This document shows positions 1 through 64,000 of a DNA stretch of 64,000 nt, in pieces (positions within the stretch are counted from its first letter, which is position 1; the number at the start of each line of letters is the position of its first letter). Source of the stretch: Halococcus saccharolyticus DSM 5350 (GTDB lineage: Archaea > Halobacteriota > Halobacteria > Halobacteriales > Halococcaceae); contig NZ_AOMD01000029.1 in assembly GCF_000336915.1 (NCBI RefSeq), positions 1-64,000 of the forward strand. The letters run 5' to 3'. A program made the translations under genes and the position numbers. The notes under the pieces were generated by a model that saw only the letters and a list, made by a program, of their open reading frames with translations, was not told where the DNA came from and did no database searches.

Positions 1-23
1 GACGCTTCCGCGTCACCCGGTAG

Positions 24-907
24 ATGTTTCCATTCGCCGCACTGAGTTCGGAGACGAGCGCCGCGGACCTGCTGGAGCAGGTCCGCTGGCGCGACGGCCT
101 CCAGTGCCCGCGCTGCCGTTCTTCGTCAGTGATCAAGTACGGCAGCTACAGAGCCTTTCAGCGGTATCTCTGTAAGGATTGTGACCGCACGTTCAATGAC
201 AAGATCCGCATGATCTTCGCGCACGCGAAGATCGCGCTCGACAAGTGGCTCTTCACGATCTATACGTTCGTCCGGTTCAACACCAGTATCCGCCAACTTA
301 CCGCCGAACTCGACCTCTCGTACAAGACGCTTCACCGGCGTGTCGAGCGCTTCACCAATGGCTCGACGCGCCTTTGATCAAGCTGTGCGGTCCCGTCGAG
401 ATCGACGAACTGTACGTCTCTGCGGGACTCAAGGGCCGCGAGCGCGACGGTCCGTCGCGCTCGCGTGGCCTCTCTACGCGCGGGCGTGGAACCTACGAGG
501 GTGACAAGCTGCCGGTGTTCACCCTCGTTGATCGCGGGAGCGGGAAGCGGTATGTTGTTCCGGCGAAATCAGCAGATGAGTCGACGGTTCGGCTCCTTCT
601 CGCGGCCCGCGAGAAGGAGCCACACACGGTCTACACGGATGGATTCCGGGCATATGATCCGTTGGATGACGACGAGCGGTTTCGCCGCGAGTCGGTCATC
701 CATGCGGACAACGAGTACGTCGACGGAGAGGCTCATGTGAACACCGGCGAGAGCCACGGTCGCACCAGCGATCCGTGGCTCTCGCCCCACCGAGGCGTTT
801 CGAAGGACAAGCTTACGCACTATCTGAGAGCGTTTCAGCTACGACGCCGAATCTACCGCAAACCTGGTCGAAAAGCGTTGAGACACGTTCTCCGGAAGGT
901 GCTTTGA
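24..907 (+). pseudogene. IS1595-type (ISH4-like) transposase, frameshifted
   Basis: DDE transposase broken by a frameshift near position 345-360. The N-terminal part (24-377) carries a zinc-ribbon of the IS1595 family (CPRC near residue 28, then a LCKDC pair) and the FAHAKIALDKWL stretch. The C-terminal part continues in another frame (readable to 907) with the catalytic blocks EIDELYVSAG and YTDGFRAY and the basic tail RKALRHVLRKVL. The two halves together would make a protein of about 290 residues, normal for the family. Terminal inverted repeats were not identified, so the element ends are unknown. Inactive unless programmed frameshifting operates, for which there is no obvious slippery run. 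Confidence 0.8.
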
Positions 908-1102
908 CTCACCAACAATGTGCTTCACAAGAGCGTCTGTATAGATTCTAGTCGTTTGGCAACTATCTGAAGTCACAAATCAGTAACAGAGTTGGTGCAG
1001 ATTTACTCGTCCTTAGCTCTCTAAGCACGAGTAACACCCATTTCGGCTACCTCCACCTGATTCTCAAGTAGACCACATGCACCCGTATCAGGAGAGTGAA
1101 GA

Positions 1103-1678
1103 TCAGCCCACCAACCCCAGATCGTTCAGACGCCTGATGATCTCTTCCAAGGCTGCTTCGGCGTTGTCGTGAATCTTCGCCCCTGTGATCACCATTTTCC
1201 CCGATCCGAACAGAAGTGCGACGACATCTGGATCGTCAAGCCGATAGACCAGACCAGGAAACTGTTCGGGTTCATACTCGACAGATTCGAGCCCTAGTCC
1301 TATCGCAATTGCATTCAGGTTCAACCTTTCGCCCAGGTCAGCACCTGACACGATATTTTGGACCGTTACCTCAGGTGTCCCGACATCGATCCCGAGCTCT
1401 GCCAGTGCATCCACGGCCACATGGACTGTCTCATGTACCTCCTCGATACTCCCTGCTCCCGTACACGTGATCTTCCCTGATCGGAAGAGCAGACACGTCG
1501 CTGCCGCATCGGCCGGTCGATAGATCAATCCCGGAAACTGTCCGGGGTCAAAGTCCGCGCCTGTGAGATCCATCGCAACCGATTCGAGATCGATTTCTTG
1601 GCCGATCCCCGACGAAGCGACGACATTCTGAGTTTCGAGTGTCGTTACCGGATCCTCAACAGTATCTTCGAGGCTCAT
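1103..1678 (-). CDS. tbp: TATA-box binding protein (TBP)
   Basis: General transcription factor that binds the archaeal TATA box and recruits TFB. The 191-residue protein shows the two direct TBP repeats (residues about 17-95 and 106-190), each with NVVAS/NIVSG, FPGLIYR/FPGLVYR and LLFRSGKITCTGA/LLFGSGKMVITGA. This is the full family length. Haloarchaea usually carry several tbp genes, and copies on plasmids or islands are accessory regulators. This one lies next to a dead IS and a dispersed palindrome, which supports an accessory copy. It is transcribed away from the element genes to its right. Which promoters it prefers cannot be read from sequence. Confidence 0.95.
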   Translation of the reverse strand: MSLEDTVEDPVTTLETQNVVASSGIGQEIDLESVAMDLTGADFDPGQFPGLIYRPADAAATCLLFRSGKITCTGAGSIEEVHETVHVAVDALAELGIDVGTPEVTVQNIVSGADLGERLNLNAIAIGLGLESVEYEPEQFPGLVYRLDDPDVVALLFGSGKMVITGAKIHDNAEAALEEIIRRLNDLGLVG

Positions 1679-1930
1679 TTTTGAGCGATGACGTGTTCCG
1701 GTAAGAGGATGCGTGGTTTCTTGACGAAGAGTCTGCTGCTCACGAGAGAGTGTGCATCACTCATCAAGAGCGATTCTCCGCTGTTGCATCCGGTAAGGAA
1801 AATCAACTAATGTCACTCCCAGAACTGGCCTATGGAGATCTCCATCTTAAACCTCGGGTAATAATTGGTAGTGGCAGATAATTGTGATCCTCGACCGGCG
1901 GACGGCCAGCGTCGGAGGAGGGGGCTTCAA

Positions 1931-1977
1931 TCTTACCAAACATTCTTCCGGCGGGGGTGTCTAAGTGTTAGGTAAGA
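1931..1977. repeat. 47-bp dispersed palindrome, copy P1
   Basis: Arms TCTTACCAAACA (1931-1942) and TGTTAGGTAAGA (1966-1977), one mismatch, 23-nt spacer. It lies between the divergent tbp gene and the 2011 gene. The rest of the 1679-2010 interval holds GC-rich sequence with short inverted repeats and no supportable gene. Five further copies occur in the window at almost constant length. Confidence 0.85.
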
Positions 1978-2010
1978 ACGGCTGGCAACGACAGCCGGCG
2001 GGACCAACCC

Positions 2011-2394
2011 ATGAAACGGACAGACCAGGATCAGAATGCGCAGGCAGTTACCGACGGCGGGAAGCCGGTAGCGCCAGCAATCATACCCGAGTACGTACGT
2101 GAGGGTGTCGAGCGTCAGGACACGACGATCCTTCGGCAAATCGCCACGTGGTGCGAGCAACTCGCCGACTATCGCGACGAACGCCCAATAGAGGTCGACG
2201 ACGACGAGGAGCTCGTCGAGGTGAACGAGGACGGTGGCGACGGAGGCGACGACAGGTCCGGCGGGACGCAGGTGATCAAGAAAATCCCTTGCGGAAAGGA
2301 CTGTAACGGCTGTCCGCACGGACCCTACGAATATCGGGTGAAGCGGCAGGGAAAGAACCTGAAGTGGGAGTACATCGGACGGGTGGACTCATGA
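2011..2394 (+). CDS. small CxxxCxxCPHGPY zinc-motif protein
   Basis: Protein of 127 residues, no assigned function. The C-terminal block has Cys94, Cys98 and Cys101 followed by PHGPYEYRVKRQGKNLKWEYIG, a motif resembling DUF6788-type proteins of haloarchaeal accessory regions. It probably binds a metal. An acidic linker (residues 60-82) precedes it. The N-terminal half is predicted helical. The stop codon overlaps the start of a shorter paralogue (ATGA), so the two are probably co-translated. Upstream lies the P1 palindrome at 1931-1977. Confidence 0.7.
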   Translation: MKRTDQDQNAQAVTDGGKPVAPAIIPEYVREGVERQDTTILRQIATWCEQLADYRDERPIEVDDDEELVEVNEDGGDGGDDRSGGTQVIKKIPCGKDCNGCPHGPYEYRVKRQGKNLKWEYIGRVDS

Positions 2395-2588
2395 TTACTG
2401 AAAACGAACTCGACATTGACGGCGAAGTGATTGACGTCGATACGGACAGGGGGAACAGCACGCAGATGAAAATGATGGTTCCGTGTGGGAACGGCTGTAG
2501 CAGGTGCCCGCACGGTCCCTACGAGTACCAGGTGCAGCGTGACGGGGGAAGCCTCAATTGGGTGTATGCCGGTCGTTCTACACCATGA
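2391..2588 (+). CDS. second CxxxCxxCPHGPY protein, short paralogue
   Basis: 65-residue protein starting at ATG 2391, four bases inside the upstream gene. The motif Cys32-x3-Cys36-x2-Cys39 followed by PHGPYEYQVQRDGGSLNW repeats the C-terminal module of its neighbour, so the pair arose by duplication of that module. A start 27 bases further upstream is open but would lie deeper in the first gene, and the ATGA overlap is the better choice. Function unknown, probably a metal-binding partner of the first protein. Confidence 0.6.
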   Translation: MITENELDIDGEVIDVDTDRGNSTQMKMMVPCGNGCSRCPHGPYEYQVQRDGGSLNWVYAGRSTP

Positions 2589-2668
2589 TTCCAGTCCGTA
2601 CTGGCGTTTTGGCAAGCGGGCAGACGACGAAGCGCCGAATCTGTCTGACGAGAGCGAGTCTGTAAGCG

Positions 2669-3511
2669 ATGGTAGGTGATCGGACGCGGGGATTCGTCGA
2701 GCTCATCCGACCAGGGAACGCGATCGCTGCTGGGTTTCTCACGTTCATTGGCGCGTTCGTCGCGGATGCGTTCGCCGATCCCGTGATGATCGGTGCAGCA
2801 GTCGGCGCGACAATCGCCGCGACGGGAGCGGGGATGTCGATCAACGACTATTTCGACCGCGAGATCGATCGGATCAACCAGCCCGACCGGGCGATTCCAC
2901 GCGGGGCAGTGACGCCGCGCGAGGCGCTCGGATTCAGCATCGTGCTATTCGCGATCGCGGTCGCGCTTGTGCTGCTACTCCCAGTGCTCGCCATCGTGAT
3001 CGCGGGTGTCAACCTGTTCGCGCTGGTTGCCTACACTAAGTTATTCAAAGGGTTCTCAGGACTCGGGAACATAGTCGTCGGCTATCTCACGGGGAGCGCG
3101 TTTCTGTTCGGTGCAGCAGCGGTCGGCTCAGTCACGGTGGCAGTCCTGGTATTGTTCGCGCTCGCAGCGCTCTCGACAGTCGCTCGTGAGATCGTAAAAG
3201 ACGTCGAAGACATGGAGGGCGACCGGGAGGAGGGGCTGAGGACGCTCCCGATCGTGGTCGGTGATCGCACGTCGCTCATCCTCGCAGCGGTCGTTCTAGC
3301 GCTCGCGGTGCTCGCAAGCCCAGTGCCGTTCATTCGAGGGACGTTCGGAATCGCCTATCTGGTCCTCGTGATCCCGTGTGACCTCTTGATGCTCTACAGC
3401 GTGTACGAGGGGTTCAGCAACCCGACAGCCGGACAATCGCACCTCAAATACTCGATGTACCTCGCTACCGTAGCGTTTGTTGTAGGTCGGGCAACGACGA
3501 TAATCGGATAA
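2669..3511 (+). CDS. UbiA-family prenyltransferase, DGGGP synthase-like
   Basis: Membrane prenyltransferase of 280 residues with about eight to nine membrane spans. The first Asp-rich motif is N59-D60-Y-F-D63-R-E-I-D67 followed by NQPDRAIPRG. The second is D178-VED-M-E-G-D185. Both are diagnostic for UbiA proteins. The NQPDRAIPRG form matches geranylgeranylglycerol-phosphate geranylgeranyltransferase, which adds the second geranylgeranyl chain in archaeal membrane lipid synthesis. A copy on an accessory region is odd because this is usually a core gene: either a second copy or a paralogue with a different acceptor. Confidence 0.85.
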   Translation: MVGDRTRGFVELIRPGNAIAAGFLTFIGAFVADAFADPVMIGAAVGATIAATGAGMSINDYFDREIDRINQPDRAIPRGAVTPREALGFSIVLFAIAVALVLLLPVLAIVIAGVNLFALVAYTKLFKGFSGLGNIVVGYLTGSAFLFGAAAVGSVTVAVLVLFALAALSTVAREIVKDVEDMEGDREEGLRTLPIVVGDRTSLILAAVVLALAVLASPVPFIRGTFGIAYLVLVIPCDLLMLYSVYEGFSNPTAGQSHLKYSMYLATVAFVVGRATTIIG

Positions 3512-3732
3512 GCAGCCACAGACAGTAGGAGACGATAATTTCACTTGCAACACGTATTCTGTTTGTATATGAAATTTTATCAGATGTAGGATGGTTTGAG
3601 ATATGGATGGCAAATCTGCCGAAGATCAAGTCGAGAGCGAATCGAGTTGACCAAGTGCTCACGAACACGAGTGATCAAGCGACGATTGAGTGACGAACTG
3701 TGCGCTAACTCGACTGGTTGAAAGGTTTGTTT

Positions 3733-4185
3733 TCAAGCGGCAGCAGGTTCGTCAGTCCGGTCCTCTTCAGAATCAAGTGAAACGGCAAAGTCGAAAACGA
3801 TCTCATCGTAGGCGACGATCGGTCGTTTTGCGTTCCCCTCTTCAACGAACTCGACAACACCGTAGGCAGCCAGCTTCCGAAGCTGATCGTAGACGTTTTT
3901 CTTGTCTCGGTCGACCAGCCGTGCTGCTTCGCGGATACTCGATGGCTCATGGACGTTCAGTGCCCGCAAGAGCCCAAGCGTCGAGTCGGTGAAGACCGCT
4001 GTCGCGGTGTCTACATCCGGAAACGAAAGCGTCGGATGATCGGTGCCGCTCTCGTCGCTTTGTTCGTCGGACTCGACAGTAACACGCAGCGTCCGCGCCC
4101 ACTCCTCGGGCACGGAGTCGGGATACGTCCCGGCGTGCTCCTTACTTTCTTGTTCGCGTCCGTTCTCGGTGTCGTTCTCAGTCAT
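3733..4185 (-). CDS. tumA: winged-helix antitoxin, TumA / HVO_A0114-like
   Basis: 150-residue acidic protein with a winged helix at about residues 66-130 (FTDSTLGLLRALN, then IREAARLVDRDKKNVYDQLRKLAAYGVVEF). This is the pattern of the HVO_A0114 DNA-binding family that serves as antitoxin for TumE-type toxins. Its start overlaps the end of the toxin gene by four bases, in the toxin-first order. It probably represses the pair through the inverted repeat at 4561-4615. Assignment rests on motif and pairing, not on a search. Confidence 0.7.
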   Translation of the reverse strand: MTENDTENGREQESKEHAGTYPDSVPEEWARTLRVTVESDEQSDESGTDHPTLSFPDVDTATAVFTDSTLGLLRALNVHEPSSIREAARLVDRDKKNVYDQLRKLAAYGVVEFVEEGNAKRPIVAYDEIVFDFAVSLDSEEDRTDEPAAA

Positions 4186-4556
4186 ATGTCGTAGTCCTCC
4201 GGTGATGGGCCGAACGGTTCGATTCCTGTCTCACGAAAGAATCGGTCGTAGACCGCTGCGACTGACCCTGGGAACTCGTATTCGGAGTCGAGATTGGCCC
4301 CAACGTGTCGGTGATGGCTTCCGTCGCCGTGGTCGTTGTCGTAGCGCAGCATTGTGCCCTGTTCCGGGCCGATAGGCCACTCAGTGTCGTCAGGCGGATC
4401 GGCCGGATCAGCGACTCCGTAGTGAAGCGCGTAACACGCGCCCGGCGGGTATCGTTCGACAGCAGTAGGGTAGATGAACTTGTACCGGACGAGTACGCCC
4501 GCTCGCACCACCTTTCGTTTTTCATAGACCACCTCGGGGCTCTCATCATCGGCCAT
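4182..4556 (-). CDS. tumE: TumE-like toxin (DUF6516 type)
   Basis: 124-residue protein resembling the TumE/DUF6516 toxin family: N-terminal YEKRKVVRAGVLVRYKFIYPT strand pair, central HYGVADP, and a His/Asp-rich segment MLRYDNDHGDGSHHRHVG followed by a helical tail. TumE proteins are inferred ribonuclease-like toxins neutralised by a DNA-binding partner. The adjacent overlapping winged-helix gene fits that. A perfect 12-bp inverted repeat lies just upstream of the start. Confidence 0.65.
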   Translation of the reverse strand: MADDESPEVVYEKRKVVRAGVLVRYKFIYPTAVERYPPGACYALHYGVADPADPPDDTEWPIGPEQGTMLRYDNDHGDGSHHRHVGANLDSEYEFPGSVAAVYDRFFRETGIEPFGPSPEDYDI

Positions 4557-4560
4557 CCTC

Positions 4561-4615
4561 TATCGTTGGTGCGGTCGCCAACGTGTTAAGTCCGTTGGTA
4601 TCAGCACCAACGATA
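4561..4615. promoter_or_regulatory. nested inverted-repeat operator of the toxin-antitoxin pair
   Basis: TATCGTTGGTGC (4561-4572) and GCACCAACGATA (4604-4615) are perfect inverses. Inside them CCAACG and CGTTGG form a second inverted pair. The site lies immediately upstream of the toxin start, the expected place for autoregulation by the antitoxin. Confidence 0.6.
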
Positions 4616-4711
4616 TGCAAGAGTTTGAGATAGTATCTATCGTGAGCAGCAGAAACCACGGAGGTAAGCGCCGACAGCGGTCGCACCGCGATCCGCTACA
4701 CCGCCGGGTTC

Positions 4712-4758
4712 TCTTACCAAACAGTAGAACGTGCTCCCTATCTAAGCGTTAGGTAAGA
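4712..4758. repeat. 47-bp dispersed palindrome, copy P2
   Basis: Arms TCTTACCAAACA and CGTTAGGTAAGA (two mismatches). About 45 bases upstream (4646-4700) are closely similar to the bases upstream of copy P4 near 36340-36395, so these two copies belong to a longer repeat. It sits in the divergent region between the toxin-antitoxin operon and the surface-protein operon. Apart from a doubtful tiny ORF, nothing else is recognisable up to 5116. Confidence 0.85.
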
Positions 4759-4818
4759 AATACGGCAGTCGACAGGGAGCGGCAACATCCCGATGTCGAG
4801 ATGAATATATCCCAGTCA

Positions 4819-4914
4819 TCACAAGACAGTGAGAAGAATGATCGCAAGACCAACGCCGATCAACACAAAACCGATGGATATCAGAACCAGAGCCACACGT
4901 GCTGATTTTTCCAC
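4819..4914 (-). CDS. possible 31-residue single-span membrane peptide
   Basis: GTG start at 4914, reading VEKSARVALVLISIGFVLIG followed by a further hydrophobic stretch to a TGA at 4819-4821. It has a positively charged N-terminus and one long hydrophobic segment, the look of a small membrane peptide. No ribosome-binding site or neighbouring partner supports it, so it may be chance. Confidence 0.22.
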   Translation of the reverse strand: MEKSARVALVLISIGFVLIGVGLAIILLTVL

Positions 4915-5116
4915 AAAACCCAGTCACGAGAGTCTGACTAAACAATGCCGCTTCTGCCGTCGTAACTGTGGATTCCGCTGTTTACCACCGTGCCGATCAC
5001 ACTCTCAGAGAATCTACTGAAATCGATCAACGGAACTTGAGATTATAGCCAGAAAATTCAATTTCATTGACGTGACAGAGACAGGCTTATGCCGGAGGTG
5101 GCAGCCGCCTGATTCA

Positions 5117-7513
5117 ATGAAAGAGAGGGCCGCAGTATGGCTTATCGTTTTGGGGGTAGTCACATCGGCAGCCGGGATCGGGGCGATGCCCCTTTCGCAG
5201 TCGGCGACCGGGCCGGACACCACCGAGATTGAGGGTGATGGAGCGGGAGCCATGGGCGTTCAGAACATCCAACTCATCGAGCAGCAGCGGAACGTGCTCA
5301 GGTACTCGATCGAGTTTACGGGCGAGCTCGATAGAAGCTATCTGGAACGATCACTTACGCGAGCCGCCGATCACGATCGAATCGACGCGAGCAGCATTCG
5401 CGTGACCAAGGTCAAAAGCCACGTCGCAACGGTCGAGGTCGGGACCGACGGCTCAGAGGACCCGAAGACGGTCAGTAGTCGAATGCTTCGAGCGATGCAG
5501 TTGACCTCTCAGCAGAACCCATCGTCCTCGGCGTCAACGACCAGCGACCGGAGCCCGAACGCCAGCACCGGAGGGAACGGGAAGGCGAAAACGTCCGAAC
5601 AGGGAGAAACCCACTACCAGATCGACTTTGTGCAGGGTGAGTCGATCAAGAACCTTCGAGGACCCGAAGGCTACTATACGCCCGATCGGTTGATCCGGTA
5701 CGCTCACGGTAGCACTGAGAACCCTCTCAAACGGTCGTCTAACGGCGATTTTACTACCAACGAGTCACTCGCTGAGTGTGTCCAGAGCTCCGCAATCGTT
5801 GTGAACAGTACCGGAACCGCGCGTGTGAGCTTCACCATCGACGAGGGGTGCGATCCCGTGACGCTCACGCTCGCAAGCTACGAGAAACCGGGGCCGGTGT
5901 GGAGCCCCGAGAATGAGAGCGAGCAGGAGTTTGTCGACGCCGACACCCGCACGTTCGCACCCGGCGGGACCTACACCCTCCGCGTCGATCTTCCGGCAGA
6001 GAATCTAACGGCTGAGGTGGAGACGGCCGAAACAACGACGGAGAGCACACCATCGACCAACGAGCAAGAGGAAAGCACCAGCACGTCGACGAGTGAGACG
6101 GTACAGCCGACGTCGGAGCCGGAACCGACAGAGACCGCCGTTGTCGCGCCGAATCCCACCCCGACCATGACGCCGACCCCGACGCCGGAACCCGAGGATT
6201 CGTCGGGTGGCAGCGTCGTGGAGACACCTGATACGAGCACAGATATGGCCACCGAGGCCGAAACGGAATCCACGACGAGCTCGACGTCGACGCCGGAAGC
6301 GAGCCAGTCGGCCACGACGAGCGGCAGTGAGGATACGTCGACACCCGAACCGGCATCATTGTCGACGAATACGGATGAGCCGACCGAGGAACCATCCGAC
6401 ACACCGACCGAGGAGCCGAGTTCGCCTGACACGTCAACGCCGACCCCCGAACCCACGACGTCGACAACCGATTCCATCGATGGAGAAGACGGGGAGGAGC
6501 AGACGAAGACGGACGAGCCAACCGAAGAACCGTCGACTGAAACACCAACACTGGAACCGACCAAAGAACCAACCACCGACGAGTCGGCGGAGGAACCGAC
6601 AACTGAAACACCGACTCCAACACCGGAGCCGACCGAAGAACCCACTACTGAAGAACCAACGGAGGAACCAACGACCGAGGAGCCGACCACCACAGAAACC
6701 GCTACACCGACCCCAACTCCGACGCCTACGGCGACATCAACACCAACGTCGACCGAGACATCGACCCCGACGCCGATACCTACGGAGACACCGACGCCTA
6801 CGCCGACCACGACCGAGGAGCCCGAAGGACCGGGTGCAGCGTCAGTCAGTTTCAACGATCAGTCGTTGGAAGACGCCTTGCGCGCGGTCGCCGAGTCGGT
6901 CACGCTCCCGTCGGACAGCAACGGTGGGTTCCTGGTTGCCTACGACGCGGCGAACTTCGGCGAGGTCGATCGCCCGGACGACCGGATCGGGACCTCACGC
7001 CGTCTCTCGCCTGGAACGACCGGGAGCGTACAGGTTGACCTCCAGTTCGCCGAGGCGAGTGTCAACGAGCGTGTGACCGTGGTCGTGGTGCGTGATTCCA
7101 ACGGCAACGGGCAGTACGATCCCGGCGTCGATACCGGAGCGCTCGACGGAGTAGGCCAGATCGCAAGCGATTCAGCAGAGGTGTCGATCGCGGTCGGACT
7201 CCTACCCGATCCACCCGGTGAGGGACCACCCGGCGACAGTGGCGACGACAACGGTTCAGATGGAGGTACAACCACAACCACGACGACGACCACCACCACC
7301 AGCGACGGGTCGGGCGGTGACAACGAATCCGGCGATGGAGGTGGCATACTCAGCAGCGAGGCGACCGACGCCGCCGAGGCTGAAAGCGCCGAACAGAACG
7401 CGAGCGCGACTGACACCACCACGACTACCGAGCCAGCAGAGAGCACCGACGAAGAGGGCAGTGCCCCGGAGAATGGGAGGATGAAGACGACTGTCACAAA
7501 GTCGCCCACGTAG
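5117..7513 (+). CDS. secreted Thr/Pro-rich stalk protein with DUF7282-like domain
   Basis: About 798 residues from ATG 5117 (15 codons inside the longest frame). This start puts a signal peptide, MKERAAVWLIVLGVVTSAAG, at the N-terminus, and GGAGGTGG lies about 15 bases upstream. An N-terminal globular part runs to about residue 290. A mucin-like segment of TEEPT and TPTPTP repeats follows (about 300-570). Then comes a domain with NGGFLVAYDA, DDRIGTSRRLSPGTTGSVQV and DSNGNGQYDPGVDTG, typical of DUF7282. A Thr run and acidic tail end the protein, with no clear terminal anchor. The repeat segment is probably O-glycosylated. It opens the surface/conjugation module and may be an adhesin or spacer reaching across the S-layer. 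Confidence 0.8.
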   Translation: MKERAAVWLIVLGVVTSAAGIGAMPLSQSATGPDTTEIEGDGAGAMGVQNIQLIEQQRNVLRYSIEFTGELDRSYLERSLTRAADHDRIDASSIRVTKVKSHVATVEVGTDGSEDPKTVSSRMLRAMQLTSQQNPSSSASTTSDRSPNASTGGNGKAKTSEQGETHYQIDFVQGESIKNLRGPEGYYTPDRLIRYAHGSTENPLKRSSNGDFTTNESLAECVQSSAIVVNSTGTARVSFTIDEGCDPVTLTLASYEKPGPVWSPENESEQEFVDADTRTFAPGGTYTLRVDLPAENLTAEVETAETTTESTPSTNEQEESTSTSTSETVQPTSEPEPTETAVVAPNPTPTMTPTPTPEPEDSSGGSVVETPDTSTDMATEAETESTTSSTSTPEASQSATTSGSEDTSTPEPASLSTNTDEPTEEPSDTPTEEPSSPDTSTPTPEPTTSTTDSIDGEDGEEQTKTDEPTEEPSTETPTLEPTKEPTTDESAEEPTTETPTPTPEPTEEPTTEEPTEEPTTEEPTTTETATPTPTPTPTATSTPTSTETSTPTPIPTETPTPTPTTTEEPEGPGAASVSFNDQSLEDALRAVAESVTLPSDSNGGFLVAYDAANFGEVDRPDDRIGTSRRLSPGTTGSVQVDLQFAEASVNERVTVVVVRDSNGNGQYDPGVDTGALDGVGQIASDSAEVSIAVGLLPDPPGEGPPGDSGDDNGSDGGTTTTTTTTTTTSDGSGGDNESGDGGGILSSEATDAAEAESAEQNASATDTTTTTEPAESTDEEGSAPENGRMKTTVTKSPT

Positions 7514-7573
7514 GCCGATCTAGGATCGAAATGTGCCGAGTATCGCTACTGACAGGCTCTCATCACCGACCTG

Positions 7574-8578
7574 ATGTACCACATGAATCCGACCGCAGAA
7601 CAGACGTCCTTTCGGGCGATCGCCGTCGTTGCGCTGCTATTCAGCGTCGGCATGATCGCCACTGCACCAGCGGCGAGTGCGCAGGCGGGCAACAACAGCA
7701 CGATCGCTCTCGATAATCAGACCTCGAACGGGACGACGGTCACAATCGAGTCGGTCACGCTCCCCGAAGGCGGGTTCATTTCAGTCCACAACGAGAGCCT
7801 CACGCCGCCGCAGAATGAGACGATCGGGAGTATTATCGGCGTTACCGACTATCTCGACGCCGGTACCCATCGGGATCTTGAGGTGGTTCTGGATAGGCCG
7901 ATTTCGCACAATCAGACGGTGATCGCAAAGGCGGCGCGCGACACGAACGGCAATCAGACGTTCGATGTGCGGCGTTCGCAGGGGTTTCAAGATACCGCCT
8001 ACTCGTCGAACGGATCGGCAGTCACCGATCGTGCCACCATCCAGATACAGAACGCGACGTCGTTCGCGAACAACAGCACGGTCACACTCCGGAACCAGTC
8101 GACCGCCGGGACGAACGTCACCGTCCGATCGGTGACCGTCCCCGAGGGTGGATTCGTCGTGATTCATGGGTCGGCGCTACTCCCGCCGAAGAACCAAACG
8201 ATCGACAGCATCCGAGGTATCTCAGGCTACCTCGATCCGGGGGTACACCAGAACATCACCGTCGAGCTCAATGAGACGATCGACGAGAACACCACGTTGA
8301 TCGCCGCCCCCTATCGGGACACGAACAACAACCAGACGTTCGAGTACGCAGCGTCAGAGGGGGCGAACGACACACCGTATAGGCCCAACGGGTCGAGCGC
8401 GCTGATTTCGCAAGCGAACGTCTCGATCAACGAGTCGGCCCGCGAGAGCCTACAGAGCGACACCGAGAGCAGCGGCGGGAACGCGAACGCGAGTGCAAGC
8501 AGTGGTCCGCAGATGCTTGAGTTGCTCGTGCTCGCCGCAGTGCTCGTCGGGGTCTACCTGTACCTGAAAGTCACTTAG
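7574..8578 (+). CDS. secreted, C-terminally anchored protein with two DUF7282 domains
   Basis: 334 residues. Signal peptide (IAVVALLFSVGMIATAPAASA), then two tandem DUF7282 domains. Each has the pattern VTLPEGGF(I/V)xVH, IGxxxGxxxYLDxGxH and DTNxNQTF(D/E). A Ser/Asn-rich linker leads to a single C-terminal membrane span (LELLVLAAVLVGVYLYLKV). Many NxS/T sequons suggest N-glycosylation. An alternative start is ATG 7583. It follows the stalk protein in the same direction and shares its domain. The role of DUF7282 is not known; these proteins sit on the outside of the cell. Confidence 0.8.
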   Translation: MYHMNPTAEQTSFRAIAVVALLFSVGMIATAPAASAQAGNNSTIALDNQTSNGTTVTIESVTLPEGGFISVHNESLTPPQNETIGSIIGVTDYLDAGTHRDLEVVLDRPISHNQTVIAKAARDTNGNQTFDVRRSQGFQDTAYSSNGSAVTDRATIQIQNATSFANNSTVTLRNQSTAGTNVTVRSVTVPEGGFVVIHGSALLPPKNQTIDSIRGISGYLDPGVHQNITVELNETIDENTTLIAAPYRDTNNNQTFEYAASEGANDTPYRPNGSSALISQANVSINESARESLQSDTESSGGNANASASSGPQMLELLVLAAVLVGVYLYLKVT

Positions 8579-8673
8579 AGAACCATGCACCAGCAAACCC
8601 AATTCACGAGACAAACGCCGAATAGAGTCCCCGATTCGAGGAGCACGGCCTGTCGCGATCGAGGGCCGATCCA

Positions 8674-9231
8674 ATGAGCGAATCCGAACCAGAGGTCCCC
8701 GAATGGATGCACCTCAGCGAGAACGAGGACTTGCTATGGTCGGGCCATCAGAGTATGTGGACCTACATACCGACCTATCTGACCGGTGCGATCTTGATTG
8801 CCGCCGCCGCAGCGCTCCCGATCATCGGGGTGAGCCTTCCCGCGTCGATCCCGGTGACAATCCTCGAGGTGTCGGTGGTCTTAGTCATCGCGGGGGTCGG
8901 AGTGCTTGCAGTCACCTACCTACAGTACCGAACCCACCTTTACGCCATCACGACCGAGCAGGTATTCCACCGCAGCGGGATTCTCTCGCGGAATATCGAC
9001 CAAGTACGCATGGAGCAGATTCAGAACACTTCATGCAATCAGTCGGTCGTCGAGCGGCTTCTGTCATTTGGGACGGTGCAACTCGATACCGCCGGGACAG
9101 CCAACGTCGAGCTTAATCTGTGGGGTATTCACGGACCTCGGAAGGTCAACCGAATCGTCACCAACCGACTGAATGAGATGAGCACCGGGAGTCGCAACCA
9201 GCCCGCCCAAGAAAGCACACAAGCAACGTAG
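8674..9231 (+). CDS. bacterial-PH (bPH2) domain membrane protein
   Basis: 185 residues. A short cytoplasmic N-terminus with LSENEDLLWSGHQS is followed by two membrane spans (about 30-50 and 57-80). The bPH2 fold then begins with YRTHLYAITTEQVFHRSGILSRNIDQVRMEQIQN and continues VERLLSFGTVQLDTAG. YdbT/YdbS-like proteins of this type are membrane-anchored PH-like domains of unclear task. It ends one codon before the next gene in a tightly packed operon of surface-protein genes (8674-13910), so it may assist assembly or anchoring of that machinery. Confidence 0.85.
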   Translation: MSESEPEVPEWMHLSENEDLLWSGHQSMWTYIPTYLTGAILIAAAAALPIIGVSLPASIPVTILEVSVVLVIAGVGVLAVTYLQYRTHLYAITTEQVFHRSGILSRNIDQVRMEQIQNTSCNQSVVERLLSFGTVQLDTAGTANVELNLWGIHGPRKVNRIVTNRLNEMSTGSRNQPAQESTQAT

Positions 9232-9233
9232 TG

Positions 9234-9806
9234 ATGTATCGACCGGGCCACCTGGGAATCTGGTTGCTGTTGTATGCCCCGCTCGCGTTCATTCTATTCG
9301 CAGCTGATAGACCGGCGCTGGCCGTCCTCGGTGGCGCGGTCATGTTCGTCGTCGAGCCGATCCCCGACCGGGATCAGCGAGTCCCATTCCTGAAACACCG
9401 GGGATTCAGCCATACGATCGGCTTCGCCGTACTCGTGGGGACGGTGCTCGGAGTTATCGGATGGTTCGCTGGTGATCGAGCGTTCGTACTCGTCGGGGAG
9501 TGGCTCACGGGGAACGGCTATTCGGGGATCGGAGCCGACGTCGCGAGCTCTCGATCAGCAGTTGATGAAGTGTTCTTTGGGCTGTTCGGGTTCACCGTCG
9601 GGACGTTCGCGATCCTGGCACACCTGATAGGCGACGTTCTGACGCCGATGGGGATTCGCCCACTCTGGCCGCTCTCAGACCGATCGTTTAGCCTGTCGCT
9701 CACCACGGCAAAGAATCCGGTCGCGAACGGCCTGCTGTTGCTCGCCGGAACAGCAGCGGCGATCGGCGTGTTCTGGCTATCCTTCCAGGGAGCCCTACCA
9801 CCATGA
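9234..9806 (+). CDS. YdjM-like (DUF457) membrane-bound metal-dependent hydrolase
   Basis: About 190 residues with four to five membrane spans. The signature HRGFSHTIGF near residue 60 and a second His segment, LAHLIGDVLTPMGIRPLWPL, are the conserved metal-site motifs of the YdjM/DUF457 family (LexA-regulated inner-membrane hydrolases of unknown substrate). GTG 9231 is directly in front and could be used. The ATG is preferred here. It overlaps its downstream neighbour (ATGA). Presence inside a conjugation-like operon is unexplained. Confidence 0.85.
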   Translation: MYRPGHLGIWLLLYAPLAFILFAADRPALAVLGGAVMFVVEPIPDRDQRVPFLKHRGFSHTIGFAVLVGTVLGVIGWFAGDRAFVLVGEWLTGNGYSGIGADVASSRSAVDEVFFGLFGFTVGTFAILAHLIGDVLTPMGIRPLWPLSDRSFSLSLTTAKNPVANGLLLLAGTAAAIGVFWLSFQGALPP

Positions 9807-10816
9807 CAGGAATTACATCCTCGAGTCCTGAGTCGCAATCACGTCTAGATCGGAGCGCCCCGTTTCGGGTGTTGGTAGTCGGCATCGTACTCGTCGCGAC
9901 GATCGGGGGTATCGCCGGAGTCGTCGCCGCCGATTCTGTCGGCGTACAGCAGCAGTCAACACCAATCAACAACTCGTCGAACGAATCCCTCACCGATACG
10001 GTCGCCACGAACAGCAGCAACGTGAGCACCGTCAGCGCAGCGAACAGCACCACGACGACAAGCAACGCAACGACGACGAACAACACGACGACCGGCCCGA
10101 CGTCGAACGGCAACGAGAAGAATACGACGTCGACGACCACTCCGGTCGCGGTCAACGAGTCGGGGATAGCGACCCCCGATAGTCCATCGAGCGTCCGATT
10201 CGCGTTCCCGAATCAAACGACGAACGGGACGAGTATCACCGTTCGCGAGCCCCGGCTTCCCGACGGTGGGTTCCTGGTTGTTCACGGTCGGAGCTATCCA
10301 CAGAACGGGCTCGGCAGCGTGATCGGCGTCAGCGAGTATATCGCGCCGGATACGTCCTACAGTCGGGTACAGATTCGGCTGTTCGACATCGCCGGGCGCT
10401 CATTCGAGCAATCGAGATTGCGAGCGCCGACCACGATGTACGTGCAAGCGGTCCTCGACACCAACGACAATCAGCAGTACGACGCGCTCGCCACGACCGG
10501 CGCGCAGGACGTGAGCTACCTGATTGACGGTAGCCGCCCAGCCGTCGCCGGTGCCCAGATTGACGTCGAGCAGCGGCTCACAACAGAAAACGGGTCGGAG
10601 GGTCTCATGGATGGGTTCGTACCGAACCAAACGCAGACCCCGGCCAGCACCGACAACGGGACCGGGACGACCACTCCGGGCGAAGGACTCAAACTGAATC
10701 CCAACCAGGGCAGCGGAGTTGACCTTGAAGCGATCCCGAACGCAGCCAGCGATTTCGGCCCGCTACTTGTGATTCTCGGCGGGCTCGCGGCCGCACTTTA
10801 CGCTAAAAGCCAATGA
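9803..10816 (+). CDS. surface protein with one DUF7282 domain
   Basis: 337 residues. The N-terminal hydrophobic segment (FRVLVVGIVLVATIGGIAGVVAA) acts as signal or anchor and is followed by a long Thr/Asn/Ser linker rich in N-glycosylation sequons. One DUF7282 domain (LPDGGFLVVHGRS, LGSVIGVSEYIAPD, DTNDNQQYD) spans about residues 130-260. A C-terminal span (FGPLLVILGGLAAALYA) ends in KSQ. Starts inside the stop of the YdjM-like gene and overlaps the next gene, so co-translation is likely. Confidence 0.8.
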   Translation: MTGITSSSPESQSRLDRSAPFRVLVVGIVLVATIGGIAGVVAADSVGVQQQSTPINNSSNESLTDTVATNSSNVSTVSAANSTTTTSNATTTNNTTTGPTSNGNEKNTTSTTTPVAVNESGIATPDSPSSVRFAFPNQTTNGTSITVREPRLPDGGFLVVHGRSYPQNGLGSVIGVSEYIAPDTSYSRVQIRLFDIAGRSFEQSRLRAPTTMYVQAVLDTNDNQQYDALATTGAQDVSYLIDGSRPAVAGAQIDVEQRLTTENGSEGLMDGFVPNQTQTPASTDNGTGTTTPGEGLKLNPNQGSGVDLEAIPNAASDFGPLLVILGGLAAALYAKSQ

Positions 10817-12030
10817 ACGCCCACACCGCCACCACGACGGAGCCGAGCACCGCCCGATCGAGATCGAGAAGGACGCTCGCCGTGCTCATCGCGGCAGTCT
10901 TGGTCGGATCGATCGCGATCATGGGGCCGCTCGCGGTCGCCGGTGTGCAAGCTCAAGAGACGACAGCGAACACGACGACTACCGAAGGAAACGCAACGGC
11001 GGCGAACACCACCGAGAGCACCAACGGCAGCGTGAGCGTGACGATGCAGCGCCAGACTGTCGCTACGGGCGCAAACGTCACCGTCCGGTCGGCTACGCTC
11101 CCCGAGGGTGGCTACGTGGTTCTACACGGCTATGCGCTCACACTCGCCGGGCAACGCGAGGAGAGCGCGATCGCGGTTTCGGAGTATCTGGAACCCGGCA
11201 GCTATCAGAATCTCACGATTCCCGTCGATAATGGCGTTCCCGGCGTCTACAGCAACCAATCGCGACTAAACGGATCGCAGAACATCAGCGCAGTCGCTTA
11301 TCGAGAGTCGAACGGCAACCAGCGTTTCGAGCAGTTCACGACCGGCAACGACTCAGTGTATGAGCCACAGCAGGTGGCTCTCTCCACCGGTTACGTCCTG
11401 GTTGAGCGGACACAGAACGCCGCGATCCCGAGTGCAGCGCTTCGGTTCACTGACCAGACCAGCAACGGAACGACAGTCACGGTCGCGTCGACGAAGCTTC
11501 CTGACGGTGGGTTCGTCGCGATCCACGACAGCAGCTATCTCCCGCCGGAGAACGATACTTTCGGCAGCATCATCGGAGTCGGACGATACGTCGAGCCCAA
11601 CGAATCGGCAAAGCAGGTCACGATCGAATTGTACGACGTTCCCGGTCGGTCACTCAATCGGTCGCGACTCGGGGATAATTCGACGCTCGTCGCCGTTCCC
11701 TACCGGGACACGAACGGCAACCAGCAGTACGATTACTACCAGTCGGACGGGCTCAGGGATAGCGCGTACATCAACCGATCAGGCGAGTCCCCCGAGGTGA
11801 TCGTTGATCGGGCGAGTATTGGCGTCAACGGGAGCGGTCAGGGAGAGACGACGCCGCAGAACACAACGAATCCGAGTGGCGGGCAGCCGATCGAGATCGG
11901 CGTTGTGGACCCAAATCAGGGAATCTTCGGGACAATTTCGAGCCTCTTGAACGGGCCGGTGTTCGACTTTTTCATCGGCGCGGCGTTCATCCTGTTCGTC
12001 GGCTTCATCGCCTATCAGGTGAAATCATGA
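10813..12030 (+). CDS. surface protein with two DUF7282 domains
   Basis: 405 residues. Basic N-terminus with RSRSRRTLAVLIAAVLVGSIAIMG signal, Thr/Asn linker, then two DUF7282 repeats (ATLPEGGYVVLHGYAL ... ESNGNQRFE; TKLPDGGFVAIHDSSY ... DTNGNQQYD). A C-terminal membrane span (FFIGAAFILFVGFIAYQV) with a KS tail follows. Four proteins of this architecture in one cluster suggest a multi-subunit surface structure rather than redundant copies. It overlaps both neighbours by four bases. Confidence 0.8.
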   Translation: MNAHTATTTEPSTARSRSRRTLAVLIAAVLVGSIAIMGPLAVAGVQAQETTANTTTTEGNATAANTTESTNGSVSVTMQRQTVATGANVTVRSATLPEGGYVVLHGYALTLAGQREESAIAVSEYLEPGSYQNLTIPVDNGVPGVYSNQSRLNGSQNISAVAYRESNGNQRFEQFTTGNDSVYEPQQVALSTGYVLVERTQNAAIPSAALRFTDQTSNGTTVTVASTKLPDGGFVAIHDSSYLPPENDTFGSIIGVGRYVEPNESAKQVTIELYDVPGRSLNRSRLGDNSTLVAVPYRDTNGNQQYDYYQSDGLRDSAYINRSGESPEVIVDRASIGVNGSGQGETTPQNTTNPSGGQPIEIGVVDPNQGIFGTISSLLNGPVFDFFIGAAFILFVGFIAYQVKS

Positions 12031-13910
12031 GTGCTCAGAGCCCGCAGAGCACTCAGAGATCGTCGCCTACCCCATCCGAACACGAGGACGAATCCGAGTC
12101 CTCGCCGACCGTGGTGAAACGGCGAGCGTTCCTGAAAACCTCGCTCGCCGCAGCGGGGACCGCCGCGATGCTGTCGACCGACGCCGGTTCGGGGATCGCG
12201 ACCGCAGAGAGCACGGGAGCAGCCGGAGCGATGGAAGCGTGTAAGGTCGGAGCGAACCCGAATCAGGTGCCACCCGCCGTCGAGGAGCTCAGGTCGGACG
12301 ATCCAGACGAGATTTACAATGGCGACATAGTGTCGCCCGGCAACTTCGACACGCCGGGTCATCCTCACCGCGAGGCGTATCGATCGCTCGCCGAAACCGA
12401 GCGCCGCTTTCGTGACGGCGTGCAACAGCAGAAGGCCGTTCCTTCGCCAGCAGATTTTGAGAACGTCGTCAACGCCGTCGACGACCTCGGAGCCGACCCA
12501 TCCGGTGAGACACCCGCCAACAGCGCGATCGAGAGCGGAGCCGAACCAGGAACACTCATAATCCTTCCAAAAGGTGCTACATTCCTGCTCGACGGCGATC
12601 TTAACCTGAGTCCCAGTGGGGCGTTCGGAATGGTAGGCAAGGGGTTCGAGAACACCAAGAAACCGCCCGGTGAGAGCGCTCCCCGTTTCGTCTCAGCACC
12701 GAACACACAGGCACGGTTAATTCTCGGCCCAGTCGAACGAGGACTGTTCGGGGGCTTCATTCTCGATCAGTCGGCTAACGTATCCGGGATCGGGCTTCTC
12801 GCCGAAACCGAGAGCGGATTCGTTCTCGTCCGTGCCGTTCGCGTGATCGGCGTTCAAGACAATACGAGTGCCACAGGACAAGGGAATCAGGAAAGTACGA
12901 ATCACTCCCTTTGTACGCCCATCGCTCGGTCATCAGAGGGTGCTATTCGCGTTCAGCAGTTCATCATGAGCGACCACGGAATCCCTGGCGACAAAAACAG
13001 CGGTGGGGTGCCGGGATTTTGGGTCGGGAAAACCAACAGAGGACTCGTCGAGCTCGTGCAATGCGCCTCTACCGGGGGCTCAGACAACGGTATCTACGGC
13101 AGTCGGACGCATGGCGACCTACACATCATCGACGGAGCCTACTTCAACAATGAAGTGTCGCAAATCCGATTCGCTGGAGAAGGCTCATGGGCGGTGGGGT
13201 GTACGGTCGGCCTCGATCGTGAGAAATACGACGGACCCCGGCCCTCGGAGTTTCTGAAAGAGTTCAGCTCGAACGGTGTCAAAACGGAGATACCCGATTT
13301 TATCGATAAGCCGGGTGGTGGGCGGCTCGAAAACTGCGAGGTCGTGGCCCGGAACGTGACCAGCAGCAACGTCGGGTCGCTAATTTTCGTGCGAGGGTTC
13401 TCAGGTGCACTCACAGTCAACAACTGCCGAGTCATCAACGGCGTAGACGGTATGGCGAGCCTCTCAGCACGACCACCGGGTAGCGGTTATGGCACGAAAA
13501 GCAAGCCACCGTACGCGGTGAACGTGTCCGATTCGACGTTCACCGGAATCCAAAATAGTGCCGCAGCGATCGAAATCCAAGATCGGCCAGCATCAACAGT
13601 CACGAACACCTGTATCAAGATCGAAGGCGCGGGGCCAGGAGATATAGTCGGCGCATCGGCCAACAAATGCACCTACGGGATGGAATGCAAATCAGCTGGA
13701 ACTACGGGACCGGTCGGGTCAGCGGTGAACTTCGTCGTCGGTGGAATCACCTCGTTCGTGAGCGGGTTGTTCAAGGGAGCCGCCGTGATCGCGACGGTTC
13801 CGTTCATCATCCTTCTGGTAGCCGGGTTGCTGAGTCTACTACTCGCGAGCTCGCTACCAGCCGCTTTCGGGTTGCTCGCTGCCGCGATCAAATTCTTTGC
13901 TAAGGATTGA
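12027..13910 (+). CDS. Tat-exported right-handed beta-helix protein with C-terminal anchor
   Basis: 627 residues. A twin-arginine signal (KRRAFLKTSLAAAGTAAML) ends near residue 55. The body carries repeats of short strands with Gly/Asn turns (NRGLVELVQCASTGGSDNGIYGSR, NCEVVARNVTSSNVGS, NNCRVINGVDG, NVSDSTFTG), which is the pattern of pectate-lyase-like beta helices that bind or cut polysaccharide. A hydrophobic stretch of about 40 residues near the C-terminus anchors it. Closing position in the 8674-13910 operon suggests a role in handling the glycosylated cell surface during contact. Catalytic residues were not identified. Confidence 0.75.
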   Translation: MSAQSPQSTQRSSPTPSEHEDESESSPTVVKRRAFLKTSLAAAGTAAMLSTDAGSGIATAESTGAAGAMEACKVGANPNQVPPAVEELRSDDPDEIYNGDIVSPGNFDTPGHPHREAYRSLAETERRFRDGVQQQKAVPSPADFENVVNAVDDLGADPSGETPANSAIESGAEPGTLIILPKGATFLLDGDLNLSPSGAFGMVGKGFENTKKPPGESAPRFVSAPNTQARLILGPVERGLFGGFILDQSANVSGIGLLAETESGFVLVRAVRVIGVQDNTSATGQGNQESTNHSLCTPIARSSEGAIRVQQFIMSDHGIPGDKNSGGVPGFWVGKTNRGLVELVQCASTGGSDNGIYGSRTHGDLHIIDGAYFNNEVSQIRFAGEGSWAVGCTVGLDREKYDGPRPSEFLKEFSSNGVKTEIPDFIDKPGGGRLENCEVVARNVTSSNVGSLIFVRGFSGALTVNNCRVINGVDGMASLSARPPGSGYGTKSKPPYAVNVSDSTFTGIQNSAAAIEIQDRPASTVTNTCIKIEGAGPGDIVGASANKCTYGMECKSAGTTGPVGSAVNFVVGGITSFVSGLFKGAAVIATVPFIILLVAGLLSLLLASSLPAAFGLLAAAIKFFAKD

Positions 13911-14029
13911 TTCGACCTCTCTACTACTCACGTACAGGCCATGAAGCGGCCTTTCTATATTGGGAGATGTGTCAGATTTCTTCCGCGACATAGACAGTTT
14001 TTTACTGGACTCTTCGGACGCTTGCCGAT

Positions 14030-14455
14030 ATGGTGCGCAACCAACAGGCGACCGACGACGGCGAAAAAACCGAGTCAAGGCTCACGGAAACACTCAAAAA
14101 TTCTGTAGTGCCATTCGTGCCGCAGGCGGCGCTCATCATGATGATCGGGGCCGTGACCCTGGTTTCACCGGCAGCGGCCCAGCAGGGGATCTGCGATATG
14201 CCCGGCGGGTCGGCGCTGCTGGGTATGGGCGGTCTACTCATCCAGGGAGTCCTCGTGATCGGCGGCGTCTATCTCATCGCTCAGGGCGCAGCGAGTATGT
14301 TCGGAGCCGGTCGCGGGGCCGGAGGTCGGCAGAACGCGCTCTACGGGATCATTATCGTGATCTTCGGACTCGTGCTCCCGCAGTTCGTCGGCTTCCTCGC
14401 CGAGCAGACCGGGACGAGTCTCGCCGATGCAGGCGTCGGGTGTCTGTTCGGGTAA
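14030..14455 (+). CDS. VirB2/TrbC-like small membrane protein (possible conjugative pilin)
   Basis: 141 residues. Charged N-terminus, then a cleavable-looking span (VPQAALIMMIGAVTLVSPAAA followed by Q), then two spans (GGLLIQGVLVIGGVYLIAQGA and ALYGIIIVIFGLVLPQFVGFL) separated by a short basic loop, GAGRGAGGRQN. The small size, the AAAQQ cleavage-like site and two hydrophobic helices with a basic loop match VirB2-type pilins. The genetic setting with VirB4- and VirB6-like genes supports this, but sequence identity to any pilin could not be tested. Confidence 0.6.
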   Translation: MVRNQQATDDGEKTESRLTETLKNSVVPFVPQAALIMMIGAVTLVSPAAAQQGICDMPGGSALLGMGGLLIQGVLVIGGVYLIAQGAASMFGAGRGAGGRQNALYGIIIVIFGLVLPQFVGFLAEQTGTSLADAGVGCLFG

Positions 14456-14539
14456 GCCGGTCGGTGCAATCGGTCAGATCGGTCGCCACGACCGCTCACG
14501 CAACCAATTGCGGACCACCCTTGCTTCAAGATACTAACA

Positions 14540-15700
14540 ATGACGAGTGATCGGTGTCCCTCTCGATCGACGGATCGGCGTAGCGTACTACAGGCAGGAG
14601 CCGGAGTGCTCGCTGCCCTCGGAGTAGCTGGGTGTCTCGGGGGAGGTGGATCGAGCGACAATAGCACCAACGACTCCGAAAACGGCAGTGGCGTCGAGTC
14701 GTCGCCCACCACCCTAACCAGCAGCGAGCCGACGGCTACAGACGGGCCGGGTGAGACGGGAACCGCAAACGGAACGACCACCACTGCGATCCCGAGCGTG
14801 TTTGGCTCAGAGGTCGAATTTAGTGGGAGTGAAATGAGCATCCCGCTGAATACCGACGTCACGCTCGATGCAGTGCAACTCAATGCACCGAACGGCGACG
14901 TGTTCGCGACCTTCGAGCCCCACCAGTACGAGGGATCGGCCACATTTACGTTGATCGAGCAGACGTCCGACCAACTCGGGTACAAGCTCTATCCGTTCGG
15001 CACCTACACCGCAAAAGCGGTTCAGGAGGACAGAGTAGTTGACAGCCACTCCTACGATCTTCGCCCAGCATTTTCCGTTACGGGAATCGAGAGCCAGCAG
15101 GGACTCGTCGCGATCACCGTGGAGAACATCGGGAGCGCCCCCGCGCCGATCACGGCAGCACGGATCTACCGACTGAATCAAAGTCCGGGTCCCCAAGAGT
15201 TCGGCGGCGGGTTCGTCGACCAGGACGCGATCGTGCCGCCCGAGGAGTCGATCACGGTCGAGACGGGGCTCATGGGGTTCAACGACGTCTATTCGATCGG
15301 CAACAACTCATCGGTATCCGATTATGAAAACCAATACTGTACCGGAGAGGCCCGCCCAATAACGGTGAGCTATCGAGTATTCGGAGAAATCCGAGAAACG
15401 ACCGGCTCACTCGTATTCGGAGGTGGCCCCACCGAAGGACCGAACCAGACGATCGCGTGCGAGGAATACACCATCAACGCCGGTGCAAACGTCTCAGCCA
15501 ACGGAACGAACACAACCGGGAATTTGAGCGGGAACCTCACCAACGAGACAGGGAACCTCACCGGTGCCAACCGGTCAACCATGAACAACACCAGCAACCG
15601 GTCGAACGGGACCGGCAGCAACCTCACCGCCGAGAACGGAACCAGTGAGAACGCCAGCATGTCGGCGAACCAGTCGAACAGCAGCGACTATAGGGATTAG
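14540..15700 (+). CDS. Tat lipoprotein of the conjugation-like module
   Basis: 386 residues. Tat signal RRSVLQAGAGVLAALGVAGC with the lipobox cysteine inside AGC, then a Ser/Asn/Thr linker. A beta-rich domain follows (FSGSEMSIPLNTDVTLDAVQL, YPFGTYTAKAV, VTGIESQQGLVAITVENIGSAPAPITAARIY), which is CARDB-like in its VENIGSAP motif. The Asn/Thr tail carries many N-glycosylation sites. A clear paralogue lies at 18637-19539, now separated by inserted cargo. It may play the part of an outer T4SS component on the cell surface. This is inference from context. Confidence 0.75.
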   Translation: MTSDRCPSRSTDRRSVLQAGAGVLAALGVAGCLGGGGSSDNSTNDSENGSGVESSPTTLTSSEPTATDGPGETGTANGTTTTAIPSVFGSEVEFSGSEMSIPLNTDVTLDAVQLNAPNGDVFATFEPHQYEGSATFTLIEQTSDQLGYKLYPFGTYTAKAVQEDRVVDSHSYDLRPAFSVTGIESQQGLVAITVENIGSAPAPITAARIYRLNQSPGPQEFGGGFVDQDAIVPPEESITVETGLMGFNDVYSIGNNSSVSDYENQYCTGEARPITVSYRVFGEIRETTGSLVFGGGPTEGPNQTIACEEYTINAGANVSANGTNTTGNLSGNLTNETGNLTGANRSTMNNTSNRSNGTGSNLTAENGTSENASMSANQSNSSDYRD

Positions 15701-15717
15701 CCAAAGTCTTAGTACTT

Positions 15718-15930
15718 TCCAACGTTGCGGTATGACTACCTATCGAAATCAGTGTGCGAGATGCAGGGCGCGTATCTTGCACATCGGATCGCCAGAGAGG
15801 TGGTTTTGTTCGGGTGACGCACCACCCGTTCATCCGACACCCGGTTTCCTACTTTGCTCTCGGCGGTGGCATTTCAGGCCGAAATCAACGTCTGACCCGC
15901 TCAATGTTGCACATCGATCACGACGGCATC
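15718..15930. repeat. dispersed TGCAAGATAC-type repeat, copy 1
   Basis: Contains GTGCGAGATGCAGGGCGCG followed by TATCTTGCAC, a hairpin-like core. About 130 further bases (CCCGTTCATCCG, CGGTTTCCTACTTTGCTC, GTTGCACATCGATC) recur in copy 2 near 16700-16800 and inverted near 49030-49200. It marks the left border of the nickel cargo block. The 15701-16044 interval holds no supportable gene. Confidence 0.7.
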
Positions 15931-16044
15931 TAGTGGTTCAATGAAGCCGTAGATTCGTCTCCGAAACTGAGACTCGCTCAGATACTCGGTAGAAGGAAAG
16001 ACTTGTTCTCACCGGTATCGATAAATCTTCGGGAGTGGAAGTCG

Positions 16045-16461
16045 TCAATCGAGTTCTTCGAACGTCTCGACAACGCTCATGGCGACATCCATGTCCTGCT
16101 CAACCGCACCACCGCTGACGCCAACTGCACCGACGAGTTCGCCCTCGGAGTGAAGCGGGTAGCCACCGCCGAAGATCACCATCCGGTCATCGTTGGTGTT
16201 CTGGATCCCGTATAACGGTTCACCAGGCTGAGCCGCTTTACCGAGTTCGTCAGTTGCCATTTCGTAACAAGCTGCCGTGTAGGCTTTGTTCCGGGCGATG
16301 TCGATCGATCCAAGCCAAGCACGGTCCATCCGGCGATTGACGATGAGGGTGCCCTCTGCATTCGCGATAGCGATTACCATGGGGTTGTCGATCTCGTTCG
16401 CACGCGTCTCGGCTGTGTCGGCCAGTTCCTTCGCCAGATCAAGTCCGATCGTGCTTACCAT
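16045..16461 (-). CDS. HbpS/GlcG-family (DUF336) protein
   Basis: 138 residues, the whole length of a GlcG/HbpS domain. Family motifs visible are NPMVIAIANAEGTLIVNRRMDRAWLGSIDIARNKAYTA near the N-terminus and YGIQNTNDDRMVIFGGGYPL plus GAVGVSGG near the C-terminus. Family members bind heme or flavin/corrin-type ligands, or assist glycolate and B12 metabolism. The function here is open. No signal peptide, so cytoplasmic. It stands alone between two copies of the dispersed repeat. Confidence 0.85.
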   Translation of the reverse strand: MVSTIGLDLAKELADTAETRANEIDNPMVIAIANAEGTLIVNRRMDRAWLGSIDIARNKAYTAACYEMATDELGKAAQPGEPLYGIQNTNDDRMVIFGGGYPLHSEGELVGAVGVSGGAVEQDMDVAMSVVETFEELD

Positions 16462-16539
16462 TGTACGCTAATATGTTCCAGCGAAACCGTCATAACCCTT
16501 TGTTTTCACTGAGTCATGGATTCCGGACTAAGAGCTGAA

Positions 16540-16800
16540 TATCTCGCTAAGAGGCAAGAGATTGCGATAGAGGCCAAGTGCGAAATAGCCTCTGCATCGG
16601 TCACGTCGGTGGTGGCAGAATTGTGGTAGCTTCTGTTGGTGATGCTGCATACACAGCGCATATCTTGTACACCATCTCGCCAACGGTGTTTTTCTCTAGG
16701 TGACTCACCGCCCGTTTGCTGAAACCCGTTTCCTATTCGCCCCAACGGTCGCATTTTATGACGACATCACTGTGTTTCCCCCTCAACTCTGCACATCAAA
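16540..16800. repeat. dispersed TGCAAGATAC-type repeat, copy 2
   Basis: A long copy. CTAAGAGGCAAGAGATTGCG and GAGGCCAAGTGCG at the left match, inverted, the right end of the 43718 copy. CGCATATCTTGTACACC and CCCGTTTCCTATTCGCCCC match copy 1. The remaining sequence between 16462 and 16902 contains no gene. Confidence 0.65.
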
Positions 16801-16902
16801 AGCCGGACGCCTGGCTATTTGATATGCAAACTGAGGATTGCGATTTCTCATACCGCATCTCTTGGTAGTCGCAAGAATGAGGCCGAAACTGAGTCTTGAA
16901 GA

Positions 16903-17745
16903 TCAGAGCACGCCTATGATGAATCCCATCCCCATCACGATGAGAACGACTGCCGAGAATACTGGCAGGTAGGGGGTGTACTGCTCTACTTTCTCCTCAT
17001 AGTTTTGGTACCCCGCAACCAGCAGCAACGTCAACCCGACGAGAGCGAAAATTACCGTCAGAGCGTACGCACTCATCAGTTCAAGACAGTGATTTGATCC
17101 GGCGCACAGCGCGATGATCTCGAATTCCTCCTCGTGAGCGAATCCAAGGAGGAAGGCGAACCACGCAATCCCGAGGAGTCCCCGGTTCGCTGCAGCATCG
17201 AGGTCACCGTGGGAGTGCCCGTGTGAGCCCGAATCGCTTCCGAGGAATGGGACCGCGCCCTTGATTCGAGCCCAGAGTCCCCCCTCCGAGTCAGAGTACT
17301 CGTCGTGGCCATGACTCTGGCTATGGTCGTGGTCGTGCTGGTGACCTTCGTGGTTGTGATCGTGGTCATCGTCGGCATGAGAATTTTCAGTACCGTGTGA
17401 GTGTCCTCCGTAGTATTCGCGAATACCGAGTGCGATGAGCAGCACACCCGCAACGAGACTCACCGGCCCGCCGATCTGAATCCCACCGAGTATCGTGATC
17501 GGTTCGTTCACCTGCGTGAGATTGAAGTACGCTTTCGCGTAGAAGAACACTCCCACCATTGCGATACTGCTGATGAGATGCCCGATTCCAAGGATGAAAC
17601 TCGCCGCGAAGCCGTAGAGCCACTTGTTCGATTGCTCGAACGCGTATGCGGCAGCCACAGGCCACCCGTGCCCTGGTTCGATACCGTGGATAGCCCCGAG
17701 TGCAACAGCCCCGAATAACAGCCCGAGTGCCTCTTGGTGGAGCAT
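16903..17745 (-). CDS. NicO/RcnA-type nickel-cobalt permease
   Basis: 280 residues, about six membrane spans. GAIHGIEPGHGWPVAAAYAF at the N-terminus is the HxxxPGHG signature of the family. A cytoplasmic loop extremely rich in His and Asp (about residues 118-185) and a second motif, LLGFAHEEEFEI, fit metal handling. Such proteins import or export nickel or cobalt. Divergence from a nikR gene 100 bases away argues for nickel-controlled expression. Direction of transport cannot be told from sequence, though His-rich loops are common in RcnA-like exporters. Confidence 0.85.
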   Translation of the reverse strand: MLHQEALGLLFGAVALGAIHGIEPGHGWPVAAAYAFEQSNKWLYGFAASFILGIGHLISSIAMVGVFFYAKAYFNLTQVNEPITILGGIQIGGPVSLVAGVLLIALGIREYYGGHSHGTENSHADDDHDHNHEGHQHDHDHSQSHGHDEYSDSEGGLWARIKGAVPFLGSDSGSHGHSHGDLDAAANRGLLGIAWFAFLLGFAHEEEFEIIALCAGSNHCLELMSAYALTVIFALVGLTLLLVAGYQNYEEKVEQYTPYLPVFSAVVLIVMGMGFIIGVL

Positions 17746-17783
17746 TCGTGAGCGAACACAGGTACTATCCCCGTGTAGAGGTT

Positions 17784-17814
17784 GTTATGTCCCAATCGCG
17801 GGAACCGTAATAAC
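17784..17814. promoter_or_regulatory. candidate NikR operator
   Basis: GTTAT (17784-17788) and ATAAC (17810-17814) form an inverted pair in the short divergent region between the permease and nikR genes. Bacterial NikR sites are likewise widely spaced inverted repeats. The arms here are short, so this is tentative. Confidence 0.35.
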
Positions 17815-17847
17815 TGTCATTAACTGCGGGTCAGACCAAGAGTGGGT

Positions 17848-18258
17848 ATGCGTACGAGTTTGAACATCCCTCAGGAAGTCCTCGATTCATTCGATGAGGC
17901 ATGGAAAGCGGAAGGACTCGAATCACGCTCACGAGCCGCCCGGGAAGCGATACAAGAATACACCGAACGCCACACCCAACTGGAGGAAATCGAGGGAGAG
18001 GTCACCGCAGCAGTTGCCTTCGACTACGAGCACACACTCGTGATCGGCGATCTCCACACTCTCCAGCACGAGTTCGAGGACATCATCGGGTCGACTCACC
18101 ATCAACATCATGGCGAGTGGTGTCTTGAAACGGTGTTCTGTAATGGAACTGCGCTTCGGGTTCGAGAACTCGTCTACCAGTTGCGCGATTTCGACGCGGT
18201 TGGACGAGTGAATGTGATGTTCCTTCAGCAAACAGAGCACGCAAACTGTAGTAACTAA
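17848..18258 (+). CDS. nikR: NikR-like nickel-responsive regulator
   Basis: 136 residues from ATG 17848; a GTG six bases upstream is less likely. The N-terminal ribbon-helix-helix is MRTSLNIPQEVLDSFDEAW then SRSRAAREAIQEY. The C-terminal ACT-like domain keeps a His/Cys metal cluster: His74, the HHQHHGEWCLE segment with His85, His87 and Cys92, and CNG at the end of the strand. Length and layout are standard for NikR. It likely represses the divergent permease gene when nickel is present. Confidence 0.85.
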   Translation: MRTSLNIPQEVLDSFDEAWKAEGLESRSRAAREAIQEYTERHTQLEEIEGEVTAAVAFDYEHTLVIGDLHTLQHEFEDIIGSTHHQHHGEWCLETVFCNGTALRVRELVYQLRDFDAVGRVNVMFLQQTEHANCSN

Positions 18259-18269
18259 TAGAGTCTGTT

Positions 18270-18412
18270 AGATCCTGTTTCCTGCCTAAGAGGCAAGAGG
18301 TAGCGGTAGCGACCAGGTGCAAGATAGATCCTCTGTATCTCGCACACCGGTTCTGACAGCTGGTGAGGTACATGCGGAGAGAAATATGGGGATTTCTGCT
18401 GAGCACTATAGA
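18270..18412. repeat. dispersed TGCAAGATAC-type repeat, copy 3 (inverted)
   Basis: Reads as the reverse of the 43718 copy: TAAGAGGCAAGAGGTAGCG, then GGTGCAAGATAGATCCTCTG, and finally TTTCTGCTGAGCACTATAG. It closes the nickel cargo block on the right, 240 bases before the second lipoprotein gene. Confidence 0.7.
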
Positions 18413-18495
18413 TCGCGCGTCGATCCGAGCAGCCTGTTTTCTACACGAAAGTCGAGAGCGGAGAGCCGCGCCGTCCGGCGGTTGTGGGGGGGTAT

Positions 18496-18542
18496 TCTTA
18501 CCAAACATCTGAGCGCCGGTCCCGTCTGAGTGTTTGGTAAGA
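18496..18542. repeat. 47-bp dispersed palindrome, copy P3
   Basis: Perfect arms TCTTACCAAACA and TGTTTGGTAAGA with a 23-nt spacer. It lies between the nickel cargo and the lipoprotein gene that resumes the conjugation module. Flanks are GC-rich. Confidence 0.85.
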
Positions 18543-18636
18543 CCGAGCGGGCGGCGGCAGCGTCGGCGCGAGCGGCTGAACAAAATTTTGACACGACATG
18601 GATAGGTTTAACCCGCGAGTCCGTGGCGGGATTCCC

Positions 18637-19539
18637 ATGAAACGCCGACAATTCGTTATGGGAATAGCGACCACCGGCGCGATCAGTGCTCTCGCGGGCT
18701 GTGTGGGCGGAAATGGAGGGAGCGGAAACAGTAGTGGAAACAGCAGCGGAAGCGGTGCTACTACCATCAGCGGGTCGCAGGTCAATGCGTTCGGAGAGCG
18801 ACCCGATTTTGACCGACAGAAGCTCTATATCCCGATTCGTTCGGAGGCGAATATCGACAAAGTGGAGGTCAGAGACGCGAACAAGCAGATGTGGGGGACC
18901 TACAACGTGGAGGATGGGGAAGGGACAGCCGAATTTACGGTCATCAAAGAAGGTGGCGACGGTTACAAGAAGTACCCCTACGGGCGGTATGAGGTCTATG
19001 CAGTCAAAAACGGAACCCGAGTCGATGCCGTAGATTTCGAGATGCAACCGCGATTCGAGGTTACAGAGGTCATATCCGCCGAGGGAGGCGAATTGAGAGT
19101 CAAGCTTGAAAACACCGGGAACGCCCCAGCCGTCGTTACCGGTGCTCGCCTCTACAAGCAGGGCACGAATCCGGGTGAGAGCGACGGGTGGAGCGTCGGA
19201 GTGTACGAAGGATACGAGCGCGAGATCGTGCAACCAGGAGCGACGACGACTGTCCCCGTACTCCCGTTCGGGTTCGGACAGGTCTATGCGGAGGGAACTG
19301 ACGAGGTGACACCGCAGAGTACCAGCGAAGGTGTATGCGCGGGTGAAACGAGGACAGCCGTCGTCGACTACCGACTGTTCGGGAATATCCACAGTGGCCC
19401 ACAGCTAACCCTACAACTCGGCGGAGGTCGAAGTGAGCTAGATCGGCCAGGGATCGGATGCAAGAGCGTGAGCATCCAGTCTAAGAGTGGCGGCGCGTCG
19501 AGTCCATCTAACGCTACCAACTCTACCACTTCATCGTAG
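18637..19539 (+). CDS. Tat lipoprotein, paralogue of the 14540 gene
   Basis: 300 residues from ATG 18637. This start gives the Tat lipobox signal MKRRQFVMGIATTGAISALA ending at GC; the frame is open 13 codons further upstream. The body repeats the order of its paralogue: IPIRSEANIDKVEVRD, YPYGRYEVYAVKNG, FEVTEVISAEGGELRVKLENTGNAPAVVTGARLY, CAGETRTAVVDYRLFGNI. The shared CARDB-like domain and C-terminal Cys point to two homologous surface subunits of the same machinery. Confidence 0.75.
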   Translation: MKRRQFVMGIATTGAISALAGCVGGNGGSGNSSGNSSGSGATTISGSQVNAFGERPDFDRQKLYIPIRSEANIDKVEVRDANKQMWGTYNVEDGEGTAEFTVIKEGGDGYKKYPYGRYEVYAVKNGTRVDAVDFEMQPRFEVTEVISAEGGELRVKLENTGNAPAVVTGARLYKQGTNPGESDGWSVGVYEGYEREIVQPGATTTVPVLPFGFGQVYAEGTDEVTPQSTSEGVCAGETRTAVVDYRLFGNIHSGPQLTLQLGGGRSELDRPGIGCKSVSIQSKSGGASSPSNATNSTTSS

Positions 19540-19564
19540 CTGTCGTTTAGTGTTTATTTTTCAA

Positions 19565-19573
19565 TTTATATAA
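19565..19573 (+). promoter_or_regulatory. TATA box of the VirB6-VirB4-VirD4 operon
   Basis: TTTATATAA in a short AT-rich island about 60 bases before the start of the VirB6-like gene, followed by no other TATA-like element. It likely drives the operon through 29161. Confidence 0.5.
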
Positions 19574-19631
19574 TTGTGCAAATAGGGGCAAGGGAGAAAG
19601 TTTTACGGCGGAACACTGTGCGCGTCCTTTC

Positions 19632-21107
19632 ATGACAGCAAGCCGAATACGGGTCATTCTCCTTGTTTTCGTCCTCGTTACCGCAGCTGTCGGGCCGGTA
19701 CTCGCTCAGGATGGAGGCGAAAACGAAACAGACCCATTTGGGAACACCTCAGCCGGGAATACTACCGGTAGCAGCCCCACCAATAACTCGTCCGTGACGG
19801 GCGGGCTCGGAACCGGTGCAAGCACAGGATCAGGGGGCTCGGAAAGCGGCGAACAAGCCTACGGCAGCGGGTATCTCAGCGATCGAGCCGCCAATCGGTC
19901 AACGGGACCGAACGGGTCGATCAACATCGGTGGAAACAACAGCACGAACAGCAGCGGCCTCAGCAGTGACGCAAGCGGGATCAAAGGAACCGCGATCAAC
20001 GCCGCGCTCGACGTCGTTGCACGATTCCTTGAGTTCATTTCAAATCAGATCGCTAACGCGCTCTCATTCATTCTACAGGAAGTATTCGGCACGATTACCT
20101 ACACACCGGCCCCGCCGAGCGGGAATATGTATCAAGCAGTCGGCGGTGACTCATTTTGGGGCGGCATCTACAACTCTTACAAGACGCTGTGGCAACCGCT
20201 CGCTCTTGCGATTGCCGCCCTGCTGACCGGCGTCTATGTCGGACTCGGACGGTTCGGCCTCGATATGCTCCCTGCCCACGTTCAGCAGCAGGGATTCATG
20301 CACTTAGGGCTCGCCTGGATCATGGCATCCGACATTTCGTGGACGCTCATGGGGATCATACTCGACTTTACCAGTCTCATTAATCGGGCGCTCGTCGGAT
20401 CGGTTGAGTTAGAAAACGGGTTAGTCGGCGGTGCCGGGCTTGCGCTAGTCGGATTGATTCTATTCTATCTGTTAGGTTTCTGGATAGTTATCGCGATGGT
20501 GCTCATCTTCGCGTTCCGTATCGTCGGGATGATCGCGCTCACCCCCATGATGCCCGCCGTATTCGCCGCCCGAGCGATCCCGGTTAAGGGTGTCTCAGAT
20601 ATGATGGACGCCCTCTGGCGGTTCTGGCTCTATTTGGTGATCCTTCCGCTGCCGGTCGGGGCCGTGCTCGCGGTCGGGTTCGGTCCCGATATGCAACAGG
20701 TGATGCAGAGTGCCGGACTCGCCGGAGCGTTCCTGAGTCTCGCGTTGCAGGTCGGGACAATCGTCGGCGCGATCGTCCTTCCGTACATCCTCTATCAGCG
20801 CTCGGGTGCGGGCATGATGAGTGTCGGTGTCGTCGGGTCGGCCTCGACGGAAAAAGTGCGAGAGGCGCTCGGTCGCCAACAAGAGCAGGTCGACGAAGGC
20901 CGGGAACAGGGCCAGCAGACCTCGCAGAATCTCCCCGGACGAGTGGGCCGCATGGCCGTCAAAGCCCGGAAAGTCGGGATCATGTCACCCGGCGGGCTCT
21001 CTCAAGACAACGCTCAGAGCGGCGGTGGCGGCGGTAGCGGTGGCGGTGGCAGCAGCAACGAGGTGTACGTGAATATCGAGGAACGACGTCGGCGGCTTCA
21101 ACAGTAG
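19632..21107 (+). CDS. VirB6/TrbL-like polytopic membrane protein
   Basis: 491 residues. Signal-like N-terminus (RVILLVFVLVTAAVGPVLAQ), Gly/Asn/Ser-rich outer linker to about residue 115, an amphipathic stretch, then at least six hydrophobic segments. These include LALAIAALLTGVYVGLGRFGL, LALVGLILFYLLGFWIVIAM and FLSLALQVGTIVGAIVLPYI. A charged cytoplasmic tail has a poly-Gly run near 465. Length and topology match VirB6/TrbL inner-membrane channel proteins. It is directly upstream of the VirB4-like ATPase gene, the usual T4SS order. Confidence 0.75.
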   Translation: MTASRIRVILLVFVLVTAAVGPVLAQDGGENETDPFGNTSAGNTTGSSPTNNSSVTGGLGTGASTGSGGSESGEQAYGSGYLSDRAANRSTGPNGSINIGGNNSTNSSGLSSDASGIKGTAINAALDVVARFLEFISNQIANALSFILQEVFGTITYTPAPPSGNMYQAVGGDSFWGGIYNSYKTLWQPLALAIAALLTGVYVGLGRFGLDMLPAHVQQQGFMHLGLAWIMASDISWTLMGIILDFTSLINRALVGSVELENGLVGGAGLALVGLILFYLLGFWIVIAMVLIFAFRIVGMIALTPMMPAVFAARAIPVKGVSDMMDALWRFWLYLVILPLPVGAVLAVGFGPDMQQVMQSAGLAGAFLSLALQVGTIVGAIVLPYILYQRSGAGMMSVGVVGSASTEKVREALGRQQEQVDEGREQGQQTSQNLPGRVGRMAVKARKVGIMSPGGLSQDNAQSGGGGGSGGGGSSNEVYVNIEERRRRLQQ

Positions 21108-21117
21108 CTCAACAACC

Positions 21118-21225
21118 ATGATCCACACCAGCAATTCCACGACGACGACCGACCACGAAATCGAGCAGTCGAGCGATACGCGGCGGCGGCACACAATCGC
21201 GGATTCCAACGGAGGCAACCTATGA
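21118..21225 (+). CDS. 35-residue gene between virB6-like and virB4-like genes
   Basis: ATG 21118 to TGA 21223-21225, a Thr/Ser/Arg-rich peptide beginning MIHTSNSTTTTDHEIEQSS. Its stop overlaps the start of the VirB4-like gene (ATGA) and GGAGG lies near its end. It could be a true small protein or a translational coupler for the large ATPase gene. No domain is recognisable. Confidence 0.45.
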   Translation: MIHTSNSTTTTDHEIEQSSDTRRRHTIADSNGGNL

Positions 21226-24200
21226 GCGCAGATCAAGGCGAGAATACGGTACTCGAAACGGTGATTCCACAGGACAAGACCGGCGGGATCAATCGCATCT
21301 TCATGGGACTCTCGCTCAGTGAGATCATTCTCATTATCGGCCCGACGTTCCTGTTTTTCTATACTACGACCTCGATTCTCGGCATTCCACTCAATCAGTT
21401 TGTCGCGATCGGGACCGGAGCGATCGCGCTCACACTTTACTTAGTCGTGAAGATCACACCCTGGTATTCGACGCCGCTGGAAGTCCTCTCGCGGACCTAC
21501 TCATACGCTCGCGAGCGGACGCGAATGCCCCTCGTCGCCGAGGACGCCGAGGAGGTGCCCGGTGTCGCCGACGTTCACCCCGAGCATCAGGCGGTCGAGC
21601 TCGTCGACGGGACACTCATCGGCGTGGTCAGCGTGTCGCCGGTCAATTCCTCGCAATGGAGTGACGACCAGTGGCTCGCCCAGGTCGGCCAACTCGCGAC
21701 CAGCATCAACAGCACGATCGCTCGCGACGGCGGAACCGGGTTCGACGTCAAGATCCGCGTCTCACAGACCATCCCCAGCGCCGGGGAGCAGGTCGAGGGA
21801 CTCAAAGAAGCCGCTCGGAACGGCTACCCCACCGAGGACGGTGGCACGCCCGAGTACGCCCGCAAGTACGCCGAGGAGCAAGTCGAGGCGACAGTCGATC
21901 AACTCGCCGATCGGGGGATCATGGACCGCGAGATCCACCTCATTACGTCGGTCAAGCCCCATGAGGCCAACACCTCCGAGTCGATCATCGACAAGTTCTC
22001 GAATTTCTCGATCGTGAAAGCCAGCGAGAACCAGCGTTCCTCGCAGGCCGCCCTACTCGACAACCGGGTGAACACCGTCGAGAACGCGGTACAGGCGTTC
22101 ACGGTCGCTCGCCGTCTCGACGCCGACGAGCTCGTGCAACTATTCCGAAGTCACTGGCTCGATCCCGATACCGACGATCGGTTCGAGTATTCGACCATGA
22201 CCACCGAGGGCGGTGTGAGCAATCCCGCCGTCGACGTCGACGCCGCAACCCACGAGGAACACGTCGGTCAGAGCGCCGAGGACGAGAGCGAGAGTGAAGG
22301 CGAACAGGCCGACGCTGAGAGCGACGAGAGCGCGCCCACACCGGAAGCCGCGACCGACGGGGGAACTGCAACAGCAGAGGGCGAAAGCGAGCCAGCGACC
22401 GATACTGACGCCCCTGACGGCGACGACAGCGACGAGGACCAAGGTCGGATCGCCAGCGCTCGCGAGTGGGTGAGTTCGACTGTCACCTCGCTTCGCGGTC
22501 ACACGTCGGAGAGCACCCGCGATCAACTGGTTTACTCGCCCTCATACGTCGAGCCGGGAACCCAGCACGTCGAGTTGAACGATCAATACACGTCGACACT
22601 CTGGATTACCGGGTGGCCGAAGCACCCTGAGACGGGCTTGCTTGAGGATATACTGTCGGTGCCTGAGATTCGCTACGATCTCTCGATCTACCTCAAATCC
22701 ACCGACTATCACAACAAGCTCGACTCGCTCGCCAGCGAGCGCCAGCTCATTACCGGTGCGGCAGTCGTGAAAAAGGAAGGCGGAGACGCCGACGTAGAGG
22801 ATGCGACGTCGCTCGCAGCGGACAAGCAGGTGCTTCGCGAGCAGATGCAAGAGAACGACCTCGAGTGTTTCGAGGTGGGTATGGCGATCACCATTCGTGC
22901 CGGGTCGAAGTCCGCCATGCAGGATGCACGACGACGGATTATCAGTCGGTGTTCGGCGTCGAATATCTCGACGACCACGGCTCACGGACGCCAGTTGGCC
23001 GGGTTGCGGAGTACCAGTCCCACGATTCAGGACGATCTAGAGGAGGAGAGCCGAGTCGACACCCGATTCGACATGACGAGCGACGGCGTGGCCTGTCTGT
23101 TCCCGTTCGGTGGATACACGCCGAGAGAAACGGAGGGAACGACCTACGGAATCGCGAAAACCGGTCAGCGAAACACCGGCGATCCACTCGGCATGATGCA
23201 AGTTGACCGGCTTCGCCGTACCGCGCCACACCGGTTTTGGGTCGGTCGATCGGGGAGCGGTAAGTCGTTCGATATGAAGAATCACATCATCGAAGAGCTG
23301 CTGCGCAACCCCGATCAGAACACCGTGATCGTGGATATTGCTCGCGGGTTCGACGGGCCGGTAGAGGCGTTCAACGGGCCGAAAATTCTCGTCGGCGAAA
23401 CCACGATCAACCCCTTCGAGATCCGCCCACCCGAGGACGCTCGTGGAACCCAGGAATCGCTCGATGATAAGGTGCGTCTCATCACCGATATGTTCCAAAT
23501 CTATCTCATGCACAACGCGCCCGAGGAACAGGCACAGGCGATCCGCTCTACTATCAATATGACCGTCCGGCAGACGTTCAAGCAGGCCGGACCCGAGGAC
23601 GACGAGGAAGGGATCACGAACGATCCCGAGACGCACAGCAAGCAGTCGCCGACGATGCACGATTACTTCGAGACGCTCGCGAAGATCGAGGACGAGCCGG
23701 AGGAATACACCTTCATGGAAACCGAGTCGGAGAAAGATTCACTCAAACGGGACATTGGCGTGCTGCTAAACCGGCTCAAGGAGTTCCAGCCCGGCGGAAC
23801 CTACGATTATCTGTGTGGTGAGTCGGAGGTCAATCTGTACGATCGAGTCGTCTACTTCGATATGAACAAGTTTGAGAACGACTCGACGGCGGCGAAGGGC
23901 ATGATGATGGCCCTGATTACGAGTCACGCTTACGAGCTCGCCAAGCAGACGCGGGGCCACGTTGATCTCGTCGTCGACGAGGCGCACGACCTCTTTCGGG
24001 ACGCCGCCCAAGCCGATCAGATCGAGAGCATGGTCCGGGCGGGTCGGAACACCGGGCTCATGTTCGATTTCATCTCGCAGGCAGGAGAGGACTTTGACGC
24101 CGGAGCAGCGAAGGTGATCGCCAAGCAGTGTGCGATCGCGATTTGGCGCGACCTCGGCGAGATGGACGTCGAGACGCCGATGGAGTTCGGACTCAGCCAA

Positions 24201-24875
24201 GAGCAGGCCGCACTCGTCTCAGGGGGCCTCGCGACCGGCGACAACGACGCGATGGAGTATTCGGAGGCACTCGTCGACGTCGAGGGCGACCGCTATCTCA
24301 TCGAGCGGCGCGTGAGCGATTACGCCGCCCGACTCGTGGATTATCGTGAGTCCGAGCACGGGGAGTTCGACGCCTACATGGAGGGTATATCGCTTGAGGA
24401 GCAGCAAGCCCAGGAATCCAATTCCGGCACCCAGTCGATCGAGGATGACGACGAGAGCGACGTTCGCGACGACGACGGCGGTCTTGTAGAACAGCCGAAC
24501 GTGCTCGGGTCAGGGATCGCGGCGAACGGCGGTGAGTCCGACGTCGACGAGAGCACCACACCCGAACAGGGCGAGGCTGACAGTAGCCACGAGAGCGACA
24601 AGAGCGCCGCGCAGAGCGAGAGCAGTCCCGACGAGTCCGATGGGGACGATACCGACGACACGCCCAGCGAGGACGCTGCCAGCGACGACGAGAACGCTCC
24701 CGAGAGTAGTGAGGACGACAGGGAGACAGAGACGGACGACGAGGAGCAGAACACCGCAGAGGACGACGAGAGCGAGCCAGAGAGCGAGGGTCAAGAGGAA
24801 GCCCCGATCCCCGATGGCAGCGGTGAGAGCGACGGAGAGGGTGAAACCGACGATAGCAGCACGGAGGACGACTAA
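21222..24875 (+). CDS. PrgI-VirB4 fusion: conjugation motor ATPase
   Basis: 1217 residues. The N-terminus is a PrgI-like two-span membrane domain (FMGLSLSEIILIIGPTFLFF, then QFVAIGTGAIALTLYLV, residues about 24-75). A VirB4 N-domain follows, interrupted by an acidic linker at about 330-430. The HerA/FtsK-type ATPase core has Walker A V-G-R-S-G-S-G-K-S at about 674-682 and Walker B DLVVDEAHDLF near 915-925. The last 170 residues are an Asp/Glu/Ser tail. VirB4 powers assembly and substrate transfer in type IV secretion. PrgI fused to VirB4 is typical for single-membrane (archaeal, Gram-positive) systems. Start and stop overlap both neighbours. Confidence 0.88.
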   Translation: MSADQGENTVLETVIPQDKTGGINRIFMGLSLSEIILIIGPTFLFFYTTTSILGIPLNQFVAIGTGAIALTLYLVVKITPWYSTPLEVLSRTYSYARERTRMPLVAEDAEEVPGVADVHPEHQAVELVDGTLIGVVSVSPVNSSQWSDDQWLAQVGQLATSINSTIARDGGTGFDVKIRVSQTIPSAGEQVEGLKEAARNGYPTEDGGTPEYARKYAEEQVEATVDQLADRGIMDREIHLITSVKPHEANTSESIIDKFSNFSIVKASENQRSSQAALLDNRVNTVENAVQAFTVARRLDADELVQLFRSHWLDPDTDDRFEYSTMTTEGGVSNPAVDVDAATHEEHVGQSAEDESESEGEQADAESDESAPTPEAATDGGTATAEGESEPATDTDAPDGDDSDEDQGRIASAREWVSSTVTSLRGHTSESTRDQLVYSPSYVEPGTQHVELNDQYTSTLWITGWPKHPETGLLEDILSVPEIRYDLSIYLKSTDYHNKLDSLASERQLITGAAVVKKEGGDADVEDATSLAADKQVLREQMQENDLECFEVGMAITIRAGSKSAMQDARRRIISRCSASNISTTTAHGRQLAGLRSTSPTIQDDLEEESRVDTRFDMTSDGVACLFPFGGYTPRETEGTTYGIAKTGQRNTGDPLGMMQVDRLRRTAPHRFWVGRSGSGKSFDMKNHIIEELLRNPDQNTVIVDIARGFDGPVEAFNGPKILVGETTINPFEIRPPEDARGTQESLDDKVRLITDMFQIYLMHNAPEEQAQAIRSTINMTVRQTFKQAGPEDDEEGITNDPETHSKQSPTMHDYFETLAKIEDEPEEYTFMETESEKDSLKRDIGVLLNRLKEFQPGGTYDYLCGESEVNLYDRVVYFDMNKFENDSTAAKGMMMALITSHAYELAKQTRGHVDLVVDEAHDLFRDAAQADQIESMVRAGRNTGLMFDFISQAGEDFDAGAAKVIAKQCAIAIWRDLGEMDVETPMEFGLSQEQAALVSGGLATGDNDAMEYSEALVDVEGDRYLIERRVSDYAARLVDYRESEHGEFDAYMEGISLEEQQAQESNSGTQSIEDDDESDVRDDDGGLVEQPNVLGSGIAANGGESDVDESTTPEQGEADSSHESDKSAAQSESSPDESDGDDTDDTPSEDAASDDENAPESSEDDRETETDDEEQNTAEDDESEPESEGQEEAPIPDGSGESDGEGETDDSSTEDD

Positions 24876-27800
24876 TGCCGTTCCTGAGCAGAATCCGTCG
24901 AAGCAACAAGATGACGTTCGCCCGAGCAGCAACGCTTTCAGAAAGCACCGCAGAGCAGTTTCAGGGTCAAGCAGAGGGCTTTGACTCGCCGATCTACAAG
25001 CTCCAACCCTACCACGGTGAGAACGGCGTCGAGCAGGCCGTGAACCTGCTGGAAGGGCTATTCCATTATCAGACCAAGTTCGGGGTCATCAACAACAGCG
25101 AGACGCACGCTTTCGAGATGTGGTTTGACGGGGAACGCACCACCTACCACTACATTCCCGAGGACGTCGCTACCGGTGAGAACTTCCACGAGCAGATTAC
25201 CGAGGACTACCCTCACACGAACGTCCGCCAGTCTTTCGAGAGCGTCCCCGATGGGATGTTTCAGGCCGACCATGCGCTCGCCGGAGCCCGGTTCAACCTC
25301 ATGCGCGATCCCACCTACCCGATCAAGAGTATCGAAAACGGGGGGTTCGGGACTCGCAGCCGTGGGAACACCCGCGATCCCTACAAAGACTTGATCGGCC
25401 CGTTCACCCGAGACGACGATTCTCGGATCATGTTTCAACTCGTGTTCTATCCCGTGAAACGGGGCTGGCTACGTCGAAAGCAGGTCAACAGGCGGGCAGA
25501 AGCACTCCGAGGTGAACACGCCGAGTTACTCCACAGTCGAGACGCCACCAAACAGGAAAAAGAGGCTGCTCGGGTCATTGAGGAGCAGAAGAATCGCGAT
25601 ATATTCGGCGTCGAGATGCGGATGCTCGTTTCGGCACCGACGGAAGACCGTGCCACCAATCGGCTTGAGAGTCTTACCAGCCAGATCGAGAGCCGCTACC
25701 GGACGAACCTCAATCAGCGCTTCTACGCGAGTCCGGCGTCGAGCTACCTGCCGGGATGGAACGGTCGCGCTGTTCGCGACCTCGCGAAATCAGTCGTGAC
25801 CCGCGACCTCGATCGTAAATCCAGTATTGAATGTACGCCGGAGGAACTCGCCGGACTCGCTCACCTGCCGAGCGACGACGTGCAGAACCAGCATATCGAC
25901 TGGACCAACACGAGAGCCGGTGATCCCGTGCCGATCGGGACACCGCGCTTCGATTGGGAAGGGGAGAATCTCAATCCGATCGAGCTCACCCCTCACGAGA
26001 AACAAGACGTGCTGCTATCGAGCAGTTACCAGGACAGTCCTTACTGGTTAGGACGCGGTGCTCGGAAGGCGACAGAGGCCGGAATCCACCCGGAGCAGCT
26101 GAAACTGCATATGTTCGTCGGCGGGTCGACCGGGTTCGGGAAGACCACGCTCTTGAAGAACCTCTTTACGCAGATGATTCGGCGGGACTACGGAGCGCTG
26201 TTCTACGACCCGAAAGCCGACGACGCTCGCGATTTTGTCTCGATGGTGCCCGAGGACCGGCGAGACGATCTAGTTTACATTGAGATCGGCGGCAACCGCG
26301 AGCAGACGGTCGGGTTCAACTTCTTAGAGATACCAGGCAATCCCGAACCCGAATCTGCTCAGTTCGCCGAGTCTGTCGAAGCAATGGCGGACGATATAGA
26401 GGCGCTCGTCTCTCAGGCCGGTGGTTCAGACGAGTATTGGGGACCGCGTATGAGCCGTGTCGTTCGGAACATGGCCCGAGGGATGGCTAAGAGCGGTCGG
26501 AATCTGACGCTGCTGGATATGTATTATGCGTTGATCGACGAGCGCGGTCGCCAGGAGTACGCCGAGCACCTATCCGACGAGCGAATCGAGTGGATCGTCG
26601 ACTATGCGAGTCGGCAGCTAGCCGACATGGACGACAGCGACATTGAGCCGTTGATCGGTCGCCTACAGCAGTGGGTCGAGTCCGACCTCATGCGCTCGAT
26701 CGTCTCGCACCCGGAATCGACGTTTAGCGTCGAGGAGGCCGTCGCCGAGGGGAAGATCATCGTGGTGCGAGACATGACCTCGACGGGCGGAACAGCGGGG
26801 ACGCTCATCGCGACGGCGCTCATTCGGCGTGTGTGGTCGGCGGTGCAGAAACTACAGGACGACGAGGAGCGCGAAGACCCGCCGATGTTCTACTCGATCC
26901 TCGACGAGTTCGATAAGATCGTGAGCGGTCAGTCGTCGATCGCCGAGATCCTGTCGCTGGCACGGGCGTACAACCTGTCGATCATTCCTGCTTGCCAGGA
27001 CCTCACCAACCAGTTGCGCGGCGAGGAGGGGATTCAGGACGCGATTCTCGGCCAGTGCCAGACGTTCGCGAACTTCAATCCCCAGCGCCACAAAGAGGCA
27101 CAGACGATCGTTACCCGCCACAGCGATGAGGTCAGCGCGAGCGACCTCACGAACCTACCTCAGTACCAGTTCTATATGCGCAACCGCGACGATAACGGGG
27201 AGTTTACCTATTCGTACAAGGTCAACGGCTTCCCGCCGATCGACGAGGTACTCGACGAGCAGAGCGCCAGCGAGGAGGAGGTCGACGCCATGATCGAGCG
27301 GTCGCTCGAACAGTACGCGACCGAGCGAATGACCTCGCAGGAAATCCGCGACAGTTCGGAGTTCCGATCGGGTGGCGACGCCGATCCCGAGGCGATTGCC
27401 GCCGGGCTCGACAGCGGCAAGGACGAGGACACCCGCCAGCGTGACGAACTGTTCGCAGCGGTCGAGCGCGCGCAAGTGCGCAACGACATGATCGGCGAGT
27501 TTGTCCACCACGAGAAGGTGCGTGAAGCGTGGGCGACGATCGCCGAGGGCAATCTTGGGTATCTCAGCGAGACGGCGAATCAGATCGAGGAAGCCGACGA
27601 CGAGTATCTTGAACAGCAGCGCCAGAACAACGAGGTTCACGCTCGGCTCACCCCGGAGGGTCGCGAGGTCGCCGGGCTCGTACAGAATACCGGGTCGTCG
27701 GGATCGGGCGGTGGACTAGATCACCGCTGGGTACTCTCACAGTCGAAACTCGCCTACGAGCGGATGGGTTACGTCGTGTCGCTCCCGACCCAAGACGAGG

Positions 27801-29161
27801 AGGGCGAGCTCCCCGACGGCGTGGCGATCATGCCGGTCGACCCCACCGAGGCCGAGACAGTCGGGGAAATGCACGACCTCGAAAACCAGCTGAAAACCGA
27901 GTTCGGCGAAGTCTACGAGTATAGCGAGGGCCGGGACGTGTCGATCGAGGCGGAGACGTCGACGATCACGAAGCCGATGCAGACGATGACCAACCTTCGG
28001 AAAGCGATGGACGCCAAGATGAAGTGCGTCTTTACCACGAAGGATGGCAGCTACGATGAGGACAGCGAGGCCGCCGAGGAGATCGACCACGCAAGCCTGT
28101 TCGAGTATTGGGCGCGGCGCGGCGAGCGGATCATGTACGACGACGACCTGGACAACCTGATATTCGCTCGCGAGCAAGACGACGACGACAATCGCTGGTT
28201 CTACAACAAATCAAAGCAGTTCACGATCGAGGAAGATCCCGACCTCGTTGCCTTGCGACCCGCCAACGAAAGCGGATCGAACGAAACCGTGTGGCGTGAC
28301 GACGGCGACGAGATCGTACTCGCCGACGACCTCGGCGAGATACATGCTCGGTTCTCCGGCCCGAAGGACATCGCCGATCCACCACGCGAGGACTTTCCGG
28401 CGTACTACGAGTATGACAAAGAGGAGGAAGGCAACTTCCACGTCCAACTCGGCGGCGAATCCAAAGTCTATCAGACGAAAGACGAGCTACAGGCTGAGTG
28501 GACGCCCGTGAAAGAGCCCTTCGTGCCCGGTGTCGAGTTTACCGACGAGCACGGCGAGCCGAACACGCCCACCGAGGACGACTTTGAGTTCGTGATCTTC
28601 CCCGATGCGAACAACGACGAGTACGACGAGCCGATGATCTACGAACAGGGCGAGGTCACGCGCCCGCTGCTTCCCAAGGAGATGAATATGCCGTCGTCGG
28701 TCGTCGAGCGCGATCCCGACGAGGTTGATACCGAAAGCGAAGGTGAATCCGAGGGAGCGGGCGACGTCGAGAGCGAGGAGAGCCCGGCAGCCAAGGATTC
28801 CAACGATGGGACAACCGACACCACTGCCGAAGCAGAGGCAACTGCTTCCGAAGGTAGTCCGCCCGGAGATTCAACGACCAGTGAGGCAGAGGAAGGCGAG
28901 AAAGAAGGTGGAGACTCGGAGTATGTTAGTGAGGGTGTGAAAGCCGAAGATGGTGAGGATGTAGAAGATGCTTCCGATGCTACGGAAGGTGGAGATGGTG
29001 AAGATGGTGGTAACGCTGAGGATGGGACGTTAGATGAAGAATCTGCGAGCGGCGACGAGGAACAGACTACCTCGGAGGACGAATCGACTAACCAACAGGA
29101 CGAGGAAGAAGGGAACGAAAAGGAACAACAGAACCAGTCCGATCAGCTCCCCCGACTATAG
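24875..29161 (+). CDS. VirD4/TraG-like coupling ATPase
   Basis: 1428 residues, start overlapping the previous stop (TAATG). Walker A is GGSTGFGKTT with Lys423, followed by ALFYDPKADDARDFV. Walker B is FYSILDEFDKIV with Asp677-Glu678. The SLARAYNLSIIPACQDLTNQL segment is typical for TraG/TraD and archaeal coupling ATPases. No membrane spans were seen at the N-terminus, unlike classical VirD4. A long helical and acidic C-terminal part (about 830-1428) resembles the tail of the VirB4 partner. Expected role: bringing the transferred DNA strand to the channel. It ends the T4SS operon, just before the repeat-rich gene-free region. Confidence 0.85.
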   Translation: MPFLSRIRRSNKMTFARAATLSESTAEQFQGQAEGFDSPIYKLQPYHGENGVEQAVNLLEGLFHYQTKFGVINNSETHAFEMWFDGERTTYHYIPEDVATGENFHEQITEDYPHTNVRQSFESVPDGMFQADHALAGARFNLMRDPTYPIKSIENGGFGTRSRGNTRDPYKDLIGPFTRDDDSRIMFQLVFYPVKRGWLRRKQVNRRAEALRGEHAELLHSRDATKQEKEAARVIEEQKNRDIFGVEMRMLVSAPTEDRATNRLESLTSQIESRYRTNLNQRFYASPASSYLPGWNGRAVRDLAKSVVTRDLDRKSSIECTPEELAGLAHLPSDDVQNQHIDWTNTRAGDPVPIGTPRFDWEGENLNPIELTPHEKQDVLLSSSYQDSPYWLGRGARKATEAGIHPEQLKLHMFVGGSTGFGKTTLLKNLFTQMIRRDYGALFYDPKADDARDFVSMVPEDRRDDLVYIEIGGNREQTVGFNFLEIPGNPEPESAQFAESVEAMADDIEALVSQAGGSDEYWGPRMSRVVRNMARGMAKSGRNLTLLDMYYALIDERGRQEYAEHLSDERIEWIVDYASRQLADMDDSDIEPLIGRLQQWVESDLMRSIVSHPESTFSVEEAVAEGKIIVVRDMTSTGGTAGTLIATALIRRVWSAVQKLQDDEEREDPPMFYSILDEFDKIVSGQSSIAEILSLARAYNLSIIPACQDLTNQLRGEEGIQDAILGQCQTFANFNPQRHKEAQTIVTRHSDEVSASDLTNLPQYQFYMRNRDDNGEFTYSYKVNGFPPIDEVLDEQSASEEEVDAMIERSLEQYATERMTSQEIRDSSEFRSGGDADPEAIAAGLDSGKDEDTRQRDELFAAVERAQVRNDMIGEFVHHEKVREAWATIAEGNLGYLSETANQIEEADDEYLEQQRQNNEVHARLTPEGREVAGLVQNTGSSGSGGGLDHRWVLSQSKLAYERMGYVVSLPTQDEEGELPDGVAIMPVDPTEAETVGEMHDLENQLKTEFGEVYEYSEGRDVSIEAETSTITKPMQTMTNLRKAMDAKMKCVFTTKDGSYDEDSEAAEEIDHASLFEYWARRGERIMYDDDLDNLIFAREQDDDDNRWFYNKSKQFTIEEDPDLVALRPANESGSNETVWRDDGDEIVLADDLGEIHARFSGPKDIADPPREDFPAYYEYDKEEEGNFHVQLGGESKVYQTKDELQAEWTPVKEPFVPGVEFTDEHGEPNTPTEDDFEFVIFPDANNDEYDEPMIYEQGEVTRPLLPKEMNMPSSVVERDPDEVDTESEGESEGAGDVESEESPAAKDSNDGTTDTTAEAEATASEGSPPGDSTTSEAEEGEKEGGDSEYVSEGVKAEDGEDVEDASDATEGGDGEDGGNAEDGTLDEESASGDEEQTTSEDESTNQQDEEEGNEKEQQNQSDQLPRL

Positions 29162-29234
29162 CTCAGGTAACATCTAACGAATTGCTGTCCCCCTCATCCT
29201 ATATTAGATAAGCAACTGTTTGCAGGCAGGTCAG

Positions 29235-29684
29235 CTAACTCGGCGATCCACCCTGATCTTCGATCCAGTCAGCCATTTGATTGTATGCGGCTCGGATTTC
29301 ATCGAGTTCATCTGCCTGTTCCTCGACCGTCGACTCTAGTTTCTCGACCCGCGATTGAAGCCGCTGAAATTCTGAGGCAAATGACTGATCTTGGTCGTCA
29401 GAACTATTGAGTATCTTACCTGCTAACCCATCACCTTGCGTCGTGAGACTGATAGATTTGGGCGGGATTCTGGAACCCGATCTCTCCTCAGATTGCTTGC
29501 TCTCGACTAACCCCTTTGGCTCCAATATACTATTTACTCGATACAAAATTTGGTGCCGATCCTCTGCTCCTGTGAGCTTGACCAGTTCCGGTGTCGTCGC
29601 TTCACCATCCCGACCATGAAGCTCAATCAGTATCGAATCTGATAGCCAGTCAAGGTCTTGTGAGCTACCATCTGCCTCACTCAT
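29235..29684 (-). CDS. winged-helix regulator with C-terminal coiled coil
   Basis: 149 residues. Residues 12-75 form a winged helix (SDSILIELHGRDGEATTPELVKLTGAEDRHQILYRVNSILEPKGLV). Residues about 100-140 form a heptad-type coiled coil (FQRLQSRVEKLESTVEEQADELDEIRAAYNQM) that should dimerise it. Convergent to the T4SS operon. An array of CCGGxGAAT repeats lies directly upstream of its start, so it probably autoregulates or controls the adjacent repeat region. A partition or transfer-control role is possible. Confidence 0.75.
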   Translation of the reverse strand: MSEADGSSQDLDWLSDSILIELHGRDGEATTPELVKLTGAEDRHQILYRVNSILEPKGLVESKQSEERSGSRIPPKSISLTTQGDGLAGKILNSSDDQDQSFASEFQRLQSRVEKLESTVEEQADELDEIRAAYNQMADWIEDQGGSPS

Positions 29685-29714
29685 ACAACTTCCAAGAAGC
29701 CTGATAACGTTAAA

Positions 29715-29812
29715 TGTTCCCCGAGGATTATCCCCGGAGAATAGTTTCCGGGGAATAGAGGTCCGGAGAATCTTCCGGTGAATATTCCGGTAATCTCCGG
29801 TAAATCAGCGAC
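29715..29812. repeat. array of CCGGNGAAT-type direct repeats upstream of the wHTH gene
   Basis: Six units in under 100 bases: CCCCGGAGAATAG, TCCGGGGAATAG, TCCGGAGAATC, TCCGGTGAATA, TCCGGTAATC and TCCGGTAAATC, spaced about 11-16 bases. The core CCGG makes each unit partly palindromic. It resembles an iteron or operator array. It also shares the TTCCGGAG core with the origin iterons near 36.5 kb. Confidence 0.65.
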
Positions 29813-29920
29813 ACGACAGAATAGACCCGAATACCCCCCAGTTCAGATTTGGATCTGAGAGAGGGGAAATACAGTCAGTGCGGTGAGAGAAAGCATGGTA
29901 AGAATCCTTGAATGAAACCC

Positions 29921-30440
29921 CGATAGGTGGGCGACTGAGCACTGCTGTAGACGAAATAGGTACAACAGGTAGCTGAGGTGCGACAACTACGACAGGCCCG
30001 ATAGGTGAGGGTGCTGAGAGCGAGCTCCGATAGGTAACTATGGTGCGATAGGTGACTCCGATAGGTGCGATAGGTGATGATCTGCCAGAAAAGTGAGATA
30101 GTGCTGAGAGTGGGTCAACTGCGAGCAGCGAACCAGGATGATCTGCGATCTCGAGACAGCCAGCGACGACAGGTGCGATAGGTAAGGGTCAGCGAGAAAT
30201 GAGATAGGTGCGATAGGTGGGATAGGTGCCACAGGTGAGGCAGCTACGACAAGTGCGATAGCTGCCCCTACTGACAGAGGGTCAGACTAGGTACGATAGG
30301 TGACTATGGAGAGGGTGCTCACAGCGAGTACGAATAGGTGCGACAGGCAGGTGGAGTGAAGCAGCTACGACAGGCCGATAGGTGAGTATGTGGTGGGGCG
30401 GCCAGGACAGCGACAGCAACAGCCAGTAAATAGGTGGGTG
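29921..30440 (+). repeat. strand-biased GATAGGTG repeat block
   Basis: At least ten exact GATAGGTG (for example 29922, 30047, 30060, 30069, 30212, 30221) and several one-base variants, often as CGATAGGTGCGATAGGTG. All are in the same orientation and irregularly spaced, mixed with CTACGACAGG and GTGCTGAGAG. No start codon, codon bias or conserved frame supports a gene here. Position directly behind the coupling-ATPase operon makes a transfer origin or centromere-like site worth testing. Confidence 0.6.
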
Positions 30441-31624
30441 AGCGAAGACAGCATAGCTTGAACTGGTATTCCAGTATGGCGGTAACAGCCCTCGACAGTG
30501 GGTATTTCAGGCGAGCGATGGCGCGATGCTAGATCTGTATTTCAAACAGGCGATGCAGCGTAGCTTGGCCTGGTATTCCAGTGTGCGGTGCAGCGGCGTC
30601 AGCGGCGGCGGATAGCGGGGCGACGGCGGTCTGTCGTGCCGACGTCGAGTGAGCAGCGGCGGTCTGTCGCGCGGCGGTGGTGGCGGTCTGTCGGGGGAGG
30701 GGAGCAGCGAGATCGAGCCCGCCAGCGGGGGAGTCTGTCGGTCGAGCAGCGGGGTGAGCTCACTCCACCGCCGGGTGGCCTGTCGGCAGGTGCTCACCCG
30801 GTGATGGGAGGGGAGGGGTGCAGGAGCCGGGGGAGCAGGGAGGGGAAAGATGGGCAGGTGCTCCGTGTACCGGCGGGGGAGGATGGTGCCGGTGGGTGCC
30901 GGTGGGTGCCGGTGGTAGAGGACTCACCAGCGGGGAGGGCAGTTCCCACCACCGGGGATGATCCCCTCACGAGAAGCAGGGTGAGTGGTGAGAGAAGGGT
31001 TAGCGGTCAGAGGTGGAGTCGCTTCTTAGAATGCTTGTGCCGGGAGAGCAGGTCTAACAGTAAAAGAATCTGTAGAGGTTAGAGAAGTCAAGGAAGCTAA
31101 AGCATCTACGGCATCCGTAGCATCCGACCCTTCGAGAACATCTAAGAAGGTGGAAGCAGGGAAGGGACCGAGCAGGTGGATCGGAGAGAACAACAGAGAA
31201 GCAATAGCGAGTCGGGTCAGGTAGAGGCGGAGTGAGAGGAAAGATCATGAGAGGGGTGAGTGAGCAGCGAGAGACCTCCGTGGCGGTGAGCCCCGGTAGA
31301 GAGCCGTGAGCAGAGAGAGCGGGTGAGGTAGGGAAACCACCGTAAGAACAGAGAACAGAAAGAGCACAGATACCAGCGTCAACAGCCGTTGAATCGGTGT
31401 TCACAGCAGGCGATCGAGGTGCTTCAGCGGGTGTCGAGTGGGCGGCAGTGGCCCCGGTCAGCGGGAACAGAGGCCAATACACCCGTGCAACCGGGGCAAG
31501 AGGCGGCAAAGGTCGGGGATGCTACCGAGACAGTAGTGGGAGAGGGTGCCGGAGATGGGGCGGCATCTCCTACCGGTGTCGCACCGTGAGCAGGTTCGGT
31601 GAGCGAGCTCGTCGAGGATGCTCT
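30441..31624 (+). other. gene-free, G-rich repeat-bearing region
   Basis: Purine-rich top strand. Short repeats include GGCGGTCTGTCG (three times between 30620 and 30695) and three consecutive copies of GGTGCCGGTGG-like units (30888-30915). The block CTGGTATTCCAGT appears twice (about 30459 and 30568) after similar CAGCRTAGCTTG sequence. Open frames here are Arg/Gly-rich by composition only and show no domains. I see no gene. The base skew continues from the GATAGGTG block, so the two are probably one functional region. Confidence 0.5.
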
Positions 31625-32221
31625 TTACGATGGGACGTAGTAGGCAGTGCGCTCGTCGCGATCGTTTTCGAGCAGCGAGCCCGCCGGGAGGTGTGCCATT
31701 TTCCAGACCGTATTGAAGTCGCTCGACGAGCCGAGCGTGTTGATGAGCAACGCTGGGAGAAATACCGCCGCTGCAAGCCCGGAGAACGCTACGACCGCCG
31801 GAACCAGAACCAACGTCAGCGAGAGAAACGGCATGATCGTGACGAACACCGTTTCAAATCGGGTCTGTGGTCGCCCGTAGGTTGTGACGAACGGCGAGAG
31901 CGAGTACCAGTCCCAGCCAAAGCGGACGTTCAGGCCGTAGAGATACCCACCGAGGCCGTGGAGAGCCTCGTGGACCGGGTAAATCCCGAGCGACGAACAG
32001 ACGATCAAGATGTAGAGCGCCGGGTTAGCGTCCTGTAGCGTGATGATCGCAATCGCAACCCGCTGGAGATTCGGCGTTCCGTGAGCGAACCACGCGAGCG
32101 CGGCGAACAACAGCGCCAGCGTGAGCCGGAATAACCGGTTGAGCCAGAACACACGCGGTGGTACGTCGATCTTCGGCGCGTGGTAGTCGTAGCCCGCCGG
32201 TACTTCGAGCAGGTCAACCAT
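31625..32221 (-). CDS. DUF3267-type zincin-like membrane protein
   Basis: 198 residues from ATG 32221, the first start giving a normal N-terminus (MVDLLEVPAGYDYHAPKIDVP). The frame is open further but would run into the dispersed repeat. About four membrane spans. The second bears YPVHEALHGLGGYLYG, where HEALH fits the HExxH zinc-protease signature of DUF3267 proteins. A late SSSDFNTVWKMAHLPAGSLLEND segment is also conserved in that family. Substrate unknown. Confidence 0.85.
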   Translation of the reverse strand: MVDLLEVPAGYDYHAPKIDVPPRVFWLNRLFRLTLALLFAALAWFAHGTPNLQRVAIAIITLQDANPALYILIVCSSLGIYPVHEALHGLGGYLYGLNVRFGWDWYSLSPFVTTYGRPQTRFETVFVTIMPFLSLTLVLVPAVVAFSGLAAAVFLPALLINTLGSSSDFNTVWKMAHLPAGSLLENDRDERTAYYVPS

Positions 32222-32261
32222 ATGATTACCTCGATTACAGGAGCCAGCAGCAAAGAAGCAT

Positions 32262-32400
32262 CGACTATAGTGTTCAGCAGAGGTCCTCATACACCCACCA
32301 GACAATCTCCCCGCCAGTTGCCAGAAGTACCGTGCAAGATACAGAGCTTATATCTTGCACCTGGCCTTTGTCGGTATCTCTTGCCTTCCTACTCTCGGGT
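32262..32400. repeat. dispersed TGCAAGATAC-type repeat, copy 4
   Basis: Starts CTATAGTGTTCAGCAGAGG, has ACAATCTCCCCGCC, the core GTGCAAGATACAGAGC and TATATCTTGCACC (a long hairpin), and ends GTATCTCTTGCCTTCC. Same order and orientation as the 43718 copy. Confidence 0.75.
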
Positions 32401-32472
32401 TGACCCTGTAAGCAGGGGAGTGGCTGCTGGCAGGGTCAGGGCCGTGGTGCACCCATAACTACAATAATACGC

Positions 32473-32928
32473 ATGATAGATGGGGCAATTATGGAAACCA
32501 CCTCTCAGACGGTACTTAATGAATACTTCTGGAAGCGCCACGCTAATCCAAAAAGTGGGTGGTCACGAACGGTGACTCTCCCTCTATTGATTTACGCCAT
32601 CATCGGTCGTCGATGGAAGCTTCTCCTCGCAGTAATTGTTTTCACAATCATCAATCCACTATTGTTTCCTGTACCTGACAATACGGATGCTTGGATGACG
32701 AAAGTCGTCCTCGCTGAACGCTACTGGCGGAGCCACGAGACCGACATTGGCTTACTCAACATACTCAATCTCGCAAATGTGCCGATAACGTTGTACGCTA
32801 TCTATGCAGCCTATCGACGGAATATCGGTGGGGCGACTGTCGCAACATCTCTTTCAATGACACTTAAGTTCGCGTTCGTCGCGGCTTTGGTTCGACGTTT
32901 CGAAGACGATCTCTCCGAATTTGATTAG
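32473..32928 (+). CDS. DUF6653-like small membrane protein
   Basis: 151 residues. N-terminal MIDGAIMETTSQTVLNEYFW, then WKRHANPKSGWSRTVTLPLL and three to four membrane segments with the internal motif AERYWRSHETD. This pattern matches a haloarchaeal membrane family (DUF6653-like) of unknown function. ATG 32491 is an alternative start. It lies alone between two copies of the dispersed repeat, as cargo. Confidence 0.7.
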   Translation: MIDGAIMETTSQTVLNEYFWKRHANPKSGWSRTVTLPLLIYAIIGRRWKLLLAVIVFTIINPLLFPVPDNTDAWMTKVVLAERYWRSHETDIGLLNILNLANVPITLYAIYAAYRRNIGGATVATSLSMTLKFAFVAALVRRFEDDLSEFD

Positions 32929-32994
32929 TCATCCATCGAGGCTGCTCTCACGGCCCCACGAGGGGCCGGAGGACTGGCGGGATAAGGATGAGCG

Positions 32995-33070
32995 TGGAAC
33001 GTGCAAGATGCGCGGTCTATTCAGCGCTATCGTTCAGAACTACCGTACCTCTGCCAGTTCTTGCCTGACC
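32995..33070. repeat. dispersed repeat, copy 5 (degenerate)
   Basis: CGTGCAAGATGCGCGGTCTA, then TTCAGAACTACCGTACCTCT and GCCAGTTCTTGCC. Related to the core of the family and closest to the copy near 49180-49230. Confidence 0.5.
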
Positions 33071-33193
33071 GATTCAGAGGGTGTATCGGTAACCGGGGGG
33101 ATCCACCTTCAGGTTAGGATGGGTTAGACCGTATGAGCTGGCGACATACGCGGGATTGGTCTCTCTCGGATGCGGGGTTGGTGTCGAACTGGA

Positions 33194-34333
33194 CTACGAC
33201 TGCTGTGCAAGCCCGTCCGTTGATCCGGTGTAGCTCGGACGCGGCTGGTGGTGGCGCCCCTTTGACGTCAGGTGGTCGACGACGTACTCCGCATCCCTGC
33301 CGACGCCGGTGAAAAGCCCCGATGTCGCCGCGTACAGGAAGAACAGGCCGACAAAGTAGAGGCCCGGCTGGTCGGGGACGACGCCGCGTACGTGGACGGG
33401 CTCTTTGGGCTGTCCCTTCCCGTCGAAGATCGGGAGTTCTATCCACGAGAAGTTCGGCCGGAAACCAGTGCACCAGATGACGTTCGCGACGTCGAGGACG
33501 TCGTCATCCCCCACGACTGGGCGACCGTCCCGAACGCCGGTCGTGCGAGGTACCCGCTCGACGCCAGCAGCGGCTAAGTCACGTGGTTTGACCCGGACTA
33601 GCTGGATGCCCTGGGACAGCATCTGTGAGCGCTTTCGCCGCCCGATGGGCGTCCCCGTCGTGAGGACCCTATGAAAGAGCACCCGCATGACGAACGGGAT
33701 CCCCAGGTGACGGCCGAACCACGAGTCGACGTCGAACGGCACGTGGCCGACGTCCCGGCCCGACAGCCACGTTTCGTGTCCGGTGGCAACATCGAGGGCA
33801 ATCTCAGCTCCGGAGTTACCCGCCCCGACGACGAGTACGGGCCCGTCCTGGAGTTGATCGGGGTTGCGGTAGTCGCGCGTGTGCAACTGGACGACATCGT
33901 CGGAAAGCTCCGACGCGAACTCCGGGACCTTCGGGACCTGATAGCTCGCCATCGCCACGACGACGTTGTCTGCCTCGAATTGCCTGTCGCCGGCGCTCAC
34001 GAGAAAGCCATCGCTGCTCCGTTCCAGCCCGTCTACGCGCACGCCGAGTTCGACGGGCAGGTCGAACCGCTCGGCGTAGGTCTCGAGGTAGTCGGCCACC
34101 TCGTCCTTCGTGGGGAAGGCGTGCGGTGAGCCCAGGTAGGTCATCCCCGGCAGGCGCGAGTAGCGGGCTGGCGTGAACACCCGGAGCGAGTCCCAGCGGG
34201 CCCGCCACGGGTCGCCGACGCGGTCGCCCGCGTCGAGGATGACGAAGTCCTCGTCGTGTTGCTGTAAGTAGTACCCGGTCACCAGTCCGGCCTGACCGCC
34301 ACCGATGACGACGGTGTCGTGTCGTTCGATCAT
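33194..34333 (-). CDS. FAD-dependent monooxygenase (CzcO/FMO-like)
   Basis: 379 residues. N-terminal FAD Rossmann motif GGGQAGLVTGYYL (11-23), then DRVGDPWRARWDSLRVFTPARYSRLPG typical of CzcO/flavin-containing monooxygenases. The NAD(P) motif VVGAGNSGAEIALDVA sits near 170, and a late VIWCTGFRPNFSWIELP leads to the ATG-like ending LYFVGLFFLYAATSGLFTGVGRDA. The enzyme should oxygenate a small organic substrate using NADPH and O2. A regulator gene lies 159 bases upstream in the same direction, suggesting a substrate-controlled pair. Confidence 0.88.
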   Translation of the reverse strand: MIERHDTVVIGGGQAGLVTGYYLQQHDEDFVILDAGDRVGDPWRARWDSLRVFTPARYSRLPGMTYLGSPHAFPTKDEVADYLETYAERFDLPVELGVRVDGLERSSDGFLVSAGDRQFEADNVVVAMASYQVPKVPEFASELSDDVVQLHTRDYRNPDQLQDGPVLVVGAGNSGAEIALDVATGHETWLSGRDVGHVPFDVDSWFGRHLGIPFVMRVLFHRVLTTGTPIGRRKRSQMLSQGIQLVRVKPRDLAAAGVERVPRTTGVRDGRPVVGDDDVLDVANVIWCTGFRPNFSWIELPIFDGKGQPKEPVHVRGVVPDQPGLYFVGLFFLYAATSGLFTGVGRDAEYVVDHLTSKGRHHQPRPSYTGSTDGLAQQS

Positions 34334-34492
34334 GTGTCCTTCCTCGGCTAACCGTACGCGCCCGAGGGAAGTGATGATGCCGCCTGCAGGAATTCACGCC
34401 CTGAAATCTCGGGCAAGTCGGGGGTCCGCTACGTCAGCGGCTCCCGGCTGATTGGTTTGCCAGTCCAATGGCGGCGATCGTCGCCAGTGGCG

Positions 34493-35305
34493 TTACGAAG
34501 GGGTGCGAGATTCGAAGGCGGCGGAGTCTAACGGGGTTGCCTCCGCACGAACCTCTTCGAAGACCGAGATGGCCCACTCGCGGGCCTCCGGGGCGTCGGT
34601 ATCGATGACAGCTACGAGTGCCCCGGTGTCGGCGTCGTGACAGCAGATGCCGGCTCGGTCGTCCACGATGCCGAGGCCACAGCGGTCGCCGTCGGGGAGG
34701 TGGTCGTGGACGAGGATGGTCGCGTTCTCGCTGTCGGCGACTTCCATGATCCGGTCCGGGTTCCAGGCGAATGTCCCTTCCAAGGCCTCGGGTGTGAACA
34801 CGTACTCGAACGTCATTCCCTCGAGGACCGCACCGCAGGCCGTCTCCAGGTTACTCGACTTGTAGACGATGTTGTCGAACCCGCGCAACGACGAGGTCGA
34901 GCCGATGAGATGGCCGAGGCGCTCGACAGGCTCGTAGGGATACCCTGGCCCAGGGTAGGAGACCACCGCGTCGGCAAAGAGGCCGACAGAGAAACCCGGC
35001 ATCTCAACCGGCAGCCACTGCCAGACTTCGCGGAGCTTCTCTTCGATCTCCATCGCGCCCCGGAGAGCTAGGAACCGATCAGCGACGTACTCACCGAGGG
35101 GGCTCAGTCCGTACGTGGAGCCGTCCCTGACGAGCCATCGACGCTCGCTGAAGTCGGCGAGCACCCGTCCGATGGTTGGCGAGGAGGCACCGGAGGCTTC
35201 ACACAGCTCTCGACGATCGGTCGGTCCGTCGCGCAACGCCTCAAGGACGCTGACCCGGTGGGCCGACATGGCCAAGAACTGGATAGTGTCGATACCTGGA
35301 TTCAT
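34493..35305 (-). CDS. FilR1-like winged-helix transcriptional regulator
   Basis: 270 residues. An N-terminal winged helix (HRVSVLEALRDGPTDRRELCEASGASSPTIGRVLADFSERRWLV) is followed by the sensor-like domain of FilR1/methanogenesis-regulator relatives (ATILVHDHLPDGDRCGLGIVDDRAGICCHDADTGALVAVIDTD). Same direction as the downstream monooxygenase gene, so likely its regulator. A longer relative with a duplicated N-terminal HTH sits at 41052-42167 beside the P450 gene. Confidence 0.82.
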   Translation of the reverse strand: MNPGIDTIQFLAMSAHRVSVLEALRDGPTDRRELCEASGASSPTIGRVLADFSERRWLVRDGSTYGLSPLGEYVADRFLALRGAMEIEEKLREVWQWLPVEMPGFSVGLFADAVVSYPGPGYPYEPVERLGHLIGSTSSLRGFDNIVYKSSNLETACGAVLEGMTFEYVFTPEALEGTFAWNPDRIMEVADSENATILVHDHLPDGDRCGLGIVDDRAGICCHDADTGALVAVIDTDAPEAREWAISVFEEVRAEATPLDSAAFESRTPS

Positions 35306-35464
35306 ATGAGATATAGGATGGCGAGGAGCTTAGCGTTTCGGCGTGGAGACAGATGGCTCTACATTCGAGGGCCTCGGGAAGATTGAGTGGCGTGTCCACC
35401 GCCTGCTTCCCAGCCCACCCCGATGGTTGCGATGCACCTCGGTCGCGGTAACGTGGCAGTCACC

Positions 35465-35560
35465 ATTTGCTGCAATCGCGCCGGTATCTTGCACGGGACA
35501 TTCCCGACTCACTCAACTGCTGTCAGAAGCGCCGTGCAAGATTCAGAGGATCTATTTAGT
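35465..35560. repeat. dispersed repeat, copy 6 (partial)
   Basis: GCCGGTATCTTGCACGG, then ACTGCTGTCAGAAGCGCCG and TGCAAGATTCAGAGGATC. It runs into the 3' end of the OsmC remnant. Confidence 0.55.
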
Positions 35561-35761
35561 GATCAGGCGGGTCTCAAGCGGGACCTCGTTCGTGATCATG
35601 TCCACAAGCGGTGAGGTCGCTTCGACGTGGTTTTGCAACTCCTGAAGCTCGTCTTCGGTGGCGTCAGCGTCCACGGACACCGTACAGGTAATCGACTCGT
35701 AGCCCGGACGGACATCCTCAGAGATACCGAGGAATCCTCGGAGGTCGACGTCGCCCTCCAT
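35552..35761 (-). pseudogene. C-terminal remnant of an OsmC-like protein
   Basis: 69 residues, MEGDVDLRGFLGISEDVRPG then a C-terminus VDADATEDELQELQNHVEAT and DMITNEVPLE, which match the last part of OsmC-family thiol peroxidase-like proteins (normally about 140 residues). Upstream in the same frame a TAG comes three codons before the ATG and no N-terminal half is present, so the gene is truncated. Bases 35780-35860 on the plus strand also read like the tail of another lost gene (MFMPSDVVRAFLDDLGI). Together these suggest a deletion scar. Confidence 0.65.
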
Positions 35762-35914
35762 TTCGAACCTCTATCAGTACGTACTGCCAGATGTTCATGC
35801 CGTCTGACGTCGTTCGGGCGTTTCTCGATGATCTTGGAATCGCGACCGGAGGTGAGGAGTGATGCGAAACGACCGGAATAACGCTTTAACGTGTCGCGAC
35901 CGGAGGATACAGCC

Positions 35915-36289
35915 ATGAGCTCAGAGGTGGAACGGGACGCCGAACGAGTGAACGAAGAGATGATCGCGGATGCGTCTCTCTGGATTCGGATCTACGAGGA
36001 CGGCGAGGCCGTCGGTGTCGTGAACATCGACCGCCAGATCGCCGACTATCGCGGTGCCTCTGAGCGTGTTTCGCGGACACTCGATCGGATGGAGGAGGAA
36101 GGGCTCACCTACCGTGGACCGGTCCCCCAGGAGGAGCAGCCCGAAAACGAGTGGCGGACCATGACGACGAACTACGAGCGCTCAGGCGAGGGACTCGGCC
36201 AGTACCTCCTTCGCGAGATCGAGCGCGCCAGAAACGACGGACTCGACATTTCGGGCGAACCGATCGGGTTCGTCCCCGAAGACGAGTAG
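35915..36289 (+). CDS. unknown acidic protein, 124 residues
   Basis: ATG 35915 is chosen because GGAGGAT lies eight bases upstream; an earlier GTG is open. Features: DASLWIRIYEDGEAVGVVNIDRQIADYRGASERVSRTLDRMEEEGLTYRGPVPQEEQP, then NYERSGEGLGQYLLREIERA. Mixed alpha/beta with no cysteines or spans. No family recognised. The nearest neighbours are the OsmC remnant and palindrome P4. Acidic composition and a good ribosome-binding site support a real gene. Confidence 0.6.
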   Translation: MSSEVERDAERVNEEMIADASLWIRIYEDGEAVGVVNIDRQIADYRGASERVSRTLDRMEEEGLTYRGPVPQEEQPENEWRTMTTNYERSGEGLGQYLLREIERARNDGLDISGEPIGFVPEDE

Positions 36290-36403
36290 AACCACGAACG
36301 AGCGGACTGTCGCTGATTCTCGGCGGTCGATCGCGAGCAGCGGAAGCCACGGAGAGTGAGTGCCGACAGCGGTCGCGCCGCGGGCCGCCGCGCCGCTGGA
36401 CTT

Positions 36404-36451
36404 TCTTACCAAACATCCGAACGCACATTCCCGTCTGAGTGTTAGGTAAGA
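36404..36451. repeat. 48-bp dispersed palindrome, copy P4
   Basis: Arms TCTTACCAAACA and TGTTAGGTAAGA. Upstream bases 36338-36395 match those before P2. It separates the cargo from the replication origin. Confidence 0.85.
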
Positions 36452-36545
36452 AGCGTGGCAAGCGGCGGAAAGCGGCCCCACGCCGTCTGAGAAAGGGATA
36501 AGCTTGTCATGCATGAAGAGCAGCACAGCACTTGACTACACCACC

Positions 36546-36964
36546 GTTTCCGGAGGTTCCATAGCCCACCCCAGTGCTTCCGGAGGTTCCTGACGTGGGG
36601 TGAGATTTCCGGAGGCGCACTTCCAAATCCAGGAAAACGCAAGACAGAGTAGGGATTGGTCGGATTCACACACACACCCTCCATTGTTTCCGCAGGTTCA
36701 CCCCAAAGAAGGTGGGAAAGCTATCCGGTGCCCATTTGAATGGAAACGCTTAATACGCCACGTTGCTCACCAAACCCGTAGTGGGAATAAAAGGAAAGTA
36801 AAGAGACTCTCTCTTTACTTGGGAAGGGTTCTTGTTTGAAACCCTCCGGAAACAGTGGAGGGTGTGTGTGATATTCAGTGCAATTCAACCGCTGTATGGT
36901 GAATCTCTCTGTTCATCTCCACATCCTCCGGAAACGACACCCCACGTCAGGAACCTCCGGAAAC
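36546..36964. other. replication origin with inverted iterons and AT-rich core
   Basis: Left iterons, top strand: GTTTCCGGAGGTTCC (36546), GCTTCCGGAGGTTCC (36576), ATTTCCGGAGGCGC (36605), GTTTCCGCAGGTTC (36686). Right iterons, bottom strand, seen as CCTCCGGAAAC at 36843 and 36925 and GGAACCTCCGGAAAC at 36950. TGACGTGGGGTG (36591) is mirrored by CACCCCACGTCA near 36939. Between them lies a lower-GC core with the inverted repeat AAGTAAAGAG / CTCTTTACTT (36796-36820), a likely unwinding element. Inverted boxes around an AT-rich core next to orc1 is the usual haloarchaeal origin plan. Confidence 0.8.
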
Positions 36965-37035
36965 GGTGGTGTGGGAGAATGCAAATCAATCAGGATCTCT
37001 CCAGCAGATCTCGCAATAGAAATTCTCCGAGTAGG

Positions 37036-38289
37036 CTACTGATCTACCATTTCTTCAACGCTCTTGTGTACTCCAATAGTCTCTACAGTGTCACTAAGGG
37101 CAGAAAGTATCTCTGTCGTGGAGTGGTTCAATGAATGTACTTTGTACTGGCCACCGGAAGAATCGTGCTTAACTTGAGAATCTAGAATATTCAACTCATC
37201 TAACCGTCCGTAGTAGTCTCGTGCTCGACGTTCCGATACAGGGTCCTGTCCGATAATCTGGGTAAAGTCAGTATACCGCTCATAGAGCATTGACGAAGTA
37301 ATTTCTTCGTGATCTCGCTCTTCCAAGACGGCAAGTGCATAGACTACGGTTTTTATATTCTCGGGAAGATCGGCTAAGACAGACAAGGACCGTTGGGTCT
37401 CGTACTCATCCATTGCTTCCTTGATAAGCTCCTCAGTAACGTGATCCTTGCCTCGTTCGCGAGCGTAGTCACCAGCAATCCGAACTAAATCTAAGACCAT
37501 TCGCGCATCGCCACTATTCTTTGAACCCATAGCAGCTGCGTATGATATCGCACCATCCGTAACGACGTCATCATAGAACGCAGTTTTGACACGTTGACTG
37601 AGAACTTTTTCTAGTTGCGTAGCATCGTACGGGGGAAATTCTATAACCCGCTCTCGAAGAGACGACCGGACATCTGAGGAGAGATTTTCTCCAAACGCTG
37701 TATCTGTGCTGATCCCAATCAATCCAAGCTTCGTCTCACTAAGATCACCGTAGCTACCGGCTCGAGTGGTCTTGTAGAGAAATGTATCTATATTCGCCAC
37801 ATGGTCGATTTCATCCAGGACTATGAGAGCTGTGCCTCCAATCTCGTCTAGTTGTTCGAAAAAGACGGAGTATACTTTGCTTTCAGGATGACCTGTAGAA
37901 GGGAGATAATCTTCGGAATTTGGGATAAGCTGATTTGCGAGCTCAATCGTGAGCTGATATGATGTGTTTATACCTTCACAATTGATGTGGAGAGCTTGGA
38001 ATTCAGTTTGTAGGTTTTCAGAAGATCTGAGTTGATTCAAAACCCAGTGAGTGACAGCGGTTTTCCCCACGCCGTTTTGCCCATAGAGAAATACGTTATC
38101 GGGGTTTTCCCCTTTGTAAACTGGCAGGAGTGAGTTAATGTACTCCTCTTTTTTCTCATCGCGGCCGACAATCTCTGTTGGAATATACTCATCAGCTAGC
38201 GCATCACGCTGTGCAAATATCGCGCTTTCTGTTAGATTGTCAAAGGCAGATGGCATTTCTCTCTCCCGTACGTTGGTAGCGTCGTACAT
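37036..38289 (-). CDS. orc1: Orc1/Cdc6 replication initiator
   Basis: 417 residues. AAA+ core with Walker A LYGQNGVGKTAVTHWV (Lys near 75) and Walker B ALIVLDEIDHVAN, sensor 1 LGLIGISTD, sensor 2 region GDARMVLDLVRIAGDYA, and a C-terminal winged helix (ITSSMLYERYTDFTQIIGQDP...RARDYYGRLDELNIL). ATG 38256 (MPSAFDNLTESAIF) is a possible later start. Lies between the origin at 36546-36964 and a second iteron array at 38300-38570. It should bind both. Its codon use is less GC-rich than its neighbours, as is common for plasmid orc genes. Confidence 0.93.
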   Translation of the reverse strand: MYDATNVREREMPSAFDNLTESAIFAQRDALADEYIPTEIVGRDEKKEEYINSLLPVYKGENPDNVFLYGQNGVGKTAVTHWVLNQLRSSENLQTEFQALHINCEGINTSYQLTIELANQLIPNSEDYLPSTGHPESKVYSVFFEQLDEIGGTALIVLDEIDHVANIDTFLYKTTRAGSYGDLSETKLGLIGISTDTAFGENLSSDVRSSLRERVIEFPPYDATQLEKVLSQRVKTAFYDDVVTDGAISYAAAMGSKNSGDARMVLDLVRIAGDYARERGKDHVTEELIKEAMDEYETQRSLSVLADLPENIKTVVYALAVLEERDHEEITSSMLYERYTDFTQIIGQDPVSERRARDYYGRLDELNILDSQVKHDSSGGQYKVHSLNHSTTEILSALSDTVETIGVHKSVEEMVDQ

Positions 38290-38299
38290 GGTCAGCTAC

Positions 38300-38570
38300 T
38301 AAAAGCCTTCGACCGGCGTTTCCGTGGGTTCCGTAGGTCGGGGTGTATTTCCAGAGGTTGGGATGCAACCGGTCCCCATTGTTTCCGTAGGTTCCGTAGC
38401 CCACACCACCGTTTCCGGAGGTTCTGTAGGTCAGGAGTGTATTTCCAGAGGCTGGGATGCAACCGTACTCCATCGTTTCCGTAGGTTCCGTAGCACACAC
38501 CACCGTTTCCGGAGGTTCTGTAGCCCACACCACCGTTTCCATTGGTTCCGGTATTGGTTGTTGCAGACGT
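38300..38570. repeat. second iteron array upstream of orc1 with internal duplication
   Basis: Seven or more units of the type GTTTCCGTAGGTTCCGTAG or GTTTCCGGAGGTTCTGTAG. A segment of about 120 bases (GTATTTCCAGAGG ... GGGATGCAACCG ... CACACCACCG) is repeated in tandem. The units share GTTTCCGGAGGTT with the origin iterons. The array covers the orc1 promoter, so it may serve initiator autoregulation or be half of the origin. No gene is supported here. Confidence 0.75.
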
Positions 38571-38629
38571 AGAAGCCATCAATCTCCTTTCTTGAGGATA
38601 CGCCTGAGTAGGGGGAAAAAGCGTAGCTT

Positions 38630-38938
38630 TCATACTGATTTTGGTCCCGTTGCGGAGTTATCTTGGTTCTCAGATTCATTAATGGACAGAGAATTTTCCG
38701 ACCGATGGAGACACCGTCCGTGCTGGTGGCTGCTACGAAGAAGTTCATCCACCTCATCGAGATCGGTATCGGCGAAGCACCACTGACAAAGGTCGTAGAA
38801 CTCGGTGAGGGCACCATCTGGATCTGTAATAATCCACTCAGAGTCAGTCTCCTTCAACCGACAACTAGGCTGAGGACCGTCATCAGGAGACGTCGCAATA
38901 CGACAATTCCGGCTGTGGTCAAAGGTTTGGTTAATCAT
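38630..38938 (-). CDS. small Cys-motif protein of the replication region
   Basis: 102 residues. CRLKETDSEWIITDPDGALTEFYDLCQWCF contains spaced cysteines (near 26, 51 and 54), and CLHRSENS ends it. The DLCQWCF pair resembles a partial zinc knuckle. No family identified. Same direction as the HTH gene just upstream and orc1 downstream, so possibly in a replication-control operon. Confidence 0.55.
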   Translation of the reverse strand: MINQTFDHSRNCRIATSPDDGPQPSCRLKETDSEWIITDPDGALTEFYDLCQWCFADTDLDEVDELLRSSHQHGRCLHRSENSLSINESENQDNSATGPKSV

Positions 38939-38977
38939 ATTTATGAAACCTCACTTTTTCACTCTGTGAGATAGATA

Positions 38978-39238
38978 TCATTGATCATCAGCTCCATCAA
39001 GATTGACATCATCTGGATCTAGGCTTGCTAGCCTCTGAGCGATGGTTTTTACCCCGTCTGATTCCGGAGAATAGAATCCATATCGTATAAGCCACTTCCG
39101 AGCTGTTGACGGAGCAATATCGAAGTGATCTGCCGTGCCAATGATCGTGCTCTCTCGCTGAAACACGCTTTCTAATATCGAAGGATTCCGATAATCGTCA
39201 TACTCGGAGGGTTTACTCGGAGTGATGGACGTGCTCAT
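38978..39238 (-). CDS. small helix-turn-helix protein
   Basis: 86 residues with ILESVFQRESTIIGTADHFDIAPSTARKWLIRYGFYSP, a resolvase/Trp-repressor-type HTH in which ADHFDIAPSTARKWL is the recognition part. It is the first gene of the 39238-37036 stretch that ends with orc1, and a copy-control or partition role is plausible but not shown. Confidence 0.7.
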   Translation of the reverse strand: MSTSITPSKPSEYDDYRNPSILESVFQRESTIIGTADHFDIAPSTARKWLIRYGFYSPESDGVKTIAQRLASLDPDDVNLDGADDQ

Positions 39239-39741
39239 GTGGCACCTCTCTGAGTCGATTTCTCAGTCGTACGGATCGCGGTTAGGCACTTTTCTTGCCT
39301 GTCCGGGGAGTTTTTACATACTACCCGGATGTAGCGATTTTTGCTCTGGTTCATGATAGGTCATGCCAGAGACCGCTTGGGCGGGTCCGCCGGCTACGGT
39401 ATGCGTAGTATGTCCGCCGGACTCACTTTCGGAATCATCAGCCGAATCGAGGTATGTGGCTGGGTGCCCGTGCATGGCCTCTCGCGGAAATCAGTTCGAT
39501 ACAGAGAGGGTTATTCCCGCCGGGGTTGACACCGTAAAAGTGAATGGAACGAGTAAATTTTAAACAAATTACCACCGAGCACAGTATGCGAGAATTAGCA
39601 AACCTCGCAGGGTGCTAATTCCCTTCCCTCAAGCGCGAACCCCGAAGGGGTGAGCGGTAGGGAGAGGATACAGCGCCCGTCATCTTCCGTCAAAATTAAA
39701 CCAGAATCATTACTAATCGCCAGCCCTAACGTCGATATGTT
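39239..39741. other. intergenic region with the left end of the TnpB element
   Basis: The 39239-39560 part has no clear gene. A 66-residue frame at 39363-39563 has a CVVC and a CPC but no other support. From about 39590 the sequence is typical of IS200/IS605 left ends: a hairpin GCGAACCCCGAAGGGGTGAG precedes the transposon gene. Confidence 0.4.
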
Positions 39742-40980
39742 GTGTACTACGCTTACAAGTATCGACTCAAGCCTACTGCCGCTCACCGCGAGCAGTTATC
39801 GTGGACCGTCGATACTTGTCGGCAAGTGTACAATCATTTTCTGTTTCGGTTGAATCAGCACGAGGAGACACCTGCCATGACCACGCTCCGGTCGGAACTA
39901 CCCGACCTCAAGCAGTGATGGGACGAGTTGAACGACGTGTATTCGCGCACGTTGCAGGTCGTGCTCGAACGTCTCTACGACAACCTCGAAGGGTTGTCCC
40001 AATTGAAAGAGAACGGCTACCGCGTCGGTTCGCTCAACTGGAAACCGCCGCGAGAGTACCAGTCGTTCACCTACAGCCAGCGCGGCTTCAAGCTCGACAA
40101 GAAGGGCGGTCGCGCTGTGCTCCACCTCTCGAAAATCGGTGACATCCCTATCGAACTCCACCGCAAAATACCCGACGACGGACGCCTCAAACAGGTCACG
40201 GTGAAGCAAGAACCTACCGGCGAGTGGTTCGCCACGTTCGGCGTCGAAGTGGACCGCGAACCACCCGCAAAGCCCGACAATCCCGAGCGGTGCGTCGGCA
40301 TCGACGTGGGCGTCCTGAAGTTCGCCCACGACACCAATGGGTTCGCGCTCGGGTCGCTTGATCTGTCCGACGAACGGAACCGTCTTGACCGCGAACGCCG
40401 GAAGCTCTCGCGGAAAGAACACGGATCGAACAACTGGGAACGCCAGCGAAAAGTCGTCGCCCAACGGTACGCCGACATCAAGCGAAAACGACGTGACTTC
40501 CTCCACCGCGTGTCGGCGTACTACGCGCGGGAATACGACCTCGTGGCGGTCGAAGACCTAAGCGTTCGCGGGATGCTCGAAAGCCCGTCGAACAGTCGCA
40601 ACATCGCGTCCGCCGCATGGGCGACGTTCCGCCGGATGCTCGCGTACAAATGCGAGCGCGAAGGCACACACTTCGTTGCGGTCGAACCGGCGGGAACGAC
40701 CAAAGAGTGTGCCCAGTGTGGCGTCAAGACGGACAAGCCGCTGTGGGTCCGCGAACACTCGTGCCCGGCCTGTGGGTTTGAAGCCGACAGAGACGTGAAC
40801 GCTGCCGTCAACGTCCTTTCTCGCGGTCTTGCCGACGTAGGAGTGGTTCACTCCGAACGAACGCCTGTGGAGACTGCGCTCCCTACGGGAACCGACGTTT
40901 CGCCGGTTCCTGCAAAGCGCGTCCTGGAAGCAGGAAGCCCCGCCCTCAACGAAGCGAGCGTGAAAGCGCGAACGGAGTAG
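39742..40980 (+). pseudogene. tnpB: TnpB RNA-guided nuclease of an IS200/IS605 element, nonsense-interrupted
   Basis: The frame starts at GTG 39742 (VYYAYKYRLKPTAAHREQLS) and runs to 40980, about 412 residues, the family length. One TGA at 39916-39918 (after SELPDLKQ, before WDELNDVYSR) breaks it. A separate ORF reopens at 39928. The RuvC parts are intact: GIDVGVLKFA (Asp), VAVEDLSVRGML (Glu), and the zinc finger CAQCGVKTDKPLW...CPACGFEADRDVNAAVN (Asp). TnpB proteins cut DNA guided by an RNA from the element's right end. No TnpA is present, so the element could not move alone. Restart at a GTG after the stop could still give a shortened protein. Confidence 0.8.
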
Positions 40981-41051
40981 GGTGGAGTAGTTCACCCCAG
41001 CTGCTAACGATTTCTCGTGGTTTCGAGATACTGCCAACTACCAATCCACAA

Positions 41052-42167
41052 TCAGTCAGCAGTGGTGGCGAGTTGATCGGTTTCGTCGCCGATCGCTTCG
41101 GAGGGGTGTTTGGATTCCGCCCGGTAGGATTTGTAGAGGTCGGTTCCCCATTCGATTAGTGCGTCGTTCGAGGAAACGATCATCGCGATTTCTCCACCGT
41201 CGCCGACTTCATTGTAGGCTCCGACCGCTACTTTTCGATCGTCATAGAGGCCGACCCCGAGGGTGTGGGAGTAGTCGAGGTAGCGCGGTTGATAGTTGGC
41301 GTACAGGGATTCATCAGCCGCGAAGGCTGTCTCTTGTTCGTTGCGAATATCCTTGAATGTCTCCCAGTCGATGACAGACTCGCCCTCAATACCCATGTCG
41401 AGCATCATCCGGTACGCATGAAACAGCACTGGATTGTAGATCGAAACGACACACCGAAACCGGTTGGTTCGCAAGTCACAGAGCCTAAGCGCTCTCCAGA
41501 GCGCCCTGGCCTTTTTCCCGGTATCGGAAGCGATCACGTACGCATCCTCGAGTTCATGGACCGGGAACGTTGCATCCTCCGGCGGGAGCCGCTGTAGCCA
41601 GTTGGCTTTCTCGATCAGCTGTTCTACTGCCCTCGCTAATTCATCGTAGGCAACCAGGGCCTCCTTGCCATCTGCCGTTAAGGAGAGCGAGTCCGAATCT
41701 TCGGCCACCCACCCGTATTCGACGAAGGAATCAAGGGCTCGTCCGATGGTTGATCGCGATGGCGAACCAGAGATGGCGGAATCCAGATCACACGCTCGGC
41801 TGTTCGTCTCGTAGATCGTTAGAAGGGCTTTGATCGGGTATTCCGACCGACTCAGATACGCCAATTCGTCGCGTCCAACGGGGTCGAGGCTGTCCTTGAT
41901 GGACTCGGCGAGCACTTTTCCGCCAGCAGTGATTTCGATACCCGATTCGTGGGACTTGACGAAGCCACGGTCGTTCAGGACCGCGATATGATTCGACGTC
42001 GTTTGTCGAGAGACGTTGCTATAGTCGGCTATCTCGCTGCGAGTCGTGGGCTGAGGTAGTCTTTTGGCCGCATAGAGGACATCGTAACGATCGGTGTCGA
42101 CGATCTCGTTGATAACGTCTCGGATCACCAGTTCCTCTTTCGTTAGTGGGTTTCTCGCCTGCCTCAT
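41052..42167 (-). CDS. dual winged-helix FilR1-like regulator beside P450
   Basis: 371 residues. First wHTH RYDVLYAAKRLPQPTTRSEIADYSNVSRQTTSNHIAVLNDRGFV (30-75), second wHTH PIKALLTIYETNSRACDLDSAISGSPSRSTIGRALDSFVEYGWVA (110-160). A sensor domain related to FilR1 ends with HTLGVGLYDDRKVAVGAYNEVGDGGEIAMIVSSND. Divergent from the P450 gene with two strong palindromes between them, so it most likely controls the P450 and itself. Confidence 0.82.
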   Translation of the reverse strand: MRQARNPLTKEELVIRDVINEIVDTDRYDVLYAAKRLPQPTTRSEIADYSNVSRQTTSNHIAVLNDRGFVKSHESGIEITAGGKVLAESIKDSLDPVGRDELAYLSRSEYPIKALLTIYETNSRACDLDSAISGSPSRSTIGRALDSFVEYGWVAEDSDSLSLTADGKEALVAYDELARAVEQLIEKANWLQRLPPEDATFPVHELEDAYVIASDTGKKARALWRALRLCDLRTNRFRCVVSIYNPVLFHAYRMMLDMGIEGESVIDWETFKDIRNEQETAFAADESLYANYQPRYLDYSHTLGVGLYDDRKVAVGAYNEVGDGGEIAMIVSSNDALIEWGTDLYKSYRAESKHPSEAIGDETDQLATTAD

Positions 42168-42269
42168 GATTCACCATCCGATTGGGGTCACGTCGTATGC
42201 TTGCATTCATTATTGCGAATCATCTCGTCCGACTTTAAGCGCACGGCCATATGGTAAATACATCGATAT

Positions 42270-42322
42270 TTCGTCAATTGACGAATACCCTCTCCTCGTA
42301 GTTGCGAACGAGTAAACTCGTT
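42270..42322. promoter_or_regulatory. two palindromic operators between regulator and P450
   Basis: TTCGTCAATTGACGAA (42270-42285) is a perfect 16-bp palindrome. AACGAGTAAACTCGTT (42307-42322) has perfect 7-bp arms. Both lie in the 210-bp divergent region and are natural binding sites for the dual-wHTH regulator. Confidence 0.6.
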
Positions 42323-42377
42323 ACAAATTTGGGGCGATAGGATTGCCTTTATTTGGGTGGTGTGTGGTGAATCGATC

Positions 42378-43718
42378 ATGCCTCAGAAGTCTACAGTGCC
42401 TTCCCCGGAGGGGTATCCTGTTATCGGACATGCGGCTCAATTCGCGCGCAGCCCCTTCCATTTTGTCGAGAATGCAATAGAGGAATGTGGCGACCTCTAT
42501 CGGATGGAATTGCCGGGAACTGACGTCTATGTGATGGCTCATCCGGAGCACCTCAGACGGGCTCTCGTGACTGATATAGACTCATTCGGGAAGACAGACG
42601 ATTTCCAGCGGGTTTTCGGCAACGGGTTGCTCTCGACGGAAGGCGAGCAGTGGAGTCGCCAGCGGGAGATCATGCAACCGCTATTCGGGCGTGATCGGAT
42701 TAGTGGGTACGCGCCGTACATGGTCGAGGCGACCGAACAGCGGCTTTCAACGTGGCCAGACGGCGAAACTCGGGATATGGAATCCGAGATGCAGGACCTC
42801 ACGCTCGAGATTTTGTTTGCAACCCTGTTCGGGCGGACGCTCTCACCAGGGGAGGGTGAGAACCTTCGCGAAGCGTCCGATGGACTCAATCGGTGGTTCA
42901 CGCCGACGTCGTGGCTCATGCCGCCGTGGGTGCCGACCCCCGCTCGCAGGGAGTTCAGCGAGTCCTCGGAGCGACTCAGAACGGAGGTCGATCGACTGCT
43001 TGCCGAGCAAGCATATGGAAGCCAGCAGACCGACGACGATCGACCGAATGGCCTAATCGCGATGCTTCAACAGGCACGCGAGGCGAGCGGTGAGGATCAC
43101 ATGAGCAAAGATGAGGTCGAGGACCAGATGCTCACGATGATCTTCGCGGGCTACGAGACGACCGCCGCCGCACTCGCGTTCGCCTGGTTTTCGCTTGCGA
43201 CCAACCCCGAGATTCGCCGCGAGTTCCACGACGAACTCGACACCGTGCTCGACGGCGATCTTCCGTGCCCTAAGAACGTCGACGATCTAGAGCTCACCAA
43301 TCGGATCGTGAAAGAGACACTCCGGCTTTACCCGCCGGTACACACGATTCCCCGCCAGACGACCGAGCCGGTCGAGGTGGATGGCTATCGGATTCCGGGC
43401 GACGAACAGGTGCATCTCTCGGTGATCGCGCTTCACCGAGACGAACGGTACTACGACGAACCGAAGTCGTTTCGTCCCGATCGGTGGACGGGCAACTTCG
43501 AGGAAGAACTCGACGAGTACGCCTACGTTCCGTTCGGCGGTGGTCGGCGAACGTGCATCGGTCGGGACTTTGCACTGCTTGAGGCGACCCTCGTGCTCGC
43601 GAGGATCGGGCAGAATTATCAGTTCGATTGGATGGGCGAAGACACGAACATCACGATCGAGCCGGAGATCACGACGCAAACGAAAAACGGGCTTCCGATG
43701 CGGATTCGCAAGCGTTGA
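42378..43718 (+). CDS. cytochrome P450
   Basis: 446 residues from ATG 42378 (MPQKSTVPSPEGYPVIGHAAQF). I-helix AGYETTAAAL, ExxR motif KETLRLYPPVHTIPRQT, PERF-like region FRPDRWTGNF, and the heme loop FGGGRRTCIGRDFALLEA with the ligand Cys393 are all present, so the protein looks functional. No membrane anchor. Substrate unknown; the PPVHTIPR segment is common in P450s acting on lipids or terpenoids. No ferredoxin gene is adjacent. It is followed at once by a dispersed repeat, which suggests arrival as cargo. Confidence 0.92.
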   Translation: MPQKSTVPSPEGYPVIGHAAQFARSPFHFVENAIEECGDLYRMELPGTDVYVMAHPEHLRRALVTDIDSFGKTDDFQRVFGNGLLSTEGEQWSRQREIMQPLFGRDRISGYAPYMVEATEQRLSTWPDGETRDMESEMQDLTLEILFATLFGRTLSPGEGENLREASDGLNRWFTPTSWLMPPWVPTPARREFSESSERLRTEVDRLLAEQAYGSQQTDDDRPNGLIAMLQQAREASGEDHMSKDEVEDQMLTMIFAGYETTAAALAFAWFSLATNPEIRREFHDELDTVLDGDLPCPKNVDDLELTNRIVKETLRLYPPVHTIPRQTTEPVEVDGYRIPGDEQVHLSVIALHRDERYYDEPKSFRPDRWTGNFEEELDEYAYVPFGGGRRTCIGRDFALLEATLVLARIGQNYQFDWMGEDTNITIEPEITTQTKNGLPMRIRKR

Positions 43719-43850
43719 TATAGTGTTTAGCAGAAGTCCTCATACTCCCACCGGACAATCTCCCCGCTAGCTGTCAGAACTGCCGTGCAAGATACAGAGG
43801 CTGTATCTCGCATTGGCCTCTGTCGCTGTCTCTTGCCCTCTTATCAAGTG
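43718..43850. repeat. dispersed TGCAAGATAC-type repeat, copy 7 (fullest)
   Basis: Order: TATAGTGTTTAGCAGAAGTC, CCACCGGACAATCTCCCCGC, TAGCTGTCAGAACTGCCG, core TGCAAGATACAGAGGCTG and TATCTCGCATTGGCCTCTG, end TCGCTGTCTCTTGCCCTC. It begins at the P450 stop codon. Used here as the reference copy. Confidence 0.8.
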
Positions 43851-43939
43851 AGGCATGGCTGCCTCACTCTCTCTATAGGGACAGCCAGTAACGACCCAAC
43901 TGAGTCGCCACTAATATCATCGTTCACGCGCTAAAAGCA

Positions 43940-46252
43940 TCAATCAGGCTTCAGTCGTGAGAGGCGCATCGCGTTACCCGTCACACCCAGACTCATCCCC
44001 ATATCACCCACCACGACTGCGAGCGCAACACTCACGTATCCCAGCGGGACACCGACAGCGAGTAATGCCTTCGCACCGAGACTCGCCCAGATGTTCTGCC
44101 GAATCACCCCATTTGCCGTCTGCGACAGTCTGTATAGGTACGGCAGTTTCCCAATGTCGTCGCCCATCAGTGCGATATCAGCGGTTTCGAGGGCTGTGTC
44201 CGTCCCTGCTGCACCCATCGCAATGCCGATATCAGCGGCGGCGAGTGCGGGTGCGTCGTTGATTCCGTCGCCGACCATCGCAACCATCCCGTGTTCGGCC
44301 TGCAATTTCTCGATAGCCTCCACCTTTTGATCGGGCAGCAGTTCAGCGCGGTACTCGTCGACGCCGACCTGCTCGCCGATGGCCCGTGCAGTTCCCTCGT
44401 TATCGCCCGTCAGCATCACTACATGGCCGACACCGCGTTCATGCAGACGCTCGACCGCACGCTGCGAGGTCGAGCGTACTTCGTCGGCGATTGCAATACC
44501 GCCTACCAACTCCGCGTTTGTTCCAACGAGGACGACTGTTCGACCGTCTCGCTGGAGTTCTCCGAACACATAGTCAATGAATTCTTCCTGCTCCGAAGGA
44601 GGGTCCCGAGAGATACCTTCCGAGACGGTCCCTCCATCGGTCACGCTGCGAGCTTGCGAAAGGTCAAAGCCGAGTTCCTCGAATAGTGCTGGCTTGCCTG
44701 CATAGTATGTCTCACCGCCGATTTCGGCTTGGATGCCTTTTCCAGTCAAGCTCTCGAAATCAGACGGAACGGGGAGATCAGTGACATCAGCCTCGTCCGC
44801 ACGAGTGAGGATCGCCTCGGCAATCGGATGTTCACTGCGCTGTTCCAATCCTGCGCCATATCGAAGTACATCCGTCTCGCTGTGCTCTCCAAGTGGGACG
44901 ATGTCGGTGACAGTGAGTTCACCCTTCGTGAGCGTCCCAGTCTTGTCCAGCGCAACAGCGTCAACCTCACCCATCGCTTCGAGGTGGTTGCCGCCCTTGA
45001 TCAGCACGCCGTTTTTCGCAGCACTCGTAATCCCGGAAACGACCGAGACGGGCGTCGAGATGACGAATGCGCATGGACACGCGATGACGAGCAGGGTCAG
45101 TCCACGAATGAACCACGTCTGCCACGGCCACCCGAGCGCGAGTGGCGGCACCGCTGCCGTGAGGATCGCCAGCACGACGACTGCGGGCGTGTAGTAGCCC
45201 GAGAATCGGTCGACGAACTGTTCCTGTTCGGTTTTCTTCTCCTGAGCGCCCTGCACCATCTCAATGATCTGCGAGAGCGTCGAATCGCCCGCTATCGAGG
45301 TAGCCTCCACTTCGAGATAGCCTTCTTGATTGATGCTTCCAGCGTACACTTCTTCGCCCGGGGATTTGTCGACAGGAACGCTCTCCCCAGTGATCGGTGA
45401 CTGGTCGACCGCGCTCTCTCCCTCAATGACCGAGCCGTCAAGCGGAATCTTCTCGCCGGGACGGACAACAACGGTCTCACCCATTTCCACGTCTTCAGCT
45501 GGCACGGTCACCTCGTCGCCATCCCGGCGGACCGTAGCCTCATCCGGTGAAAGCTCCATCAGCTCACGCAGCGAGTTGCGTGCTCTGTCCATCGCATAGT
45601 CTTCAAGCAGTTCTGCGATGCTGAACAATACAGCCAGCGTCGCGGCTTCAACGAAGTAGCCGATGCCGGTGGCGGCGATGATCGCTGTCCCCATCAGGAG
45701 GTCGATATCGAGGCTCCGATTGCGTGCGGAGTAGTACCCGCCGCGAACGACAGGATACCCGCTGACGGCGATTGCGACTAGGAACAGTCCATCCGCGAGC
45801 GTGAGTGAATAGCCGAGAAGGGTCGCCACCTCAGGATTCTGGCTGGCAAGGACGAACTCAAAGAGGAGACCGAGCACGACGAACGCCGCTCCGATCCACG
45901 TCTTGATCGCGCGCGAACTCGTCCAAATTTCCGCCGGAGGTGCAATTTCCATGTCATCGGCGGATTCTTCATCAGGACCGTCTTCGCCGCCAATGACTTC
46001 ATAGCCCGCACCCTCGATGGCCGCAACCACGTCGGCCTCGGCGGCACGGTTAGGATCATAGGCCACCGTGGCCGTGCCTGTCGTGGGTTGCAGGGTGGTA
46101 TCAGTGACCCCATCAACGCGCTGGAGACTCTTGTCTACTTTCTGCGCACAGGAGGGGCAGTCCATCTCTGGAACGGTGAGCCGGACGGACGACTCTTGTG
46201 TCTGCTCACCGTCGTTTTCCCGCTCCGCTGCGTCTACAGTTTCGGTCATCAC
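43940..46252 (-). CDS. zntA: P1B-type heavy-metal ATPase, Zn/Cd/Pb type
   Basis: 770 residues. N-terminal heavy-metal domain with CPSC at 32-35, membrane metal site CPC at 392-394 (ACPCAFVISTP), phosphorylation motif DKTGTLTKG with Asp436, HP-type motif SEHPIAEAI, and GDGINDAPALA. The last spans carry NIWASLGAKALLAVG and VVVGDMGMSLG. The conserved Lys and Asp there, together with CPC, are features of the Zn/Cd/Pb group rather than copper pumps. It exports toxic metal ions with ATP. An HTH_10 regulator follows 55 bases upstream in the same direction. Confidence 0.92.
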   Translation of the reverse strand: MMTETVDAAERENDGEQTQESSVRLTVPEMDCPSCAQKVDKSLQRVDGVTDTTLQPTTGTATVAYDPNRAAEADVVAAIEGAGYEVIGGEDGPDEESADDMEIAPPAEIWTSSRAIKTWIGAAFVVLGLLFEFVLASQNPEVATLLGYSLTLADGLFLVAIAVSGYPVVRGGYYSARNRSLDIDLLMGTAIIAATGIGYFVEAATLAVLFSIAELLEDYAMDRARNSLRELMELSPDEATVRRDGDEVTVPAEDVEMGETVVVRPGEKIPLDGSVIEGESAVDQSPITGESVPVDKSPGEEVYAGSINQEGYLEVEATSIAGDSTLSQIIEMVQGAQEKKTEQEQFVDRFSGYYTPAVVVLAILTAAVPPLALGWPWQTWFIRGLTLLVIACPCAFVISTPVSVVSGITSAAKNGVLIKGGNHLEAMGEVDAVALDKTGTLTKGELTVTDIVPLGEHSETDVLRYGAGLEQRSEHPIAEAILTRADEADVTDLPVPSDFESLTGKGIQAEIGGETYYAGKPALFEELGFDLSQARSVTDGGTVSEGISRDPPSEQEEFIDYVFGELQRDGRTVVLVGTNAELVGGIAIADEVRSTSQRAVERLHERGVGHVVMLTGDNEGTARAIGEQVGVDEYRAELLPDQKVEAIEKLQAEHGMVAMVGDGINDAPALAAADIGIAMGAAGTDTALETADIALMGDDIGKLPYLYRLSQTANGVIRQNIWASLGAKALLAVGVPLGYVSVALAVVVGDMGMSLGVTGNAMRLSRLKPD

Positions 46253-46307
46253 TACGAGATAGGGCAGTCAACTCGATAAGCGTTAGTTGGAAAATTCCAA
46301 TCCGGGG

Positions 46308-47057
46308 TCAGAGCGGCGTTGACAGCTCGTCTGGTAGCTGCTCACGAGCGACGTACCGCTTTGCCAAGTGTTCCTCCGCCCGCCGGAGTCGGTAGGTAAG
46401 CGTCGACCGTGGCGCGTCAAGATGCCCAGCCAACTCAGACACATCGACCTCCCGTGGTGACTCGTAGTAGCCGTGTTCAACGGCGGCCCGGAGAGCCGCT
46501 TCCTGCTCTGACGACAACTCGGTTGCACTGTCGTCCCCCTCGCTCGCCGGTGTCGAGGTAGCTGTTGTTCGGAGCATCTCCATCTGCGCGCAGTCGCCGA
46601 CAGCAGTCTTGATCTCGTCGAAGAATGCACTTACATTGCCTTCGTCGGAATGAATGATGCGCCACGTGTAGTGGCGACTCTCGTGGCGCGTATCGAACAG
46701 CAAGCCGTTTCCGAGGTGATCGCGTGCGATGTGGGGGATGGACGAACAGAGGGGAGTGCGCTCCCAGTACGAGTAGAGAACGAGTGTGTCGTCGGTATGG
46801 TCGAGAACCTCTGTACTCTGAGTAGCGTCGCAGTCCTCGGTGGCGAGACAGTCCGCGTAGTAGTCGCTGTTGAGAAAAGCGTCTTCAATGTCGACGAGAG
46901 CATTGGACGTTCCTGTAGCGTGGTCAACCCGCCAGAGGCGGTCTTCGGTGACGTGGAGTGAGAGCGAACGAATCGAAGCATCTGGATAGTCAGCGAGAGT
47001 ATCTGCCACCCTGTTGCATTCAGCCTCGTATTCGAGAGCGAAGACGAGTTCGCGCAT
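46308..47057 (-). CDS. HTH_10 (Bat-type) regulator of the metal pump
   Basis: 249 residues from ATG 47057 (MRELVFALEYEAECNRVAD); ATG 47084 is a possible earlier start. The C-terminal HTH_10 domain reads ALRAAVEHGYYESPREVDVSELAGHLDAPRSTLTYRLRRAEEHLAKRYV, as in bacterio-opsin activator-like proteins. The N-terminal two thirds is a sensor-like domain with several Cys and His (YADCLATEDCDAT, HIARDHLG) that could bind metal. Directly upstream of the P1B ATPase gene and codirectional, hence its probable activator or repressor. Confidence 0.8.
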   Translation of the reverse strand: MRELVFALEYEAECNRVADTLADYPDASIRSLSLHVTEDRLWRVDHATGTSNALVDIEDAFLNSDYYADCLATEDCDATQSTEVLDHTDDTLVLYSYWERTPLCSSIPHIARDHLGNGLLFDTRHESRHYTWRIIHSDEGNVSAFFDEIKTAVGDCAQMEMLRTTATSTPASEGDDSATELSSEQEAALRAAVEHGYYESPREVDVSELAGHLDAPRSTLTYRLRRAEEHLAKRYVAREQLPDELSTPL

Positions 47058-47122
47058 GTAGTGCTGTAGGCGACACTGAGGCATAACACATGGCTTCGGG
47101 CCGTCCTGGTTCAGTTGTTGGG

Positions 47123-47407
47123 TCAGATCACGTCGTTGGGTTCATGAATCTCCTGCATCCGCTGTGCTTCGGCGGCGTACCGTTCTTGGAGGTCAGGGTC
47201 ATCGACAGTACCGAGGTTATCCAAATCGGCATTGACGGCCGCTGTGGTGTCGCGCACGTCGGTAAAAGAGGTTAGTGCTCGTTCCTTCCGATAGTACTGC
47301 TCCCCGTCAGTGGTCGCATAGGTGAGGATGATTAGATTCTGCTCGTCGTCAGAGTATGTGCGTTCGACCAGCCACACACGCACGTTATCGTCCAGTTGAT
47401 CCGGCAT
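47123..47407 (-). CDS. unknown small protein upstream of the metal regulator
   Basis: 94 residues from ATG 47407, MPDQLDDNVRVWLVERTYSDDEQNLIILTYATTDGEQYYRKERALTSF followed by helical DTTAAVNADLDNLGTVDDPDLQERYAAEAQRM. Beta-hairpin then helices, very acidic, no cysteines. Family not recognised. Same direction as the regulator and metal ATPase genes, 65 bases before them, so likely one operon. Confidence 0.65.
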   Translation of the reverse strand: MPDQLDDNVRVWLVERTYSDDEQNLIILTYATTDGEQYYRKERALTSFTDVRDTTAAVNADLDNLGTVDDPDLQERYAAEAQRMQEIHEPNDVI

Positions 47408-47494
47408 GTTCATCTGGTCGTCGCTCCGGGGATTAAATGGTATAGAAACGGCAAAAACAAATGATTGTCTACAATTCGGAGTTTGTCTATATAG

Positions 47495-48921
47495 TCGGTA
47501 GTTCCCATCGGATCAGAACGTAGTCAGGACTGATGAGGTTAGATTCTCAGAGAGCGTCTGGATGGGTGTGAAGTTCCTCTACCATCCAGACACCGTTCTT
47601 ACGGTCTCTGACCTTGAAACCTTAGCGCTTGATCTCCACTCTGAGATCCCAATCCCCGGAGTCGAAGGCTGCGGCTTCGACTCCGGGATCATCCGACAGA
47701 CGCTCCTTCAGGCCGCTGTCGATCAGAAGTCCATCAAGGCTGTCACTGACACCACTCGTGGAACGTACTCCGATGATTACACGCTTGCGCAGCTTCACAC
47801 CGTCCCGCCCGCTGAACTCGAAGCCGTCGTCAACGATCTCCTCGTTCAACAGGCGGCGATGATCCTCGGCCTCGGCCCGAGGATCATCTGCCTCGACTTC
47901 GTCGATATCCATTATCACGGCTGTCCACACGCTGACGCGGGCGAACTCTGTCACACGAAGCCTCGCGATGGCACCTCCCAGTGCCATCGCTACCTCGCTG
48001 GATTCGTCCTCTGTCGGGCCAAACCACTCGTCGTCGCAATCACACCCGTCCGTGGTGACGAACCGAAAAGCGACGCGGTCGAGCGTCTGCTCGACCATGT
48101 CGCGGTCCTTCCGTTCGACATCACTGGGCTCCTTGCCGATCGTGGGTTCTACGACGGAACGTCGATCGAGCGACTGGATGCAGTAGCATCAGTCGCTCTT
48201 CCGATCGTCCGTGGCGGCGAACAGATGGCCGAGAAACTGAACACGACGGTTTCCTACTGGACGGAGTACGTGATGTACGAGGGAAGCGAGCGGGAACTGC
48301 GCTTCCCGCTCGCGGTCTGTGTCTCCTACCAGCACGGCAACCGAGGTAAACACGGCTTGCTCGTTCGAGCGTACGTGGCGTGCGATCTGACCGATCGCAC
48401 GCCGAAAGACGTCGAAGCGCTCTACCGGAAGCGCTCGGCGATCGAGACAGCTTTCCGAACGATGCGTGAAGCACGCGCCCGAACCAGCACGACAGATCCA
48501 GTCGTGCGGCTGTTATTCGTTCTGGTGAGCTTTCTCCTGCGGAATCTCTGGCTGATCGTTCGATGGGGCGTGCTCGCCACGCCGCGACGCGGCGGGCGAG
48601 CACTGCCGGTCTGGTTCCGGTTCGAGGTTTTCCGAGAGTGGATCGATCACGCTCTCGATGATACCCTCCGCCGGAAGTGGGAAGCACCAACCAACGGTGT
48701 CGGTATCCCGGCGACTTACAGCCAGCTGGACGCGGGCTGAGATCGCCCGCGTCCAGCGGTAACCCTGTAACGGAGCGACGGCTTCGCATCTTGTTTGACG
48801 TGACAGCTCTCTCACTTCCGTGGAATCACCGTCTTAGCGTGCTTCAGTGAAGCGGCCTGTCTGATCTCTCCCCTCCCATCAAAAAATCGAGTCAGCAATC
48901 AGGACCGATGGGAACTACCGA
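47495..48921. mobile_element. ISH3-type insertion sequence
   Basis: Terminal inverted repeats TCGGTAGTTCCCATCGG (47495-47511) and its exact complement CCGATGGGAACTACCGA (48905-48921) frame a single transposase gene, giving about 1.43 kb, normal for ISH3-family elements. No clean target duplication is visible at the ends (TATAG on the left, TAGTG on the right), so the insertion may be old or flanks rearranged. Confidence 0.85.
47562..48740 (+). CDS. ISH3-family transposase
   Basis: 392 residues, full length. DDE residues seen in LDFVDIHYHGCP (Asp), LADRGFYDG (Asp) and YRKRSAIETAFRTMRE (Glu, in the Y-(2)-R-(3)-E-(6)-K-type signature). C-terminal LLRNLWLIVRWG is typical of ISH3 transposases. 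The gene looks intact and lies within matching terminal inverted repeats. Confidence 0.92.
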   Translation: MGVKFLYHPDTVLTVSDLETLALDLHSEIPIPGVEGCGFDSGIIRQTLLQAAVDQKSIKAVTDTTRGTYSDDYTLAQLHTVPPAELEAVVNDLLVQQAAMILGLGPRIICLDFVDIHYHGCPHADAGELCHTKPRDGTSQCHRYLAGFVLCRAKPLVVAITPVRGDEPKSDAVERLLDHVAVLPFDITGLLADRGFYDGTSIERLDAVASVALPIVRGGEQMAEKLNTTVSYWTEYVMYEGSERELRFPLAVCVSYQHGNRGKHGLLVRAYVACDLTDRTPKDVEALYRKRSAIETAFRTMREARARTSTTDPVVRLLFVLVSFLLRNLWLIVRWGVLATPRRGGRALPVWFRFEVFREWIDHALDDTLRRKWEAPTNGVGIPATYSQLDAG

Positions 48922-49825
48922 TAGTGCCGAATCGATGTCGGAGCTTAGGGAGCCGTGAACCCGACTTTCGACACGATCCCAGGGGTTTCGCATCGAGGAA
49001 TTTGGCGTCCTATTTTCACACATCAGATACGACGACTGACCGATCTCGATGTGCAACATCGAACGGTTCACTTGTTGATTTCGTCCGAAAATGCGACCGT
49101 CGAGAGGGAAATAAAAAACTGGTTCCCGTAAATGGGCATTGAGTCACCCGATCAGAATACCGTTGACGAGCCAATGTGTAAGATACGCGCCCTCTATTCA
49201 GCACGGCTGCTGAGAACTACTGAGATACCGTCAAGAACACCGTGATCGACTCAGAGGCTATATCTCGCATCAGACCTCTGTTGCTATCTCTTGCCTCTTT
49301 ATCGGTCCATACAGTCAATTTTCTTTGTCTTCGTCGACGAGGAGCGAACTCTTGACGAGGTTCTTGGTTGCCCGTCGGAACCGTTCGGAAAGTGCCTGGT
49401 GGGGTACGAAAAGCGGGATGAGCGACTTAGTGGTTGGAAAAGCTTCTCATCCCAATAATACGGACAGACGCGAGATACATAATACCAAAACAATTTCACA
49501 GAATGACAGAACCAAGTGAATAGCGCTAATCGTGAACTCCGTGAACTGCATTCCTCCACTCGGTTGTACGTCGAGAAGAGCGCCATCCTAATTTTGCCCA
49601 TCAGATCTCGTCATTGAGTGCAGGCAGTATGCAAGATACGCGCTCTGTATCTCGCACGCTGATTTCAGCAGATAGCCAATCTGTGATATTGGAAAGTACG
49701 AAGACTTCAGCGAATCCCTATAGTCCGATCACCGTCGATGGTTTCGCAGCGGCGAGTCCGATTCTGAATATGGGGTAGGGGGGCGACAGAATAAGGCTTA
49801 AGCCGTATCTCTAAGCCGTCGATAT
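48922..49825. other. gene-free interval with two dispersed-repeat copies
   Basis: Holds a long inverted copy of the family at about 49030-49310 (TGTGCAACATCGAACGG, CCGAAAATGCGACCGTCG, TGTAAGATACGCGCCCTC, TATCTCGCATCAGACCTC, CTATCTCTTGCCTC). A short one lies at 49615-49675 (TATGCAAGATACGCGCTC, TGTATCTCGCACGC). Between them (49320-49600) I see nothing that looks coding. A TATA-like CTTAAGC at 49797 precedes the next gene. Confidence 0.6.
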
Positions 49826-50287
49826 ATGGACTCGTGCGATGGGTGTGTTGAGCAAGCCTCCACACAGGACGGTACGAACCAGTGGGACGCCGTGCGGAAG
49901 CTTGCACAGTTCGAGGCGATGGCGGGGGACGGATCGGGACCGGATTTAAGCGAAACTATCTGCTTCTTTTTCGGCCTCGCTTTGTCGGATTTCGAACTCT
50001 ACACGACGCTGCTGGATCATCAGCGGTCTACCTCACGCGAGCTCGCGGAGACGCTCGGCAACGATCGCAGCCTCATCAACAAACGGCTCTTGACACTACG
50101 GGAGGCCGACCTGGTAAATCGTGAGACGCACCCACTCAGTGATGGTGGCTACGAATACCGGTATCGCGCACAACCGCTCCCCGAAACGGTCGAGGAACTA
50201 AACGACGAAATCGAGGCGTGGTCCGAGGAGGCGGTGACTCGTTTCCAGCAGATCACGCCATCGACACCAGCCGACGGTTCTCCATGA
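49826..50287 (+). CDS. MarR/TrmB-like winged-helix protein
   Basis: 153 residues. CDGCVEQA at the N-terminus, then SDFELYTTLLDHQRSTSRELAETLGNDRSLINKRLLTLREADLVNRE, a clear winged helix with recognition helix NDRSLINKRLLTL, and YEYRYRAQPLPETVEELN as the wing and linker. Haloarchaeal proteins of this look regulate single operons. It overlaps the next gene by four bases. It stands at the entrance to the small-gene region and is the only obvious DNA-binding regulator there, so it is a candidate controller of the repeated leaders. Confidence 0.75.
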   Translation: MDSCDGCVEQASTQDGTNQWDAVRKLAQFEAMAGDGSGPDLSETICFFFGLALSDFELYTTLLDHQRSTSRELAETLGNDRSLINKRLLTLREADLVNRETHPLSDGGYEYRYRAQPLPETVEELNDEIEAWSEEAVTRFQQITPSTPADGSP

Positions 50288-50757
50288 GCGTTTTTCGGAG
50301 ACTCCGGTCGGCTGTTGCCGATGTTCTCTCGTCGGTACGGGAACGCGCTCGCAGCGAGGACCGCGAGTACCAGGACATCGACGCCGACGAAGATTCGGAA
50401 AGTCTGCTCAGCGGTCGATCGGTGTCGATCAAGCGTGGTCGAGTGCTCCACGACCGCGACGACGACCAGGACAAGCAGCTACTCGCGACCGCCGTTCGCG
50501 AGCAGCGGGCGGATCAATTCGAGGTGCCCGGCAGCAGCCAGACAGTCGCCGACTATAACCCGGAGTATCCCGTTACAGATCGCGTGATCGAGGTCCGGTT
50601 TTTCGAGACGCTCGACGCTCACCTCGGAGAGTGGACCACCGAGAACGTCCTACGGCGCGAAGCAGACGGAACGCTCGACGCCGGAGATCCCTACTACTAT
50701 CCCGAGAGCCGTGTCGAGGGCGCTCCCCAGCAGTCCCAGGACGCCGCGAGCGATTAA
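50284..50757 (+). CDS. unknown acidic protein co-translated with the wHTH gene
   Basis: 157 residues from ATG 50284, inside the stop of the upstream gene. MSVFRRLRSAVADVLSSVRERA may form an amphipathic membrane-binding helix. The rest is acidic with SIKRGRVLHDRDDDQDKQLLATAVREQRADQF and VIEVRFFETLDAHLGEWTTENVL. No family recognised. Confidence 0.65.
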   Translation: MSVFRRLRSAVADVLSSVRERARSEDREYQDIDADEDSESLLSGRSVSIKRGRVLHDRDDDQDKQLLATAVREQRADQFEVPGSSQTVADYNPEYPVTDRVIEVRFFETLDAHLGEWTTENVLRREADGTLDAGDPYYYPESRVEGAPQQSQDAASD

Positions 50758-50824
50758 AGCGCGAACGACGGATAGATGATTTTCCCAAACGGATCGGAGC
50801 CGCCGACCGGCGCGAAGGCCGCCG

Positions 50825-50871
50825 CTCTTACCAAACATCCGAACGCGACAGGCCGTTAGATGTTTGGTAAG
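50825..50871. repeat. 47-bp dispersed palindrome, copy P5
   Basis: Perfect arms TCTTACCAAACA and TGTTTGGTAAGA. It marks the border between the wHTH operon and the leader-controlled genes, which converge here. Confidence 0.85.
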
Positions 50872-50962
50872 AACAGGCGACGGCGCTCGACGCTCGCGGT
50901 CGGCGAAACGGAGCAATCAGCCCAGTTCCGAAAACGGCAGCGAGTGGCGTCAACCCTGCTGC

Positions 50963-51169
50963 TTAGAGTGCGTCGATGCCTCCCTCACCGCCGCCGAAGT
51001 CCGCGCGCTCACTCCGACGCGGGTGGCCGAGCGCCCCGCACTCGGGACACTTGCGCCCGGCCTCGCTCTCGTTCCACTTGTTCGAGCACTCATTACACCG
51101 GGTTTCCGGGTCGCCACCGTCAGTTTCCGAGCAGTCCTGCGTGGTCGAAGCGTCAGTAGTGCGTTCCAT
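50963..51169 (-). CDS. small zinc-ribbon protein with shared leader
   Basis: 68 residues. CNECSNKW...RKCPECGALGHPRRSE forms a CxxC...CxxC zinc ribbon (residues about 25-43). Start fixed by the conserved leader that ends in ACACCT directly before the ATG. The last gene of the leftward group. Function unknown; small zinc ribbons of this kind often bind nucleic acid or act as adaptors. Confidence 0.75.
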   Translation of the reverse strand: MERTTDASTTQDCSETDGGDPETRCNECSNKWNESEAGRKCPECGALGHPRRSERADFGGGEGGIDAL

Positions 51170-51226
51170 AGGTGTTCACCGGGGCGTTCCCCCGTATCAC
51201 CAATATACGGTCGGATAAACTTAAAC
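51170..51226 (-). promoter_or_regulatory. shared leader L1, type A
   Basis: Read on the minus strand: TATA-like GTTTAAG box, GTCGG-type spacer, CCGTATATTGG, then a short GC hairpin and CGGTGAACACCT abutting the ATG of the 51169 gene. Confidence 0.8.
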
Positions 51227-51275
51227 CCTCCGGTATCGACTAACAGGGAGGGGGACAAAACCGCCGTGTCAGCCA

Positions 51276-51644
51276 TTAGTTCACCAATTCAGCGGGGGTG
51301 AGATGTAGGTGATCGCTGTCAGGCAACTCCTCCCAAAACTCAAACTCCTCGCCGGTCGTCGGGTCAGTGATCGGGTAGCCCCGCCATGCCGTCATGCCGC
51401 CGTCTACCTCATCAACGACAGTGCGTTCGCCCTCAAAACCGACGCGAAGGAGTTTGTCGTCGTCGTTATCGTAGTGAAGCACCACCGCGCCGCCGGGATC
51501 AACGACGCCCTCGGGGGCCTCCTGATAGAGGCGCGTCTCACCGTTTTCATCGACCAGCGACCACACCGACTCGTCGGGGTCGAGCAGGTCGGTGTCAATC
51601 TGGAAGCGATCAACAGCGTCCGTGCCGTCAATATCTCGTACCAT
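51276..51644 (-). CDS. unknown acidic beta-rich protein with shared leader
   Basis: 122 residues. DPDESVWSLVDENGETRLYQEAPEGVVDPGGAVVLHYDNDDDKLLRVGFEGERTVVDEVDGGMTAWRGYPI suggests an all-beta fold. No cysteines or spans. The start is set by the shared leader. The C-terminal FEFWEELPDSDHLHLTPAELVN is probably helical. No family recognised. Size and acidity would fit a DNA-mimic or adaptor protein, but that is speculation. Confidence 0.7.
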   Translation of the reverse strand: MVRDIDGTDAVDRFQIDTDLLDPDESVWSLVDENGETRLYQEAPEGVVDPGGAVVLHYDNDDDKLLRVGFEGERTVVDEVDGGMTAWRGYPITDPTTGEEFEFWEELPDSDHLHLTPAELVN

Positions 51645-51700
51645 AGGTGTTCTCCGGGGCGCTCCCCCGTATTACCAATATACGGTCGTAAACGGATAAA
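51645..51700 (-). promoter_or_regulatory. shared leader L2, type A
   Basis: Minus-strand TTTATCCG box, CCGTATATTGG, GGGGGAGCGCCCC hairpin, GGAGAACACCT and ATG of the 51644 gene. Confidence 0.8.
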
Positions 51701-51808
51701 GGTTCCGCTCCTCCCTTGCTCAGACAAGACTCATACCGCCGCTACCGCGAGAAATCAGCAATATGAGCAGATCGAACGACCGGTTCGCGAACCGAAGACG
51801 ATGGGGAT

Positions 51809-51994
51809 TCAGAGAACCCCTTGAACCAGCGCCCACACCGACGCGAGCGCGGTGATTGTCGTTAGTACCATTTTGACGGCTTTCAGCACCGTCATGCTGG
51901 TTTTTAGCCGTTCCTTCAGCGAGGGGCTTTCTTCATTCTCAGCGCCGTAACCGTGGCGGTCCTCCGGTGCTGAGTTACCGTATGTAAGTGCCAT
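51809..51994 (-). CDS. small single-span membrane protein with shared leader
   Basis: 61 residues, a charged N-terminal half followed by one membrane helix (KMVLTTITALASVWALVQGVL at the very C-terminus). No partner is obvious. Tail-anchored proteins this small could act at the inner membrane, for example in surface or entry exclusion. Confidence 0.65.
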   Translation of the reverse strand: MALTYGNSAPEDRHGYGAENEESPSLKERLKTSMTVLKAVKMVLTTITALASVWALVQGVL

Positions 51995-52040
51995 AGGTGT
52001 CCACCTCTACATTACCAATATACGGTCGAATTCACTTAAA
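51995..52040 (-). promoter_or_regulatory. shared leader L3, type A without hairpin
   Basis: TTTAAG box and CCGTATATTGG present. The GC hairpin is missing and the ribosome-binding end is GGTGGACACCT. Confidence 0.75.
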
Positions 52041-52079
52041 ACTGTCGCCTCTGGATTTGATTATCGGAGTAGTACGGCC

Positions 52080-52589
52080 TCAATCGCAGCGGGGACAGCC
52101 GTTCATTTTCAGGCCCGAGCTCAGTGATTCCATCCCGCAGCCCTCACACCGGTAGAACGTCTCTCCGGTGGGTTCGCCGTTGATTATCTCATCGTGGGGA
52201 CCGGAAATCTCAGTCGTCGGGGTCGAGTCCTCGATTTGAGCGGGATCGAGGTAGTTCTCGACGGTCGCGATGTCGATCGCCCACTCGTCGCCGTCGAGAG
52301 CGGCTACCACGTCGTTTTTGAAGTCCTGATAGTGGTCGAACGCCACCGTGTCGGCGTAGTGATCGGCGAGCAGTGCGAGCGCCAACTGTGCGGGACCGCT
52401 GCCGCCGTAGCCCCATTCGAGGCCGGTCGGCGAGTGGTTTGCGAGGTCGGTGCGGGGATCGAGTTGATGCCCGTCCGGGCCGACCACGCGGTTGCGCTCG
52501 GTCGAGCGTCGGTATCCGGTGTAGGCGGCGTCTCGATCGTCAGTTTTGAGCTGTGCGTCGTCGTGGGACCGCTTTTCCGTCGTTGCCAT
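52080..52589 (-). CDS. DUF6166-like protein with C-terminal zinc ribbon
   Basis: 169 residues. VVGPDGHQLDPRTDLANHSPTGLEWGYGGSGPAQLALALLADH (36-78), then FDHYQDFKNDVVAAL, is the DUF6166 core seen in plasmids and phages. A linker leads to a C-terminal zinc ribbon FYRCEGCGMESLSSGLKMNGCPRCD. Function unknown. Its presence under a shared leader ties a known mobile-element family to the regulon. Confidence 0.8.
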   Translation of the reverse strand: MATTEKRSHDDAQLKTDDRDAAYTGYRRSTERNRVVGPDGHQLDPRTDLANHSPTGLEWGYGGSGPAQLALALLADHYADTVAFDHYQDFKNDVVAALDGDEWAIDIATVENYLDPAQIEDSTPTTEISGPHDEIINGEPTGETFYRCEGCGMESLSSGLKMNGCPRCD

Positions 52590-52650
52590 AGGTGTTCACC
52601 GGGGGGCGCTCCCCCTATACTACCAATATACGGTCGGATACGGATAAACC
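52590..52650 (-). promoter_or_regulatory. shared leader L4, type A
   Basis: TTTATCCG box, CCGTATATTGG, GGGGGAGCGCCCCCC hairpin and GGTGAACACCT before the 52589 gene. It is nearly identical to L11 on the other strand. Confidence 0.8.
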
Positions 52651-52736
52651 CTTTGATCGAGTCCGGTGCTAATCACGCGACAGTAGCCGCAAGAGCAGCG
52701 AAAACGCCCGATCAGCCCACTGATTTAGTCGGTGTT

Positions 52737-53021
52737 TCATCCGGTGAGATCGCGCTCGGCAGTTACGAATCCGTCGGCGTTCGGACCTTCAACAATCGAC
52801 ATTCCGAACGTATCGGTGAGGAATCGGCAGGCAATCTCGCCGCCGCCCATGTTCACCACCACGTACTCGTACCCCTCAGCGGCGAACCGATCGAGCAGCG
52901 CGCTCATGACGGCAGTACCCATTCCCGTCCGCCGTTCGGCCTTGATGACCCGAAAATGGGTGATATTGACGCCGTTCTCGCCCAGCGGCTCGTAATCGTA
53001 TTCGATTTTCGAGCGCGTCAT
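52737..53021 (-). CDS. GNAT-family acetyltransferase-like protein
   Basis: 94 residues. THFRVIKAERRTGMGTAVMSALLDRFAAEGYEYVVVNMGGGEIACRFLTDTFGMSI carries the acetyl-CoA loop RRTGMGTAV and the following helix and strand of a GNAT fold. It is short and lacks the first strands, so it is minimal. No leader of its own: the start codon overlaps the stop of the preceding zinc-protein frame (TGATG), implying coupled translation from L5. Confidence 0.75.
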   Translation of the reverse strand: MTRSKIEYDYEPLGENGVNITHFRVIKAERRTGMGTAVMSALLDRFAAEGYEYVVVNMGGGEIACRFLTDTFGMSIVEGPNADGFVTAERDLTG

Positions 53022-53449
53022 CAGTACCCGTGATAGTGGGCCGAGTTCCGGTTAGACGCCACCGCCGAGCGCCAGTCATCCTCGGAGCGGTGGGCTTCGT
53101 AGTCGATCAGCCGGTAGATCGCCGTCCCAGCCCATTCACACTCGGGACAGAACGCCGAGGCGGTCGCGCCGTTCCCGGTCTAGGTGTAGTCTCGAAGTTC
53201 GACGCGCGAGTGCCCGCAGACCGGGCAACCGTCGCCGATTTGAGTGTATTGCGGCCCCACGTCGCCGGTCACGCTATCAGCGTGAATCCCGTGGTTCTCG
53301 CTCAGGATTCTCCCGACCTGTCGCCCGAGGTCTTGTAGGATGGTTTCGCGCTCTTGCTCGCCATCCGGCAGAGCAGCGCCGGAGACGCGGATCACTAGCT
53401 CGTCGGTCTGTTCCTCGCTGTCGTGGGTGGTGGCTTCTTCGTGTTCCAT
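53021..53449 (-). pseudogene. zinc-ribbon protein gene split by an in-frame TAG
   Basis: The frame runs from ATG 53449 to TGA 53021-53023 with one TAG at 53180-53182. Before the stop: a 89-residue part ending CPVCGHSRVELRDYT. After it, in the same frame: SAFCPECEWAGTAIYRLIDYE and SAHYHGY, which supply the second Cys pair of the zinc ribbon. The two halves therefore belong to one protein of 142 residues. The final TGA overlaps the ATG of the acetyltransferase gene, so the distal half is still in its operon setting. Either a recent nonsense mutation or a decoded TAG. Confidence 0.75.
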
Positions 53450-53507
53450 AGGTGTTCTCCGGGGCGTTCCCCCGTACTACCAATATACGGTCGGAAAAAC
53501 TTAAACC
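53450..53507 (-). promoter_or_regulatory. shared leader L5, type A
   Basis: TTTAAG box, CCGTATATTGG, short GC hairpin and GGAGAACACCT before the ATG of the TAG-split zinc-ribbon gene at 53449. Confidence 0.8.
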
Positions 53508-53546
53508 CTACGATCCACGGGCGAGAAGTAGCCGCCGCTCAGTTGT

Positions 53547-53870
53547 TCATTCGTCGGCAGAGAACCGGACAGCCACGCCCGGATCATTCAGTTTTCCGCC
53601 GTCGCGGGCGACAGGCGGATCGAGAGAGCGGGCATCGAGAGTCGTGTCGTGATCGGCGAGTGCCGCGTCGAACGTCGCCGAGTCGTCCCGGTCGGGGAGC
53701 ACCGCCCACCCGATCACGCGAGCGTCCTCGTTGAGTTTCACGCCCGAAGATTCGACACACTCGGCGGCGTTGAGTGCGTTCCGCAGGCTCACCATCCGTT
53801 TCACGCGGTCGGCGAACTGTTCCGCTGGCATGGCCGGGGGCTTCCCCGGCGGGCGATCGGTCGGTTCCAT
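53547..53870 (-). CDS. unknown small protein with type B leader
   Basis: 107 residues, FADRVKRMVSLRNALNAAECVESSGVKLNEDARVIGWAVLPDRDDSATFDAALADHDTTLDARSL. One cysteine. Helix-strand alternation, Pro-rich N-terminus (RPPGKPPAMP). No family recognised. Divergent from the SWIM-protein gene at 54028, with the two type B leaders back to back. Confidence 0.65.
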   Translation of the reverse strand: MEPTDRPPGKPPAMPAEQFADRVKRMVSLRNALNAAECVESSGVKLNEDARVIGWAVLPDRDDSATFDAALADHDTTLDARSLDPPVARDGGKLNDPGVAVRFSADE

Positions 53871-53932
53871 AGGTGTTCACCGGGAGCGGGATCGCCCCCG
53901 ACATATCTACATTGTAGATATAGACACTTGAA
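53871..53932 (-). promoter_or_regulatory. shared leader L6, type B
   Basis: Instead of CCGTATATTGG it carries the palindrome TATCTACATTGTAGATA (about 53904-53920), followed by a GC hairpin region and CGGTGAACACCT. Confidence 0.8.
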
Positions 53933-53969
53933 CCCGTCGATTCGCCGGAAGGCGGTCGAACAACCCAAC

Positions 53970-54027
53970 CCTTAAGTGCATGACTCTACAATGTAGATAT
54001 ACGAGGGAACCCCCTCGGAGAACACCT
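53970..54027 (+). promoter_or_regulatory. shared leader L7, type B
   Basis: CCCTTAAG box, CTCTACAATGTAGATATAC, then GAGGGAACCCCCTC hairpin and GGAGAACACCT before ATG 54028. It faces L6 so that one control region drives both directions. Confidence 0.8.
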
Positions 54028-54447
54028 ATGGCAATCGCACAATCCGCAACCCTCGACGCCGGAGCCGACGAGAACAGCCCCGACATGGACGACCTCGACG
54101 CCGCGAAGCGCCGAGGCGTTCGTGCCCGCCGCGAGAGCATGATCGTAGTGCCCCAAACCGACGACGAGGGCGTGTGCATCGGCATCTACGACGTGCATAG
54201 CGAATCGGGCGAGCACTACATGGTCGTGCTCGATCAGCCCGAGTGTTGCGACTGTCCCGATACGGAGTATAACGGCGCGGAGAACTGCAAGCACCGCCGT
54301 CGGGTGGCCCTCGAAATCACCGAGGAAGGATGCCCGGCCCCCGGTCAGGAGATCGGCGACTACGCCGATACGCTCGACAGTCACCGCGAGGCGCTGCGCG
54401 AAGACCTCGAAACGGTCGCGGGGATGCTCGACCCGCTCGCCGACTAA
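54028..54447 (+). CDS. SWIM zinc-finger protein 1
   Basis: 139 residues from ATG 54028, fixed by leader L7. The SWIM motif is Cys74-x-Cys76-x10-Cys87-x-His89, in ECCDCPDTEYNGAENCKHR after the two-strand segment GEHYMVVLDQ. SWIM domains bind nucleic acid or protein and are common in mobile-element proteins. The helical C-terminal tail YADTLDSHREALREDLETVAGMLD could mediate dimerisation. A second SWIM protein sits at 55857. Confidence 0.82.
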   Translation: MAIAQSATLDAGADENSPDMDDLDAAKRRGVRARRESMIVVPQTDDEGVCIGIYDVHSESGEHYMVVLDQPECCDCPDTEYNGAENCKHRRRVALEITEEGCPAPGQEIGDYADTLDSHREALREDLETVAGMLDPLAD

Positions 54448-54631
54448 GCGCCGCACGGTCGCCAACACCAGTCGCACCGTTCGTTCGCGAGCTCACAGCT
54501 GCTTTTCGCGCCGACTAGATCGGGAGATCGAGCCGCCAATCGGAGCAACCCCCGGAGGGCAAGGCAAACGCTTTTCAACTTGTCCCTGTCTACAACCGAG
54601 TGCAGAGGCCCCACCTCTGAACTCCATCCAT

Positions 54632-54652
54632 AGGTGTTCACCGGGGGGCCTT
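54632..54652 (-). promoter_or_regulatory. orphan partial leader L8
   Basis: CCCCCCGGTGAACACCT directly before an ATG at 54631 (minus), but no CCGTATATTGG and only a 13-codon frame behind it. The rest of 54448-54763 shows no gene with support. This is probably the remains of a deleted leader-gene unit. Confidence 0.5.
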
Positions 54653-54763
54653 TTGCATTCACTATCCTCCTAAGCGACAGCTATCGGCCCACAGCGGCGC
54701 GACGATCCACCGAATCAGTCAACCGCCGTTCGCCGCGATCCCTAACCCTCGCATACCCGACAC

Positions 54764-54810
54764 TCTTACCAAACATCTAATCGTGGCCGGTGTCCGGTTG
54801 TTTGGTAAGA
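54764..54810. repeat. 47-bp dispersed palindrome, copy P6
   Basis: Arms TCTTACCAAACA and TTGTTTGGTAAGA. It lies inside the leader-controlled region, between the orphan leader and L9. Confidence 0.85.
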
Positions 54811-54904
54811 ACGGCCGACCCTCGCGATCGGAGCCGCTAAAACCCGAGAAAACAGGAACAGCAGACGTTTTCTGGCGGTGTCGCACCGAACCCGAAGCAA
54901 AGCT

Positions 54905-54961
54905 CTTATCCATATCCGACCGTATATTGGTAGTACGGGGAGCGATCCCCGGTGAACACCT
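54905..54961 (+). promoter_or_regulatory. shared leader L9, type A
   Basis: CTTATCCATATCC box, CCGTATATTGG, GGGGAGCGATCCCC hairpin and GGTGAACACCT before ATG 54962. Confidence 0.8.
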
Positions 54962-55228
54962 ATGGGACGAAAGGAACGACACGACCTCAGTCCGCTTCGA
55001 CCGATCAGTATCGTCTCGGTAACATACGGCGCGAGTCTCGCGTGGGCCGTCGGAACGCTGGCATACTGTGTCCTTTTCGCGCTGTTCGTCGCCGCGAACG
55101 GCGGAGACGTCCCGCAGTGGACGTTCCGAGGCATGGGAATCGCGTGTCTCAGCGGCCTCACGAGTGCAATCCTGTTCGACCTCTACAAGCGCGAGGGCGA
55201 GAGTCGCCAGACCGACGGCAACGAATAG
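54962..55228 (+). CDS. small two-span membrane protein with shared leader
   Basis: 88 residues: SIVSVTYGASLAWAVGTLAYCVLFALFVAANGG and a second span TFRGMGIACLSGLTSAILFDLY with a charged tail (KREGESRQTDGNE). No family recognised. Two membrane proteins in the regulon (this and 51809) suggest some of its activity is at the cell membrane. Confidence 0.7.
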   Translation: MGRKERHDLSPLRPISIVSVTYGASLAWAVGTLAYCVLFALFVAANGGDVPQWTFRGMGIACLSGLTSAILFDLYKREGESRQTDGNE

Positions 55229-55339
55229 ACCAACCACCGACAACCGGCGTCGGTGAAACACTTTCCTCGCAGTCTAATTATCGCATCTCAGGGCCTATAT
55301 CGACAGATATAGCCAGATGTGAGCGAGCCAAAGCAAAGC

Positions 55340-55396
55340 CTTTATCCGCATTCGACCGTATATTGGTGATGCAGGGAAGCGTCCCGGAGAACACCT
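55340..55396 (+). promoter_or_regulatory. shared leader L10, type A
   Basis: TTTATCCG box, CCGTATATTGG, weak hairpin AGGGAAGCGTCCC, GGAGAACACCT before ATG 55397. Confidence 0.8.
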
Positions 55397-55489
55397 ATGG
55401 AACGGAACCAGCCGAACGCGGACGACACCGAAGAACAGCACGGAGTTACGGAGATCTCGGGATACGCGGCCTGCGTGGAGGCCCGTTGA
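55397..55489 (+). CDS. 30-residue leader-driven gene
   Basis: MERNQPNADDTEEQHGVTEI and ten more residues ending VEAR, then TGA at 55487-55489. It overlaps the next ATG (TGATG). The complete shared leader sits in front, so it is very probably translated. It may be a small protein or serve to couple translation of the zinc-ribbon gene behind it. Confidence 0.55.
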   Translation: MERNQPNADDTEEQHGVTEISGYAACVEAR

Positions 55490-55674
55490 TGACGGCGTTT
55501 TGCGTCGGTTGCGGCAAGGATATGTGGGAATACAGCGATGAGGAACAGGAGGAAGGTTGGTGTATCTCCTGCGCGCCGGAACTGTACGAGCTCGGTTCAA
55601 AATTCGGCCCTTCGGTTGACCCTGTATCCGGCGTTGAGGATACCCGGAAGGTAGAAGCGCGCGCCGATAAGTGA
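55489..55674 (+). CDS. small zinc-ribbon protein
   Basis: 61 residues. MTAFCVGCGKDMWEYSDEEQEEGWCISCAPELYELGSKFG, a CxxC...CxxC ribbon (Cys5, Cys8, Cys25, Cys28). The start overlaps the stop of the 30-residue frame. Unknown function. Confidence 0.7.
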   Translation: MTAFCVGCGKDMWEYSDEEQEEGWCISCAPELYELGSKFGPSVDPVSGVEDTRKVEARADK

Positions 55675-55797
55675 CCGCGAGGAGTGTTGTATTTCGCCGA
55701 GCAGCAACGTCCTGAATGATAGAGGTAGGTTCAGCCGGGTCCTGATCGACCGCCTGCGGTTGCTATCGCGTGATTTGCACCGAGCTCGATCAAAGGG

Positions 55798-55856
55798 TTT
55801 ATCCGTATCCGACCGTATATTGGTAGTATAGGGGGAGCGCCCCCCGGTGAACACCT
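55798..55856 (+). promoter_or_regulatory. shared leader L11, type A (reference copy)
   Basis: TTTATCCG (55799), GACCGTATATTGG (55811-55823), GGGGGAGCGCCCCCC hairpin, GGTGAACACC self-complementary, ATG 55857. The distance from TTTATCC to the GGTAGTAT step is about 25 bases, so the transcript probably starts just before the hairpin. Confidence 0.85.
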
Positions 55857-56402
55857 ATGGCACGAACCCAAGCGGCGAACGGCGACGAATCGGGCGAGAA
55901 CGAGCATTTCGACGCGATCGACAAGGAGGAGAAGCGTATCCACCGCGCGCTCGATAGTTTCATGCACGTCGAGGCGACGAGCACGCCGGGCGAGCACCGC
56001 GTTCACAGCGGTTCGGGGAGTACGTACACGGTGAACCTGCTGGAAGGGTCGTGTACGTGCCCGGATGCCGAGCGGTCGGCCATGTGCAAGCACATGGTTC
56101 GAGTCGTCGCCGTCACCGGTGAGACGCCCCTCAGCGCGGGCGAGAACACCGTTCCCGTGACGCTCACCGCCGACGCGTTCGACGAGGTGGCGAGCGCGGT
56201 GAAGGTGCTCGATGACGCCGAGGAGATCGTGAGCGCGTTCGACGGCGCGGGCGACGAACGCACCGGTGCGCTCACCGAGCAGCAGTGTGCCGACGCTGCC
56301 GACGCGGTGAAAGCCGCGCTGGGTATGAGCGGCCCGATGGGGGCCGACGACCACGACGCCGCAGTGAACGCCCGCGAGACGCTCGAAACCGCCTCCGAGT
56401 AG
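55857..56402 (+). CDS. SWIM zinc-finger protein 2
   Basis: 181 residues. The SWIM motif is Cys66-x-Cys68-x8-Cys77-x-His79 (GSCTCPDAERSAMCKHM) after GSTYTVNLLEG. The C-terminal part is Ala-rich and helical. A homologue in plan of the 54028 protein but with diverged sequence outside the motif. Start set by leader L11. Probably nucleic-acid binding. Confidence 0.82.
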   Translation: MARTQAANGDESGENEHFDAIDKEEKRIHRALDSFMHVEATSTPGEHRVHSGSGSTYTVNLLEGSCTCPDAERSAMCKHMVRVVAVTGETPLSAGENTVPVTLTADAFDEVASAVKVLDDAEEIVSAFDGAGDERTGALTEQQCADAADAVKAALGMSGPMGADDHDAAVNARETLETASE

Positions 56403-56528
56403 GTCGGCCCCGATCGCGCGCGTCGAGGGCGAGGGACTCTTTTCGACCGAAACTCAGTTGGGTCAAACCCGGCTACACGGGCCTGTTGGACCCTCTATCG
56501 GGTGGTTAACCCAATCCCAGGACGAAGG

Positions 56529-56575
56529 CTTTATCCGTACCCGACCGTATATTGGTAATATCGAGGTGAACACCT
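56529..56575 (+). promoter_or_regulatory. shared leader L12, type A without hairpin
   Basis: TTTATCCG box, CCGTATATTGG, then directly GAGGTGAACACCT before ATG 56576. Like L3 it lacks the GC hairpin. Confidence 0.8.
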
Positions 56576-57046
56576 ATGGAAACCAATTCAAACCTCGTGA
56601 CGACGAGCGGGGCCGTGCAAGCATGGCGCGACGACCGCGAGAACATGACCGACGCGGAATTGTCGGGGCTCACCCGCGAGGGCGTGATCCTGCGCGACCT
56701 CAATGCAGGCGTGTTCCTCCGGGTGATCGACGCGCCCGCCGAGAGCGGTCCCGAGAGCGAGCGATCGGTGACGTTCGAGGACGACAACGGCAAGCACGCC
56801 ACGTACCAGCTAGATCACCTTCGGTCGTATCTGACGCGAGGGACGGTCGAGCCGGTCCCGCGCGAGGTGATCGAGAACGCCGAGCAGATCGTTCACGACG
56901 TCGCGCGCCACGAGCTCACTCAACTCGACACTCTTTCGCGGGACTCGGCGTACAACGTGACCGAGCACACTGAAACATACGCCGACGCCCGGAACGCGCT
57001 TTTGCTCGACGGGATCGACGGAATCGAGGAGGACGCCGACGCATGA
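56576..57046 (+). CDS. unknown protein, first gene of a leader-driven operon
   Basis: 156 residues. An N-terminal beta domain (GVILRDLNAGVFLRVIDAPAESGPESERSVTFEDDNGKHATYQLDHLRSYLTRG) and a helical C-terminus. No cysteines. Family not recognised. Its end overlaps the DUF6884-like gene (ATGA), so 56576-58088 is one operon under L12. Confidence 0.65.
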   Translation: METNSNLVTTSGAVQAWRDDRENMTDAELSGLTREGVILRDLNAGVFLRVIDAPAESGPESERSVTFEDDNGKHATYQLDHLRSYLTRGTVEPVPREVIENAEQIVHDVARHELTQLDTLSRDSAYNVTEHTETYADARNALLLDGIDGIEEDADA

Positions 57047-57717
57047 GCCAGACCGAACGGACGGAAACGACGGTGCTCGTCGGGTGTGGAGCCGAAAAAC
57101 AGAACTCGCCTACTCCCGCCCGCGACCTCTATACATCGTCGTACTTTCAGAAAAAGCGCGAATACGCCGAGACAGTCGGGGACTCGTGGGCGATCCTGTC
57201 GGCGCTGTATGGCTCTCTCGCCCCTCAGTCGCGCACCCGGCCCTACGACGTAACGATCAGCGACTATCCGCTCGACGTCGATGAGCGGGATCGAGCGGAG
57301 TACGCGACCGTCGAGGAGTGGGCCGAGTCGATTCTTGAGGGCGTCGAGAACCGCGTTCACAACCTCGATCGGTGGGACGACCGCGATCCACTCGGTCGGA
57401 TCGTGATTCTCGCGGGCCAGAAATACGTCGAACCGCTCCGCGAGGGACTCGACGCGCTCGCCGACGAGCACGGCTTTGAGGTAGTGTATCCGTTCGACGA
57501 CACCAGCGGGATCGGCGATCAGATCGGGTGGCTCACCGAGGGGATCGAGGCCGCCGAGGACCGGGACACCGGGGTTTCCGCTGGTTCCGAAGCCGATACC
57601 GGCGACGTCGAAGCCGACCGAGGAGCCATACCCAACGAGGACGCAAACGCGACCGAGAACAGCGGCCCAGCGCAGGCCGACCTCGGCGGATTCGCTAATC
57701 GGGACTCGGGGGCTTGA
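57043..57717 (+). CDS. DUF6884-like protein
   Basis: 224 residues. LVGCGAEKQNSPTPARDLYTSSYFQKKREYAETVGDSWAILSALYGSLAPQSRTRPYD is the DUF6884 signature (VGCG...K, A-x-DLY-x-S-x-F, ILSA-x-YG, PYD). Such proteins occur in phages and plasmids and resemble the nucleotide/tRNA-modification YaaA-like group. The enzymatic role is unproven. The C-terminal 60 residues are a disordered acidic tail. Confidence 0.78.
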   Translation: MSQTERTETTVLVGCGAEKQNSPTPARDLYTSSYFQKKREYAETVGDSWAILSALYGSLAPQSRTRPYDVTISDYPLDVDERDRAEYATVEEWAESILEGVENRVHNLDRWDDRDPLGRIVILAGQKYVEPLREGLDALADEHGFEVVYPFDDTSGIGDQIGWLTEGIEAAEDRDTGVSAGSEADTGDVEADRGAIPNEDANATENSGPAQADLGGFANRDSGA

Positions 57718-57719
57718 AT

Positions 57720-58088
57720 ATGGTCGCTCAGGCTACTCTACCGGAGACCGAGAGGGTGATCGGGTCGTATAGTTGCGGCCACGGACGGACCCACCAAGTC
57801 CCGAGCGCCGACGTTCAGATTTACCGGGCAGGCGGGGCCGGATTCATGGCCGGGTGTGAGTGCGGCAGCGGCCCGATCGACCCCGAGACCGCGGGGGTGT
57901 TTCTCGGCGACCACATCGTGCTACTCGGCGGGCAAAGCTTCGATACCCGATTGTGGCTCGCACTCGACGAACGCGCCGAGTGGTTCCCCGGTCGGGACCC
58001 GGATCTTGAACCAGTCAGCGGCGGCGAGACTCCCCGAGAGCGCCGGGACGCCCGGCGGTCAGAATTACATAGCCAGATCGACGAGTAG
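57720..58088 (+). CDS. unknown Cys/Gly-rich protein, third gene of the operon
   Basis: 122 residues from ATG 57720, two bases after the preceding stop (TTG 57714 is an alternative). IGSYSCGHGRTHQVPSADVQIYRAGGAGFMAGCECGSGPIDPETAGVFL has a CxH and a CxC that could form a zinc site. Then LWLALDERAEWFPGRDPDLE. No family recognised. Confidence 0.65.
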   Translation: MVAQATLPETERVIGSYSCGHGRTHQVPSADVQIYRAGGAGFMAGCECGSGPIDPETAGVFLGDHIVLLGGQSFDTRLWLALDERAEWFPGRDPDLEPVSGGETPRERRDARRSELHSQIDE

Positions 58089-58104
58089 CTGGTTCAGACC
58101 AACG

Positions 58105-58161
58105 TTTTAAGTTTATTCGACCGTATATTGGTGATACGGGGAAGCGCCCCGGAGAACACCT
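58105..58161 (+). promoter_or_regulatory. shared leader L13, type A
   Basis: TTTTAAGTTTATTCG box, CCGTATATTGG, GGGGAAGCGCCCC hairpin, GGAGAACACCT before ATG 58162. Confidence 0.8.
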
Positions 58162-58497
58162 ATGGCACGAAACCAGTCGAACGCGAACGACCGAGACGCA
58201 CAGACCGAGGCGATTCTTGACGAGATAGACGCGCAGACGCCGGATGAGTCGATCCACCGGGCATACGCCGAGTCGCAACTCGGGCGGGTGCAGGTACTCG
58301 ACGTCAACGACATAGCCGACGAGGAAGGGCTTGACCGCGAGGAACAGCCCGCAGAGGTCGCAGAAGCCGTGATCGACGCCCAGTCGGACTACTTCGGAAC
58401 GCTCGCGGAAACCAACGAACTTCGGGACCAGTTGGAACAGTTCGGGATTGAACTCGACGAGGACGCACCCGAAACCGAATACGCTTGGTGGCAGTAG
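58162..58497 (+). CDS. unknown acidic helical protein with shared leader
   Basis: 111 residues, strongly acidic: EAILDEIDAQTPDESIHRAYAESQLGRVQVLDVNDIADEEGLDREEQPAEVAEAVIDAQSDYFGTLAETNELRDQLEQFGIELDEDAPETEYAWWQ. Mostly helical, ends in WWQ. No family recognised. Net charge and size are compatible with a DNA-mimic type inhibitor, which is only a hypothesis. Confidence 0.68.
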   Translation: MARNQSNANDRDAQTEAILDEIDAQTPDESIHRAYAESQLGRVQVLDVNDIADEEGLDREEQPAEVAEAVIDAQSDYFGTLAETNELRDQLEQFGIELDEDAPETEYAWWQ

Positions 58498-58607
58498 GCG
58501 CGTCACGCCCGTAGCCGCTTTTTTGCCGAGCTCAGACTCCGAGAGACGCCGGTATCAGGCTTTCAGACCGCCGACTAAGCCACCGATCGCCGACCGGGAT
58601 CAAAGCC

Positions 58608-58663
58608 TTTATCCGTATCCGACCGTAAATTGGTGATGCGGGGGAGCGCCCCGGTGAACACCT
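58608..58663 (+). promoter_or_regulatory. shared leader L14, type A
   Basis: TTTATCCG box, CCGTAAATTGG (one change), GGGGGAGCGCCCC hairpin, GGTGAACACCT before ATG 58664. Confidence 0.8.
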
Positions 58664-59587
58664 ATGGCAACGACGCAAACCACCACGGACGCGGCGGATT
58701 TCGGGGAAAAGGACACGCGCAAAGACGATATGCGGGAAGCGACCGAGGAGTTCGTCGAGGACCTCATCGACGAGGCCAGTTCCGCGAGCGAGAGCGAGAC
58801 GCTGAAAGAGTTTCTCGACGCGCAGAGCGCGTTTCACAATTACAGCTACCGGAACACGCTGCTCATCAAAATGCAGTGCCCGCACGCGACCCGAGTCGCC
58901 GGGTATCGGACGTGGCAAGACGACTTTGATCGGCAGGTTCAGTCGGGCGAGGAGGCGATTTATATCCTGTATCCGCACACTGCCGAGCATACGTGCCCGG
59001 AGTGCGGGAACACGCCGGACTATCACGATAGTATCGGGTGCGAGTACGACGACACCGACCCCGAGGAGTGGGATAGCGGGATCGTGACGTGGCGGACGGG
59101 TTCGGTGTTCGACGTCTCACAGACCGAGGGCGAGCCGCTGCCGGAGCTTCCGACCGACGCCGAGGGCGAGGCTGACGACCTACTCGACGCCATGCTCACG
59201 GCGGCAGACGCCCTCGTGAGTAGTGTCGAGATCGTCGACGCCGACGAGTGGACGCGCGGCAGCACGAAAGGCGTGTGCGACACCGCCGAGCAGACGATCG
59301 AGGTCAAAGACCGCGCGAACGCCGCCGTCGCCGGGACGCTCGCCCACGAGCTCGCCCACGCGCTGCTACATCAGGGCAACGAGACGGACGACCGGAAAGA
59401 GCGAGAGCTAGAAGCCGAGGCAGTCGCCTACGTGGTCGGTCGCCACTTTGGGCTTGACGTCAGCGGGTCGGGCTTCTATCTCGCGGCGTGGGAGAACGAC
59501 GACGCCGAGGAGATTCGGGGCCACCTCAGTCGGATCGCCACGACGTCGAGCACGATCATCGACGCGATCGCCGCCGAGATCGAGTAA
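58664..59587 (+). CDS. ArdC-like antirestriction protein with zinc metallopeptidase domain
   Basis: 307 residues. The N-terminal ArdC-type ssDNA-binding-like region covers residues about 20-100 (LKEFLDAQSAFHNYSYRNTLLIKMQCPHATRVAGYRTWQDDF). A zinc insert follows with Cys111, Cys114 and Cys126. The metallopeptidase core has HELAH at 228-232 within GTLAHELAHALLHQG and the downstream ligand helix ELEAEAVAYVVGRHFGL, as in ImmA/IrrE and ArdC proteins. ArdC proteins protect incoming conjugative DNA from restriction. Fits an establishment role for the regulon. The start is fixed by leader L14. Confidence 0.85.
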   Translation: MATTQTTTDAADFGEKDTRKDDMREATEEFVEDLIDEASSASESETLKEFLDAQSAFHNYSYRNTLLIKMQCPHATRVAGYRTWQDDFDRQVQSGEEAIYILYPHTAEHTCPECGNTPDYHDSIGCEYDDTDPEEWDSGIVTWRTGSVFDVSQTEGEPLPELPTDAEGEADDLLDAMLTAADALVSSVEIVDADEWTRGSTKGVCDTAEQTIEVKDRANAAVAGTLAHELAHALLHQGNETDDRKERELEAEAVAYVVGRHFGLDVSGSGFYLAAWENDDAEEIRGHLSRIATTSSTIIDAIAAEIE

Positions 59588-59631
59588 GCGATCGCGGGAC
59601 CGGTTTTCGCGCTGAGTCGAGGACGAAACCC

Positions 59632-59688
59632 TTTTCCGTATAACTCTACAATGTAGATACACGAGGGAAGCCCCCTCGGAGAACACCT
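59632..59688 (+). promoter_or_regulatory. shared leader L15, type B
   Basis: CCCTTTTCCGTATAA box, CTCTACAATGTAGATAC, GAGGGAAGCCCCCTC hairpin, GGAGAACACCT before ATG 59689. Its closest relative is L7. Confidence 0.8.
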
Positions 59689-60213
59689 ATGGAACGCGAA
59701 GAACGGCACCGTGGCAAGCGCGGTACGAACGTCGAGAACAGCCCCGAGAGAATCACCGCTGCCGATCGCCCCGGCCACGGGCGCGTTGGCGGGATCGACG
59801 ACCCGGTAGCACGGTCGGAGTACGGCGACGATCCCGAGGCGGTTCGCGAGGCCCAGCGGGACGCAGCGGGCGACCTCGAGGACGCTCACCAGCACGCGAC
59901 CGTCTACCAGTTGGCCGATGGGGAGAGCGAGCGACCCCGCGAGATCCGCCACGATCCGAACGGTGCCAGCCTGTCGATCGGTGACTTGATCGAGCACTAC
60001 GAGCTCGCCGGTGAGGAGGATGTCGTCGACCTGTCGGACCTGTGGGAGCGGTGGAATCGCGGCAGCGGCCAGGAATCGCAGGCGTTCGTCGAGGCCGAAA
60101 CGCGGAGCCTGTCGGTCGGCGACATCGTGGTGCTCGACGGAGACGCCTACCGGTGCGATCGGATCGGATGGACGGCGATCGAGCTTTGTGAGGACGGTCA
60201 GACGGCGGAGTAG
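59689..60213 (+). CDS. unknown protein with YodL-like C-terminal domain, type B leader
   Basis: 174 residues. A disordered basic-acidic N-terminus, a middle helix (SIGDLIEHYELAGEEDVVDLSDLWERW) and a C-terminal strand unit ETRSLSVGDIVVLDGDAYRCDRIGWTAIEL. The SLSVGD...Y.C...GW pattern resembles YodL-like domains that often accompany ArdC or antirestriction proteins. It follows the ArdC-like gene, consistent with that pairing. Confidence 0.68.
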   Translation: MEREERHRGKRGTNVENSPERITAADRPGHGRVGGIDDPVARSEYGDDPEAVREAQRDAAGDLEDAHQHATVYQLADGESERPREIRHDPNGASLSIGDLIEHYELAGEEDVVDLSDLWERWNRGSGQESQAFVEAETRSLSVGDIVVLDGDAYRCDRIGWTAIELCEDGQTAE

Positions 60214-60331
60214 CCAGCAGTCCCTCCCGCGCCGTGGTGGTCGACGTTCGGACGATCGCAGACGTCGACGCTGTTCGACTCAGCGCGCGGGCGTCCCGGT
60301 TCGCGGCTTCCCCGCCAGAAAGCCGCTCAAT

Positions 60332-60346
60332 CAGGAGTGAACACCT
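60332..60346 (+). promoter_or_regulatory. partial leader L16
   Basis: Only the ribosome-binding end AGGAGTGAACACCT is kept before ATG 60347. The promoter core is absent or diverged in 60214-60331. Confidence 0.55.
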
Positions 60347-60859
60347 ATGGAAGCCCAGGAGACTCAGCCCAAACCCATGTCAGACGACGAGGTTTCAATC
60401 AACGAGATACAGACAGTGACCGTTCGCGAGCGCCAATCCCAAAGCGGGCGCTTGATACTCGTCTCTCTCACTCCGGCGATCCGAGCCGCCGGGCTTGAGG
60501 CAGGCGGATCGTTCCGGTTCCAACCGGGGGCCGTCGACGAGATCGGGATGCTTCCGGCGCTCGGGTTCGGCCCCGACGAGGACATTTCGAGCGGGCCGCT
60601 CACGCGCAAGATCCTCGAGGAAGGAGCCGGCGGCCAGACGCTTCGGTTGCATATCCCCGAGGAGGCGCTTGAGGCGATCCCAGGGTTCCCCGAGATCGAC
60701 GCGATCGACTGGGACGATCCGCCCGAGCTCACCGTATTCGCGGGTGATCGGATGCTCGCGTTCGAGCTCGCCGAGAGCCGATCGGTGACCATCAATCGCG
60801 ACGTCGACGACGGAGGTGGTGACGGAGATACCGACGAGTCCGAGCAGGTGGACGGATGA
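60347..60859 (+). CDS. unknown protein, first of a six-gene overlapping operon
   Basis: 170 residues. INEIQTVTVRERQSQSGRLILVSLTPAIRAAGLEAGGSFRFQPG looks like a SpoVT/AbrB-like swapped-hairpin segment (RLILVSLTPAIRAAGLEAGG), followed by TLRLHIPEEALEAIPGF. If so it could be a DNA-binding regulator of the group. Acidic Gly/Asp tail. The stop overlaps the next start (ATGA). Confidence 0.65.
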   Translation: MEAQETQPKPMSDDEVSINEIQTVTVRERQSQSGRLILVSLTPAIRAAGLEAGGSFRFQPGAVDEIGMLPALGFGPDEDISSGPLTRKILEEGAGGQTLRLHIPEEALEAIPGFPEIDAIDWDDPPELTVFAGDRMLAFELAESRSVTINRDVDDGGGDGDTDESEQVDG

Positions 60860-61059
60860 GTGGGGAGGTCGAGGCGGTGATCGGTGGCCCCGGCGTCAGC
60901 GAAATCACCGACGAGCAACTACAGCCAGTCGAGGAGTGGATACACTCAGAACACGACCACCAGCACGAATACAGCCTGATATTCGGGGGCAACGGTCCCT
61001 GGGTGCTCTGCCTATCGTGTGAATGGTCCGAAGACCTCCCCGATCGCCTCTATCAATGA
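60856..61059 (+). CDS. small His/Cys protein, gene 2 of the operon
   Basis: 67 residues. EEWIHSEHDHQHEYSLIFGGNGPWVLCLSCEWSEDL: a HxxHDHQH cluster and a CLSC pair that may bind one zinc. Overlaps both neighbours by four bases. Unknown function. Confidence 0.6.
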   Translation: MSGEVEAVIGGPGVSEITDEQLQPVEEWIHSEHDHQHEYSLIFGGNGPWVLCLSCEWSEDLPDRLYQ

Positions 61060-61235
61060 GCTCCGACCAGTCGGATCTGGCCGCGTTCGGCGGCACCGAA
61101 GCCAGCCCGGAGAATGCTTGTGTCCGATACGAGGTATGCGGCAACGTCGTCCCCGCGAACGGACAAATCTGTGGGTCGTGTCTCGACACGCTTCGAGCCG
61201 ACGATCGCGAACACCAGGAGGCCGCGAACATATGA
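61056..61235 (+). CDS. small zinc-ribbon protein, gene 3 of the operon
   Basis: 59 residues from ATG 61056. ENACVRYEVCGNVVPANGQICGSCLDTLRADDREHQE: four cysteines in a C-x5-C...C-x2-C ribbon. ATGA overlaps at both ends. Unknown function. Confidence 0.62.
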   Translation: MSSDQSDLAAFGGTEASPENACVRYEVCGNVVPANGQICGSCLDTLRADDREHQEAANI

Positions 61236-61498
61236 GCACTACCGAGTCACTCACGAATCGCGAACGAGTTGAGAACGCACTCGCAGCGCTGCTTGAAACC
61301 GACGAGAACGGCAACAGCTATCGGTACTTTCGCGCGTCAGATCTAAACGATATTGACCCGGAGGTATCGGGTGCAATCGCCGGGTCGCACCTTCCGACGA
61401 TCGAGGAGGAGTCACCCCTATCGAACGGGTTAGTCGTTGACCGATACACCGATACGGACTGTGGGCCGACCTTGTGGACCGTGCGGAGGGAACAATGA
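61232..61498 (+). CDS. small wHTH-like protein, gene 4 of the operon
   Basis: 88 residues from ATG 61232. RERVENALAALLETDENGNSYRYFRASDLNDIDPEVSGAIAGSHLPTIEEESPLSNGLVVDRYTDTDCGPTLWTVRR has helix-helix-strand order with the FRASDLNDIDP segment, as in small haloarchaeal winged-helix proteins. It may regulate the cluster. Confidence 0.65.
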   Translation: MSTTESLTNRERVENALAALLETDENGNSYRYFRASDLNDIDPEVSGAIAGSHLPTIEEESPLSNGLVVDRYTDTDCGPTLWTVRREQ

Positions 61499-61644
61499 GC
61501 GAGTGCCGCCAGTGCGGTGAGTCGACCGATCGGGACTCAGTGGCCGAGCAGCCGCTTTGTTGGGACTGTGCCGACCACGGCCCTGTCGCCGATCCCGACG
61601 TCGAGCTTACCGATCAGTCGAAACCGACCCTCTCAGGCTCATGA
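61495..61644 (+). CDS. 49-residue zinc-ribbon protein, gene 5 of the operon
   Basis: MSECRQCGESTDRDSVAEQP then LCWDCADHG: CxxC and CxxC form a minimal zinc ribbon. ATG 61495 lies inside the previous stop and TGA 61642 overlaps the next start, so it is a true member of the chain despite its size. Confidence 0.6.
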   Translation: MSECRQCGESTDRDSVAEQPLCWDCADHGPVADPDVELTDQSKPTLSGS

Positions 61645-61841
61645 CCGACCCAAAGGACCGGAAAGACGCGACGTGGCACAAACGAGGCGACGTCGCAATC
61701 CTAGTCGAGGATACGGAGGTCGGGCGGGAAATATCGCTGTATGAGCGCTGGGAGGGCGAGTGGGAACGACAGTTCACCATGCCCGCAACCGTAGCCCGCG
61801 AATACTTCGCACTGTTCGACGAGATTTTCCCCGAGGAGTAG
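61641..61841 (+). CDS. small beta-rich protein, gene 6 of the operon
   Basis: 66 residues, MTDPKDRKDATWHKRGDVAI then EDTEVGREISLYERWEGEWERQFTMPATVAREYFALFDEIFPEE. Beta-sheet then helix, no cysteines. Last gene of the chain, followed by a dispersed repeat. No family recognised. Confidence 0.62.
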   Translation: MTDPKDRKDATWHKRGDVAILVEDTEVGREISLYERWEGEWERQFTMPATVAREYFALFDEIFPEE

Positions 61842-61895
61842 GCACCCGGTTTCTCCTGGCCTGGGCCTCTAATCCCGGAACGCGAGCAGCCTCTA

Positions 61896-61990
61896 TAGTG
61901 TTTACCAGAAGTCCTCATACTCCCACCAGACAATCGTCCCACCAGCTGTCAGAACTGCCGTGCAAGATAGAGAGGATATATTCAGCAGAG
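61896..61990. repeat. dispersed TGCAAGATAC-type repeat, copy 8 (left half)
   Basis: TATAGTGTTTACCAGAAGTC, ACAATCGTCCCACCAG, CTGTCAGAACTGCCG, TGCAAGATAGAGAGG. Same left half as the 43718 copy, then it diverges. It marks the end of the leader-regulon region. Confidence 0.7.
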
Positions 61991-62041
61991 CGGTCCCGAC
62001 AGAGGGTTGCAGTTATCAGTATTGGCGGTGTAGGTGTCTAC

Positions 62042-62329
62042 ATGCCTGAAGAAGTCCTGTTCAAATCGGAAAGCGATCAGAGTCAGGAAGAGATCGCAGC
62101 ATACCTTCGCCGTGTAGCCGATAAGTTGGAACAAGGGGATGCGATCACACTCAAATCGGGATCCGAGTCCGTGACGATGGAGCCGCCAGCTCGCCCGACG
62201 TTCGAGGTCAAAGCCGAGCGTGAGGGACCGACGAATGGGCCCGGTGAATTAAGTATCGAGTTCGAACTCGAATGGGACGAGAACGGCAGTGAGGGAGATG
62301 GGGAAGGTGGCCAACTAGAAATCGAGTAA
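62042..62329 (+). CDS. amphi-Trp domain protein
   Basis: 95 residues from ATG 62042. MPEEVLFKSESDQSQEEIAAYLRRVADKLEQGDAITLKSGSESVTMEPPARPTFEVKAERE matches the amphi-Trp domain (E..LYxSE...S..E.A..LR.LAD.L..G.V.L..G...V...P) widespread in haloarchaea. Function unknown. Reading frames extending upstream into the repeat are not credible. Confidence 0.82.
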   Translation: MPEEVLFKSESDQSQEEIAAYLRRVADKLEQGDAITLKSGSESVTMEPPARPTFEVKAEREGPTNGPGELSIEFELEWDENGSEGDGEGGQLEIE

Positions 62330-62471
62330 TCAACTACTGCCCCGTATCTCATGCATACTGCGTGAATTGGCGAAACGGTGTCAGGAAGTGCGTGCGAGGT
62401 GTAGTGGGGTATCCTACTGTCCATACAAAAACAACTGCCAGGTACAAGGGACGTGTCCCAGCGGTAGATTA

Positions 62472-63218
62472 TTACTCGGGAAGGCTTGCACGGATAGAAC
62501 GACAGATCGCAGGTTCTAACCCGGTATTCCGATATCCCGCTGCGAGATTGAGATCGATAGCCCAGAATCGGTTTTCCGCATCCCGGACGAAATCGACCCC
62601 GAGACCTCGAAGGTCGGTTCGTTCGACGAGACGCTGGAGGCGGGCGGTAAGCCCCGGTCTGGCTCGAGCCTTGCTGAGGAATCGCTTTGGGCCGTACAGT
62701 TTCGACGTGACGCGCCTGCCCTCCGTCTGTATGCACTCCCCATCGTTGACGGCATAGTACTTGTAATCGACCGGATTCGTCGGGACGAGTTCTTGATAGA
62801 AGTCCCCATCGCCGTTCAGTTCGGGCTCACCATTCCAGATGTAGTAGTCCTTTGCAACGTACTCTCCCGCGGGTTTCTCAAACGTCACTGTGGGGGTATT
62901 AAATCCCACTTCCTCAAGCGCTTGCAGACAGATCAGGCGGGAGCTAAACGCTATCGTTGCAGGGAGATTGTTCCACAGAGGTATACCCGTTCTCCGGGCG
63001 TGGTCAAGAGAAGGGAGCGTGACCGGGAAGAATTGCTTGTTGACAAGTAGTGAGAGGTCGTCGAGTTTACTCGACGAGATTTCGGAGCGAGGATCGAAGA
63101 ATCGGACAGCATAACCGGATTCACGAAGGCGGTCGGCGACTGCGGAGAACACTGGCTGATCCGCAGAGCAGAGGATACCGATTCGGTCGGCAGCATTCCG
63201 TGTCATCTCTACTGCCAA
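62472..63218 (-). CDS. RimK-like ATP-grasp protein
   Basis: 248 residues. Features: RIGILCSADQPVFSAVADRLRESGYAVRFFDPR, a NLPATIAFSSRLICLQALEEVGFNTPTVTF segment typical of the pre-ATP-grasp fold, then KDYYIWNGEPELNGDGDFYQELVP and the metal-site region LGVDFVRDAENRFWAIDLNLAAGYRNTGL. It should ligate or modify a carboxylate using ATP. Substrate unknown. The last 15 residues overlap sequence resembling a tRNA T-arm on the other strand. ATG 63206 is an alternative start. Confidence 0.78.
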   Translation of the reverse strand: MAVEMTRNAADRIGILCSADQPVFSAVADRLRESGYAVRFFDPRSEISSSKLDDLSLLVNKQFFPVTLPSLDHARRTGIPLWNNLPATIAFSSRLICLQALEEVGFNTPTVTFEKPAGEYVAKDYYIWNGEPELNGDGDFYQELVPTNPVDYKYYAVNDGECIQTEGRRVTSKLYGPKRFLSKARARPGLTARLQRLVERTDLRGLGVDFVRDAENRFWAIDLNLAAGYRNTGLEPAICRSIRASLPE

Positions 63219-63279
63219 ATAGTGTCTGAACCGGATAGCACTTGGCCGTCAGGCTCTGAAACGTGGGGAGAAACCAACA

Positions 63280-63345
63280 GACGAAATCAGTCAGTGGAAG
63301 GGCGTGCGAGATACGCGCCCTGTATCTTGCATAGACGCGTCCGAT
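63280..63345. repeat. dispersed repeat, copy 9 (core only)
   Basis: GCGTGCGAGATACGCGCCCTG then TATCTTGCATAGACGCG, the family hairpin without long flanks. Confidence 0.5.
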
Positions 63346-63443
63346 CTGCACATTTCCCGTCAGTAATGGCGTGACCGATGCAGAGCGTGCACTCTCTACG
63401 TGGGGTGGTGAATGTTTACAGATATGGGGATCCACATCTCGGT

Positions 63444-64000
63444 ATGGTTGCCACGTATCCAATACTGTCACTACTGGTCATCTTCGCGCTCTCATTGTTG
63501 ATTGTGCGTATTGGCTCGATCGCGCTGGAGATGACAGGCCTCTCTCCAGATATATCCTCCTTCCAAGCCGCATCAGCATTCTCTGGAGCGGGATACACGA
63601 CCGATGAGGCCGAACGGACTGTCGCCACGACAGGCCGCCGCAAAACTGTGAAGGCGCTCATTCGCCTTGGCAGTATTGGACTCCTCGGTGCGATTTCGTC
63701 GCTTATCCTTTCGTTCACGCGTACTGGTGGCGAAAACCTGTTGAACTTACTGTATATTCTCGGTGGTGCCGGTGTAATCATTCTGTTCGCACGGAGTCAG
63801 TGGTTCAACCGCCTCGTTACGCCACTCATTGAGTGGGGGCTTGGTAAGACGACAGAGTTGGAGGTCACGGATTACGCCCAATTACTCGGGTTGCAGCGCG
63901 AGTATCGTGTAGCGGAGGTGGAAATCAACACGAGTGATTGGCTGGCAGAGAAGACGATCACCGAATTGGATTTACCGAGCGAAGGTGTGTTAATACTCGG
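63444..64000 (+). CDS. TrkA-C domain membrane protein, runs off the window
   Basis: At least 185 residues from ATG 63444. Spans LSLLVIFALSLLIVRIGSIAL, LIRLGSIGLLGAISSLILSF and LLNLLYILGGAGVIILFA. The sequence SFQAASAFSGAGYTTDEAERT resembles a membrane-loop motif of TrkH/potassium-related proteins. The cytoplasmic segment starts a TrkA-C domain, REYRVAEVEINTSDWLAEKTITELDLPSEGVLIL. Probably an ion-channel or transporter regulator. The 3' end is missing. Confidence 0.78.
   Translation, partial: MVATYPILSLLVIFALSLLIVRIGSIALEMTGLSPDISSFQAASAFSGAGYTTDEAERTVATTGRRKTVKALIRLGSIGLLGAISSLILSFTRTGGENLLNLLYILGGAGVIILFARSQWFNRLVTPLIEWGLGKTTELEVTDYAQLLGLQREYRVAEVEINTSDWLAEKTITELDLPSEGVLIL

Follow-up and report, generated by a model that had tools for sequence, protein, structure and literature searches.

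Contig C29 (NZ_AOMD01000029.1, 147 kb) of Halococcus saccharolyticus DSM 5350 carries an array in which one leader is repeated before different genes. Arrays of common geometry occur on other haloarchaeal plasmids, and a candidate regulator gene linked to them has, in seven of eight loci, the operator or start box of the neighbouring array. On balance we lean towards reading the array as an element-specific regulon that a repressor would shut off in the established host and that entry into a new cell would release, serving establishment or anti-defence, as on the Bacillus plasmid p576.

Extent of the leader array

The window, that is the whole 64,000-nt stretch analysed, is the start of C29. 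Allowing at most one mismatch, the motif GGWGAACACCT was found 19 times in the window compared with 1.8 expected from shuffles, and none of 100 shuffles reached 19. Sixteen of the 19 matches fell at 51170-60346, every one abutting an ATG. This bears out the earlier note, which had described one leader repeated 16 times before different genes. The note had ended the array at 60349, but four further leaders lie past the window end on the same contig (ATG at 64550, 65522, 66388 and 67394), and the array spans 51.2-67.4 kb (Table 1). Genes on both strands follow most copies as described, the exceptions being an orphan at 54631 (13-codon ORF) and a 30-codon ORF at 55397. The genes are mostly unrelated, although those at 54028 and 55857 are both SWIM-type. 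Assignments to the ArdC, DUF6166 and DUF6884 families each scored above the Pfam cut-off, and VirB4-like and VirD4-like genes on C29 agree with a conjugative element. The contig also carries Orc1/Cdc6-like and ParA/ParB genes, the latter adjoining the array. A TFB-like protein, named from its sequence, is encoded at 118.7 kb.

Table 1. Positions of leaders, transfer genes and candidate regulators on C29.
Feature	Position	Strand	Associated gene or remark
VirB4-like transfer ATPase	21222-24875	+	same element as array; above or near Pfam cut-off
VirD4-like transfer ATPase	24875-29161	+	same element as array; above or near Pfam cut-off
Leader, op1, hairpin	51167..51226	-	50963-51169 (zinc-ribbon-like)
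Leader, op1, hairpin	51642..51701	-	51276-51644
Leader, op1, no hairpin	51992..52042	-	51809-51994
Leader, op1, hairpin	52587..52649	-	52080-52589 (DUF6166)
Leader, op1, hairpin	53447..53506	-	53180-53449
Leader, op2, longer hairpin	53868..53932	-	53547-53870; divergent from 54028
Leader, op2, hairpin	53970..54030	+	54028-54447 (SWIM-type; homologs in four other arrays)
Orphan leader end, no operator	54629..54665	-	opens 13-codon ORF only (start 54631)
Leader, op1, hairpin	54904..54964	+	54962-55228 (membrane protein)
Leader, op1, hairpin (A-T inner pair)	55340..55399	+	30-codon ORF (55397) overlapping start of gene 55489-55674
Leader, op1, hairpin	55796..55859	+	55857-56402 (SWIM); leader near-identical to 52589 copy
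Leader, op1, no hairpin	56528..56578	+	operon 56576-57046, 57043-57717 (DUF6884), 57720-58088
Leader, op1, hairpin	58105..58164	+	58162-58497
Leader, op1 (one mismatch), hairpin	58606..58666	+	58664-59587 (ArdC-like)
Leader, op2, hairpin	59630..59691	+	59689-60213
Start box only	60330..60349	+	before candidate regulator gene
Candidate regulator	60347..60859	+	two AbrB-like halves, predicted MraZ-like fold
Larger regulator paralog, HhH tail	67394-68530 (contig, past window)		behind op1 and box, no hairpin

The earlier note had named occurrence of the profile across chromosomes before housekeeping genes as evidence against its reading. Such a spread was not seen: we found the array on C29 only, and never more than two leader copies in the other genomes of the order (392 searched). 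The rest of the H. saccharolyticus genome held a single operator match, with two mismatches. The exact operator gave only scattered single matches in 257 Gb of other genomes (IMG/VR and GTDB genomes), the start box alone hit 117 stretches in IMG/VR with one match each among the matches listed, and the whole array had no match in PLSDB by megablast. As far as the genomes searched extend, the array is restricted to its element.

Leader anatomy

Each complete leader contains a TATA-like box and, about 14 nt downstream, an operator. In most copies a GC hairpin comes next; the start box then abuts the ATG, and the first codons are often shared. Operator op1, ACCGTATATTGGT, is present in 11 of the 16 window leaders, one of them (58664) with a mismatch, and op2, TCTACAATGTAGA, in three; with the copies past the window the totals are 15 and 3. 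The hairpin accompanies the operator in 12 of 14 operator-bearing window leaders. The anatomy noted earlier (T-rich box, operator core, usual GC hairpin, box at the ATG) holds overall, except that the copy at 51994 reads GGTGGACACCT and the leaders at 51994 and 56576 lack the hairpin. The copies at 54631(-) and 60347(+) consist of the leader end only, as had been described.

Operator and start box are invariant across copies while the flanks vary. Stem letters of the hairpin vary yet pairing is kept in 60 of 60 cells, an outcome seen in 0.3% of shuffles. The hairpin sits between operator and start box, with the TATA box outside it. Many array genes begin alike (MARNQSNAND, MERNQPNADD, MATTQTT), and for the near-identical leaders at 52589 and 55857 the likeness extends upstream of the promoter. 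By the start-site rule of halovirus HF2, the operator is predicted to occupy about -13 to -1, a position in which a protein bound to it would prevent archaeal initiation; op1 leaders are predicted to start transcription at the purine immediately after the operator. Rfam gave no convincing match in the window array, and nothing at gathering threshold in the array part past the window and in three plasmids.

The letters of the start box vary from plasmid to plasmid, and the box is found again at the candidate regulator gene; it is a puzzling putative control element where translation begins. We rejected a general Shine-Dalgarno site as its identity: GGTG/GGAG fits C29 but is absent from most other arrays' boxes.

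Arrays on other haloarchaeal plasmids

Arrays of the same layout were found on seven other haloarchaeal plasmids or contigs in other letters, making seven letter-families in all. Across these families the TATA-like box starts mostly 9-16 nt before the operator, and operator start and ATG are 32-50 nt apart. Operator letters differ completely between plasmids, and six operators across the families are inverted repeats. The G277 array, with leader letters TGACTATTAGTCA, contains a TFIIB gene, and the G167 array lacks the hairpin. Leader similarity within a plasmid was 0.76-0.84, compared with 0.56 for homologous genes of different plasmids and 0.53 for unrelated genes. Leaders follow the plasmid, not the gene.

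The arrays of different plasmids have part of their cargo genes in common, and most cargo has no known function. Transfer genes are present on C29 and four relatives, and ArdC in two arrays. Around ArdC homologs or transfer genes of other plasmids we examined six loci (L223-L228) and found no such array, which indicates that ArdC is not the linked partner. Both C29 and H. dombrowskii have two operator classes, so that two proteins or one broad protein would be needed.

A candidate regulator family

A gene for a two-halved AbrB-like protein lies beside every array (eight loci), a link that is partly built in, since the arrays were found mostly by following this family. In seven of the eight loci the gene shares the operator or the start box of the array beside it: the operator at 67394 and three homologs, the start box only at four others. 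The G167 gene has neither. In G202/G385 the box common to array and regulator gene is short (ATCCATGGCA). In one genus, distant homologs of the regulator domain are encoded on the chromosome at loci without an array, and G053 has a regulator homolog and one operator-like site, again with no array.

A first model of the regulator (pLDDT 61) gave no fold match. For the predicted fold the best five matches were all MraZ (VIA-align Z 8.7 to 6.9, next match 5.0), where Z near 8 can be background, and identity to MraZ was 5-7% over aligned residues. Foldseek with the better model gave no significant match (E above 0.001). The 60347 protein had no Pfam match, while 67394 had a MazE_antitoxin match below cut-off. 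In a profile search of the PDB, matches were confined to the helix-hairpin-helix tail, and the 67394 profile found no relative in IMG/VR. The family is a likely candidate for the regulator, and its 60347/67394-type protein likely binds the operator and represses.

Proposed mechanism and alternatives

In the repressor regulon that we propose, each unit would be a full cassette: BRE/TATA is followed by an operator over the predicted start site, in most cases by a short stem-loop close to the mRNA 5' end, and then by a start box and the first codons. The plasmid-encoded AbrB/MraZ-like protein (60347-60859 and the larger 67394-68530) would bind the operator and keep expression of the units low for as long as the plasmid resides in its host. 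Upon entry into a cell without the regulator, all units would be expressed at once until enough of the protein had built up (zygotic induction), and the burst would supply the ArdC-like anti-restriction protein together with other small proteins aiding establishment or countering host defence. With its own operator and regulator, each plasmid would belong to a specificity group, and genes moving between plasmids would end up behind the local leader. Co-regulation of the array genes is well supported; the timing on entry and the anti-defence role, like the establishment or anti-defence function that the earlier note proposed, are what we infer.

The leader could instead be a promoter of the element that is activated or constitutive, comparable to the HF2 repeats. 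Its start-site motif would then serve as an initiator or be recognised by an activator or special TFB, with coordinated expression in the resident state and no repressor. In HF2 class I repeats a TATA box is indeed joined to a conserved motif at the start site, and activity is lost when that motif is mutated; TFB-type genes occur in the G277 array and on C29. We nevertheless regard this as unlikely: operators that differ from plasmid to plasmid, several of them inverted repeats, are more what one would expect of a dimeric protein that diverges than of a general initiator, and the arrays have a gene of the regulator family linked to them. A role of the regulon in the resident state, for instance in stress response, copy control or donor mating-state switching, rather than in entry into a new host seems to us improbable. 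Most of the cargo is functionally uncharacterised and the ParA/ParB genes are adjacent, which would suit such a role, but two arrays contain ArdC-like genes and the cargo pool varies by plasmid, as establishment genes do on pLS20-family plasmids, both of which speak against it.

If the likeness of the leaders reflected no more than recent duplication or gene conversion and meant little functionally, the copied first codons and the extended likeness of the 52589 and 55857 copies would fit. The invariance of operator and box amid varying flanks, the retention of stem pairing and the recurrence of one geometry in seven unrelated letter-families count against this reading, and we give it very little credence. 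We think it equally far-fetched that the leaders act, in the manner of Frpo/ssi elements in plasmid leading regions, as promoters on single-stranded DNA. A conjugative element with an anti-restriction gene and a repeated hairpin would fit, but the hairpin lies downstream of TATA and operator, rebuilds no promoter and is missing in some copies and in the G167 array, and genes occupy both strands, in contrast to the published islands on the transferred strand (PMC11541004).

If the repressor regulon is correct, archaeal plasmids have their own establishment programme, the leader becomes a search key whereby any gene behind one is a candidate counter-defence gene, and an MraZ-like regulator family in archaea is indicated. 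Conserved geometry with plasmid-private letters makes the specificity groups a testable claim (cross-repression, exclusion). More tentatively, and with slightly less than even confidence, we suggest an undescribed regulon class, in which the whole leader cassette is uniform within a plasmid, replaced wholesale between plasmids and paired with a fast-diverging MraZ-like repressor; its specificity groups would resemble phage immunity groups, and its shared cargo would amount to a list of archaeal anti-defence genes.

Comparison with known systems

The earlier note knew of no described archaeal example, but the intergenic repeats of HF2 are repeated archaeal promoters, active in reporter assays, and in class I mutation of the start-site motif abolishes activity (PMC8707807). 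The novelty here lies within that known category. Both systems belong to haloarchaeal elements, and in both the repeated promoters pair a TATA box with conserved letters at the start site. However, the HF2 letters CGTCTNNTAGAG have no operator letters in common with the arrays, the virus is lytic and its repeats drive long viral transcripts, and the six printed repeats show no hairpin and start box against an ATG, lying mostly away from the start codon (PMC8707807).

The comparison with bacterial leading regions drawn in the earlier note fits poorly. Anti-defence islands with Frpo promoters (PMC11541004) likewise use repeated promoters to switch on anti-defence genes of conjugative plasmids, a role we would only propose for C29, but Frpo promoter boxes lie inside a folded single strand, whereas the C29 hairpin contains no TATA box and the array runs on both strands. 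MraZ, a repressor of the AbrB superfamily, appears to share two AbrB-like halves with the candidate, as its best structural matches suggest; unlike MraZ, the candidate is an archaeal plasmid gene, and 67394 and the H. dombrowskii homologs bear a helix-hairpin-helix tail.

By analogy, the ardC establishment regulon of p576 (pLS20 clade II, EGeRS2), with its autoregulated repressor Reg and with establishment genes that differ between pLS20-family plasmids (PMC8708921), would be a better bacterial analogue than leading-region promoters. Common to both are a conjugative plasmid (relatives of C29 have transfer genes too), ardC among the regulated genes (ArdcN above cut-off, behind a leader) and several units of plasmid-variable small genes with a shared upstream operator. 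The plasmid-encoded regulator within the p576 regulon would have its counterpart in the C29 candidate. The p576 repressor is a ribbon-helix-helix protein, in place of the two-halved AbrB/MraZ-like candidate. Unlike p576, the C29-type arrays have archaeal TATA promoters, their letters differ completely between homologous plasmids, and each leader, in up to 20 copies, adds a start box, copied first codons and usually a stem-loop.

The repeated leader of C29

The start box GGWGAACACCT, allowing at most one mismatch, occurs 19 times in the window, compared with 1.8 times in shuffled sequence. Sixteen copies lie at 51170-60346, all abutting an ATG and distributed over both strands, as the earlier note had described; nearly all details of its leader description were correct. 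Operator op1 (ACCGTATATTGGT) is present in 11 of the 16 leaders and op2 (TCTACAATGTAGA) in 3, and the copies at 54631 and 60347 consist of the leader end alone. The TATA-like box begins 13-16 nt upstream of the operator. In halovirus HF2, TATA lies at -26 relative to the transcription start (PMC8707807). By this rule, the predicted start is the purine right after op1, and the operator would then span positions from about -13 to -1.

The window covers bases 1-64000 of contig C29 (147,226 bp). With four further leaders past the window, the whole array occupies 51.2-67.4 kb of this contig. The remainder of the 3.45-Mb genome contains a single op1 match at up to two mismatches. At one mismatch, a search of 392 genomes of the order found more than two copies nowhere except in the H. 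saccharolyticus genome. The exact operator was matched 62 times, always singly, in a further 257 Gb of genome sequence, about the order of magnitude that chance would give. Two leaders open tiny ORFs that end at or just before the next gene's start, as if the leader had been inserted upstream of a pre-existing gene.

The hairpin stem is paired in 60 of 60 cells over 15 C29 leaders, with GAGG/CCTC and GGGA/TCCC occurring in place of GGGG/CCCC. Shuffling the arms gave full stem pairing in 0.3% of trials, a figure to be read with the arms set by hand and related copies non-independent. The stem varies in other arrays too (AGGAA/TTCCT vs GGGAG/CTCCC in G202). Since the letters vary while pairing is kept, the stem-loop is probably maintained as RNA near the mRNA 5' end. 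Copies 51994, 56576 and 67394, and the G167 array, have no hairpin.

Arrays of the same build on other plasmids

A homolog of 67394, a candidate regulator gene of C29, led to an array on Halococcus dombrowskii plasmid unnamed3 (NZ_CP095008.1), where 12 operator-bearing leaders have the C29 build in different letters: TTTAAG, operator CTCCAAGCATGGGT or GGGGCATTATTAAGG, usually a GGGC hairpin, and CGAACCCGACT against ATGAC. Much of the unnamed3 backbone has orthologous counterparts on C29; the protein of 1,424 aa encoded at 76.9 kb, whose unnamed3 annotation is N-6 DNA methylase, gives 60-86% together with its neighbours. We searched for more arrays with a profile of 67394 and this homolog, then with a profile of the domain of the second candidate regulator, 60347, which was found in 18 of 392 genomes. 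Including C29, this gave eight loci in seven letter-families, with the ATG 32-50 nt from the operator start in all arrays. An automatic finder recovered at least four starts with a common seed in 6 of 8 loci; among control windows 1 of 50 reached this level, a repeat block that also scores on reversed sequence. In G202 it found three starts only, and G385 was recognised via the G202 operator.

Comparison of 48 array proteins gave 30 similar pairs across plasmids (identity up to 83%), the leaders of which were 0.56 alike, vs 0.53 for leaders of unrelated genes and 0.76-0.84 within one plasmid; with the gapped, free-end aligner used, shuffled sequences score 0.34, so the contrast counts and the absolute values do not. 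The proteins of L229 15998 and L263 16647 are 83% identical, and their operators, boxes and first codons all differ. Judged from these alignments, the leader goes with the plasmid, not with the gene.

Coordinates of features on C29 and on other genomes (G) or loci (L)
Feature	Position	Remark
Further leaders (n=4)	C29 64550, 65522, 66388, 67394	past window
Transfer ATPases	C29 21.2-29.2 kb	
Orc1/Cdc6-like gene	C29 37.0-38.3 kb	named from sequence
ParB-like gene	C29 68.9 kb	adjoins array
ParA-like gene	C29 70.4 kb	named from sequence
Tiny leader ORFs	window 55397-55489; C29 65522-65568	30 codons; 14 codons
Inverted repeats CTTACCAAACATC...TGTTTGGTAAGA	50828-50873; 54766-54810	20-odd bases between arms; one at array edge, other within array
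Operator TATGCCTATATAGTATGCATA	G061 array	
Operator CCCATACAATATATGGG	G202 and G385 arrays	common to both
Operator TGACTATTAGTCA	G277 array	
Operator TACATCTTATACTAAGATGTA	G167 array	
Operator ACTTCTATAATATAGAAGT	G205 array	
Regulator genes with local operator (n=4)	67394; L229 19932; G277 4747; G205 9471	no hairpin
Regulator genes with local start box only (n=4)	60347; G061 2956; G202 2085; G385 15209	
Non-coding stretch with hairpin GCTGTTCGACTCAGC	window about 60230-60346; L265, L266, L267	upstream of regulator genes
TFIIB gene	L268 567-1442	G277 array, behind local leader
SWIM-type homolog of 54028	L281 about 9480-10060 (G045)	near lone operator-like ACCGGATATTGGT
Repeat block CCTACGTAGG, TAGGGTCGAA	L286 (G061 C15, about 64-68 kb)	on contig carrying G061 array
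Second leader, examples	L228 111, 2849, 5522, 6565, 14537, 14971, 16009	

The operator-like ACCGGATATTGGT also occurs at L279 8616 (G053), and neither L281 nor L279 has an array. The L286 block is perhaps CRISPR-like; a check of its joined repeat motif found nothing.

Candidate regulator and cargo

The array-linked regulator family has two AbrB-like halves. A Foldseek search with its AlphaFold2 model (pLDDT 85.7) returned no significant match; in a second-look alignment the top five rows were all MraZ (Z 8.7 to 6.9, the next 5.0). MraZ is an AbrB-type repressor that acts on its own promoter. The regulator gene itself bears the local operator or start box in 7 of 8 loci, a linkage whose strength is limited by the loci having been found mostly with the regulator as bait; in G167 the gene has neither. 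Genes of the 60347 type have a common non-coding upstream stretch with a hairpin, unlike the array leaders.

Most of the 48 array proteins match no known family. The remainder include phrog_17897 (8), DUF7389 (3), ArdC (2), SWIM (2), and DUF6166, DUF6884 and TFIIB (1 each). ArdC is the sole direct pointer to anti-restriction among the cargo. The plasmid TFB may help drive the G277 array.

A second, different repeated leader was observed at L225 (pHMA155), L227 and L228, on plasmids of three haloarchaeal families, before ArdC, DUF6166, DUF6610 and DUF6735 genes. Its T-rich box is followed by a hairpin in which the stem varies, with apparent covariation, and the loop is conserved around GAAGGGGTGM; the leader gave no Rfam match.

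Relation to known systems

The earlier note knew of no described archaeal example, a claim that is not supported, since repeated archaeal promoters are already known in HF2 (PMC8707807) and the broad idea is thus not new. In the open-licence papers searched we found no description of a common geometry across letter-distinct arrays, of an array-linked MraZ-like gene or of wholesale leader replacement. The array pattern fits a repressor-controlled regulon that would be switched on at entry, the arrangement described for ardC of Bacillus plasmid p576 (PMC8708921), in whose family only ardC and reg are conserved among the establishment genes of all members (PMC8708921). The array-linked regulator, however, is not a ribbon-helix-helix protein, which places the array system outside the p576 family.
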